From assembly GCA_937930535.1 (NCBI GenBank), contig CALGKJ010000057.1, positions 1 through 37,212 on the forward strand: a stretch of DNA of 37,212 nt. Direction: 5' to 3'. Shown one piece after another: positions 1 through 37,212 of this stretch; position 1 is the stretch's first letter, and every line of letters starts with the position of its first letter. The DNA is from an uncultured Clostridia bacterium. Lineage in GTDB: Bacteria; Bacillota; Clostridia; Lutisporales; Lutisporaceae. The notes under the pieces were generated by a model. The model made no database searches, was not told the DNA's origin, and was given only the letters and a program-made list of their open reading frames with translations. The position numbers were made by a program, and so were the translations under genes.

Positions 1-1864
1 CACTATGATTTTCTATCATTACCCCTTTTGGCTCCCCTGTAGAGCCGGAAGTATATTCAATATACGCCAGATCATATGGATTCAATATAATCTGCGGATT
101 GCTGTCATCACCGGTATATACCTCATTGTCATCGACAAAAATAATATGCTGCTCTTCACAGAAATTATATTGCAAATCCTTTGTTGTAATAAAAATGGAA
201 ATATCCCCATCTTTAAAAATATATTTTTTTCTGCTTTCAGGATAATAGCTTTCGATTGGAACATAAGCACAGCCTGCTTTTAAAATACCTAATATGGTAA
301 GTACCATTTCTTTAGAACGCTTTAGCTGTACGCCGATCACTTCATTATCCTTTTTCTTATACTGCATAATTTTTCTTGCAAGCTGGTTTGCCTTTTTATT
401 GACTTCTTCATAGGTCATACTGCCGCCATCATAAATAAGTGCTGTATGATCCTTATATGTAAGCACTCTTTCATGGAAAATTTCCATAACGTGCATTGGC
501 TTATATTCAAAAAATGAGCTTTGGTTGAAGTCATGCAGTATTTTTTCTTTTTCCTTTTCCAGAAACAAATTGATATCCTTTATCAGCACTTCTGGCTGTT
601 CTGTTACAGCCTCCAGCATTTTGATAAAACGTCTGCCTAGTATATCAATCATTTCATCTGCATAGATGTCAGACTTATACTGAATCTTAATCATGTCTTT
701 GTCAGGCATCTTATTAAGAATTACCATCATATTGCCCGGAAACGTAATGTTTTCCATTTCATATGCTTCGCACTGTATGCCGTCCCATGCTGGCTTGCTG
801 AATCTGTCATATACAAAGGATATATCAAATATGGTCGGCATTCCTGCATATAGTCCCGATGTACATTCACGAGCTATTAAATTATTGGGATAACCGATAT
901 TTTTGTAAGCACCGATCATTTCCTCATACATTCCATTGACAACTTCTCTAAAGGGCTTGTCCTTATCAATTCTGCTCTTTAGCGGAAGTGTATAAATAAA
1001 GCAGCCAATAGTTCCGTCATAGTCAAAGCCCGGTCTGTGTGTGAAGGGGCTGGAAACTACAACATCCTCTTCATTGCAGCATCTTCCCATAAGCACATTA
1101 AATGCAGCCAGACAGAAGATAAAGGGTGTCACCTCTACATTTTGAGAGGTTATTTCAATTTTTTTCATAAGCTCCTTGGAAATATCGAAGGCTTTCTCTT
1201 TGCCCATGCCGTAATTATCATGTGAGCTGGAGTAATCCTTTGGAAAGTCCAGTGCTTTAGCACCCTTTACTTTTTCCTTCCAATATTCCTTTTGCTTTTC
1301 ATAGCTTCCATCTGTCAGCTTCTTATTTTCTTTTTCAACAAAGTTTAAAAATCCATAGTCTGCTTTTACTTCTGATGTTTTACCCTTAAGTACTTCTGAA
1401 TAGTAGGTAAATAATTTACCAATGAAAATATCTAGGGAGACTCCATCGGAAATAATATGATGAATATTCATCACAAGAACAGATTCTTCTTTGTCAGCCT
1501 CAATCAAGGATACTCTAAAAAGCGGTGCCTTTAGTAAATCAAATTCATGCCTGATTTCTTGTTTGATAAGTTCATCTATTTTCTGTTTTTTATTGCTTTC
1601 CTTAGAAACATCATAATAATGAAGGGTAGAATCTAGCTGTTCATTGACAACCATCGTCAGACTGCCGTCTGATAGATCAATATGACTGCGCAATGCCGCC
1701 TGTTCTTCTACCAGCATTTTTAATGCTTTTTCTAATTTATTGGTATCTACATAATTTTTTATTTTTATTGCTGCTGAGATATTATAAATATTTTTCCCGC
1801 CGGTTTGGCATTCAAAATATATACCTTTTTGAATCTCTGACAGCTCTACCTTTTTGCCTAGCAT
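1..1864 (-). CDS. NRPS condensation-adenylation protein (C-terminus outside window)
   Basis: This reading frame is open from its start to the window edge (about 621 residues seen), so the protein is partial here. The N-terminal 430 or so residues are a condensation domain, with the catalytic HHxxxDG motif as HHIISDG, an FCLAAFNVL segment and an IGCFIYTLPL segment that matches the family's IGxFxNTLPLR. An adenylation domain follows, with core A1/A2 (LKAGCAYVPIE) and the A3 phosphate loop (YTSGSTGEPKG) just before the edge. Its substrate-code residues lie outside the window. I chose the ATG at 1864 because the AGGAG lies 11 nt upstream; an ATG at 1873 lies only 2 nt from it. The gene follows the small membrane protein by 36 nt in the same operon. 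It should condense the beta-amino acyl chain made upstream with an amino acid. Confidence 0.93.
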   Translation of the reverse strand, partial: MLGKKVELSEIQKGIYFECQTGGKNIYNISAAIKIKNYVDTNKLEKALKMLVEEQAALRSHIDLSDGSLTMVVNEQLDSTLHYYDVSKESNKKQKIDELIKQEIRHEFDLLKAPLFRVSLIEADKEESVLVMNIHHIISDGVSLDIFIGKLFTYYSEVLKGKTSEVKADYGFLNFVEKENKKLTDGSYEKQKEYWKEKVKGAKALDFPKDYSSSHDNYGMGKEKAFDISKELMKKIEITSQNVEVTPFIFCLAAFNVLMGRCCNEEDVVVSSPFTHRPGFDYDGTIGCFIYTLPLKSRIDKDKPFREVVNGMYEEMIGAYKNIGYPNNLIARECTSGLYAGMPTIFDISFVYDRFSKPAWDGIQCEAYEMENITFPGNMMVILNKMPDKDMIKIQYKSDIYADEMIDILGRRFIKMLEAVTEQPEVLIKDINLFLEKEKEKILHDFNQSSFFEYKPMHVMEIFHERVLTYKDHTALIYDGGSMTYEEVNKKANQLARKIMQYKKKDNEVIGVQLKRSKEMVLTILGILKAGCAYVPIESYYPESRKKYIFKDGDISIFITTKDLQYNFCEEQHIIFVDDNEVYTGDDSNPQIILNPYDLAYIEYTSGSTGEPKGVMIENHS

Positions 1865-1900
1865 TTTGCACATCACTCCTAAAATGGATTTTTGTGTTTG

Positions 1901-2377
1901 TTAACCGATCACCCATATTCCACCAATCTTGATTGCCAATACGGTTATAAAAGTCTGATATGCAATATCCATAATGATATTTGCAATGCTGTCTGCATCT
2001 GCTTTGTTATTCATTCTCATAACATTCCAGTGTGACCATAGTCCGCTGATTCCATAAATATACATGCCTACGATAGTTCCCAGCCAGAAGCCCCCTCTGA
2101 ACCAAATGCACATAACGCCCATGGCTCCAAGTCCCAACTGTGAAAATCCATATTTTATCTGGAAAGGTCCACCCGGCCAGCCTACAGCCTTTGCATTTTG
2201 CTTTGCGAAAATCATGTTGCTTAATAAGCCTGTTATACCTAAAGATCCAAAGGTTACAACAAACTGATGCAGTAACAGCACGGTACAAATCTGTGAAATA
2301 TCTGATGGGAAACCCTTCATATATAAATCAACTACCGCTGTAATAATACCTAGTATCCATAAAACTAAAAAAAACAT
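1901..2377 (-). CDS. small integral membrane protein inside the PKS/NRPS operon
   Basis: This is a 158-residue protein with about four hydrophobic segments: an N-terminal one (FFLVLWILGIITAVV), one near residues 30-55, a glycine-rich pair (LGLGAMGVMCIWF and FWLGTIVGMYIYGI), and a C-terminal one (TFITVLAIKIGGIWVI). It looks somewhat like the DUF6790 family of small bacterial membrane proteins, but that match is from memory and weak. The start is set by AGGAGG ending 8 nt before the ATG at 2377; an in-frame upstream ATG would overlap that ribosome binding site. The gene lies 30 nt after the ACP-aminotransferase gene and 36 nt before the NRPS gene, so it is co-transcribed with the assembly line. 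Possible roles are membrane docking of the synthetase, export or self-protection. Nothing in the sequence decides among them. Confidence 0.8.
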   Translation of the reverse strand: MFFLVLWILGIITAVVDLYMKGFPSDISQICTVLLLHQFVVTFGSLGITGLLSNMIFAKQNAKAVGWPGGPFQIKYGFSQLGLGAMGVMCIWFRGGFWLGTIVGMYIYGISGLWSHWNVMRMNNKADADSIANIIMDIAYQTFITVLAIKIGGIWVIG

Positions 2378-2407
2378 TTTTCTTTCCTCCTTCATTAAAA
2401 GCTTTTT

Positions 2408-4375
2408 TTAATTAAAAAACCCTGCTTCCTTCATCTCGTAAATGGTCTTCTTTACAGCATCTATAACATAATCCACATCCTCTTTGGAATGCTCTGTTGA
2501 TAAGAAACAGTTACGCCCTTCCCATATATAGATACCTTTTTCCAGTAAACCATAATAGAAAATTTCTTTTTCTAAATTCACGTTAAACCTGAATAAAGAG
2601 CCAAACTGATTAATATGTACCCCTACCTTCTCGCTGTCAAAGAACTGATTTAATTCATTTACAAATTCAGTAGTTTTCTGATTTAAAGCATCATAAATGT
2701 TATTTTTGTTTTCCTTAATATATTGCAGCACTGAATTTGTTGCTGCCATAGTCATAGGATGGTGACAGAAGGTTCCTGCTACAAAGGTTCTCTTGTCTTC
2801 ACAAGGAGGTACAGAATCATCTCCAAAGTTCCACATTCCTCCGTCTATACTGTCTAAATACTTTCTCTTACCAGCCAGCACACCTATTGGCATACCCCCG
2901 CCGATAACCTTTCCGTATGTGACAATATCTGCTTCCACGCCGAAGTATTCCTGTGCCCCGCCGCTGGCAATTCGGAAACCTGTTATGATTTCATCAAAAA
3001 TTAAGGCAATGTCATTTTCCTGTGTAACCTTTCTTAATTTTTTAAGAAATTCTGCCGGCTGTACATCCGGTCTTCTGCTCTGAACAGGCTCAGTTATAAC
3101 GGCTGCAATAATATCACTATGTTCCTCAATGTATTTTAAAGAAGCTTCTGAATCATAATCTAATAAGAGTAAATCTCTTACTGCATTATCCGTGATTCCA
3201 GGTGCTACGGAAATAGTTGCATTATCTGGATCAGCCGAATAGGTTGGTATTCCTAGTAAGCCATCATAAGTTCCATGGAAAGCACCTTTAAAGCATACGA
3301 CCTTATTTTTCCTTGTAACAGCTCTTGCTACTCTTACTGCAAACATATCTGCTTCAGTTCCTGTATTGCAGAAGAATACTCTTTCAACTCCTGTCAAATC
3401 GGAAATATGCTTTGCTACCTGACCTGTAAGTCTTCCCATAGGTCCAAGGGGCATTCCTTTTTCAACCTCGCATCTTAATGCCTCTCTGACAAATTCAGGG
3501 CTGTGTCCAAACAACAGAACGCCAAACCCCATTGTAAGGTCAATCATTTTATTTCCATCCACATCCACAATCTTAGAGCCTTTTGCTTCTTCTGCAATAA
3601 TCTGATACAGCATTTCTTTATATAAAGGTCTGAAGCCTGCGGAGTTTCTGTTGCTTGCATAAACACTTCTGTATTTTTGTGTTCTATCCTTAGAGCTCTG
3701 TGTTAATGAATTTACACGCTTCTCAATATTTTTAATGTATTTTAACTGAAGCTCCTCTATTTTATCTTCTTTTCCAAGCTCCAGCTTGCGGTATGGCTTG
3801 TAATACTCCTCGGATTTGGTCGAAACTGCCTTATTGCCTTTGTCCGATTCTTTTTGTTGCTTTGGTTTTGCTGCCTTATTCTTTACTGTGGCTGCACCAG
3901 CCATTACTTTCAATATTTCATTTTGTTTTGTGATAATTTCATACTGGCTGTTAAATACCTTAAGCAGTATATTAGCATCCAGTTTACCATTATTGTTTAA
4001 CGAAATGTCCGCTGTAGTATTTACTTCAGTATCTATTTCATCCGACAGTAAATCAACTTCGTAGGTTTCACTGTCTGCTTCTTCCTCTGCTGTTTCTTCC
4101 TCCATAGATTCCACAACACCATTATCTGCTATGTATTCTGCAATTAAGCGTAAAGTATTCAGTGTTGTAAAAAATACATCCAATGGAATTTCTGTCTTAT
4201 ACTTTGAAGCAAGCTGCTTTGCCAGTGTCAGAAGCAGAATGGAGTCCAGTCCATAGGAAATAAGTTTTTTGTCTATATCCATCGCTTCTTTTTCCATGCT
4301 GGATATCATATGAATAATTTCTTTTAGTTCTTCTATAACTTTCAAAACTCTTGTTTCATCTACCTCTGTTTTCAT
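2408..4375 (-). CDS. ACP-aminotransferase (beta-amination) protein of the assembly line
   Basis: The protein has 655 residues. Residues 1-90 are a carrier domain with the phosphopantetheine site YGLDSILL near residue 44. A coiled, lysine- and glutamine-rich linker (about 120-200) follows. The rest is a class III PLP aminotransferase of the glutamate-1-semialdehyde aminomutase type: NTGTEADMFAVRVAR near 343, IFDEIITGF, and the PLP-binding lysine in TYGKVIGGGMP near 486. ACP-linked aminotransferases of this kind convert a beta-ketoacyl thioester to a beta-amino acyl thioester in iturin/mycosubtilin-type and microginin-type pathways. Here the enzyme should act on the product of the preceding KS-AT protein, which lacks its own carrier domain. 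The start at 4375 has GGGAGG upstream; a longer in-frame start would overlap that site. The gene comes 40 nt after the KS-AT gene. Confidence 0.92.
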   Translation of the reverse strand: MKTEVDETRVLKVIEELKEIIHMISSMEKEAMDIDKKLISYGLDSILLLTLAKQLASKYKTEIPLDVFFTTLNTLRLIAEYIADNGVVESMEEETAEEEADSETYEVDLLSDEIDTEVNTTADISLNNNGKLDANILLKVFNSQYEIITKQNEILKVMAGAATVKNKAAKPKQQKESDKGNKAVSTKSEEYYKPYRKLELGKEDKIEELQLKYIKNIEKRVNSLTQSSKDRTQKYRSVYASNRNSAGFRPLYKEMLYQIIAEEAKGSKIVDVDGNKMIDLTMGFGVLLFGHSPEFVREALRCEVEKGMPLGPMGRLTGQVAKHISDLTGVERVFFCNTGTEADMFAVRVARAVTRKNKVVCFKGAFHGTYDGLLGIPTYSADPDNATISVAPGITDNAVRDLLLLDYDSEASLKYIEEHSDIIAAVITEPVQSRRPDVQPAEFLKKLRKVTQENDIALIFDEIITGFRIASGGAQEYFGVEADIVTYGKVIGGGMPIGVLAGKRKYLDSIDGGMWNFGDDSVPPCEDKRTFVAGTFCHHPMTMAATNSVLQYIKENKNNIYDALNQKTTEFVNELNQFFDSEKVGVHINQFGSLFRFNVNLEKEIFYYGLLEKGIYIWEGRNCFLSTEHSKEDVDYVIDAVKKTIYEMKEAGFFN

Positions 4376-4415
4376 AAGTAATGTTCCTCCCATTATTCAT
4401 CTATACTCTTGATTT

Positions 4416-7277
4416 TTATCTGAGCATGTCTTCAAGAATTTTTTTCTGTATCAACAACTGCTCATTCTGTTTCTTTAATAACTGCTCCATACAAGCCAAG
4501 CTTCCGTCTGCTGCTTTTGTTTCGCTTTCAGGGATCTTTTCTGTGGTTTTTTCCTTCCACAAGGTCTTTCTGTCAAAAGGATAATTAGGTAAAACAATTT
4601 TCTTTCTATTGTAATTTTCATAAAAGCTATTCCAATTCAGCTTTATACCCTTGAGATATAATTGCTTTAAGGATTCTAAAAGCTGCTTATAATCCCCTAT
4701 TCCCTTTCTAAGGGAAGGAACAAAAACTGCATTTTCATTTTGAACACACTGTCCAGCTAAGCCGCATAAGGTTGCATTTCCGCCGATTTCAATAAATGTT
4801 GTTACGCCTAACTTATCTGCTTCCTGCATTGCATTCATAAAATGAACCGTATTCTCAAGATGTTCCATCCAGTAAGCCTTATTTTCAAAAGTACCCTTTT
4901 CTTCAACTTTTCCTGTAACAGTTGAAATAACCTTGACTGCTGCTTTGTTGCAGATAATATTATCCAAGCTGTTTCCATATATTTCTGTATATTCTTTCAT
5001 TGCAACGGAATGATATGGATATAAAATCCCAAGATCATTAACAAACACTCTGGTCTTTTTATGCAGTACACTGATTACCGCATCCACTTCCTCACTTAGC
5101 CCTGAAACTGTAATGTTTTTAGGTGCATTTACTGCTGCAATGGATACATTTTTACATCCGCTTTCCAAAATAGCTGCCCTCATGGTTGCTTCATCTACTA
5201 GAACGCCTGCCATTTTTCCATTTGGCTTAACACTTGCCATCAGTCTGCTTCTCATTGCCATCATCTTGGTAGCATCTTCGAAGCTCAGCATTCCGATATA
5301 GCATGAGGCCGCATACTCTCCGACACTGTGCCCGATAACATAATCTGGTCTAATGCCTAATGAATCCCAGACTTTGGTTAAAGAATATTCCAAGGAAAAG
5401 ATTATGGGCTGTGAATAAAGAGCATCCGTTAACCGTTCTTCATCCTCTCCAAATAGAGTATCCTTAACGGAAATCTCCAATAGTTCCTCAAATCTGGCAT
5501 TACACAAATCAAAGGTTTCTCTAAACTCTTTGGATTTTTCATAAAATTCTCTGGCTGCATCTTTATAAATAGAGCCTTGCCCTGTAAACAAGTATGCTAT
5601 TTTTCTCTTTTTATTTTCAGCTTTTCCCATGTAGAATTTTTCTGCTTCCTCATTTTTCAGTGCATTATCTATTTCCTTTATAATCTGCTCTTTGCTGTTT
5701 CCAACTACTGCAAACCGGTATTCGTTTTTATCCCTTGTAATGTTGGTTGAGTATGCAATGTCACTGAGCCTTTCATCGGATACGATAATATAGTCCCTGG
5801 TTTGAGAAACCGCATTTGATAGTACGTTTTTGTTCTTTGCAGATATAGTCAACATGCTTTCTGGCATGTCTGCCTTTTCTTGCTGCTGTTCTTCCGCCGC
5901 TTCTTCTGCTTCCTCCAGTATTAAGTGAACTAACGTTCCACTGATTCCAAAGGAGCTGATACCGGCTCTTCTCTTTTTTCCTTTGCTATCCCATTCTGTC
6001 AGCTTGTTTACTACTTGAACTTTTTCCCAATCTATATTGGGGTTTGGGTTCTTAAAGTGAATGCTTGGGGGAAGCTTTTTATGTTTTAGGGCAAGCAGTA
6101 CTTTTATCGTACTTGCTATTCCTGCGGCAGCTTCCAGATGTCCTATATTGGATTTTACTGCACCAACCCTAATTGGCTCTTTTCTGTTTTTGAATACTCC
6201 GCATATTGCCTGTGCCTCGATAAAGTCACCAAGAGTGGTTCCTGTTCCATGAGCTTCAACATAATCAACATCTTCTACGCCCAGCTCTGCCTGTTTTAAG
6301 GCTTCTGCAATGACTCTTTGTTCAGCCAGCCCATTTGGTGCGTAAAATCCGTTGGATTTTCCATCCTGCCCCATATAGATTCCTCTTATTAATGCCTCAA
6401 TGCTGTTTTTGTCTCTTTTGGCATCCTTTAATCTTTTTAGTATAACTATTCCGCAGCCTTCTCCTCTTCCGAAACCGTCTGCAGATGCGTCAAAGGTTTT
6501 GCAGCGTCCGTCCGGTGACAGTGCATTAAACTGTGACAGTCCTATATATGGCTCTGGACTCAGTATGAGATTTACGCCTCCCACAATAGCCAAATCACAC
6601 TGCCCGTTTCTGAGACTATCTACTGCCATGTTCATCGCCGCCAACGACGATGAACATGCAGTGCTCAAACATGCTGCTGGTCCTTTAAAATCATAGAAAT
6701 AGGAGAGTCTGCCTGCTGCTGAGTGAGAACATACCCCAACCAGTGAATATGGTTCGATATCATTGACATTGCCCGAAATCATTTCTTTGCTGACGTAGTC
6801 TACAGCATCTATGCCTACAAATACTCCTGTTTTGCTTCCCCTTAGCTGTTCGATATCAAGTCCGGCATTTTCCAGGGCTTCCCAGCTTACCTCCAGTAAA
6901 AGCTTTTGCTGAGGATCTACAGATACTCCCTCTAGTGCAGATATTTCAAAGTGTATGTTATCAAACTTCTTAATATCTGCATCTAAAAAGGAACCATATG
7001 GTGTGCTCATTTTTCCTTTGCCTTGTTCCCCCTCACTAAAGTAGGAGTCTGCTGAAAATCTATCAGGCTTTATTTCTGTAACAGCATCAAAGCCCTGAGA
7101 CAGCTTATCCCAGAATAGTTGTGAGTTATTTGCGCCCCCTGGAAATCTGCAATTGTAGCCTATAACTGCAATTTCCCTGTTTTCTTTTGCTTTTTTTAGT
7201 TCCAAGTCCAGCTCTTTGATTTTGTCAGCAGCCTTTTTCAAGGCTGCTTTATATTTGCTTTCATCGAATGTATTCAT
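4416..7277 (-). CDS. type I PKS, ketosynthase-acyltransferase (no own ACP)
   Basis: The protein has 953 residues. An N-terminal coiled-coil docking segment (residues 5-35, lysine- and leucine-rich) precedes a KS with the cysteine in LSTACSSSL (about 206) and histidines in EAHGTGT and SNIGHLEAAAG. An AT follows: LFTGQGS near 563 and the serine in GHSVGEYAAS near 652. The protein ends in a glutamine-rich coiled coil with no carrier, so the ACP must come from the next protein. Some positions differ from the family norm. The AT specificity motif is YPYH rather than HAFH (malonyl) or YASH (methylmalonyl). In the KS, GDPIEA reads GDFIEA and GTNAH reads GTLVH. This AT is the best candidate to take the unusual extender predicted from the upstream genes (inference). 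The ATG at 7277 has AGAGG 8 nt upstream; the preceding gene ends at 7293. Confidence 0.93.
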   Translation of the reverse strand: MNTFDESKYKAALKKAADKIKELDLELKKAKENREIAVIGYNCRFPGGANNSQLFWDKLSQGFDAVTEIKPDRFSADSYFSEGEQGKGKMSTPYGSFLDADIKKFDNIHFEISALEGVSVDPQQKLLLEVSWEALENAGLDIEQLRGSKTGVFVGIDAVDYVSKEMISGNVNDIEPYSLVGVCSHSAAGRLSYFYDFKGPAACLSTACSSSLAAMNMAVDSLRNGQCDLAIVGGVNLILSPEPYIGLSQFNALSPDGRCKTFDASADGFGRGEGCGIVILKRLKDAKRDKNSIEALIRGIYMGQDGKSNGFYAPNGLAEQRVIAEALKQAELGVEDVDYVEAHGTGTTLGDFIEAQAICGVFKNRKEPIRVGAVKSNIGHLEAAAGIASTIKVLLALKHKKLPPSIHFKNPNPNIDWEKVQVVNKLTEWDSKGKKRRAGISSFGISGTLVHLILEEAEEAAEEQQQEKADMPESMLTISAKNKNVLSNAVSQTRDYIIVSDERLSDIAYSTNITRDKNEYRFAVVGNSKEQIIKEIDNALKNEEAEKFYMGKAENKKRKIAYLFTGQGSIYKDAAREFYEKSKEFRETFDLCNARFEELLEISVKDTLFGEDEERLTDALYSQPIIFSLEYSLTKVWDSLGIRPDYVIGHSVGEYAASCYIGMLSFEDATKMMAMRSRLMASVKPNGKMAGVLVDEATMRAAILESGCKNVSIAAVNAPKNITVSGLSEEVDAVISVLHKKTRVFVNDLGILYPYHSVAMKEYTEIYGNSLDNIICNKAAVKVISTVTGKVEEKGTFENKAYWMEHLENTVHFMNAMQEADKLGVTTFIEIGGNATLCGLAGQCVQNENAVFVPSLRKGIGDYKQLLESLKQLYLKGIKLNWNSFYENYNRKKIVLPNYPFDRKTLWKEKTTEKIPESETKAADGSLACMEQLLKKQNEQLLIQKKILEDMLR

Positions 7278-7292
7278 ACTTGACACCTCTAA

Positions 7293-10200
7293 CTATAACG
7301 TTAATGTATCTATTTCAGATAACAAGTCATCTATGCTTTCTGATTGCTCAGCTTCTTCTTCCTTTTCTTCTATGTTTGCATCTTCTATAACAAGAACTTC
7401 ATCTAGCAGGTATTCTGACAGCTTAACAATAGTAGGGTAGTTGAAGAATACGGATACATTAATATCAATGCTTAAAAGCTTATTAATTGCGGTACGCATG
7501 GAGAATATCATCAAGGAGTCTGCGCCCTGCACTTGGAAGGCTTCATCTACTGATAGTAATTGTCCCTTTTCAAATCCCATTATTTTTCCGCATATACCTT
7601 GTAATTTTTCAATCAACAATTCTTCTCTTTCTTCTCTGGATAAGCTCTTGAGTGTTTCTAATACAGTATTGTCTTTATCATCCTGTTCTGTATCTGATTT
7701 TGTGTCCTTTTCTGCTACAAGCTTGGATAAGAATTCTTTCTTTCCTGCTCCATTTTCCAAGGAACTTCCCAAAACATTCCAATCAACATCAGCAATCAGC
7801 AGATTTTCATATGGTTGATCCATGAAGTCTTCAATAATCTTCTGACCCTGTTCTTTTCCGAAGGTTTTTAAGCCCATTCTTTCCATTGTGTTTGATACAG
7901 AATCCTTGCCTGCTGCCATTCCGCTTTCGCTCCATGGTCCCCAACAGAAGGTATAGCCTGGAAGCTTGTTCATGTTCATATAAACTGCAAAGGCATTTTG
8001 GAAATAGTTTGCAGATGCATAATTAGCTTGTCCCATATTTCCTACCATACTGGTAATTGAGGAAAGCATCATAAAGAAATCTAATGCTTCTTTCTCAACT
8101 GTATTATAAAGATTTACAGTTCCGGCTACCTTTGGACTCATTACCTTTTCAAAATCATTCCAGTCAAGGTGAATCAGCATTTTGTCATTTAGAACCCCTG
8201 CTGTATGCACGATACCTCTGATTTGAGGCATTGAAGCTTTCATTTCATCCATTGCTGCTTTTAAGCTTTCATAATCACATACATCTGCATAAGCAATCTT
8301 TATTTGAACACCTGCTTCTGTAAACTTCTGAATAGCTTCCTTAGCTTTTTGTCCTGGTTCTCTTCTGCTCATTAGTATAAGGTTTTTAGCACCTGATTTT
8401 ACAAGCTGTTCTGCATAGATAAGACCTAATGCACCAGTTCCGCCGGTAATCAGGTAGGAAGCATCTTCTTTCAGCAGTATTTTCTTTTTCTTATCCAAGC
8501 CTTTTTTCAAGTAGTCTCCATGAGAAACTAATCTTCCTGCATAACGCTTGGTTCCTCTTACGCAAATTTCCTGTACGCTGTTTCCTAATACTTCATAGAT
8601 AAAATCTGTATTTTCATAGAAAGCTGTTTCATCAGCATCAACGATTCCGCCAAATATTTCTGGATATTCTATGCTTACTACCTTTGCCAATCCCCATACC
8701 ATGGAGCCTGACAGGTTAAGCTTCTTTACATCTCCAAGCTTTTGAACATCCTTTGTTACAATTTTAATTTTGCTTCCCAGTGTATATCCTTCTTCGTTCA
8801 TTACCTGTACCATATAGAGCAATGCTTTTACAGATGCATAATTCATCTGCTCTCCAGCTTCTGCAGGAACACTGTCTTTTGTAGTACAATAAATGATATT
8901 TAAGTCCCTCTTTATGCCATCCTTGCATATTTCACCAAGAAGCTTGGACCAGTCTTCTTTGTTTTCCTGATTGATAATATATGCGTTTTCATTTTCTTTT
9001 TGGTATTCATTTCCGGCTGCTACAGATACTGCTGTAATGTCAAGTGCTTTCAGCTTTTCCCTTAAAGTATCTGCTGCTGCTTTCTCATCTGCGTAAAGAA
9101 TGTATTTCTTATTTGCTGGAAGCTCTTCTAATTTTATGATGTCTTCTGTTTGTATCCAGTCTGTGTGATAATATAATTTATTCAGGTTTCTCATTTCTCT
9201 TAACAAGCTGTTGCTGTCTGTGATTTTAGCCATCAGGTTATCAATTCTCATTAAGACTTCACCTTTTTCGTTATATACTATAACGTCCGCATAGGTGATG
9301 TCATTTTTCACACTGGATTTTGAGTAGCACCATAATTGGTCGGATTCTCTATAATTAAAGGTCAGCTTTTCAAGATAGTATGGAATAACCGTCTTGTTTC
9401 CTTCCTCTTCATTAACATTGGTACGTTCTTTTAACTTTTCCAAAACCAGTGCTATTCCTGTTTGGAATATGGAGTCAATGGTTCCTGGGTAAAGAACATA
9501 ATCTTTAAAGTATGGAACGGTTTTTAATGGCTCTACTACGCAAACACACTCATTGTCTCCGTAGCTGATGCGCTTGATTCTTCGGAAACCGTCTCCCAGC
9601 ATAAAGCCGGATTTGGTCATGAAATAATAGATACTGTCTTCGATATCCTCTTTGTAGGAAAGCCCCTTGTATGCATCAATATCTGCATGCATATCTGTAT
9701 ATTTATACTCATCCTGAATATAAACATCTCCTTTTGAGTGCAGAAGCCATTTATCATTTCTGGAGCTGTAGTCTCTACTTACAATACTGAATTTTGAATC
9801 GTCTCCGCCTTTTTCAATGCAGATCTGAACCTGTCTTTGTTCGTCTTCCTTGGCTGCCAATGGAGCTCTGAATTCTACCTTGCTTAATACACAGCTCTTA
9901 GCATTTCCAATTTCTTTAACAGCAGAAAGCATCATTGCTGTATGGGCTGCTGCCGGTGAAATTGCTGCACCGAAAATAACATGCTCTCTCATAAAGTATG
10001 GTTCCAGTGCAGTAAATTTACTTTGGAATACTACAGCATCACTCATAAATGGAAGGTCTATTCTTTGTCCAAGAATATTATGATAATCCTCAGCATTTAT
10101 GTTTTCTGTTTCTCTGTCATATTTCAGCTCCATCCAGTATTTATTCTTGTCATATGGATAGTTAGGAAGCTTTACCTTATTCCATTCTGTTTTTCCTGCA

Positions 10201-13200
10201 AAGGTTATTTTATTCCAATTTACATTTACGCCTGCTGCATAAAGTAATGCAATTTCTTCTGCAAGCTGTGCTTTATCTGCTTTATTGATGTTCAAGCTTG
10301 ATGCAATTACTCTTTCTTCTTCAAATATCAATTTGCAGAGGGCTGCTAATACTCTGTTAGAGCCTACTTCCAGCAGTAAGTAGTTTTCTTTCTTATCTAT
10401 GCTTGTAACTGCACCGTAGAAATCAACTTTTTCTCTGATATGTGTAGTCCAGTATTCGCTGTCAAGTATCTGTCCGTTTTCCAGTTCCTTTGCATAAAGG
10501 GCAGAAACAAATCTTCTCTGTGCTTCATTATACTTCACTTCTTTTGCTATCATATTGAAGTCTTCCAATGCTGGATCCATAAGCATAGAGTGGAATGCAT
10601 GAGATACTTTTAATTCCTTTACACGCATACCTTCACTAACAGCCTTGGCTGCTACTTTTTCCACATCATCAGCATGTCCAGAAATTACACAGGTTTCTTT
10701 TGCATTTCGTGCTGCAATACATACTGTTTCTTCATAGCCGCTAAGAAGCTTTTGCACCTTCTCTTCGTCTGCAAAAACTGTAGCCATCTTGCCTCTTCCT
10801 GGTGCCATATCCATAAGTCTTCCTCTGATTGAAACCAATTTTGCAGCATCTTCAAGAGTCATAATGCCTGCTGCAACAGCCGCTGCATATTCTCCAATGC
10901 TGTGTCCCATAACTATCTCCGGCTTCACGCCATAGCTCTCCCACATTTTGTATAGAGCATACTCAATTGCAAAGATTAATGGCTGCGCATAAACAGTTTT
11001 TTCAATCACCTGTTCGTCTGCATTTTTTCCGTAAATCATATCATTGATGGATTTCAACAAATATGGTTTAAATAATTTATCACAAGTATCAAAGGCTTGT
11101 TTAAATACCTCATTGGTTTCATATAGTAATCTACCCATGCCGACATACTGTGAGCCCTGTCCTGTAAACATAAATGCAACTTTTCTGTCTTTCTGCATCA
11201 TATTTGCTTTATCAGTGTTTACAACCACACCTTCTGCTGAGCCATCCTTTAGATAGCTTTCCATTCTATCTAGTATCATATCTCTGCTGCTGCCGCAAAC
11301 TACAAATCTGTAATCCAAATCCGCTCTTCCGGTATTGGCTGTATAAATGATGTTTTCTAATTCGCCTTCAGCAGCTTCCTTGATTAATGCATGGTATTTT
11401 TCAACCAGTGCTTTCAAGGACTTTTCACTCTTTGCTGAAATCTTAAGTATATAGTCTATTCCATCTTGGATCTTTGCTTCGCTCTTAGGCAAGTTTTCTG
11501 CTTTGTATTCTTCAATAATTACATGTGCATTTGAACCGCCGAATCCAAATCCATTAACTGCTGCTGTTCTTAAGCCATCTTTTTTCTCCCATGGTGTATG
11601 TTTGCTAACAACTTCCGCATTTGAGTCTTCCCAGTTTATTAATGGGTTTGGTGTATGGAAATGAAGATTCGCAGGGATCATATTATTTTTCATGGATAAT
11701 AAAACCTTAGTAATGGATGCAACACCTGCTGATGCTTCTAAATGTCCCATATTGGATTTTACTGATCCTATCTTTAATAGCTCGTCCTTGCTTCTGCCTC
11801 TTCCGTAGGTTGCAGCAACTGCATCTACTTCGATTGGGTCTCCAAGCTTTGTGCCTGTTCCATGCATTTCTATATAATCCACATCTAAAGGATTCAAATG
11901 TGCCTCCATGCATGTTTGACGAATCAGCTTTGCCTGTGCTTCTCCGTTTGGTGCTGTAAGACCGTTGCTCTTGCCATCCTGATTAATTCCGCTTCCTCTG
12001 ATTACACCAAGGATTTCGTCTTTATCCCTGATAGCCTCTGATAATCTCTTAAGAATAAGAACGCCGCCGCCTTCTCCTCTTCCGTATCCGTTTGCAGATG
12101 CGTCAAAGGCTTTACTATGTCCATCTACAGAGGTCGCCTGTAGTTTTGAGAAACCAACGTTGGTAGTAGGAGATTCCATTAAGTTAATTCCTGCTACAAC
12201 CTGCATATCTGCTTGTCCTGCCAGCATGGCTGTACATGCCAGATGTAAAGCTGTAAGTGAGGATGAACATGCTGTATCTACTGCAAGACAAGGTCCTTCA
12301 AATCCGAAGGTATAAGATACTCTTCCGCATGCAGTACTCATACAAGTTCCTGTAAGGGCATATGCGCCTATTCTTGATAATTCTCCCGAATACAATTGTG
12401 CTAAAGTATATTCATTATTGCATATTCCCACATATACACCAGTATTGCTTCCGCTGTATTTGGTAATATCCATATTTGCATTTTCAAAAGCTTCCCAAGT
12501 AAGCTCCAGAAGCATTCTCTGCTGAGGATCAAGTGCCGCTGCTTCCTTTGGTGAAATATTGAAAAATCTTGCATCGAATTCATCAATGTCAATATTTAAA
12601 AATCCACCTTTTCTACAATACATTTTTCCAGGAGCTTCCTTATTCTCGTCATAATATTTTTCAAGCTCCCATCTGCCTTCTGGAATATCGCATACACCAT
12701 CTATTCCCTGCATAAGCATATTCCAGTACTCATCTATGCTGTTTGCCCCACCTGGGAAACGGCAGCTCATTCCTACAATAGCGATTTTATCCTTTGCTTG
12801 CTCCACATTCATACGCTCTGAGCTCTTTTCTTTTTCTGTTGTACCAACCATTGAATATATGTGTTCAGACAGTTTATTGACGTTGAAATGGCTGAAAATA
12901 TCCGCAGCACCAATGCTTACATTGAGATCATCATTTAGTTTTTCAACAAATGGCGGAATATTAATGGATACTATACCATATTCAGAAAAAGGTACATCGT
13001 AATCTGATACTTTTATGTTGAACTTTTCTTCCATGTATTTTACAATCTTCATTAAGACTGTACGTTTTGTATGTTTCTCACTATTATTTGATTTCTTTTC
13101 AGCTATAGGTTGTTTTTGACTAACATTATTTATTTTGTTTAGGAGTTCTTGATATGCCCCGGAATTATACTGTTCGGTTAATCCGCGTCTAAATGCTTTT

Positions 13201-14807
13201 CCACTGTTTGTTTTAGGAATATTATCAACAGGAAGCACCTCACTAATGGTTAATCCAATTTTTTCAAAAATTATAGATGTTATTTTGTTTTTAAACTCAA
13301 TAAATTCCTGCATATCATTTTGATTATTTATGTCAATATCAGTTTTTATAAAAGCTATAACCTTTTCATTCTCATTGCCGTGCTTTGTTCCATTGCATAC
13401 TGCACACTGCTGATATTTTGTATCCTGCAAGCTGCTGTTAATCATAGCTTCTATAAGCTGGCATGATATTTTCTTGCCATTGGCTACAACAAGTTCCTTT
13501 TCTCTTCCAATAATGAGCAGGTTGCCTTCTCTTACAAATCCTACATCACCTGTACACAACCATCCATCTCTCAAAACTTTTTGGGTTGCTTCTTCGTCCT
13601 GATAGTATCCGCTTGTAATACAAGGACCGCTTACACAAACTTGTCCAAGATACCCATCGGGAAGCTCCTGAAAATCATCATTCCTAATGCTGAGCTCTAT
13701 TGTTTCCAGTATAGTTCCCATTTCCAAAAATGAGTTGTCTACTTTTTCAGTATCTGCTACTTCCTCACAGTAGACTTTATCGCCATTTACAAGCTTTTCA
13801 TTTGTAATTTTGATTGTTCTTGCTTTCTTTCCAGCTCTATTGGCAGATACCATAATAGTAGCTTCTGTTAATCCGTACAACGGATACACCTTATCTACAG
13901 TAAATCCATATTTGCTTACTGCATCACAGAACTCTTTATACAGTGCATAATTTACCTGTTCTCCGCCGATAAACATGCTTTTTACACATGACATATCCCA
14001 ATTGAAGTTTTTCTCCGAGTTATTATAAACACTTAGAAAATGCTTTAATGCAAATGGCAGTGAACCTATTCTGGTTGCACCAAATTCATGAATTGCCTCC
14101 GCCCATATTAAAGGTTGATTCATATACAGCTTGCTGGAAATGAAACAATGCTCTGCGCCTGACATTAGCGGAACAAGATGGAATGTTATTAGTCCATAAC
14201 AATGTGTTAATGGTGACCATGATATAAATCTGTCATTTTCATCAATGTCATAATGCTTAGTAAAGCCATATACGTTGGCTGCCACATTGGATTTTTTTAT
14301 GATTACACCATGTGGTGTGCCTGTTGTTCCAGAAGAATACAGAACATATAAGATATCATCTGGTGAAGACTCATATTCAGCCTCCATATTATAGGGACAG
14401 CTTAAAATATCGTTATAGTAATTATTTAAATCTACTATTTTTACGTTACTCTGCGTATCCATATTATCACTTATAATTATTGGATTGTCTGATTTTGATA
14501 AAACATGAGATAAAAGACTATCTCCAGCATTATTTTTAGTTGCATCTATGGGTACGGCAATAAAGCCGCCTATTGCACAGGCCCAGAAAGAATAAAAGAA
14601 TAATTCCAGGTTTTCACATCTAATAATAACCTCTGCCTTTTTTCCCACTCCTAGATTTTTTAGTATCTCAGAAACATAAAAGCTCCTATTCCATAATTCT
14701 TTGTATGAAATAAACTTTTTTTCGTCTTTTGAAAGTACAATAGTTATGCCTTTATTTGTCTTGCCCAGCTCATTAAGTACTTTCAACACATCGTCCGTTT
14801 TTCTCAT
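7293..14807 (-). CDS. loading and first extension PKS: AMP-ligase-ACP-KS-AT-DH-KR-ACP
   Basis: This 2504-residue megasynthase starts with an acyl-AMP ligase: SSGTTGTPHGV near 160, YGLTEA near 309, CTGDVG near 417 and the lysine in PKTNSGKA near 532. The first ACP has its serine near 608 in YGIVSI. The KS follows (cysteine in DTACSSSL near 846, MHGTGT near 980, SNMGHLEAS near 1018). The AT has GHSIGEYAAA near 1301 and a malonyl-type HAFH near 1402. The DH has an intact HVIFGAAISP (HxxxGxxxxP) near 1607 and DSIFQ near 1777. The KR has GGTGALG near 2121, a B-type-like LND, and SSITS/QANYASAN near 2244-2262. There is no ER. The last ACP has GADSL near 2427, and an acidic tail probably docks to the next KS. 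The predicted action is to activate a carboxylic acid, extend it with malonyl and leave an enoyl thioester. The ATG has AGGAGG 8 nt upstream. Confidence 0.95.
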   Translation of the reverse strand: MRKTDDVLKVLNELGKTNKGITIVLSKDEKKFISYKELWNRSFYVSEILKNLGVGKKAEVIIRCENLELFFYSFWACAIGGFIAVPIDATKNNAGDSLLSHVLSKSDNPIIISDNMDTQSNVKIVDLNNYYNDILSCPYNMEAEYESSPDDILYVLYSSGTTGTPHGVIIKKSNVAANVYGFTKHYDIDENDRFISWSPLTHCYGLITFHLVPLMSGAEHCFISSKLYMNQPLIWAEAIHEFGATRIGSLPFALKHFLSVYNNSEKNFNWDMSCVKSMFIGGEQVNYALYKEFCDAVSKYGFTVDKVYPLYGLTEATIMVSANRAGKKARTIKITNEKLVNGDKVYCEEVADTEKVDNSFLEMGTILETIELSIRNDDFQELPDGYLGQVCVSGPCITSGYYQDEEATQKVLRDGWLCTGDVGFVREGNLLIIGREKELVVANGKKISCQLIEAMINSSLQDTKYQQCAVCNGTKHGNENEKVIAFIKTDIDINNQNDMQEFIEFKNKITSIIFEKIGLTISEVLPVDNIPKTNSGKAFRRGLTEQYNSGAYQELLNKINNVSQKQPIAEKKSNNSEKHTKRTVLMKIVKYMEEKFNIKVSDYDVPFSEYGIVSINIPPFVEKLNDDLNVSIGAADIFSHFNVNKLSEHIYSMVGTTEKEKSSERMNVEQAKDKIAIVGMSCRFPGGANSIDEYWNMLMQGIDGVCDIPEGRWELEKYYDENKEAPGKMYCRKGGFLNIDIDEFDARFFNISPKEAAALDPQQRMLLELTWEAFENANMDITKYSGSNTGVYVGICNNEYTLAQLYSGELSRIGAYALTGTCMSTACGRVSYTFGFEGPCLAVDTACSSSLTALHLACTAMLAGQADMQVVAGINLMESPTTNVGFSKLQATSVDGHSKAFDASANGYGRGEGGGVLILKRLSEAIRDKDEILGVIRGSGINQDGKSNGLTAPNGEAQAKLIRQTCMEAHLNPLDVDYIEMHGTGTKLGDPIEVDAVAATYGRGRSKDELLKIGSVKSNMGHLEASAGVASITKVLLSMKNNMIPANLHFHTPNPLINWEDSNAEVVSKHTPWEKKDGLRTAAVNGFGFGGSNAHVIIEEYKAENLPKSEAKIQDGIDYILKISAKSEKSLKALVEKYHALIKEAAEGELENIIYTANTGRADLDYRFVVCGSSRDMILDRMESYLKDGSAEGVVVNTDKANMMQKDRKVAFMFTGQGSQYVGMGRLLYETNEVFKQAFDTCDKLFKPYLLKSINDMIYGKNADEQVIEKTVYAQPLIFAIEYALYKMWESYGVKPEIVMGHSIGEYAAAVAAGIMTLEDAAKLVSIRGRLMDMAPGRGKMATVFADEEKVQKLLSGYEETVCIAARNAKETCVISGHADDVEKVAAKAVSEGMRVKELKVSHAFHSMLMDPALEDFNMIAKEVKYNEAQRRFVSALYAKELENGQILDSEYWTTHIREKVDFYGAVTSIDKKENYLLLEVGSNRVLAALCKLIFEEERVIASSLNINKADKAQLAEEIALLYAAGVNVNWNKITFAGKTEWNKVKLPNYPYDKNKYWMELKYDRETENINAEDYHNILGQRIDLPFMSDAVVFQSKFTALEPYFMREHVIFGAAISPAAAHTAMMLSAVKEIGNAKSCVLSKVEFRAPLAAKEDEQRQVQICIEKGGDDSKFSIVSRDYSSRNDKWLLHSKGDVYIQDEYKYTDMHADIDAYKGLSYKEDIEDSIYYFMTKSGFMLGDGFRRIKRISYGDNECVCVVEPLKTVPYFKDYVLYPGTIDSIFQTGIALVLEKLKERTNVNEEEGNKTVIPYYLEKLTFNYRESDQLWCYSKSSVKNDITYADVIVYNEKGEVLMRIDNLMAKITDSNSLLREMRNLNKLYYHTDWIQTEDIIKLEELPANKKYILYADEKAAADTLREKLKALDITAVSVAAGNEYQKENENAYIINQENKEDWSKLLGEICKDGIKRDLNIIYCTTKDSVPAEAGEQMNYASVKALLYMVQVMNEEGYTLGSKIKIVTKDVQKLGDVKKLNLSGSMVWGLAKVVSIEYPEIFGGIVDADETAFYENTDFIYEVLGNSVQEICVRGTKRYAGRLVSHGDYLKKGLDKKKKILLKEDASYLITGGTGALGLIYAEQLVKSGAKNLILMSRREPGQKAKEAIQKFTEAGVQIKIAYADVCDYESLKAAMDEMKASMPQIRGIVHTAGVLNDKMLIHLDWNDFEKVMSPKVAGTVNLYNTVEKEALDFFMMLSSITSMVGNMGQANYASANYFQNAFAVYMNMNKLPGYTFCWGPWSESGMAAGKDSVSNTMERMGLKTFGKEQGQKIIEDFMDQPYENLLIADVDWNVLGSSLENGAGKKEFLSKLVAEKDTKSDTEQDDKDNTVLETLKSLSREEREELLIEKLQGICGKIMGFEKGQLLSVDEAFQVQGADSLMIFSMRTAINKLLSIDINVSVFFNYPTIVKLSEYLLDEVLVIEDANIEEKEEEAEQSESIDDLLSEIDTLTL

Positions 14808-14897
14808 TCACATTACCTCCTGAATTAAAATCTTATAATAAAACTTTTATTCCTTATAAAACTTCCTGAGCTCAAATAAAAGTGTATGTCTTTCATG

Positions 14898-15878
14898 CTA
14901 CGCTTCTGCTATTTTCTCCAGTTCATTAAGTACAGCCTCAATATTATCCACCATAGAATAATCTGCATAGTCGAATATGGCTGCATTTTTATCAGTATTT
15001 ACAGCAACTATTATTTCTGCATTCTTAATTCCAACCATATGCTGGCTTGCACCTGATACACCGAAGCTTACATAAATATGAGGAGATATACTTTTACCTG
15101 ACTGACCAACCTGTCTTGCTTTGTCAATAAATCCTTCTTCAACAACCGCTCTGGTTCCAACTACGCCGGCACCGCATTTTTCAGCAATGCTGTATATTCT
15201 TTCAAGAGTTTCTTTATTTTTAACTCCTCTTCCGATACAGAAAACTTTTTTATAACTATTAATATCAATATCTTTCTTTACTTCTTTTTCTATACGCTCT
15301 AATACTTCCCAAGAATCTGAACGCTTCTCTTCTATTCCATTATATGTAAATTCCTCTATGGTTCCTTGTTCGCGCCTATCATACTCTTTTTTTATAAATA
15401 CATCCTTTTTTACAGTTCCCATCATAATGCTGCAATTAATACATTTGATCTTCGCAATAACTGAATCATTGATGGCAGCTCTTGAAAAATACAGTTCTCC
15501 AGTTTCATCAAAATCGATATCGATACAATCCGCTGTAAGTCCTGCTTCAAATCTGGTAGATAAGATGGCTGCTGTCATTTTTCCAATTACCGTGGCTGGA
15601 ACCAATATGATTTTAGGTATAATCTGCTTAACCATATCTGCAATAATTTCTACAAAATATGGTGTATCAAATCGCTGGTCCTGTCTGCAAAAAACTATAT
15701 TATCTGCGCCATATCTAAATAAATTATCAGCTTTACCATCATCCCAGTGTCCTACACATAGAGCTGATACCTTACTATCGCATTTATCTCCAAGACTTCT
15801 TGCCTTTGTTATGATCTGTAGTACATGTTCGCCATCATATTCCTGTGAATCACATATAACAACTATATCCTTCCCCAT
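14898..15878 (-). CDS. etfA: electron transfer flavoprotein alpha subunit
   Basis: This 326-residue protein is a normal-length EtfA. The N-terminal half is the ETF nucleotide-binding fold. The C-terminal half is the FAD domain, with RQVGQSGKSISPHIYVSFG near 260, GVSGASQHMVGIKNA, INxD-like AVNTDKNAAIF and ADYSMVDN. The protein pairs with the EtfB encoded just upstream and carries electrons from an acyl-CoA-dehydrogenase-type flavoenzyme. The nearest such enzyme is the one at 16719-17858 in the same operon. Its presence inside a PKS cluster suggests a dedicated electron outlet for that enzyme in an organism without oxygen as acceptor (inference). It lies 60 nt after etfB and 90 nt before the large PKS gene. 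A GGAAGGATG-type ribosome binding site precedes the ATG. Confidence 0.95.
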   Translation of the reverse strand: MGKDIVVICDSQEYDGEHVLQIITKARSLGDKCDSKVSALCVGHWDDGKADNLFRYGADNIVFCRQDQRFDTPYFVEIIADMVKQIIPKIILVPATVIGKMTAAILSTRFEAGLTADCIDIDFDETGELYFSRAAINDSVIAKIKCINCSIMMGTVKKDVFIKKEYDRREQGTIEEFTYNGIEEKRSDSWEVLERIEKEVKKDIDINSYKKVFCIGRGVKNKETLERIYSIAEKCGAGVVGTRAVVEEGFIDKARQVGQSGKSISPHIYVSFGVSGASQHMVGIKNAEIIVAVNTDKNAAIFDYADYSMVDNIEAVLNELEKIAEA

Positions 15879-15938
15879 TTATAAATCATCCTTCCTGACG
15901 ACTTTATACTGCTATAAGGTTTTTAGCTTAAAGCTTCT

Positions 15939-16706
15939 CTATGAATTGTGTGCTTTACCGGTAATTATGTTATATAATAATTCCGCTTTTTCTTCTGCAT
16001 TACCCTCAATATATGATTTTGGCTTTTTCACTATTTCCTTTTGAACATTAAGAACTTTTGTTTTTGAACCATCCAAGCCGCATTTACTTGCATCAACTTC
16101 CAGATCAGCGGCATTCCACACAATAATATCTTTTTTCTTAGCTCTTTTTAATGCCAGCAGACTTATTTGAGGCTGTGTAACTACAAAATCATAAAATGCA
16201 ACCACTGCCGGAGTTTTCAGTTTTCCTATTATAATTTCTGTTTCTTTTACCTGCTTCACCTTAATTGCAGAATCTTGTGCATCTAAAATTTCTGCTGCAT
16301 CCGGCAGACAATAATAATTCAGCCGTTCACCAATTCCATATACTACTTGTCCCGTTTCACCATCAATGGTTCGTCTGCCGCATACTATCATGTCAACATT
16401 TCCGATTTTTTCAATTGCTTTTGCTAATATGTATGACGTAGCAACTGTATCCGAGCCTCTGAACATATCATCATTTAGAATAATTGACTCATCTGCTCCA
16501 GCTGCAATAGCCTTTTGTAATAAGGCTTTTGAACTCATCGGCCCCATACATAAACAAATAATTTTGCAGTCAATGAGTTTCTTTAATTCTATGGTTTTTT
16601 CGAATGCATATAAATCGTAAGGATTCATCAAAAAATCTTCAACACGTGATTCATTGGGATAAATCAATTCCGACTTTATAGGTTTAATACATATTACTAT
16701 CTTCAT
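15939..16706 (-). CDS. etfB: electron transfer flavoprotein beta subunit
   Basis: This 255-residue protein has typical EtfB features: the start MKIVICIKPI, NPYDLYAFEKTIELK near 28, MGP, AAGADESIIL near 70, and CGRRTIDGETGQV near 110, which is the conserved nucleotide-contact region. I took the ATG at 16706, preceded by AAGGGG at 5 nt; an in-frame GTG at 16712 falls inside that ribosome binding site. It starts 12 nt after the dehydrogenase stop codon, so the two are tightly linked in translation. Together with EtfA it forms the soluble heterodimer that reoxidises an acyl-dehydrogenase flavin. Whether it serves only the cluster's dehydrogenase or also general metabolism cannot be told from sequence. 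Confidence 0.95.
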   Translation of the reverse strand: MKIVICIKPIKSELIYPNESRVEDFLMNPYDLYAFEKTIELKKLIDCKIICLCMGPMSSKALLQKAIAAGADESIILNDDMFRGSDTVATSYILAKAIEKIGNVDMIVCGRRTIDGETGQVVYGIGERLNYYCLPDAAEILDAQDSAIKVKQVKETEIIIGKLKTPAVVAFYDFVVTQPQISLLALKRAKKKDIIVWNAADLEVDASKCGLDGSKTKVLNVQKEIVKKPKSYIEGNAEEKAELLYNIITGKAHNS

Positions 16707-16718
16707 AGGCACCCCTTA

Positions 16719-17858
16719 TCATATGCATCTTGCATTTGCCATATTATAGATGGTATTCTTTTGCATTTCGTTAGTACCTGAGTAGATGCTGCATGCCAGA
16801 GCATCTCTTAGCTCTCTTTCCATATCGTATTCTTTTGTATATCCGTATGCTCCCAAAATCTGCATTGCATCTCTACAGGCTTTTATATAGTTTTCGCTTA
16901 CAAAAAGCTTAAAAATAGAAGTTTCCAAATAAGCGGATTTTTTATTATCCTTTAACCAAGCAATCTTATAAAGCATCAATCTTGCCATTTCAATGCCTAC
17001 TTCCATTTCTGCAATTTTATGGGATACCGACTGATTCACACCAATTGGTTTTCCAAACTGTTTTCTTCCATTGGCTTGTTTTATGCTTTCTTCCATGACT
17101 CTCTGCATTACGCCAATATGAGGAGCAAATTCAAAACATCTTTCCCACTCAATGGCTCCTGTCATAATGTTGCCTCCACTGTTTAACTTGCCTATCACAT
17201 TTTCCTTTGGTACTCTTACATTATTTAAAATAAGTTCGCTTGTGGGACATGCACCAAGTCCCATTTTTTCAATATCTTTTCCTGTACTTACTCCTTCAAA
17301 GCTTCGCTCAACTACAAAGGCAGTCACCTTCTTATCAGGAGCTTCCTTTGTAACAGCGAAAACAATAAAAATATCTGCAATAGGACCATTGGAAATAAAC
17401 ATTTTGGTTCCATTCAGCACATAATAATCTCCATCCTCAACTGCATTGGTAGTCATTGAAAACGCATCGGAGCCTGCTTCAGCCTCTGTAATAGCAATAG
17501 CACCGATTTTTTTCCCTTCAACCATTACAGGAAGATATTTATCTTTAAGTTCCTTTGAACCATATAAATAGATAATATTTTGAGATACCCATATATGATT
17601 ATTAATTACAAATATAAAACCATTGTTTTTACATGCGTATCCAAGGCTTTCAAATGCAATAGCCGCAGTCTCATAGCTTTCTCCAAGACCGCCATATTCT
17701 TCACCTATAGTTATTCCCAGCAAGCCAAAATCACTGACTTTTTTCCACATGTCCATAGAAAATTCTTCGTAGTACCTGCTGTCATTGAGATTTTCTCTTG
17801 CAAAATCAATGATTTCCTGTCTGAATTCCTTTTGCTCTTTTGTTAATGAAAACTCCAT
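16719..17858 (-). CDS. acyl-CoA-dehydrogenase-like enzyme, probable FkbI/ZmaE-type carrier-bound oxidase
   Basis: The protein has 379 residues, the usual family length. Family marks include EEYGGLGES, AITEAEAGSDAFSM, MFISNG, GRKQFGKPIG and the C-terminal QILGAYGYTKEYDMERELRD. The catalytic glutamate of medium- and short-chain enzymes sits in a YEGT motif; here it reads IYSGTNE, so that base is a serine. A glutamate in IEWER (near 240) lines up with the alternative base of isovaleryl-CoA dehydrogenase. Neighbours are a free ACP and a 3-hydroxyacyl-CoA-dehydrogenase-like enzyme upstream and EtfBA downstream. In the FkbG-K and ZmaD-N pathways this trio oxidises a carrier-bound glyceryl or seryl unit to a substituted malonyl-ACP. 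The role is inferred from that context. A beta-oxidation-type acyl dehydrogenase is the alternative. Confidence 0.85.
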   Translation of the reverse strand: MEFSLTKEQKEFRQEIIDFARENLNDSRYYEEFSMDMWKKVSDFGLLGITIGEEYGGLGESYETAAIAFESLGYACKNNGFIFVINNHIWVSQNIIYLYGSKELKDKYLPVMVEGKKIGAIAITEAEAGSDAFSMTTNAVEDGDYYVLNGTKMFISNGPIADIFIVFAVTKEAPDKKVTAFVVERSFEGVSTGKDIEKMGLGACPTSELILNNVRVPKENVIGKLNSGGNIMTGAIEWERCFEFAPHIGVMQRVMEESIKQANGRKQFGKPIGVNQSVSHKIAEMEVGIEMARLMLYKIAWLKDNKKSAYLETSIFKLFVSENYIKACRDAMQILGAYGYTKEYDMERELRDALACSIYSGTNEMQKNTIYNMANARCI

Positions 17859-17949
17859 TAATATTCCCTTCCTTCACAAACCAGCTTTACATAATCCGGT
17901 ATATTTCTTTCATAGGACATATCTGCCTCAAGAATAACTACATCGAAGC

Positions 17950-18183
17950 CTATACCAGTTTCTTTTCGATTAAGGCAGCAATGGAATTGATATCTTTAAA
18001 ATTGTCCAAATCTAATTCTGTATTATCGATTGTAATGTTAAATTCATTTTCAACAAAATTAACTAAGTTCATTGCAAACAATGAATTTACCAGCCCTTTT
18101 TCAAAAATATTATCTGTATCCTCGATTTCATTTACATTAACAAACTTTGATAAAAACACTTTTATTTTTTCTTTTACGTTCAT
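17950..18183 (-). CDS. free-standing acyl carrier protein, FkbJ/ZmaD-like
   Basis: This is a 77-residue carrier protein. The phosphopantetheine serine lies in GLVNSLFAMNLVNF, with asparagine in place of the usual aspartate before it. A VNSLFAMxLVxFVExEF sequence and the following TELDLDNF are what I recall of carriers that hold alkoxy-, hydroxy- or aminomalonyl units (FkbJ, ZmaD, ZmaH, AsmN), rather than of fatty-acid or PKS-module ACPs. The ATG at 18183 has TAAGGG 8 nt upstream; the GTG at 18192 lies inside that site. It sits 20 nt after the FkbK-like dehydrogenase gene and 91 nt before the acyl-CoA-dehydrogenase-like gene. It probably holds the C3 unit while both enzymes act on it. Confidence 0.9.
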   Translation of the reverse strand: MNVKEKIKVFLSKFVNVNEIEDTDNIFEKGLVNSLFAMNLVNFVENEFNITIDNTELDLDNFKDINSIAALIEKKLV

Positions 18184-18203
18184 ATTATTCACCCTTACTT
18201 TCT

Positions 18204-19037
18204 TTAATAATTATAAAAGCCTTTACCGGCTTTTCTGCCTGTAAATCCTGCATATACCATTTGCTTCATAAGCGGACATGCTCTGTATTTTGAATCTTCA
18301 TAGTGGTCATATAGTACCTTTAAAGAATCCAACACTGTATCTACACCAATCAAATCGGCTGTTTCAAGAGGTCCCATCTTATGTCCAAATGCTTTTTTAA
18401 AAACGTTATCAATCTGCTCTGCCGTAGCAACTCCTTCATATACCAATGCAGCCGCCTCATTCATAAACAAATGAGATAAACGATTGGATACAAAGCCTGC
18501 GCTGTCATTTACAACTTCAATTTCAATTCCTGCGCCTTTCAGTAAACTTCGAATACTCTCGATTGTTTCCTTAGAAGTCTTGCAGCCCTTAATAACTTCT
18601 GCGAAATTTTTCATTGGTACAGGATTCATAAAATGTACTCCGATAACTTTATCCGCCCTGTTAGTATAGGAGCCGATAAGTGTGATAGGGATACATGAGG
18701 TATTTACCATATAAATACACTCTTCTTTGCAGACCTTCTCTAGATCTCTGTATACAGTTTCTTTAATTTTTATATCCTCGTTTACATTTTCAATAATAAA
18801 GTCCATGTCTTTTAATTCATCATACCCAGAAGTAACTTTTATATTGGAAATAATCCCCTCAACATCTATAGCTTTGTTAAACATACTGGCTATCTTTAGA
18901 CTTTTTTTAATGTCTTCTCTTGCGGTATCAAGTACCTTTGGGGCAATGTCGTATAAAACAACCTCCTGCCCATACTGTGCAAATCTCTGAGCTACCCCTT
19001 TGCCCATCACACCTGCACCGATTACTCCAATTTTCAT
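18204..19037 (-). CDS. 3-hydroxyacyl-CoA dehydrogenase family enzyme, FkbK/ZmaG-like
   Basis: This 277-residue NAD-binding protein begins with the Rossmann motif GVIGAGVMGKGVAQ. Family residues follow: NTSCIPITLIGSYT, the catalytic histidine in GVHFMNPVPMK (about 137), DSAGFVSNRL, FGHKMGPLETADLIGVD, and GRKAGKGFYNY at the C-terminus. The segment YEDSKYRACPLMKQMV near 250 resembles my memory of FkbK/ZmaG proteins, which oxidise carrier-bound glyceryl or seryl groups to the aldehyde, but primary 3-hydroxybutyryl-CoA dehydrogenases share most of the rest. It is the first gene of the operon, with AAGGAGG 7 nt before the ATG. The adjacent special ACP favours a role in extender-unit supply over fatty-acid oxidation. 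No FkbH-type loader or serine-activating enzyme is visible in the window. Confidence 0.88.
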   Translation of the reverse strand: MKIGVIGAGVMGKGVAQRFAQYGQEVVLYDIAPKVLDTAREDIKKSLKIASMFNKAIDVEGIISNIKVTSGYDELKDMDFIIENVNEDIKIKETVYRDLEKVCKEECIYMVNTSCIPITLIGSYTNRADKVIGVHFMNPVPMKNFAEVIKGCKTSKETIESIRSLLKGAGIEIEVVNDSAGFVSNRLSHLFMNEAAALVYEGVATAEQIDNVFKKAFGHKMGPLETADLIGVDTVLDSLKVLYDHYEDSKYRACPLMKQMVYAGFTGRKAGKGFYNY

Positions 19038-19071
19038 TATGAATCCTCCTTATATGGTATATTTGTGTTAA

Positions 19072-19104
19072 TCTATATAAGTTGCAATAAATATTTTACA
19101 ACTT
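19072..19104 (-). promoter_or_regulatory. possible promoter and palindrome at the 5' end of the biosynthetic operon
   Basis: A 9-bp inverted repeat with one mismatch (AAGTTGCAA at 19079-19087, TTACAACTT at 19096-19104) lies 42 nt upstream of the first gene of the operon. On the minus strand it includes TTGTAA, followed 18 nt later by TATAGA, a weak sigma-A-like pair. The outer arm also overlaps the ancestral stop codon of the decayed transposase, so the repeat could be part of that element's end. A real operator is only a possibility. Confidence 0.3.
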
Positions 19105-19985
19105 AACACACAACCTATTTATTACCAACGCAGGCATCTTGATAACTGAATCAATAAAACAACGTACCACTTCTCTATCTCTTTTACAGAGCTATAAAAA
19201 ACATTGTTTATAACCTCTGATTTCAACCATCCCCATAATCCTTCAATCAAATTCAATTTAGGACTGTAGGGTGGCAAAAATACAAAGTTAAAACGATTTC
19301 CATGTTCCTGTAAAAAAGGCTTAAGTAGCTTAGCGTGATGGATACGAGAATTATCTAGGATCATCGCAATTTTGCCTGTAGGATATAGCTTTAGGATGTT
19401 CTGCAAGAAGTTTAGAAACACTGCTGCATCATATTTTTCATTTTCCTCACAGTAAATATGACCTGTTTCATAATCTAGAACACCTAAAAGCTGTACTCCT
19501 TCATGCTTTCCATAAGTCGGTATAATTCTCTGTTGTCCTTTATGAAACCATGTTTTCTGTATAGCTTGATAATCACGAATCATGGATTCATCTTCAAACA
19601 AGATATGGTCAATATTTCCGTCAAGAAGGTTTTTTTAAAAGCTCAAAATCCTGCTTGAACTGTTCCTGTTTTTGAGGGTCAGCCTTGGCTAAAGTGTAAG
19701 TAGGTCTTGTAAAGCTAAGATCCATCCGGTATAGTACCTCAGCCATACCTCGGTGACTATACTGTACACCCCAAGTTTTTTTAACCCATTCCTGAACAAT
19801 ATTGATATACCAGTTCTTTCGATTTGGAAAGCCTACTTCATCAGGTGTTTTTGTTGTTATTATTAACGCTAATTCCGTTTCCTGCTCTGGTGTAAGAAAT
19901 CGTGGGGCACCTGAATTAGGCTTTGGGTTAAGTCCATCTAATCCACCATTATTATATTTTGAAATATAATAGATTTTAGGTTTAA
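19096..19985 (-). pseudogene. decayed IS630-family transposase
   Basis: Three reading-frame pieces join into one DDE transposase of the IS630 family. The N-terminal piece (about 19985 to 19623) carries GGLDGLNPKPNSGAPRFLTP. The middle piece (about 19622 to 19165) carries the acidic residues in FEDESMI, ILDNSRIHHAK and LNLIEGLWGWLKSEV. The C-terminal piece (to 19096) reads FIDSVIKMPALVINRLCVKL. The first break is in a run of seven A (minus strand), where dropping one A restores the frame; such runs can be programmed frameshift sites. The second break, near 19165, and the missing N-terminal DNA-binding region (a stop codon lies just upstream) show that the copy is dead. It lies immediately upstream of the biosynthetic operon. 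Confidence 0.85.
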
Positions 19986-20685
19986 CTTATCAAGAAAGCT
20001 GCGAATAAAAAATACAGCACATTATGCAGCCTATCATTAATCATAATAAAAATGATAGGGTGTCATATATATGCTGGAGCTTGATAGTAGCAATCTATCA
20101 AAGAAATTGCATATTTAAAAGACTTCATAGCTATCTCCTGTATAATAGGCTATATTTACTACAAAGTCACTCCAACATACATCAAGGATCGTTGGAATAT
20201 AACGTTTCAATACTAAGTGATAGATACAGCTTTTATAAGACTTGTAACCGATTTTGCCATGCCATCCGTTAATATTGACGACTAGGCGGTTGTTTGGGAA
20301 TTAATATATTCATAGTAGTTTTTGGTGTTTATAAATAATAGATATAATAAGAATGATGTTGCTGCAGATTTGAGAGTTAATAAAGGAATGTAGATTTTGC
20401 GTATTAAAGATAATAAAAACTTCATTTAGCGCAAGTATTAAATTTGTTTATTAGCAATGACATTTATATTTACACATTCTATTTTACATTACATTGTTAT
20501 ATTATACTAAAACCACCCAAAAATCAATGTTTTTTTTACAATTCCGCAATGCAAGGGCTTTTAATATATAGCGTTAAATACTAAAGTAATTTTCGCAGAC
20601 ATTTTGAATTTGTCAGCAACATACTACATTTGTGTTTCGACAAAAACATGCACAAAGTAAATGAAAATAAAATAACCATACTGCG
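19986..20685. other. intergenic region without a recognisable gene
   Basis: About 700 bp of AT-rich DNA. Short frames on both strands have no ribosome binding sites or family resemblance. A 9-bp inverted repeat (CCTATCATT at 20030-20038, AATGATAGG at 20051-20059) is the only clear structure. The stretch adjoins the truncated IS630 copy and probably holds degraded mobile DNA, but I cannot assign it to a family. Confidence 0.5.
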
Positions 20686-20726
20686 AAAAGATAAAGGAAG
20701 CATCTTGCTTGAGATGCTTCCTTTAT
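20686..20726 (-). terminator. intrinsic terminator of the DUF4885-like gene (repeat copy 1)
   Basis: ATAAAGGAAGCATC (20691-20704) and GATGCTTCCTTTAT (20713-20726) form a 14-bp stem with an 8-nt loop. On the minus strand it is followed by TTTATCTTTT. It overlaps the stop codon of the gene. The same 41 nt recur at 22907-22947. Confidence 0.85.
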
Positions 20727-21733
20727 TATAAGCTTTCTTTCCATTCCTTAATCCAATCCGTCTTACCAGTTCCATAACTTTCTTTTTGTCCAATGTCCTG
20801 TAAGGAACCATTTTCATACCCAATAGCTAAGAATAGGTCTGGAATAGAATCAAATCCATTTTTAGCTAAGGCGTATAGCTGAGAACCGTAGTAAGCTGTA
20901 GCAACCCCATAGTCCTCTTGGCTCATATAAGGGTTTTTGCGAAGAGCTTTTTTATATATTTCAAAAATATCAGTTCCGTCTTCGGTAATAAATTTACCGT
21001 CTGAAACTTTCAATTTTTTCAAATCATAGCCTGTAGCATTTTTTATGACCCTAACCAGATTATATTTATCATATTTTTCAGGGGTAAACTGTGCGGAATC
21101 ATGGGAGCGGCTTTGGATAATATGCATAAACAGCTCCTTGGAATTGTTATCAGTGTTCAGTGCCGCTTCCAGCATCCTTACAAACTCCATATCATCAGTA
21201 CCGCTTACAGTCAGCTTATAATCATTAGGATCAATAGTAAACATCAGCTTCATATTATCAGGAATGCTGATTTGATATTTTTCAAGCAGCTGCTTTAGCT
21301 GATCATTTACATTCTGACGGTTAAAGGCTTTTCTCTCTGCTGCTTCTACTCCGCCATGTATAAGCCCCTCATCACGAAAAAGCGAATCCCTCATGTCATA
21401 GCATCCAGCTTTTCCATTATATAACCACGATATCTCTGCACTAAGAGACGCCTCTCGCTCTATCTCAGACAGATCATGTCTGAAATACGGAGAATGCGGG
21501 TTTTTGTATTTATCGAAAATATGCTGTTCAGGATGTTTGAAGCGTTTGTTTTGTTCATTTATTCTTCTATATTTGTCATCTAATGCCTGCCTTCTTTTAT
21601 CCGCCTCACTTACCCAGCTATTTTTGCTTTGAATGGTAGTACCGTCTTGGGCTTCACTATTTCTTTGAGCTTGTGACGTCTGTTTTTGAGTATTGTATAC
21701 AACAGAGGGCGTACGAATAGGATTTATACTCAT
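20726..21733 (-). CDS. DUF4885-like protein of unknown function
   Basis: This is a 335-residue soluble protein with no signal peptide or membrane segment. The first 50 residues are polar, rich in glutamine and serine, and look disordered. Residues 40-80 are strongly charged and helical (ADKRRQALDDKYRRINEQNK). The remainder resembles the DUF4885 family known from Bacillus and Clostridia, judged from phrases such as RDSLFRDE, AERKAFNRQNVNDQ, TIDPNDYKLTVSGTDD, SKELFMHIIQSRS and YGSQLYALAKNGFDSIPDL. No enzymatic motif is evident and the family has no function I can cite. A GAGGAGG lies 7 nt before the ATG. It is a single-gene unit, divergent from the secreted protein at 22027, and both genes end in the same terminator sequence. 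Confidence 0.75.
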   Translation of the reverse strand: MSINPIRTPSVVYNTQKQTSQAQRNSEAQDGTTIQSKNSWVSEADKRRQALDDKYRRINEQNKRFKHPEQHIFDKYKNPHSPYFRHDLSEIEREASLSAEISWLYNGKAGCYDMRDSLFRDEGLIHGGVEAAERKAFNRQNVNDQLKQLLEKYQISIPDNMKLMFTIDPNDYKLTVSGTDDMEFVRMLEAALNTDNNSKELFMHIIQSRSHDSAQFTPEKYDKYNLVRVIKNATGYDLKKLKVSDGKFITEDGTDIFEIYKKALRKNPYMSQEDYGVATAYYGSQLYALAKNGFDSIPDLFLAIGYENGSLQDIGQKESYGTGKTDWIKEWKESL

Positions 21734-21870
21734 GTATATTCCTCCTCTTGTTTTCTATATATTTAAAAATCTATAAATACGTAATTTCTGTATCTTTTTA
21801 TTAAATTCTGCACTTATTATCATTATCGGTTATAAATGGAAACTTCTTAATATGAATCTATAGAGTTTTC

Positions 21871-21945
21871 AGCTAAAAACTTAGAAGAAAAATAATAACT
21901 AGCCCTTGAATAAACTAAGTCTTATGATCGCTTCCCTATAATATT
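21871..21945 (+). repeat. 75-nt repeated leader element, copy 1
   Basis: This sequence matches 30111-30185 at about 60 of 75 positions without gaps, and nearly all differences are transitions. It ends 81 nt before the start of the secreted-protein gene. A small hairpin (AGTTTT/AAAACT) overlaps its left end, and it closes with GCTTCCCTATAATAT. The larger stem that copy 2 can form is mostly lost here. Confidence 0.6.
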
Positions 21946-22026
21946 ATTTTTACATATATAAATATTCTTTACTTTTATGTAAATTTGTGCAATAATTATA
22001 GAAATTACTTTTAGAGGAGGAATAAT

Positions 22027-22890
22027 ATGACAAACCTAAGATTTAAAAAACTAATAGCCTTCACTTTATCATTATTACTGGTGCTTTCATTGGCCGTACC
22101 AGCCTTTGCGAGTACTATAACTGGAAACAACAGCTTTGAGACAGCCTATCCAATAGGATATTGGAAATATAGCAATGTAGGCACTACCATCCTGCCCGAA
22201 ACCGAAAACGAAGCCTATTTTTCCTTTACTGCAAATGCAGGGGAGAGAATCTATGTCAAAAGCTCATATCAAAGCCAGTATGCAGGTATGAAAATAGAAG
22301 TATTCAACAGATACATGCAGTTGGTTTCCGAGGGGACAAGCGTTGTTAACCCTACTTCTATCACACCGTTTATTTTCGCAAGAGCCAACGCAGTTTCAAG
22401 CTCCGAAACCTTTTATGTAAGAGTCAGCAGAGGAACATACACAGGTGATATGTACTTCACAGTATCCATCCTTGATAGAATTAAAACAGGAAGCGGAAAG
22501 TTTAATTTTACAGGAACAGCAACTAATAACGGAAATGTTAATCTAAATCCTGCTGGTGTAGATTCCACTGTTATCTCTATGGATTTAAGAAACAATACCA
22601 CTATCCCAATAAATGCACTTGTTAAGTCGGTTACAACATCGGCTACCCAGTCCCCAAGTCAGGGAAATGTGCTGCATAAGATAATGTCAGAGCAAACAGG
22701 AGTTTGGTATACATCTACAGTTTCCAGTGCTTCCAGCGGCTCATATACTATTTCTCTGGCAGATCAACTGCGAGTGGCTCAAAGATGGAATTTTAAATAC
22801 AATGCAAAGGCAACAGCAAAGTCCACAATGACAAACGTCAGTGCTGCTATAAGCTATGAGTATGACGTAACGGATCAGTTTACTTATTAG
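22027..22890 (+). CDS. secreted protein of unknown function
   Basis: This 287-residue protein has a classical signal peptide: KKLIAFTLSLLLVLSLAVPAFA, with cleavage probably after residue 28. The mature part begins with a domain (about 30-150) resembling pre-peptidase C-terminal (PPC) beta-sandwiches: NSFETAYPIG at its start, AYFSFTANAGERIYV in the middle and ETFYVRVSRGTYTGDMYFTV at the end. The C-terminal half (about 155-287) is rich in serine and threonine and looks like beta-structure; I do not recognise it. There is no cell-wall anchor or catalytic motif. AGAGGAGG lies 6 nt upstream of the ATG. A 75-nt repeated element lies in its leader and a strong terminator follows, so it is a single-gene unit. 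Confidence 0.85.
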   Translation: MTNLRFKKLIAFTLSLLLVLSLAVPAFASTITGNNSFETAYPIGYWKYSNVGTTILPETENEAYFSFTANAGERIYVKSSYQSQYAGMKIEVFNRYMQLVSEGTSVVNPTSITPFIFARANAVSSSETFYVRVSRGTYTGDMYFTVSILDRIKTGSGKFNFTGTATNNGNVNLNPAGVDSTVISMDLRNNTTIPINALVKSVTTSATQSPSQGNVLHKIMSEQTGVWYTSTVSSASSGSYTISLADQLRVAQRWNFKYNAKATAKSTMTNVSAAISYEYDVTDQFTY

Positions 22891-22905
22891 TACATATTAG
22901 CCGTG

Positions 22906-22953
22906 AAAAAGATAAAGGAAGCATCTTGCTTGAGATGCTTCCTTTATCTTTTT
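22906..22953 (+). terminator. intrinsic terminator of the secreted-protein gene (repeat copy 2)
   Basis: A 20-bp perfect stem (22906-22925 with 22934-22953) around the loop TTGCTTGA, ending in CTTTTTT. Its central 41 nt are identical to the terminator at 20686-20726, in the same orientation. Confidence 0.9.
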
Positions 22954-23013
22954 TATAACCTCAAAGCCGGAAAAAACATCCTTGACTTGAGTAGTAACGC
23001 CAGCTGCAATTCC

Positions 23014-23042
23014 TTGTAAATGTTTTCATAAAATGCTATAAT
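23014..23042 (+). promoter_or_regulatory. sigma-A promoter of the TPR regulator gene
   Basis: TTGTAA (23014-23019), a 17-nt spacer, then TATAAT (23037-23042), ending 33 nt before the start codon. Confidence 0.75.
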
Positions 23043-23075
23043 ATTACCATAGCTTTAACGGAGGATAAGAAGAAT

Positions 23076-24353
23076 ATGAGCAAGTTGACACTAGAGGATG
23101 TAAAAATGGTAGGTGAAGGTCCGCAAATACGAAAGGCTATTGAGCAAAGGTATGGTACTGTAGAAAAGTTTTACGAAGCTCATAGCGACATTACCAAAAA
23201 ATATAATACACTGATTAATTATCTCGGCAGACAAGTAATAATCTCTGATACCTTTAGATCCAAAATAACTTTAATTTTAAATACTGATTATACCTCCCTT
23301 TATGAAGAACCTCAAAAACAAATAAAAAGACATGTGCAAAGAATATATGACAATATAAGTAAGTACGATCATGAGGATGATCAGCAGACCTTTGATTATC
23401 TGCTTGAGCTGTGCAAAAAAGAGGATATGACAACAGAAGCGGCAATGCTTTACAGAGCAAGAGCCAGAAATTCCTTTAATATAAACAAAATAAACTTCTG
23501 TGTTGAGTTTTATGAATTTGCATTAGGCTTATTGCAAAATTACGATATGAACAGAAAGGTTTTCTTTTTATCCGAGCTTGCCGATGATTTGGTAAGAGAA
23601 AATTTAATGGATAGGGCAGAACCTAAATATAAATATGCAGGAGATTTGGTGCGTCTGCATAAGAAAAAGCTGGATAACAACACTCTGTTCTTTTATTATT
23701 ATTGGAAAGGCATTTACTATATGCATAAGGAAAAATTTGAAGATGCCAGAGATCTTTTTATACTTGCTAAGGATTGCGGGGATAAAAATTATCAAAAATC
23801 TGGTGCCATTGCCAATATAGGTCTAACCTATAAGCATCAAAAGCAATACACTAATGCACTAGAATATTATCAGGATGCCCTAAACTTTACTGATGATTCA
23901 AGAATATTAGTAAAAGCCTCAATCTATAATAATATAGCTGAGGTATATAAGTGCAAAAAGCAGTACCAAACTGGACTTGCAAATGTCGAGAAGGCTCTTG
24001 AGATATCAGAGAAAGAAAACGATTTGGGTAAGCACTTGATGGTTATATCAACACAAGCCGAGATAGAAATGAAAATGGGCGATATGGAAGCCTATATGAA
24101 GTTTTTAAATCTGCTGCTAAGTACAAAGGGTAAGATAGTGTACAGTAAACCAGATATTTTACATGGAATAAATAATTTTATAAAATGCATGGACTATATA
24201 CCTTGCCTAGAGAAACTGCATGATGTTATAATGGAGCTTATAGACGCATCTACCAACTATGGTTATAATAAAGGTCTGGCAGAATGTGCTGGCTATACTT
24301 CAATGAAAATCAAACGACTATCTAGGGGGTTATACAATGAAAAAGCTGAGTAA
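23076..24353 (+). CDS. TPR regulator, probable RRNPP-type peptide receptor
   Basis: This 425-residue soluble protein probably starts with a helix-turn-helix region (about 12-65: IRKAIEQRYGTVEKF, then INYLGRQVIISDTFR). An all-helical array of tetratricopeptide repeats follows from about 95 to 410. The clearest repeats are FYYYWKGIYYMHKEKFEDA, AIANIGLTYKHQKQYTNAL and SIYNNIAEVYKCKKQYQTGL. This layout is that of RRNPP quorum-sensing receptors (Rap, PlcR, PrgX and the Qsr proteins of solvent-forming clostridia), which bind short secreted peptides. Two genes for small pre-pro-peptides follow at once, and the first overlaps the receptor's 3' end by 17 nt, the same arrangement as rap-phr and qsr-qsp pairs. 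It has its own sigma-A promoter. The target genes are unknown; the biosynthetic cluster is one candidate. Confidence 0.82.
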   Translation: MSKLTLEDVKMVGEGPQIRKAIEQRYGTVEKFYEAHSDITKKYNTLINYLGRQVIISDTFRSKITLILNTDYTSLYEEPQKQIKRHVQRIYDNISKYDHEDDQQTFDYLLELCKKEDMTTEAAMLYRARARNSFNINKINFCVEFYEFALGLLQNYDMNRKVFFLSELADDLVRENLMDRAEPKYKYAGDLVRLHKKKLDNNTLFFYYYWKGIYYMHKEKFEDARDLFILAKDCGDKNYQKSGAIANIGLTYKHQKQYTNALEYYQDALNFTDDSRILVKASIYNNIAEVYKCKKQYQTGLANVEKALEISEKENDLGKHLMVISTQAEIEMKMGDMEAYMKFLNLLLSTKGKIVYSKPDILHGINNFIKCMDYIPCLEKLHDVIMELIDASTNYGYNKGLAECAGYTSMKIKRLSRGLYNEKAE

Positions 24354-24483
24354 ACCCATATTTGTAATATTACTAGCTGGTATTTTGTTATTATCAGCCA
24401 CGATTAATACATTTGCAACGGATTGTTCTGATCCAATTGGCAAAAGTTCTGCACCTAAGTATGGAATAGTGCGGAATGACTAA
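24337..24483 (+). CDS. secreted signalling pro-peptide 1 (Phr-like)
   Basis: This is a 48-residue peptide. Residues 1-27 form a signal peptide with a lysine-rich start (MKKLSKP), a hydrophobic core (IFVILLAGILLLSAT) and a cleavage-like TFA. The remaining part is DCSDPIGKSSAPKYGIVRND, preceded by one threonine. AGGGGG lies 7 nt before the ATG. The gene overlaps the end of the TPR regulator gene by 17 nt in another frame, which suggests translational coupling. By comparison with Phr and Qsp peptides, the C-terminal part would be exported, trimmed and reimported to bind the receptor. Which residues form the active peptide cannot be seen. Confidence 0.75.
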   Translation: MKKLSKPIFVILLAGILLLSATINTFATDCSDPIGKSSAPKYGIVRND

Positions 24484-24494
24484 GGAGATATACA

Positions 24495-24635
24495 ATGAAA
24501 AAGATAAGTAAACCCATATTTGCGATACTACTAGCTGGTATTTTGTTAATATCAGCCACGATTAATACATTTGCAGCGGATTGTTCTGATCCATACGGCA
24601 AAAGTACTGCACCTAAGTATGAGATTAGATTATAA
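24495..24635 (+). CDS. secreted signalling pro-peptide 2, tandem paralogue
   Basis: This is a 46-residue peptide, a clear duplicate of the one just before it. The signal peptide is nearly identical (MKKISKP, IFAILLAGILLISAT, TFAA). The exported part is DCSDPYGKSTAPKYEIRL. The shared core is DCSDPxGKSxAPKY, while the last residues diverge (GIVRND against EIRL). AAGGAG lies 7 nt before the ATG, and the gene starts 11 nt after the first peptide's stop. The two peptides could act on the same receptor with different strength, or one could be a decoy. A long hairpin terminator follows at once. Confidence 0.75.
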   Translation: MKKISKPIFAILLAGILLISATINTFAADCSDPYGKSTAPKYEIRL

Positions 24636-24640
24636 GATTA

Positions 24641-24704
24641 GTGATATAACAATAAAGGGAAGGATACTATAGTAATATAGTCCTTCCCTTTATTGTTATA
24701 TCAC
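24641..24704 (+). terminator. long perfect hairpin ending the receptor-peptide operon
   Basis: A 24-bp perfect stem (24641-24664 with 24681-24704). Its inner part GGGAAGGA/TCCTTCCC is followed by TTTATTGTTATAT, enough for termination. The perfect outer stem is longer than usual and can form from transcripts of either strand. Confidence 0.8.
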
Positions 24705-24722
24705 GCCTACAGCTTACTATAC

Positions 24723-24824
24723 CTATTGTATCGAGTACAAGCTGTAGAAATAACCCTTATTTTCTATTAGTTCATCAAAGCTTCCTATTTCTACTGCTTT
24801 GCCATCCTTCATGATTACCAAAAA
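24723..24824 (-). pseudogene. C-terminal remnant of an ABC exporter ATP-binding subunit
   Basis: Thirty-three codons on the minus strand read like the end of a permease-ATPase ABC exporter: VIMKDGKAVEIGSFDELIE, then KGYFYSLYSIQ and a stop. This matches the family's VMKDGxIVExGxHxELL end. The frame closes upstream with a stop, and no Walker or signature motif remains. It is probably what is left after a deletion. Confidence 0.7.
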
Positions 24825-24863
24825 ACTTAATAAGCAGTATAATAAGCGATAAAGTTAATTAAA

Positions 24864-24907
24864 GGGAATCTCTCATTTGTGATTTGGTAGTTCACTTTGA
24901 GATTCCC
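24864..24907. terminator. probable bidirectional terminator
   Basis: GGGAATCTC (24864-24872) pairs with GAGATTCCC (24899-24907). ATTTTTCATGTTTTT follows on the plus strand and TTTAATTAACTTT on the minus strand. It lies about 130 nt past the stop of the minus-strand gene at 25040. Confidence 0.6.
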
Positions 24908-25039
24908 ATTTTTCATGTTTTTACAAATGTAATTTTTACCTTGGTATAACATGGCTTAAGTTGACGCCCAAGATATAACTATAAATGTATTGTCAAGTCT
25001 GTATCAGTGATGTACAGTACATCGTTTCGTACAGCACTC

Positions 25040-25537
25040 CTATTCTTTTACTAGCTTTGTATAGTAGTTTATTATATCTTCCATCTCAATCGTAGAAAAA
25101 GGTAAGAAATTTACATCGTATGTTGTATTGCTAAATTTCTCAGGTAATTTTAAGGGAAATCTATACACCGGTGCTGAATTTATATCGCTAGTTGGATAAG
25201 CCTTTATATTATAAATAACTAAAGGTAAATAATCCGGCTTTGTTATTATCATAGTATATCCAATAGTCTCTTTTGGAACATTTGGTCTATAATTTAGTGA
25301 AAGTACAACCGATCCATCTTTATCTGTCTTATAGACTTCTTCCGTCTCTATTATGATTAAATTAGCATTATCAATAACTGCATTGGTCAATTCATCATAT
25401 ACCTCAACCTTGATTAAACCTTTTTGTTGATTAAAAGAGTAAAATGCTTTATATACCCCCACAACCAAACAAGCTAATATTAATAGAATAACAGCTACTT
25501 TTAATATAACGTAACGATTTTTATTAGTATTGACCAT
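25040..25537 (-). CDS. membrane-anchored protein with carboxypeptidase-regulatory-like domain
   Basis: The protein has 165 residues, with one N-terminal membrane segment (VILKVAVILLILACLVVGVY, about 9-28) and an extracellular part. Residues 40-135 (IKVEVYDELTNAVIDNANL, YKTDKDGSVVLSLN, GYTMIITKPDYLPLVI) read like a carboxypeptidase-regulatory/transthyretin-like beta-sandwich. The same fold type appears at the N-terminus of the SpoIID-like protein encoded directly upstream. The two genes overlap by 14 nt, so they form an operon and may work together at the cell surface. I recognise no catalytic residues. The ribosome binding site is weak (GGGAG, 11 nt), consistent with translational coupling. 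Confidence 0.75.
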   Translation of the reverse strand: MVNTNKNRYVILKVAVILLILACLVVGVYKAFYSFNQQKGLIKVEVYDELTNAVIDNANLIIIETEEVYKTDKDGSVVLSLNYRPNVPKETIGYTMIITKPDYLPLVIYNIKAYPTSDINSAPVYRFPLKLPEKFSNTTYDVNFLPFSTIEMEDIINYYTKLVKE

Positions 25538-26639
25538 CGATAATTTTAACTCCCGTATAATAATGTGTTAATATACTCATATGTGAAAAATTATTGAGAG
25601 CATACCCTGCAGCTCCATCTTGACACATGCCTAGACCATGATTAGTCTCGTATGTTGGACGTATATCATATGGACATGTAGTACTTCTTAAATATGGCAA
25701 ATACCCTCCCCAAACGTCTTCGGAATTTTTAGTCTGTCCCTTGCACGAAGCAAAAAAAGCTGCATCAACATACTCATATATCCAATTGTAGCTGTCTTTA
25801 ACATAAATTAGTATTTTCTTAGATGTCTCATTGACTGCTTGGGTAGATATTTCATACTCGACATTAGGATTATAAACCTGACAGTGCTGACCGCTACAAC
25901 AATCATATCCCTGACCCGAATGGCGATCTTTTTTATAATAATGATATACAGCATAGCTTCTTGCCGCTATAGCCTGTGCTTTTAACATATTTAGCTTTTG
26001 TGCATCAGTCATATTCTTATAAAGGGGATTTAAGGGATTTATCTCATTTGGAACTACATTCTTCAAATATGTGTCTAACGCAATACTGCTTATCTGGCTG
26101 TTATAATAAATCTTTAATGTAGAGGGTATAACAGGAGGTTCTTGGGGCACTGCATAGTTTGGTATATCCATTTTTTCTTTGTGATTTTTTTCGTGTTTAT
26201 GAGTTTCAACATCATTATATGAGCTTTCGCAAATTTCGTGCTTTGAGTAATATCCTTTTTTATCCTTGGTTACTGGAAATGCAAATATAGTTGCTCCTAA
26301 ATATCCTATTGGATATGCCTCAAAAGTAGTTTTTCCATAGCCCTTAGCTTTTACCTCCCATGTATATTGTCCTATGGGTAACCCACTAATAGAAAATTCA
26401 CCATTCTCATCTGTATTTATACATATATCTAGTTCATTTATGCTTATCTCCGCGTTTGGTATCACTGAATTTGTATCCATATCAACTACTTTTCCTCTAG
26501 CACTACCACTTTCATTATTATATATAAGCTCACCTTTATCAATTGCTGAATATACTGTTATACTAGGTATTAAAAGCGATATAGAAATTAACATAACTGC
26601 AAGAAAATAGAGTTTTGAATTGTTCAATACTTTTTTCAT
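25524..26639 (-). CDS. SpoIID/LytB-family protein with N-terminal carboxypeptidase-regulatory-like domain
   Basis: This is a 371-residue exported protein. A signal peptide or anchor (KLYFLAVMLISISLLIPSITVYS) is followed by a beta-sandwich (about 45-115: ARGKVVDMDTNSVIPNAEIS, TDENGEFSISGLPIGQYTW). After a charged linker comes a SpoIID domain (about 175-365): LDTYLKNVVPNEINP with the catalytic-position glutamate, LKAQAIAARSYAV, FFASCKGQT, EDVWGGYLPYLRS and NHGLGMCQDGAAGYA. SpoIID is a lytic transglycosylase acting on peptidoglycan stripped of stem peptides during engulfment. This fused form, with extra cysteines (CCSGQHC), is not the standard spoIID gene and may serve another wall-remodelling job. 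It has its own promoter and overlaps the downstream membrane protein gene. Confidence 0.88.
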   Translation of the reverse strand: MKKVLNNSKLYFLAVMLISISLLIPSITVYSAIDKGELIYNNESGSARGKVVDMDTNSVIPNAEISINELDICINTDENGEFSISGLPIGQYTWEVKAKGYGKTTFEAYPIGYLGATIFAFPVTKDKKGYYSKHEICESSYNDVETHKHEKNHKEKMDIPNYAVPQEPPVIPSTLKIYYNSQISSIALDTYLKNVVPNEINPLNPLYKNMTDAQKLNMLKAQAIAARSYAVYHYYKKDRHSGQGYDCCSGQHCQVYNPNVEYEISTQAVNETSKKILIYVKDSYNWIYEYVDAAFFASCKGQTKNSEDVWGGYLPYLRSTTCPYDIRPTYETNHGLGMCQDGAAGYALNNFSHMSILTHYYTGVKIIDGQY

Positions 26640-26725
26640 TTTTAACCTCCATTATTTATGGTAACAAAATTTACATTGTGTGTACACATAATACATTATT
26701 TGATATTTATGGAATCCATAATTAT

Positions 26726-26754
26726 ATATTATATATTAAATATTTCATTGTCAA
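26726..26754 (-). promoter_or_regulatory. probable promoter of the SpoIID-like operon
   Basis: On the minus strand, TTGACA (26749-26754) is followed by an AT-only region holding TAATAT at 17 nt and TATAAT at 15 nt, about 90 nt before the start codon. Confidence 0.6.
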
Positions 26755-26826
26755 TCATTTAATTACACAATTACAGGTAACATAAACTACATAGAGTAGG
26801 GTATAGTATTTTATCGTCAATAACCA

Positions 26827-26880
26827 AAAAATCTCCGCCTTATCAGCAATTAGGGTAATAATTGCTAAGGCGGAGATTTT
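26827..26880 (-). terminator. terminator of metNIQ
   Basis: A stem of 22 bp with one 3-nt bulge (26827-26852 with 26859-26880), including CTCCGCC/GGCGGAG, followed on the minus strand by TTTTTTGG. It lies about 50 nt past the metQ stop. Confidence 0.92.
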
Positions 26881-26931
26881 GCCATCCTTCATGGCAATAA
26901 TAGCAAGATCTAAAGCCCTTTATATTTTTCA

Positions 26932-27747
26932 CTAAAAAGCAGTAACAATAGCCCCCTGATACTTGTCCTCTATAAACTTCCGTACTTCCTCACTGTTTAG
27001 AAGCTTTATAAGAGCTTTTATCTCTGCCTTTTGCTCGTCACCCTTTCTTACTACAAGTATATTGGCATAGGGTGATTCTTTTCCTTCTATTATTATTGCA
27101 TCCTTTACTGGGTTAAGGTTTGCTGGCAGTGCATAGTTTGTGTTTATTACTGCTGCGTCTACGTCGTCTAATACTCTTGGAAGCTGTGCGGCTTCAACCA
27201 GTTGTATTTTCAGGTTTTTGTGGTTTTCTGTTATATCCTTTTCTGTTGCTTGGATACCTACACCTGCTTTTAGCTTTATTATTCCATTTTCCTGTAGCAG
27301 CAGTAATGCTCTGGCAGCATTTGTAGGATCGTTAGGTATAGCAATAGCTGCTCCAGATTTTAGTTCGCTTAGCTGCTTGAATTTCTTTGAGTATAGTCCT
27401 AATGGTTCTACGTGTACTTTTCCTGCTGAAACAAGACTAAGGTTTCTTTCTTTATTAAAGTTGTCCAGATAAGGCTGATGCTGAAAGAAATTTGCATCAA
27501 GCTCTTTATCAGCTAGAGCTGTGTTTGGCTGTACATAGTCCTGAAACTCAACGATCTCCAGCTTAATGTTTTGTTTTTCCAATAGCGGCTTAATAAAGCT
27601 CAAGATCTCTGCATGGGGTATTGGAGTAGCCCCTACTTTTATAACTGCTTCCTTTGCAGCTCCAGCTTGGGTGTCCTTTGTGCCGCACCCTGTAAGTACT
27701 GTTAGTATTAGTGATAGAATTAACATAATTGCTGTTATTTTTTTCAT
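26932..27747 (-). CDS. metQ: methionine ABC transporter substrate-binding lipoprotein
   Basis: This is a 271-residue lipoprotein of the NlpA/MetQ family. The signal peptide ends in a lipobox (TVLTGCG), so the cysteine near residue 21 is lipid-anchored. Family segments are VGATPIPHAEIL at the start of the mature domain, LADKELDANFFQHQPYLDN, GLYSKKFKQLSEL, AIPNDPTNAARALLLLQENG and VDAAVINTNYA. It captures methionine (probably D- and L-forms) outside the membrane for MetNI. It is the last gene of the metN-metI-metQ operon, 76 nt after metI, with AGGAGG 7 nt before the ATG, and a strong terminator follows. Its promoter is the SAM-riboswitch-controlled one upstream of metN. Confidence 0.96.
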   Translation of the reverse strand: MKKITAIMLILSLILTVLTGCGTKDTQAGAAKEAVIKVGATPIPHAEILSFIKPLLEKQNIKLEIVEFQDYVQPNTALADKELDANFFQHQPYLDNFNKERNLSLVSAGKVHVEPLGLYSKKFKQLSELKSGAAIAIPNDPTNAARALLLLQENGIIKLKAGVGIQATEKDITENHKNLKIQLVEAAQLPRVLDDVDAAVINTNYALPANLNPVKDAIIIEGKESPYANILVVRKGDEQKAEIKALIKLLNSEEVRKFIEDKYQGAIVTAF

Positions 27748-27823
27748 TATTTTTCCTCCTAATCTTTTTCTGAGTCGATATACTCAGCTTTGTCTTCATA
27801 TTAAATTTATATTGTTTATACTG

Positions 27824-28492
27824 CTATCTCAGCAAATTCTTGTATACTGTGTTCCCAAGATATTGTACCAATTGAACTATCAGCACCAGTACTATAACTG
27901 TTGCTATTAAGACATCCTGCTGAAAGCCCTGATATCCAAACCTTATTGCCAGATCTCCCAGCCCTCCTCCGCCTATAGCTCCTGCCATTGCCGAATAGCT
28001 TATAAGGTTGATTATTGTCAGAGTGATGCCTGATATAATAGAAGGAAATGCCTCGGGTATTATTACCTTAAAAACAAGCTGTCTGGTATTTGTCCCCATT
28101 GACAGTGCCGCTTCGATAATTCCCCATGACAGCTCCTTTACTGAGCCTTCAACCAGCCTTGCAACAAATGGTATTGCGGCTATAGTCAAAGGTACGATTG
28201 CCGCTGTTGTTCCTATTCTTTTGCCTACAATCAGCTTGCTAAGGGGAAAAACAGCTATCATAAGTATTATAAATGGCAGGGATCTAGTAATATTAATCAA
28301 TATATTCAGTATTCTGTTTAGCTTTTTATGCTGCCATATATGTCCTTCCTCTGAAATAGCTGTGACTATTCCCAAGGGTATGCCAAAAGTTACTGAGAAT
28401 ATTGCAGACAGCAGAACCATATAAATAGTTTCCATAAAAGGCTTCGGCATTAGTTGAAACAGCTTGTTGAAAATGTTAAATAGCTCACTCAC
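27824..28492 (-). CDS. metI: methionine ABC transporter permease
   Basis: This 222-residue permease has five hydrophobic segments and the cytoplasmic EAA loop (EAALSMGTNTRQLVFKVIIP, near 127-146) that contacts MetN. Other family marks are NITRSLPFIILMI and SAMAGAIGGGGLGDLAIRFGY. The start is a GTG at 28492 that overlaps the last codons of metN by 8 nt. GAGGAG lies about 10 nt upstream inside metN, so translation is coupled. It forms the transmembrane channel of the high-affinity methionine importer. Confidence 0.96.
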   Translation of the reverse strand: MSELFNIFNKLFQLMPKPFMETIYMVLLSAIFSVTFGIPLGIVTAISEEGHIWQHKKLNRILNILINITRSLPFIILMIAVFPLSKLIVGKRIGTTAAIVPLTIAAIPFVARLVEGSVKELSWGIIEAALSMGTNTRQLVFKVIIPEAFPSIISGITLTIINLISYSAMAGAIGGGGLGDLAIRFGYQGFQQDVLIATVIVLVLIVQLVQYLGNTVYKNLLR

Positions 28493-29498
28493 TTAGATCA
28501 ATCTCCTCAAAGCATAGATTATTATTTTTTAAATATTGCAAGGCGTTTTCTATAGTCAGGGCATCACCGTCTAAATCAATAACTAGATTTCCGTAGGGCT
28601 TTCCCTGCACACTGCTTATATGCCCTGATATTATATTGACCCTGGCATTTGTACTTTTTACCATATCCGATATAATAGGCTGGTATGCATTTTCTTCTAA
28701 AAAGGTAATATTCAGAAGCTTTGTATATTTGCTTTTGTCAATGCCTATAAGCTCAGGGCTTGTCCCTTCTGCCTTCAAGAATTTCTTGGTTACAGCATGT
28801 CTGGGCTTGGAAAAAATATCAAAGGTGTTTCCCTGCTCCACTATTCCACCTTCTGAGATAACTGCAACCTTATTGCATATTTCCTTAACTACCTCCATTT
28901 GATGGGTAATAAGCACTACTGTAATATTTAATTCTGTATTGATATCCTTTAACAGCCTTAGTATTGATTTTGTAGTGTCTGGGTCTAAAGCAGAGGTTGC
29001 CTCATCACAAAGAAGTATTTCAGCCTTTGCCGCCAAAGCTCTGGCTATGGCTACCCTTTGCTTTTGTCCACCGCTAAGCTGGCTTGGATAGCTATACTTT
29101 TTGTCTTTAAGCCCAACCAGCTCCAAAAGCTCATCTACTCTTTTATCTATAGTGCTTTTATCATAGCCTGCGATTTCCAGAGGAAATGCAATATTTTTAT
29201 AGCAGCTCCTGCGGTTAAGCAGATTAAAGTGCTGAAATATCATGCCTATTTTTCTTCTTAAGCTGTTCAACTGCTCATTATCCAGCTTGGTTACGTCTTG
29301 TCCATCTATATAAATACTGCCGGAGGTAGGCTCCTCCAGTCTGTTAATACAGCGTATGAGCGTGGATTTACCTGCACCGCTCAGACCAATAATTCCATAG
29401 ATATTTCCATTTGCTATTGTTAGATTGATTTCCTTTAGTGCATGAACAGCTCCGCCTTTATCAACAAAGCTTTTGCTTAAGCCTTCTATTCTTATCAC
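28485..29498 (-). CDS. metN: methionine ABC transporter ATP-binding protein
   Basis: The protein has 337 residues. The nucleotide-binding domain has Walker A (GLSGAGKST, near 37), the signature LSGGQKQRVAIARAL (near 141), Walker B (ILLCDEATSALDP) and the switch histidine in VLITHQ. The C-terminal 90 residues form the NIL (ACT-like) domain that binds methionine and gives trans-inhibition in MetN proteins. The start codon is GTG, with AAGGAG 9 nt upstream; no ATG fits. It is the first gene of metNIQ, read from a consensus promoter through a SAM-I riboswitch with an intrinsic terminator. The leader also has a long inverted repeat between terminator and start codon. Confidence 0.97.
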   Translation of the reverse strand: MIRIEGLSKSFVDKGGAVHALKEINLTIANGNIYGIIGLSGAGKSTLIRCINRLEEPTSGSIYIDGQDVTKLDNEQLNSLRRKIGMIFQHFNLLNRRSCYKNIAFPLEIAGYDKSTIDKRVDELLELVGLKDKKYSYPSQLSGGQKQRVAIARALAAKAEILLCDEATSALDPDTTKSILRLLKDINTELNITVVLITHQMEVVKEICNKVAVISEGGIVEQGNTFDIFSKPRHAVTKKFLKAEGTSPELIGIDKSKYTKLLNITFLEENAYQPIISDMVKSTNARVNIISGHISSVQGKPYGNLVIDLDGDALTIENALQYLKNNNLCFEEIDLSE

Positions 29499-29525
29499 CT
29501 TTGTGGTCTCCTTTCCTACGGCATC

Positions 29526-29580
29526 ACTTTAAAGATAAACAACTGGAAAGCTTTAATTATGTAGTTGTTTATCTTTAAGT
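29526..29580. repeat. long inverted repeat in the metN leader
   Basis: TAAAGATAAACAACT (29530-29544) is perfectly repeated in inverse at 29563-29577. The stem gains three or four pairs past a 1-nt bulge, and the loop is 18 nt. It lies between the riboswitch terminator and the metN ribosome binding site. No T-run follows on either strand, so it is not an ordinary terminator. Confidence 0.7.
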
Positions 29581-29654
29581 ATTAACCGCCATATATATGT
29601 ATACAATAAGCATGTACGAGGGCTTTATATACACATTTATCACTTCCCTTCTGC

Positions 29655-29688
29655 AAAAAACAACAAACCTCTTTCAATGAAAGAGGTT
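29655..29688 (-). terminator. expression-platform terminator of the SAM riboswitch
   Basis: On the minus strand AACCTCTTTC/GAAAGAGGTT forms a 10-bp stem (29666-29688) followed by TGTTGTTTTTT. It begins about 30 nt after the aptamer, where the switch is expected to act. Confidence 0.9.
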
Positions 29689-29716
29689 CATAGATATATA
29701 ATAATATCAATATCCT

Positions 29717-29833
29717 CTCTCATCTCTCAGTACTAAACCTAACGTATATAGTACTGGCGGAATTAGCACCATCGTAAATGAACGTGGTTGCCGGGCTTCA
29801 TCGGGCCGATCCCTCTGCCTCTCTTGATAAGAG
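29717..29833 (-). ncRNA. SAM-I (S-box) riboswitch upstream of metNIQ
   Basis: The aptamer has the conserved S-box strings on the minus strand: CTTATCAAGAGAGGCAGAGG, GATGAAGCCCGGCAACC, GGTGCTAATTCC and the closing GAGAGATGAGAG. P1 pairs CTCTTATC (29826-29833) with GATGAGAG (29717-29724). When S-adenosylmethionine is bound, the downstream terminator (29655-29688) should form and shut off metN-metI-metQ. Confidence 0.97.
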
Positions 29834-29881
29834 CATGTTATTTATTTTTTTATTGTTAACTAAGGTTACAAATTAAAATTT

Positions 29882-29910
29882 ATTATATTGCATATATACT
29901 TTTCTGTCAA
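29882..29910 (-). promoter_or_regulatory. consensus sigma-A promoter of metNIQ
   Basis: Minus-strand TTGACA (29905-29910), a 17-nt spacer and TATAAT (29882-29887), both perfect matches, about 48 nt before the riboswitch aptamer. Confidence 0.9.
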
Positions 29911-30110
29911 TAGCTTTTTTGTTTAAATATTTTGAAAATAGATTTATAAAAGCTTACTGCCTATAAATAAATAGACTTGCATATAAAGTTATTTTATAAT
30001 GTATTTATAGTATATTTCAAGCCTGCAACAAAGCAGCTTCTGTAGTGCAGGTTGTAAAAAAATAATTTATGTGAATATAGGGTTTTTAGTTTAAAACTTA
30101 AATTATACCA

Positions 30111-30185
30111 GGCTAAAAACCTAGAAGGGAGGCAATAACTAACCCATGAATAAGTTAAGTTTTATGGTTGCTTCCCTATAATATA
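30111..30185 (+). repeat. 75-nt repeated leader element, copy 2
   Basis: This copy is about 80% identical to 21871-21945. It can form a stem from GGGAGGCAA (30128-30136) and TTGCTTCCC (30168-30176, one G-U pair), enclosing a smaller CCATGAA/TTTTATGG hairpin. A further arm pairs GGTTTTTAG (30081-30089) with CTAAAAACC (30113-30121). It ends 42 nt before the glutamate dehydrogenase start codon. I do not recognise it as any riboswitch class. Confidence 0.6.
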
Positions 30186-30227
30186 GTTTAGCAAATATCG
30201 TAATTATTTTAATTGGGAGGTTATGAT

Positions 30228-31478
30228 ATGGTAAAAGAAAACTTAAATCCTTTTGAAAACGCTCGAAAACAGTTAAAGGAGGCATGTGAAAAGCTTGGTG
30301 CTGAACCTCAAATATATGAAATTCTCAGTGAACCCCTAAAGGTTATCGAGGTATCCATACCGGTAAAAATGGATAATGGCAGTGTCAAGGTTTTTAAGGG
30401 CTTCCGATCACAGCATAATGATTCTGTCGGTCCTACAAAAGGAGGAATAAGATTTCATCCCGATGTTACACTGGACGAGGTAAAGGCTTTATCCTTGTGG
30501 ATGACCTTTAAATGCTCAGTTATAGGCCTCCCATACGGCGGTGGAAAAGGCGGCGTAGTGGTTGATCCCAAGACCTTGTCAGAGGGTGAGCTTGAAAGAC
30601 TAAGCAGGGGCTATATACAGGCTATACACAAATTGATCGGTGAAAAGGTTGATATTCCTGCTCCTGATGTTAATACAAATTCAAAGATTATGGGCTGGAT
30701 GGCGGACGAGTATAATAAGATTATTGGACACAATGCAGCAGGAGTAATAACTGGAAAGCCTCTGGAGTTTGGCGGTTCTCTCGGCAGAAATGCTGCAACA
30801 GGCTTTGGAGTAGCCATAGCTGCAAGGGAAGCCTGCAAGAAGCTTCGCATCAACATACACGGCGCATCAATGGCAGTACAGGGCTTCGGCAATGTTGGCA
30901 GCTTTACAGCTATTAATGCACATCGCTTTGGTGCAAGAATAATTGCTATAGCTGAGTCAGATGCAATAATTTATAAAGAGGACGGTATAGATCCAAGAAA
31001 GCTTATCGAATATAAAAATGCTAATAATACAATAAAAGGCTTTCCCGGAAGCAAAGAAATCACATATGATGAGTTCTGGTCATTACAGGTGGATATTTTA
31101 GCCCCCGCAGCTCTTGAAAACGCTATAACTGTAGATATAGCAGACACTATAAATGCTAAAATAATAGTAGAAGGTGCGAATGGTCCTATTACTCCTGCCG
31201 CAGACTGTATAATAGCAGCTAAGGACATTACTGTAGTGCCTGATATATTGGCTAATGCAGGAGGCGTTACAGTATCCTACTTTGAGTGGGTGCAAAACCT
31301 TATGGGCTATTACTGGACTGAAAAGGAAGTGGCAGAAAAGGAAGAAAAGCTGATGGTTAAAGCCTTTGATGATGTATGGAGCATAATGGAAAAGTTTGAT
31401 GTTACTATGAGAAATGCCGCGTATATGCATTCTGTAAAAAGAGTTGCAGCGGCTATGAAGGCTAGAGGCTGGTATTAA
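30228..31478 (+). CDS. gdhA: glutamate dehydrogenase
   Basis: This 416-residue protein is a Glu/Leu/Phe/Val dehydrogenase. The substrate domain has GPTKGGIRFHP near 70, the catalytic lysine in GLPYGGGKGG near 105 and PAPDVNTN near 145. The coenzyme domain has the Rossmann turn GFGNVGS near 218 and GANGPITPAAD. It reversibly converts 2-oxoglutarate and ammonia to glutamate. The motifs fit the hexameric short form, typically NAD-linked in Clostridia and Bacilli, although coenzyme preference is not settled by the sequence. The ATG at 30228 has GGGAGG 7 nt upstream; a longer frame would have to start at a TTG before that site. The leader holds the second copy of the 75-nt element. It converges on pepT across a shared hairpin. 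Confidence 0.95.
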   Translation: MVKENLNPFENARKQLKEACEKLGAEPQIYEILSEPLKVIEVSIPVKMDNGSVKVFKGFRSQHNDSVGPTKGGIRFHPDVTLDEVKALSLWMTFKCSVIGLPYGGGKGGVVVDPKTLSEGELERLSRGYIQAIHKLIGEKVDIPAPDVNTNSKIMGWMADEYNKIIGHNAAGVITGKPLEFGGSLGRNAATGFGVAIAAREACKKLRINIHGASMAVQGFGNVGSFTAINAHRFGARIIAIAESDAIIYKEDGIDPRKLIEYKNANNTIKGFPGSKEITYDEFWSLQVDILAPAALENAITVDIADTINAKIIVEGANGPITPAADCIIAAKDITVVPDILANAGGVTVSYFEWVQNLMGYYWTEKEVAEKEEKLMVKAFDDVWSIMEKFDVTMRNAAYMHSVKRVAAAMKARGWY

Positions 31479-31481
31479 TGC

Positions 31482-31544
31482 AAATTATTTCAAATATAAA
31501 AAGAATCCTGTTTTTCAGGATTCTTTTTATATTTGAAATAATTT
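31482..31544. terminator. bidirectional terminator between gdhA and pepT
   Basis: A 29-bp perfect inverted repeat (31482-31510 with 31516-31544) with a 5-nt loop. The inner AAAAAGAATCCTG/CAGGATTCTTTTT works in both directions. It fills the gap between the two convergent genes. Confidence 0.93.
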
Positions 31545-31549
31545 ATATT

Positions 31550-32779
31550 CTAAGCTTGGCTGCTATATAGATCCACCAGCTTAAGTATCACCTCAACTGC
31601 TTTTTCCATTGAGTTTATTGGTATGTACTCGAATCTGCCATGATAGTTGTGTCCGCCGGTAAAAATATTTGGTGTACATAGACCCATAAATGAGAGTCTG
31701 GAGCCGTCTGTTCCTCCTCTTATTGCTCTGATAATAGGAGTTACTCCAACCTCCTCCATTGCTTTTTTGGCAGTCTCTACGATATGCATAACCTCTTCGA
31801 TTTTTTCTCTCATGTTGAAGTACTGATCTACTAGCGTAAGCTCTATTGTTCCTTCTCCGTACTTGTCATTAAGATACGCTGCTATTTTTTCAAATCTTGC
31901 TTTTCTATTTTCAAATTTGGCTCTGTCAAAGTCTCTTATCAGATATACCATTGAGGTAGTTTCTACCCTGCCGCTTATTTGGTTAAGGTGGAAATAACCC
32001 TCATAGCCTTCTGTATATTCGGGTCTCTCTGCATATGGAAGCATTTCGTGCAATTCCATTGCAATGGACATTGAGTTCTTCATTTTATTTTTAGCTTTGC
32101 CAGGATGAAAATTCTTTCCATTTACTGTTACATTTGCTCTTGCGGCATTAAAGCTTTCATACTCAAGCTCTCCTATTTCTCCGCCGTCTATAGTATATGC
32201 AAAGTCTGCATTAAATTTCTTTACATCAAAATGGTCAGCTCCCCTTGATATTTCTTCATCAGGGGTAAAGCCTAGACGTATAGTTCCATGTGGTATTTCG
32301 GGATGATTTATCATATATTCAACTGCTGTAATTATTTCTGCTATGCCTGCTTTGTTGTCAGCTCCCAGCAGTGTAGTTCCATCTGTAGTTATTATGTCGT
32401 TGCCTATATATTTCTTTAAATCTGGATGCTCCTCTGTGGTAAGGAATATATTTAAATCCTCGTTGATAAGTATATCTTCTCCGTTATAGTTATAAATTAT
32501 TTTAGGCTTTATGTTCGCCCCGCTTGCATCGGCACTTGTATCCATATGAGCAACAAAGCCTATGGTTGGTATAGGTTTATCTGTATTTGCAGGCAATGTA
32601 GCCATTACATAGCCATTTTCATCTACATGTGCATCCTGTAGTCCCATTTCTTTAAGTTCTCTTACCAGCTCCTTTGCCAGCATCATTTGTCCCGAGGTGC
32701 TTGGAACTGCTTCCGAAGTCTCATCACTTGTGGTATCGAAGCTTACATACCTTAGAAATCTTTCAGCTACTTTTTGCAT
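31550..32779 (-). CDS. pepT: peptidase T (tripeptide aminopeptidase)
   Basis: This 409-residue protein is a full-length M20B metallopeptidase. Zinc ligands and catalytic residues are visible in order: GFVAHMDTSAD near 75-83, GADNKAG near 140, FTPDEEISRG near 175, YTIDGGEIGE near 197 and the C-terminal GGHNYHGRFEYIP near 380. RAIRGGTDGSRLSF lies in the substrate region. The enzyme removes the N-terminal residue from tripeptides in the cytoplasm. AAGGGGG lies 7 nt before the ATG. It is a single-gene unit with a plausible promoter about 100 nt upstream. It converges with gdhA. Confidence 0.97.
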   Translation of the reverse strand: MQKVAERFLRYVSFDTTSDETSEAVPSTSGQMMLAKELVRELKEMGLQDAHVDENGYVMATLPANTDKPIPTIGFVAHMDTSADASGANIKPKIIYNYNGEDILINEDLNIFLTTEEHPDLKKYIGNDIITTDGTTLLGADNKAGIAEIITAVEYMINHPEIPHGTIRLGFTPDEEISRGADHFDVKKFNADFAYTIDGGEIGELEYESFNAARANVTVNGKNFHPGKAKNKMKNSMSIAMELHEMLPYAERPEYTEGYEGYFHLNQISGRVETTSMVYLIRDFDRAKFENRKARFEKIAAYLNDKYGEGTIELTLVDQYFNMREKIEEVMHIVETAKKAMEEVGVTPIIRAIRGGTDGSRLSFMGLCTPNIFTGGHNYHGRFEYIPINSMEKAVEVILKLVDLYSSQA

Positions 32780-32875
32780 CGTTTAGCCCCCTTGTAAAAA
32801 ATATTACCATCTATCTTATACTGTATACTTCTTTTGCTATCTTTATTCTCTATTATTTTAATAAATCCTTTGTAT

Positions 32876-32905
32876 TTTATATGGTATTTATGAAATAATT
32901 GTTAA
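32876..32905 (-). promoter_or_regulatory. possible promoter of pepT
   Basis: Minus-strand TTAACA (32900-32905), an 18-nt spacer and TATAAA (32876-32881), about 97 nt before the start codon. The rest of the gap up to 33200 shows only an imperfect 12-bp inverted repeat (32947-32958 with 32978-32989). Confidence 0.5.
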
Positions 32906-33198
32906 TTCGTAAACTTAATTTGTGTTAATCCATTTTTTATCCAAACAACTTTCAGTATACCATACAAATTTTATCATATACCGAAAGTTAATAGTAGCTT
33001 TATTGATAGGAAGCATATTTCGTAGCTATGGCTAGTCTGTTTTAAATATCTGGACAGTATTATACAGGCTTTCTGCGGTTTCAGCTTGATGCTGTGCCAC
33101 AATGTCCATAAAATTTTTAAATAACCTAAATTATACACTTTCATTTATAAAATAATAAAAGGATTTTTTCATTTAAGCAAGAATATATAAAATTATAG

Positions 33199-33306
33199 TA
33201 TAATACTATAGAGAAACAATTTCAAAATTGAATTTTTCCGATTGTTTCTCACAAAGAGATTATCAACTCTTAACGAAAAGTATTTTGAGTTTTAGAGTTG
33301 GTTATC
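33199..33306 (+). promoter_or_regulatory. promoter and structured leader of the LTA-synthase-like gene
   Basis: A TATAAT at 33199-33204 lacks a clear -35. Transcripts starting just after it would begin with a 10-bp perfect stem GAGAAACAAT/ATTGTTTCTC (33211-33220 with 33242-33251). A second stem follows, AGATTATCAACTCT (33257-33270) with AGAGTTGGTTATCT (about 33294-33307), with one mismatch and one G-U pair. Neither stem has a T-run. A regulatory role is only inferred. Confidence 0.4.
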
Positions 33307-33348
33307 TATATATATTTTATATAATTATCAGTTTTAAAGGAGTATATA

Positions 33349-35193
33349 ATGAAAGATACATTGAAACGTGAATACATCGTAGTTCAGATTGCACTTATGA
33401 CGCTGTTTACATTTTGCAAAATTTTAATGCTGTACAAGTATACATATACACCCAGCAGTTTGGTTGCTGCATCTATCAGGACTATATTAATACTGCTTTC
33501 TATCTATACTATCATCAACTTTTTTCTATTTAGGAGGGTATTTACTTTAAGACTAATCCTCCCTTTGGTATTCGGTATAGTTGTACTTGCGGATATTATG
33601 TATTACAAGCATTTTCAAGTTTTGCCATCTGCCAGCCAATTGGGATTAATAGATAATATTCCTTCAATTAAAAGCAGTATAAAGCATTTATTTGATTATA
33701 AATATATATTGTTATTTCTGGATATTCCTGTTTTAATACTGCATCACCTGTTGAGCAGCAAGCAGGCAGAAGCAAAACCCGCAAAAACCAAATACTATAC
33801 TGCCGCAGCTTTAGTATTAGCATTGGCATTGGTACTGACTGTTGATGTTACTGCAAGAGACAGCAAAAACGATTTTCAGATTTTTAATGAGTTTGGGTTA
33901 GTGCATTTTCACATAAAGCAGTTTGCAAGTTTAGGGGTTGAAAAGAAGATAGATCCATCCATAGGTGAAAGTATAAGCGTCTTTAATAATACCTCCATAC
34001 CTGATGAAAATTCAAAGTACTTTGGACTGGCAAAGGATAAGAATGTAATTATTATACAAATTGAATCCTTCCAGAATTTTCTCATAAATAGATATTACAA
34101 CAATCAGGAGCTTACTCCTAATCTTAATAAACTGATTAATAAGGACTCTATATATTTTGATAACTACTACCAGCTTACAGGCATAGGCGGTACTTCAGAT
34201 GCTGAATTTGCAGTACAAAATTCCATATACAGCTCTATGGAAGCTCCTGTATACAAGAAATACTCTAATAACTCTTTTTTGAGCTTTCCAAAGATATTAA
34301 AGGAGCTTGGTTATTCTACTAATGCTTTTCATGGATATAAGCCTGATTTCTGGAACAGGCAGGAGATATATCCCAACTTAGGCTTTGACCAGTTTACAAG
34401 TCTCAATGAGTTTGACAATGACGAGATTATCGGCTGGGGATTAAGTGACGGCTCTTTTTTCAGACAAACAGCAGAACGTTTGAAAGGTCTAAAGCAGCCC
34501 TTTTATGGATTCCTGATTACACTTACCAGCCATCATCCTTATACTATGCCGGATGAACATAAAAAAATAGAACTGCTGAAAGAGCATGATGGTTTACTTA
34601 TCGGCAACTACCTGCAATCAGTCAATTATGTTGATGCTTGTATTGGAGAATTTATTGAGCTTCTTAAAAGCAATAATCTGTATGATGATTCAATAATTGT
34701 ATTATACGGCGATCATCACGGAATCAACAGCACAGAGCTGCCGGAAAAGAAGGCTATGAGCGAACTGCTTGGTTATGATTATGATTTTGATGAGATGTTT
34801 AATATACCTTTGATAATACATGTTCCTGGTTCGGATATAGCAGAGACCAACTCAATAGTTGGCGGTCATATAGATTTTCTTCCTACTATGCTTAATCTTC
34901 TAGGCATACAAGAAAGCAGAATAAACTTTTTCGGACAAGATTTGAATAATGCAGAAAAAGGCTTTATGGCACTTCAAAGCTATTTGGCTAAAGGCTCTTT
35001 TATTGACGATGAGAAATTCTTTGTAATGGCGGGAGACGGTGTTTTCGAGCATAGCAGAGCTTGGTATCTTGAGACAAGAACGCCTGTAGATTTATCCCTT
35101 TGCCGAGAAAACTATGAAAGAGCTGTAAAAGCAATAGATGAGTCTGACTATATTATGTCCAACAACTTATTAAAGAAATTATTTGAAAAATAA
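33349..35193 (+). CDS. LTA-synthase-family membrane sulfatase/phosphoglycerol transferase
   Basis: The protein has 614 residues. The first 190 hold about five membrane segments (for example IVVQIALMTLFTFCKILML, TILILLSIYTIINFFLF, YYTAAALVLALALVLTVDV). The rest is an extracellular alkaline-phosphatase/sulfatase-like domain. Catalytic residues match LtaS: the metal-ligand glutamate in IIIQIESFQNF, the nucleophile threonine in GIGGTSDAEFAVQ near 282, and the metal site YGDHHG near 459; a late histidine occurs in GGHIDFLP. Enzymes of this family move glycerol phosphate from phosphatidylglycerol onto a growing teichoic acid or a related glycolipid. Which polymer it serves is unclear, because several paralogues are common and no partner genes adjoin. 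It is a single-gene unit ending in a bidirectional terminator. Confidence 0.92.
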   Translation: MKDTLKREYIVVQIALMTLFTFCKILMLYKYTYTPSSLVAASIRTILILLSIYTIINFFLFRRVFTLRLILPLVFGIVVLADIMYYKHFQVLPSASQLGLIDNIPSIKSSIKHLFDYKYILLFLDIPVLILHHLLSSKQAEAKPAKTKYYTAAALVLALALVLTVDVTARDSKNDFQIFNEFGLVHFHIKQFASLGVEKKIDPSIGESISVFNNTSIPDENSKYFGLAKDKNVIIIQIESFQNFLINRYYNNQELTPNLNKLINKDSIYFDNYYQLTGIGGTSDAEFAVQNSIYSSMEAPVYKKYSNNSFLSFPKILKELGYSTNAFHGYKPDFWNRQEIYPNLGFDQFTSLNEFDNDEIIGWGLSDGSFFRQTAERLKGLKQPFYGFLITLTSHHPYTMPDEHKKIELLKEHDGLLIGNYLQSVNYVDACIGEFIELLKSNNLYDDSIIVLYGDHHGINSTELPEKKAMSELLGYDYDFDEMFNIPLIIHVPGSDIAETNSIVGGHIDFLPTMLNLLGIQESRINFFGQDLNNAEKGFMALQSYLAKGSFIDDEKFFVMAGDGVFEHSRAWYLETRTPVDLSLCRENYERAVKAIDESDYIMSNNLLKKLFEK

Positions 35194-35196
35194 AAT

Positions 35197-35223
35197 TAGG
35201 GAGCATCTGATTGATGCTCCCTA
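35197..35223. terminator. bidirectional terminator between the sulfatase gene and proS
   Basis: TAGGGAGCATC (35197-35207) pairs perfectly with GATGCTCCCTA (35213-35223) around a 5-nt loop. AT-rich sequence follows on both sides, including AATTTTATTTTT on the minus strand. Confidence 0.88.
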
Positions 35224-35231
35224 TATATTAT

Positions 35232-36914
35232 TTAAAAATTCATTTCATCCAAGCCGTTTGGATACTGCAATTCAATAAAATCCTTTTGATTTCTGTATTT
35301 CAGCTCCACAATATTGTTTTGGATATTTTTACCAACCAGAATTCTTATTGGAATACCTATCAAGTCCATATCATTAAGCTTTACTCCGATTCTTTCGTCT
35401 CTATCGTCTAACAGTACGTCTATACCCTTTGCAGTTAATTTATTGTATATTTCCTCTGCTACTTCTACTTGCCTTTCATTGCTTGTATTTGCAATTACTA
35501 TACACGCCTTGAATGGCGCAATGTTCATAGGCCAGATAATACCCTTTTCGTCATTGCTTTGCTCTACTACGGCTGCCAGACATCTTTCTACTCCTATACC
35601 ATAAGCTCCCATGGATACAGGTATCTGACTGCTGTTGGAATCAGCGTAGTATAATCCCATGCTTTCCGAGTATTTTGAGCCGTATTTGAATATGTTTCCA
35701 ACCTCGATACCTTTTTTGAATACTATGTTTTTACCGCAGACTGGGCATGGATCTGCTTCTGTAATATTTCTTATGTCAGCCGCCAGCTTGTATTTAAAGT
35801 CGGACAGATTAACGTTTTTGTAGTGGTAGTCTGTCTTATTGGCACCTACTATAAAGTTTTTCATGTGAGTTACTTCGTTGTCTATTACAACTGTTATATT
35901 TAAGTCAATTGGTCCAGCAAAGCCCACATCAGCTCCAGTAATATTTCTTACATCTTCCTTGCTTGCCATTTCCAAGCTTTGTATATTAAGAAGCTTCTTA
36001 AGCTTAACTTCATTAAGCTCTCTATCGCCTCTTACCAGACAAGCCAAAAAGCTGTTATCAGCTTTATAAATAAGGGTTTTTACGAATTTTCCAGCTTCCT
36101 CATTTAAGGTTTTTGATACCTCTTCTATGGTTCTGGAGTTTGGAGTATGTACAAGCTCCTTTTCCTTATGTGCTTCATTGTTCTCTACAGCAACATCAAC
36201 ACATGTAGCTATTTCTATGTTGGAGGAATATTTGCAGTGCTCACACACAACCAATAAATCCTCTCCTATTTCAGTTAATGCTTGGAATTCTTCGGATAAG
36301 AAGCCTCCCATAAGTCCTGTGTCAGCTTTAACTACTGTGTAGTTTAAGCCTAGTCTGTCAAAGATATTGCAGTAAGCCTTATACATATTTTGATAGGATA
36401 CATCAAGTCCGTCTAAGTCTTTATCGAAGGAATAGGCATCCTTCATTATAAATTCTCTCAATCTTACCAGCCCGAATCTTGGTCTTGGCTCATCTCTGTA
36501 TTTTGTTTGAAGCTGGTATAGATTTATTGGAAGATCCTTATAGGATTTTATTTTCATATTTGCTGCTATAGTGAACATTTCCTCATGGCTTGGTCCTAAA
36601 ACATAGCTTTTCTCATTTCTATCCTTAAGCGCAAACATGTTTTTACCAAAATTATCTCTACGTCCAGATTTGATAAATACATCTTCTGGCAGCAAGCTTG
36701 GCATTAACAGCTCAGTACAGTTTATATTTTCCATCTCTTCTTTTATAATTGCTTCTATTTTTCTTATAACTCTTAGTCCTAACGGTAAAAGTATGTATAT
36801 ACCTGCTGAGCTTTTCTTTATCATTCCGCTTCTTGTGAGAAGGTTTCCGCTGACGGTTTCCTCATCACTGACATTTTCCTTCATTGTGTAAAAATAGCTG
36901 CTTTTTAATCTCAT
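35232..36914 (-). CDS. proS: prolyl-tRNA synthetase
   Basis: This 560-residue protein is the bacterial-type (ProS1) class II synthetase. The catalytic core starts at residue 1, with SAGIYILLPLGLRV near 36 (motif 1). Motif 2 is PRFGLVRLREFIMKDAYSF near 140, and motif 3 is GAYGIGVERCLAAVVE near 440. The insertion between motifs 2 and 3 (about 225-385) is the YbaK-like editing domain; the lysine in FVKTLIYKADN is in the expected place. The C-terminal 90 residues are the anticodon-binding domain (IVIANTSNERQVEVAEEIY). It charges tRNA-Pro. AAGGAG lies 10 nt before the ATG, and a perfect consensus promoter lies about 100 nt upstream. I see no T-box in the leader. Confidence 0.97.
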   Translation of the reverse strand: MRLKSSYFYTMKENVSDEETVSGNLLTRSGMIKKSSAGIYILLPLGLRVIRKIEAIIKEEMENINCTELLMPSLLPEDVFIKSGRRDNFGKNMFALKDRNEKSYVLGPSHEEMFTIAANMKIKSYKDLPINLYQLQTKYRDEPRPRFGLVRLREFIMKDAYSFDKDLDGLDVSYQNMYKAYCNIFDRLGLNYTVVKADTGLMGGFLSEEFQALTEIGEDLLVVCEHCKYSSNIEIATCVDVAVENNEAHKEKELVHTPNSRTIEEVSKTLNEEAGKFVKTLIYKADNSFLACLVRGDRELNEVKLKKLLNIQSLEMASKEDVRNITGADVGFAGPIDLNITVVIDNEVTHMKNFIVGANKTDYHYKNVNLSDFKYKLAADIRNITEADPCPVCGKNIVFKKGIEVGNIFKYGSKYSESMGLYYADSNSSQIPVSMGAYGIGVERCLAAVVEQSNDEKGIIWPMNIAPFKACIVIANTSNERQVEVAEEIYNKLTAKGIDVLLDDRDERIGVKLNDMDLIGIPIRILVGKNIQNNIVELKYRNQKDFIELQYPNGLDEMNF

Positions 36915-37018
36915 ACTACTAGCACTCCTTATCCCTTAATATTAATTTATTTAAATTTATTATTAGCTTTACAGTTTTTCATCCTCAGCTTGTCAAATAA
37001 TAATGTCAAATTATTAGC

Positions 37019-37047
37019 ATTATATCTATAAGATTATGTTTTGTCAA
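37019..37047 (-). promoter_or_regulatory. consensus sigma-A promoter of proS
   Basis: Minus-strand TTGACA (37042-37047), a 17-nt spacer and TATAAT (37019-37024), all consensus. The start of transcription would fall near 37012, giving a leader of about 98 nt. Two more TTGACA copies lie downstream in that leader. The rest of the gap to the window edge shows no gene. Confidence 0.85.
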
Positions 37048-37212
37048 ATGTATAGTTTTTTGCATTGTCTTTACTGTTATCATCTATTATATACTTAATC
37101 TGAGGATTTTCATACATGCTTTGACTATTTGCTGTCTTAGTTGGAGCTTACATTATTATACCATATTTAACGACAAGAGCTATACGGCTTATTATAAATC
37201 CCCTTGAATTAT

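Follow-up and report, generated by a model that had tools for sequence, protein, structure and literature searches.

The window analysed here is one contig in its entirety (C57; 37,212 bp) and belongs to a draft genome of 4.69 Mb (G000; 252 contigs, 97.2% complete). A run of minus-strand genes extends from position 19037 to the left end of the contig, in the order hbd, ACP, dehydrogenase, etfB, etfA, PKS genes, aminotransferase, DUF6790 gene, and C-A gene. The hbd product (18204–19037) is of the 3-hydroxyacyl-CoA dehydrogenase family (Pfam 3HCDH_N/3HCDH), has a putative ZmaG/FkbK-like role, and shares 74% identity with the product of the gene adjoining fkbH in SIG287, one of two Paenibacillaceae MAGs (SIG286 and SIG287) that carry related clusters. 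Directly upstream of hbd, at the operon start, is a DDE_3 transposase fragment (19122–19601). Downstream is a free FkbJ/ZmaD-like ACP (17950–18192; Pfam PP-binding). Its serine lies in VNSLFA, and an alignment with three FkbH-operon ACPs places it among those that partner FkbH. It is followed by an fkbH stub (17858–17965) comprising the last ~35 codons of the gene; a tblastn match (64.5% over 31 aa, E = 2e-5) revealed the stub, and its frame and overlap were set against L042. The next gene (16719–17858) encodes a dehydrogenase of the acyl-ACP dehydrogenase superfamily (Pfam) that is nearest to prolyl-ACP dehydrogenases (best solved relative 4irn, 324 bits), is 80% identical to its SIG counterparts, and is partnered with an electron transfer flavoprotein (ETF), the beta and alpha subunits of which are encoded by etfB (15939–16712; Pfam ETF) and etfA (14898–15878; Pfam ETF and ETF_alpha).

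The first PKS gene (7293–14807) encodes a 2504-aa FAAL-ACP-KS-AT(malonyl)-DH-KR-ACP protein, as read from domain matches and motifs. The FAAL was called by an NCBIfam fatty acyl-AMP ligase match, the first ACP was read from the motif GIVS (no Pfam call), and the DH (HVIFGAAISP, DSIFQ), KR (GGTGALG, S/YASAN), and terminal ACP (GADSL) carry recognizable motifs. Module 2, assigned by the same means, is a KS-AT protein (4416–7286, 956 aa) with the acyltransferase motifs GHSVG, FVN, and YPYH. The following protein (2408–4393, 661 aa) joins an ACP to a class III aminotransferase whose PLP-lysine motif reads YGKVIGGG. It matches mycosubtilin MycA (6kfu) at 535 bits (next families: ≤184 bits); when split, the ACP contributes 34 bits and the aminotransferase 500 bits over the whole domain, and by this comparison the aminotransferase is of the MycA type. 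The DUF6790 gene (1901–2395; Pfam and comparison) adjoins the first C-A gene also in L040 (88% identity) and SIG286 (53% identity). The C-A gene itself (2–1876; domain matches and homology) encodes the first NRPS module, is cut by the contig end, and goes on in contig C151. From a reading of the sequence, the motifs of the DH, KR, both KS, both acyltransferases, ACPs, and aminotransferase are intact. An earlier note on this DNA gave coordinates and a domain order (AMP-ligase-ACP-KS-AT-DH-KR-ACP // KS-AT // ACP-aminotransferase // C-A) that hold when checked against domain matches and motifs; the DUF6790 gene between aminotransferase and C-A was omitted. Its predicted intermediates are also supported: an enoyl after module 1, a beta-ketoacyl after module 2, and a beta-amine formed by the MycA-type aminotransferase.

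SIG286 and SIG287 keep the order of the five genes for etfB, etfA, the first PKS, KS-AT, and ACP-aminotransferase (58–70% identity), and the hbd, ACP, and dehydrogenase products are 69–80% identical to those of the two MAGs. Because gene order is kept in both relatives, the architecture is not a product of chance. In SIG286 and SIG287, the operon (hbd-ACP-fkbH-dehydrogenase-etfB-etfA) lies directly before the PKS genes and contains a full fkbH between ACP and dehydrogenase. The SIG cluster is homologous throughout to that of the window, but differs by the full fkbH, the order of gene blocks, and a first PKS that lacks the FAAL domain. The SIG286 starter is perhaps an arylacetyl unit. On the SIG286 contig (L037, 12021–16628), the aminotransferase gene is followed by tightly packed discrete acyltransferase-like, phenylacetate-CoA-ligase-like (PaaK-like), and IorAB-like genes.

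At the fkbH site of the window, the TAATG overlap into the dehydrogenase start is the same as in the relatives, the stop codon of the free ACP falls inside the stub, and the break point lies in a short run rich in A that is compatible with the ends of both genes. The window encodes the dedicated ACP and the 3-hydroxyacyl dehydrogenase of an FkbH-type hydroxymalonyl-ACP operon, but not the FkbH that makes glyceryl-ACP. No O-methyltransferase was found among the window and C151 proteins scanned; a methoxymalonyl extender was therefore rejected in favor of hydroxymalonyl. The earlier note had proposed a hydroxy- or methoxymalonyl unit supplied by the same operon. The hydroxymalonyl operon type stands, whereas the methoxy variant does not, and supply from the same operon fails because of the loss of fkbH on this contig, which the note overlooked. 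With only ~35 codons left, the alpha-hydroxyl needs FkbH in trans, or it is not made.

One published account (PMC4207774) ties ACP-linked extenders to the absence of basic residues at the RXR site, which precedes the catalytic histidine. We compared 16 distinct acyltransferases with a readable motif, after dropping duplicates from overlapping loci (a 17th, in a 947-aa frame on C105, was unreadable). K or R was present at this site in 9/16 and neither in 7/16. Three of the seven are acyltransferase 2 of the window and its relatives, which reads FVN in 3/3 and is without the basic residues of CoA-using acyltransferases; three others have an ACP-linked setting or a ZmaA-type motif (C105, G081, C58), and G001:C243 (HVT) is the exception. 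Acyltransferase 1 has RVK or TVK in 3/3, and acyltransferase 3 (C151) has KAT. The FVN of acyltransferase 2 fits an ACP-linked extender, from which we infer its extender choice. The assignment leans also on elimination, because the GYSFG of ZmaA is absent (GHSVG in the window, GHSIG in the SIG relatives) and the score to CurL (212 bits) exceeds that to ZmaA (152 bits). GYSFG does occur on C58 of the same genome, in a KS-AT with ZmaA-like GYSFG/LCM (L029, 3150–4157).

The earlier note had also argued for a route that is independent of oxygen, and this logic gains support from the genome (97.2% complete), in which neither COX1 (0/1; 8/14 controls positive) nor bd oxidase (0/1; 10/14 controls positive) was detected. 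The apparent absence of both heme-copper and bd terminal oxidases makes an oxygenase route unlikely; the source bacterium is probably anaerobic. No oxygenase family was found among the window and C151 proteins scanned, and no monooxygenase was seen beside the aminotransferase. For a genome without terminal oxidases, it is very rich in assembly lines (129 AMP-binding matches and 60 KS-AT-query matches in 4.69 Mb).

We propose, with a probability of roughly 55%, that the cluster is built to make a 3-amino-2-hydroxy-4-enoyl lipopeptide unit by a route independent of oxygen, and that this line is complete in SIG286/287 and, in the window strain, either dependent on supply in trans or failing. The FAAL would load a fatty acid at the start of a hybrid PKS-NRPS lipopeptide line, module 1 would add malonyl, reduce, and dehydrate to give a 2-enoyl, and module 2 would add a hydroxymalonyl unit that the free ACP brings in. 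Next, the 2-hydroxy-3-oxo-4-enoyl thioester would be converted by the in-line MycA-type aminotransferase to the predicted 3-amino-2-hydroxy-4-enoyl product, to be passed on by the C domain. The alpha-oxygen would derive from a glycolytic three-carbon acid via FkbH, hbd, and the flavin dehydrogenase, the electrons of which would exit through the operon's own ETF, so that no O2 would be needed. The window strain would obtain glyceryl-ACP from another FkbH of the genome, or no longer make the unit. We regard the hydroxymalonyl reading as more likely than not for the cluster type, for which the chemistry of the earlier note is sound and best realised in SIG286/287; that the window strain itself still makes the 2-hydroxy unit has just short of an even chance. 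Microginins and bestatin-like peptidase inhibitors bind metal through their 3-amino-2-hydroxy acid.

The fragmentation of the draft into 252 contigs raises the question of whether the stub is an artefact that arose in assembly or binning from an operon that is in fact complete. This is improbable: only ~7–11 bases at the join could be shared sequence, which is shorter than usual assembly words, and no displaced copy of the missing gene was seen, since none of the four FkbH matches above the curated cut-off in the genome is close to the FkbH of the relatives. Two lie within large proteins (C105, C49) and two are stand-alone (C105, 50% identity to the relatives' FkbH; C230, 52.5%, the best of the four). 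The C230 gene forms a stand-alone dehydrogenase-FkbH pair (L026, 11724–14001), with no ACP match within the 20 kb examined (best E = 0.62). The C105 gene has as neighbors two FkbH-type ACPs, a ZmaF-like discrete acyltransferase, hbd, a dehydrogenase, and then a stand-alone A domain; motifs of the discrete acyltransferase in this zwittermicin-like set (L027, 14801–19814) are GYSLG, IGI, and GPFH. This set could lend FkbH to the window operon, although the lending itself is what we infer. Alternatively, the product of the strain is a plain 3-amino-4-enoyl unit: after the loss of fkbH, module 2 would take malonyl-CoA as in iturins, and the rest of the extender operon would be a relic. The stub speaks for this explanation, as does acyltransferase 2, whose motif is GHSVG instead of GYSFG and whose sequence is closer to CurL than to ZmaA; we nevertheless judge the explanation unlikely, because the hbd, ACP, dehydrogenase, and ETF genes keep open reading frames and are conserved, and because the FVN and YPYH of acyltransferase 2 are identical to those of the fkbH-bearing relatives.

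The dehydrogenase bears on a further alternative. FkbI is absent among its 60 best solved relatives, whereas the C105 dehydrogenase reaches FkbI at 165 bits; by these matches, the window enzyme, though of the right superfamily, probably lies outside the FkbI/ZmaE branch. At E ≤ 1e-110 it was found in 2/391 genomes of the class sample, its own and G081. The G081 enzyme (56% identity) is the nearest non-orthologous dehydrogenase with ETF, likewise with etfBA beside it, and its operon (L057, 5187–11189: dehydrogenase, etfB, etfA, hbd, stand-alone A domain, and ACP, with an adjoining discrete acyltransferase) resembles an aminomalonyl-ACP set equipped with an ETF of its own. The window ACP might accordingly be charged with serine in trans, through a stand-alone A domain such as that on C105, and aminomalonyl extension would yield a 2,3-diamino unit. 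We consider this very improbable, as the ACP of the window, unlike that of G081, belongs to the FkbH-partnered type, the relatives keep fkbH in place, and the operon is without a stand-alone A domain.

Several known systems share parts of the proposed hydroxymalonyl route. Iturin and mycosubtilin synthases (MycA, ItuA), as outlined in PMC4219810, have the FAAL start, PKS extension, and a MycA-type aminotransferase after an ACP, then NRPS modules, whereas the window has an extra DH-KR module, split proteins, and an upstream ACP-linked extender operon. The puwainaphycin (PuwB-E) and tychonamide/floridanemamide lines combine a FAAL or other starter, PKS, and aminotransferase to give a 3-amino-2-hydroxy acyl unit, and are described with a monooxygenase beside the aminotransferase (PMC4219810, PMC13252402), of which none was found in the window. 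With the hydroxymalonyl-ACP operons of zwittermicin and butyrolactol (zmaN, zmaD, zmaG, zmaE), the window shares hbd, the ACP, an acyl-ACP dehydrogenase, and the lack of an O-methyltransferase, and SIG286/287 share FkbH as well (PMC5355916, PMC6395733); it differs by the fkbH stub, by a dehydrogenase that seems to belong to another branch and has etfBA alongside, and by extension followed by amination. ETF genes within the operon are not part of the zwittermicin/butyrolactol sets as these are described. For butyrolactol, the labelling reported in PMC5355916 traces the hydroxymalonyl carbons to glycolysis; the genes there resemble zmaN, zmaD, zmaG, and zmaE, and an O-methyltransferase is absent. 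The literature searched, outside which most subscription journals lie, yielded no paper on hydroxymalonyl extension joined to an aminotransferase module. We tentatively suggest, at somewhat under even odds, that an anaerobe line joins hydroxymalonyl-ACP from an operon with its own ETF-linked dehydrogenase to an in-line aminotransferase as an oxygen-free counterpart of alpha-hydroxylation in the puwainaphycin/microginin lines, with an exchangeable starter (a FAAL-loaded fatty acid here, perhaps arylacetyl in SIG286/287) and, in the window strain, a glyceryl-loading FkbH borrowed from another cluster. A route that works by extender choice would function without oxygen and could move as a gene block, and the stub offers a clean natural test: fkbH is present in some of the homologous clusters and missing from another, whose genome has other FkbH genes.

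P0003 matched only the window's genome among 22 genomes of the order (E ≤ 1e-60), and no plasmid among 1303 records had a KS-AT homologue at ≥60% identity (best listed: 41.7%). The view of a portable cassette with different NRPS partners was rejected, the SIG286 contig having NRPS genes upstream of the operon. G024 (L040) was dropped as a third case of fkbH loss; it is without a KS-AT match too, so its lack of FkbH is uninformative.

The cluster appears to continue from C57 onto C151, a join that rests on homology. The A domain cut at the C57 end has its other half at the start of C151, and both L040 and a single 3581-aa SIG286 protein run across the join, at which ~5 residues are absent between the contigs. 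The first part of C151 encodes PCP-KS-AT-ACP-C-A-PCP-KS, and the second protein a degenerate acyltransferase, an ACP, C-A-PCP, and a terminal C-like domain. These are followed by a thioesterase, an MFS exporter, and an ABC ATPase gene known by its match to a SIG286 gene. The fourth PKS module is divided between two proteins, with the break after the KS (L031, 8843–9830; L059, 6602–12373). In both genomes the active-site serine of its acyltransferase is gone (GEGIAE, GTGITE), which points to a trans acyltransferase or a silent module.

What the first reader, a model, noticed from the sequence alone, without database searches (positions are those of the whole stretch)
14898..19037. Extender-unit cassette with its own electron transfer flavoprotein in a probable anaerobe
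The five genes ahead of the PKS are an FkbK/ZmaG-like dehydrogenase, an FkbJ/ZmaD-like ACP (GLVNSLFAM, TELDLDNF), an FkbI/ZmaE-like acyl dehydrogenase, EtfB and EtfA. The first three match the enzyme set known to make methoxy-, hydroxy- or aminomalonyl-ACP in Streptomyces and Bacillus clusters. Adding dedicated EtfBA is not part of the pathways I know and would give the dehydrogenase an electron outlet without oxygen. The loader (FkbH-type or serine adenylation) is not in the window, so the exact unit is open.
Basis: partly seen in the sequence, partly recalled or inferred. Interest (0 to 1): 0.82.

Follow-up and report, generated by a model that had tools for sequence, protein, structure and literature searches.

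The report
Polyketide building-block operon with own electron carrier
In an oxidase-free, Clostridia-type bacterium, the genes that turn a sugar-derived three-carbon acid into a rare polyketide building block use an enzyme from a different branch than the usual one plus their own electron-carrier protein, so this chemistry could run without oxygen.

Summary
The five genes are real and where stated: FkbK-type dehydrogenase, FkbJ-type ACP, an acyl-CoA-dehydrogenase-type flavoenzyme (I), EtfB and EtfA, in a ten-gene operon with PKS/NRPS genes. The missing loader was found: relatives carry fkbH between the ACP and I genes, and the window keeps the last ~31 codons of a deleted fkbH exactly there (17965-17858, - strand). 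Two refinements follow. First, the flavoenzyme is not an FkbI: it forms a 100/100 clade from anaerobic Bacillota nearest to prolyl-ACP oxidases (AnaB, PigA); joining it to FkbI (p-AU 6e-5) or butyryl-CoA dehydrogenase (p-AU 2e-6) is rejected. Second, EtfBA goes with that clade (14 of 14 loci), not with anaerobiosis: genuine FkbI cassettes, including one in this genome and five in other oxidase-free Clostridia, have none (0 of 13, one outgroup included). The cassette EtfB is a monophyletic, diverged lineage. The PKS2 AT has the signature of ATs taking ACP-bound units and precedes an ACP-aminotransferase, predicting an alpha-hydroxy-beta-amino acyl unit made without O2. One relative has a seryl-type adenylation enzyme instead of FkbH. 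In this genome the locus lacks its own loader, so it works in trans or not at all. No activity is shown.

The parts
18204..19037 (-). K: FkbK/ZmaG/ClbD-type NAD-dependent dehydrogenase (3HCDH fold), predicted oxidation of the C3 hydroxyl of glyceryl-ACP
   Evidence: Pfam 3HCDH_N 3.8e-48; in the tree with FkbK, ClbD and other cassette K, apart from the genome's own Hbd-like enzymes; 74% identical to L019 K
17950..18192 (-). J: FkbJ/ZmaD-type stand-alone ACP with GLVNSLFAM
   Evidence: PP-binding 1.4e-5; 68% identical to L019 J; shares xxVNSLFAM with FkbH-linked ACPs; the ACP tree itself is poorly resolved
17858..17965 (-). Scar of fkbH: last ~31 codons of the loader gene, ending in the TAA that overlaps the ATG of I (TAATG); the rest of fkbH is deleted
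   Evidence: tblastn of L019 FkbH, 64.5% over 31 aa, E 1.4e-5; DNA alignment; score 86 against next best 40; intact fkbH at this place in L018-L020, L022, L023, L025, L028, L029
16719..17858 (-). I: acyl-CoA-dehydrogenase-fold flavoenzyme of the prolyl-ACP-oxidase-like lineage, predicted oxidation of the ACP-bound semialdehyde to the carboxylate
   Evidence: Best solved relative AnaB 4irn (1.2e-95); best fold match of the model AnaB, then PigA; tree and AU tests; invariant E239 in the xxEWER helix, S in place of the Bcd/FkbI Glu in YSGT
15939..16712 (-). EtfB of the cassette lineage
   Evidence: Pfam ETF; cassette EtfB clade 100/100 against 29 other EtfB; fold nearest to bifurcating ETFs 4kpu, 5ol2, 7koe, 7qh2, 6fah
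14898..15878 (-). EtfA, FAD-binding subunit
   Evidence: Pfam ETF_alpha 7.5e-27; retains QVGQSGK and GVSGASQHMVGI motifs
7293..14807 (-). PKS1: fatty-acyl-AMP-ligase-like domain, ACP, KS, AT (malonyl-CoA type, RVK...HAFH), DH, KR, ACP
   Evidence: Pfam/NCBIfam; AT motifs
4416..7286 (-). PKS2: KS-AT; AT with FVN...YPYH, predicted to take the ACP-bound extender made by the cassette
   Evidence: Pfam; motif under the rule of PMC4207774; same motif in L018/L019 PKS2
2408..4393 (-). ACP plus class-III (GSA-type) aminotransferase, receives the PKS2 product
   Evidence: Pfam PP-binding 3e-10, Aminotran_3 7.7e-54; 70% identical protein directly after PKS2 in the genomes of L018/L019
1901..2395 (-). 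DUF6790 protein, same operon, function unknown
   Evidence: Pfam 1e-21; homologues beside the cassette in L027 and on the cluster contig of the L019 genome
2..1876 (-). NRPS C-A, cut by the contig end
   Evidence: Pfam; 55% identical to the start of a 3581-aa NRPS/PKS in the L019 genome

Best explanation
This is a hydroxymalonyl-ACP extender-unit cassette of a variant type. FkbH loads a D-glyceryl unit from 1,3-bisphosphoglycerate onto the ACP J. K oxidises C3-OH to the aldehyde with NAD+. The flavoenzyme I oxidises the aldehyde (as its hydrate) to the carboxylate, and the FADH2 formed is re-oxidised by the dedicated EtfBA, which passes the electrons on to NAD+, ferredoxin or the cell's butyryl-CoA dehydrogenase. 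J then delivers hydroxymalonyl to the AT of PKS2, whose beta-keto product is transaminated by ACP-AMT to an alpha-hydroxy-beta-amino acyl unit. Compared with FkbI cassettes, the last oxidation step has been taken over by an enzyme of the prolyl-ACP-oxidase lineage that is inherited together with its own ETF lineage. In this particular genome fkbH has been deleted from the locus, so glyceryl loading must come in trans (two stand-alone FkbH, on C105 and C230) or is lost. Shown by sequence: gene content, phylogeny, linkage, scar, AT motif. Inferred: every reaction, direction of electron flow, final acceptor, product.
For: FkbH above the curated cut-off beside I in relatives and the scar in the window. 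K in the FkbK group. EtfB next to I in 14 of 14 loci with this I lineage and 0 of 13 others (Fisher 5e-8, 2e-5 after collapsing near-identical loci). Cassette EtfB monophyletic 100/100. Swap of loader: G078 has no FkbH match and instead a stand-alone adenylation enzyme with code DVWHVSLID, against DVWHFSLID of ClbH-A1, the first A domain of the colibactin NRPS, which from my own knowledge takes serine. This fits I as the shared second oxidation step for glyceryl and seryl routes. PKS2 AT signature. The pathway glyceryl-ACP to hydroxymalonyl-ACP by NAD- and FAD-dependent dehydrogenases is described for FkbHIJK/Zma systems (PMC3679948, PMC5355916). No O-methyltransferase in the operon. No COX1 and four Fe-hydrogenase matches in the genome.
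Against: The nearest relatives of I with known activity oxidise prolyl-ACP, not semialdehydes. The window locus lacks an intact loader. L021 has I-EtfBA without FkbH or K within 10 kb. The ACP tree is unresolved. FkbI cassettes do without a dedicated ETF even in oxidase-free genomes, so an ETF is not a general need of the reaction.
Confidence: 0.78

Rival explanations
1. The cassette is a relic in this genome: with fkbH deleted, no glyceryl-ACP is made for J and the genes K-J-I-EtfBA are on the way out; PKS2 then uses malonyl-CoA or is silent.
For: fkbH is reduced to ~31 codons; no stand-alone FkbH closer than 50-53% to the L019 loader elsewhere in the genome; an IS630-type transposase remnant lies directly upstream.
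Against: K, J, I, EtfB, EtfA, PKS1, PKS2 and ACP-AMT are all open and about 59-81% identical to the intact cluster; two stand-alone FkbH remain in the genome, on C105 and C230. An assembly error in a 252-contig genome is not excluded.
Confidence: 0.3
2. I with EtfBA oxidises prolyl-J (or another amino-acyl-J) to a dehydroprolyl or pyrrolyl starter, as AnaB/PigA/RedW do.
For: Closest fold and sequence matches AnaB and PigA; best solved match of J is PltL.
Against: No prolyl ligase in the window; the linked loaders in relatives are FkbH or a seryl-type adenylation enzyme; K has no role in pyrrole making; J has the FkbJ motif VNSLFAM, not the PltL one.
Confidence: 0.07
3. A duplicated butyrate (bcd-etfBA-hbd) operon that works reductively on acyl chains of the PKS.
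For: Same fold families and similar gene order bcd-etfB-etfA; EtfB folds most like bifurcating ETFs.
Against: AU test rejects I with Bcd (p 2e-6); the genome's Bcd-EtfBA is a different locus, C88; K is FkbK, not Hbd; no crotonase or thiolase gene in the operon; fkbH scar.
Confidence: 0.04
4. The unit made is not hydroxymalonyl but methoxymalonyl or aminomalonyl.
For: A methyltransferase or seryl loader could act in trans; G078 uses the same I-EtfBA-J-K with a seryl-type adenylation enzyme.
Against: The loader of this cluster was FkbH, no O-methyltransferase in the operon, and no seryl loader beside the cassette.
Confidence: 0.12

Closest known systems
FkbH-I-J-K / ZmaN-D-G-E hydroxy(methoxy)malonyl-ACP pathway (zwittermicin, FK520, bafilomycin, butyrolactol)
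   Same: K and J homologous; FkbH loader in relatives and as a scar here; AT of ACP-bound-unit type; same two-step oxidation expected
   Different: The FkbI/ZmaE-type flavoenzyme is replaced by a separate lineage of the same superfamily; dedicated EtfBA added; fkbH deleted in this genome
ClbD-E-F-G aminomalonyl-ACP pathway (colibactin extender unit only)
   Same: Gene order K-J-I, K and J homologous; in G078 a seryl-type loader as in ClbH
   Different: ClbF is in the FkbI clade; no Etf; loader of the window's relatives is FkbH
Prolyl-ACP oxidases AnaB, PigA, RedW, Bmp3
   Same: Closest sequence and fold relatives of I; same catalytic-base position (E239) and YSGT in place of YEGT
   Different: No prolyl ligase; operates beside FkbH/K; has EtfBA partner; separate 100/100 clade
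Bcd-EtfAB and LctBC-type bifurcating ETF systems
   Same: EtfB keeps the Gly that is invariant in bifurcating ETFs; fold nearest to 4kpu/5ol2/7qh2
   Different: Cassette EtfB is its own clade; N-terminal loop 7-10 aa shorter, SDR arginine lost, DGD to DGE; EtfA RPAFGGN to RAAINDS; partner enzyme not Bcd

Membership tests
FkbHIJK/Zma extender-unit cassette | FkbH-type glyceryl loader | tested here: not met
   Only a C-terminal scar in the window; intact in eight relatives at the same place and at the end of the cassette in L024/L026
FkbHIJK/Zma extender-unit cassette | FkbK-type dehydrogenase | tested here: met
   Tree; 52-58% identity to other cassette K, 36% to the genome's Hbd-like enzyme
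FkbHIJK/Zma extender-unit cassette | FkbJ-type discrete ACP | tested here: inconclusive
   Motif VNSLFAM shared; ACP tree lacks support; best solved match is PltL
FkbHIJK/Zma extender-unit cassette | FkbI/ZmaE-type acyl-CoA-dehydrogenase homologue | tested here: not met
   AU test rejects I with the FkbI clade, p 6e-5; tree
FkbHIJK/Zma extender-unit cassette | An AT specific for ACP-bound units (no positive charge at the RXR slot) | tested here: met
   PKS2 AT FVN...YPYH; PKS1 AT RVK...HAFH as internal contrast (rule in PMC4207774)
Methoxymalonyl-ACP variant | O-methyltransferase in the cassette | tested here: not met
   No methyltransferase family in any of the ten operon proteins
Prolyl-ACP oxidase family | Sequence/fold lineage and active-site Glu | tested here: met
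   Tree with AnaB and kin 100/100 against FkbI and Bcd; AnaB top fold match, TM 0.92; E239 invariant
Prolyl-ACP oxidase family | Prolyl-AMP ligase partner and prolyl substrate | tested here: not met
   No such ligase in the window; linked loaders are FkbH or seryl-type A; activity itself not testable here
Bifurcating ETF | Gly at EtfB position 123 (A. fermentans numbering) | tested here: met
   Gly in all cassette EtfB; diagnostic per PMC12630350
Bifurcating ETF | Conserved beta-FAD/NADH region of EtfB/EtfA | tested here: inconclusive
   Several residues constant in the bifurcating set are replaced and the N-terminal loop is shortened; role of each residue not tested, cofactor content not testable
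Bcd-EtfAB complex | Acyl-CoA dehydrogenase of the Bcd clade | tested here: not met
   AU p 2e-6

The most novel reading that the evidence does not exclude
A distinct enzyme system, inherited as a unit in anaerobic Bacillota, in which a prolyl-oxidase-lineage flavoenzyme with an obligate, diverged ETF partner has replaced FkbI as the oxidase of ACP-bound semialdehydes, takes both glyceryl- and seryl-derived substrates, and conserves the low-potential electrons in NADH or ferredoxin.
Probability: 0.5. Interest if true: 0.72.

Novelty: new variant of a known kind. Interest (0 to 1): 0.62.

Why it matters
The natural electron acceptor of the flavoenzyme in hydroxy-, methoxy- and aminomalonyl-ACP pathways is, to my knowledge, unsettled; here it appears to be encoded in the operon and can be tested directly. 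The cassette would give an oxygen-independent way to place hydroxyl or amino groups on polyketides, where aerobes often use oxygenases, and it suggests that the same step was filled twice from different branches of one superfamily. As a mining handle, I-EtfB-EtfA next to fkbH or a stand-alone seryl adenylation enzyme marks such clusters in anaerobes. None of the full-text searches made here found a paper that links an ETF to a polyketide extender unit; the one hit for ETF plus extender unit is about auxin degradation. That library is open-access only.

Tried and rejected
Butyrate operon copy: rejected by phylogeny of I and K and by the own genome's separate Bcd-EtfBA on C88. Prolyl/pyrrole starter: no prolyl ligase, wrong partners. 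'ETF because anaerobe': rejected as a full explanation, because FkbI cassettes in oxidase-free Clostridia lack Etf. Loader elsewhere in the window: none; only the scar. Orthologous loader elsewhere in the genome: the two stand-alone FkbH (C105, C230) are 50-53% identical to the L019 one, so neither is the moved gene. The ACP tree gave no usable placement. The class search with I (391 genomes) gave only G000 and G078, so the type is rare. A mixed alignment with plasmid loci was not accepted for structure prediction; nine sequences were used instead. In one search the row named C105_A is not the stand-alone adenylation protein of C105 but the neighbouring 2638-aa ORF; it is not used as evidence.
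Full report
What is there. The window is a whole contig (C57, 37,212 bp) of a 4.69-Mb, 252-contig genome. Ten minus-strand genes with gaps of 6-91 bp form one operon: K (18204-19037), J (17950-18192), I (16719-17858), EtfB (15939-16712), EtfA (14898-15878), PKS1 (7293-14807; FAAL-like, ACP, KS, AT, DH, KR, ACP), PKS2 (4416-7286; KS-AT), ACP-AMT (2408-4393), DUF6790 (1901-2395) and an NRPS C-A cut by the contig end. The genome has no COX1 (8 of 14 control genomes do) and four Fe-hydrogenase matches, which fits an anaerobe.

The loader. A scan of one genome per species found 12 loci with close relatives of I; a genome search added G078. In L018 and L019, which carry the same cluster (I 80%, K 74%, EtfB and EtfA about 68%, PKS1 59%, PKS2 66% identical), the order is K-J-H-I-EtfB-EtfA-PKS1-PKS2. 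H of L019 scores 272 bits for FkbH against a cut-off of 147, and the corresponding genes of L020, L023, L026 and L028 score 247-263 bits. ACP-AMT follows PKS2 there at 70% identity, and homologues of DUF6790 and the NRPS are on the same contig. Searching the window with the L019 FkbH finds its C-terminus (residues 312-342) at 17965-17873, between the J stop and the I start: 64.5% identity, E 1.4e-5. It scores 86 where the next best place in the window scores 40, and the TAATG junction with I is kept. The window locus has therefore lost fkbH by deletion. Whether the deletion is real or an assembly fault cannot be decided here. The genome holds two stand-alone FkbH (C105, C230) and two FkbH domains inside large ORFs.

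The flavoenzyme. Its best solved relative is AnaB (E 1.2e-95), and FkbI (1r2j) is not in the best 60. In a 29-row tree the ETF-linked enzymes are one clade (100/100). They sit with the prolyl-ACP oxidases and a Streptomyces K-J-I enzyme (L035), away from a 100/100 FkbI group that includes FkbI itself, ClbF, FkbH-linked enzymes of cyanobacteria, Bacillaceae and Streptomyces, and the C105 and C230 enzymes of the same genome; and away from Bcd, where the genome's C88 enzyme falls. Forcing I with FkbI (p-AU 6e-5) or with Bcd (p-AU 2e-6) is rejected. The clade has an invariant Glu at 239 and Ser where Bcd and FkbI have the Glu of YEGT/IEGS. An AlphaFold model (pLDDT 83) matches AnaB first (TM 0.92) and PigA next.

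The electron-transfer flavoprotein. EtfB lies next to I in all 14 ETF-lineage loci, and no Etf is found in 13 loci with FkbI-type enzymes or the L035 outgroup. The loci were found with I, not with Etf, so the link is not circular. Five of the FkbI-type loci (L077, L078, L081, L083, L084) are in Clostridia without COX1, and C105 is in the window's own genome, so lack of oxygen alone does not explain the ETF. Cassette EtfB form one clade (100/100) against 29 other EtfB, most of them drawn from 118 genomes of the class. They keep the Gly that is invariant in bifurcating ETFs (PMC12630350), and the model is nearest to five bifurcating ETFs, but they have a shorter N-terminal loop and several substitutions at positions constant in the bifurcating set. 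Whether they bifurcate, confurcate or act as plain two-electron carriers is open.

What it does. In FkbHIJK/Zma systems glyceryl-ACP from 1,3-bisphosphoglycerate is oxidised by an NAD- and an FAD-dependent dehydrogenase to hydroxymalonyl-ACP (PMC3679948; PMC5355916). K groups with FkbK. In G078, for which the class search lists no FkbH match, the cassette I-EtfB-EtfA-J-K is followed by a stand-alone adenylation enzyme with code DVWHVSLID, one letter from the DVWHFSLID of ClbH-A1, which is known (own knowledge) to take serine. The same oxidation pair thus seems to serve glyceryl and seryl routes, which points to I as the semialdehyde-oxidising step. The AT of PKS2 has no positive charge at the RXR slot and YPYH, like ATs that take ACP-bound units (ZmaA-AT MCM/GAAH, ZmaF IAI/GPFH), while the PKS1 AT has RVK/HAFH of malonyl-CoA ATs. 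With ACP-AMT next, the module should give an alpha-hydroxy-beta-amino acyl unit. No O-methyltransferase is in the operon, so hydroxymalonyl is preferred over methoxymalonyl.

Limits. No activity is shown. The ACP tree is unresolved. L021 has I-EtfBA without FkbH or K within 10 kb, and L027 and L022 are cut by contig ends. The final electron acceptor is inferred: aldehyde oxidation gives low-potential electrons, so NAD+, ferredoxin or Bcd are all possible. The literature check covers an open-access library only.

Verdict. It works like an FkbHIJK cassette but is not a member in the strict sense: the I component fails the FkbI test and the loader is deleted here. I rate it a new variant of a known kind.

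Noticed in passing
L013/L014 (G000:C105), L013 4280-13546 and 14810-19817: A second, zwittermicin-like cassette in the same genome: FkbH domain inside a ~3088-aa NRPS, then FkbH, J, discrete AT, K, second J and an FkbI-type enzyme, without Etf. Similar clusters in L083 and L084.
   Followed up: partly
L015 10234-12490 (G000:C230): FkbI-type enzyme and stand-alone FkbH beside a carbon-nitrogen hydrolase, SHMT and RtcB, with no ACP, K or PKS recognised near: an odd setting for this pair.
   Followed up: partly
L010 5534-11183 (G078): ETF cassette with a stand-alone seryl-type adenylation enzyme instead of FkbH, in a genome without an FkbH match: probable aminomalonyl version.
   Followed up: yes
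L035 4816-8375 (Streptomyces sp. NBC_00984 plasmid): K-J-I nearest to the ETF clade but without Etf or FkbH; followed by a 399-aa protein with no Pfam match and an AT.
   Followed up: partly
many loci L048-L076: Many Clostridia carry 540-650-aa ORFs with an FkbH domain; their second half and setting were not examined.
   Followed up: no
window 19122-19601 (-): IS630-type (DDE_3) transposase fragment directly upstream of the operon.
   Followed up: no
L017 (G000:C88) 2-10937: The genome's Bcd-EtfBA lies directly behind a 2369-aa NRPS, not in a classical butyrate operon as far as the contig reaches.
   Followed up: no
L028 10146-11155 and L029 9995-11123: I is split by an apparent frameshift in both assemblies; sequencing error or decay not decided.
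   Followed up: no
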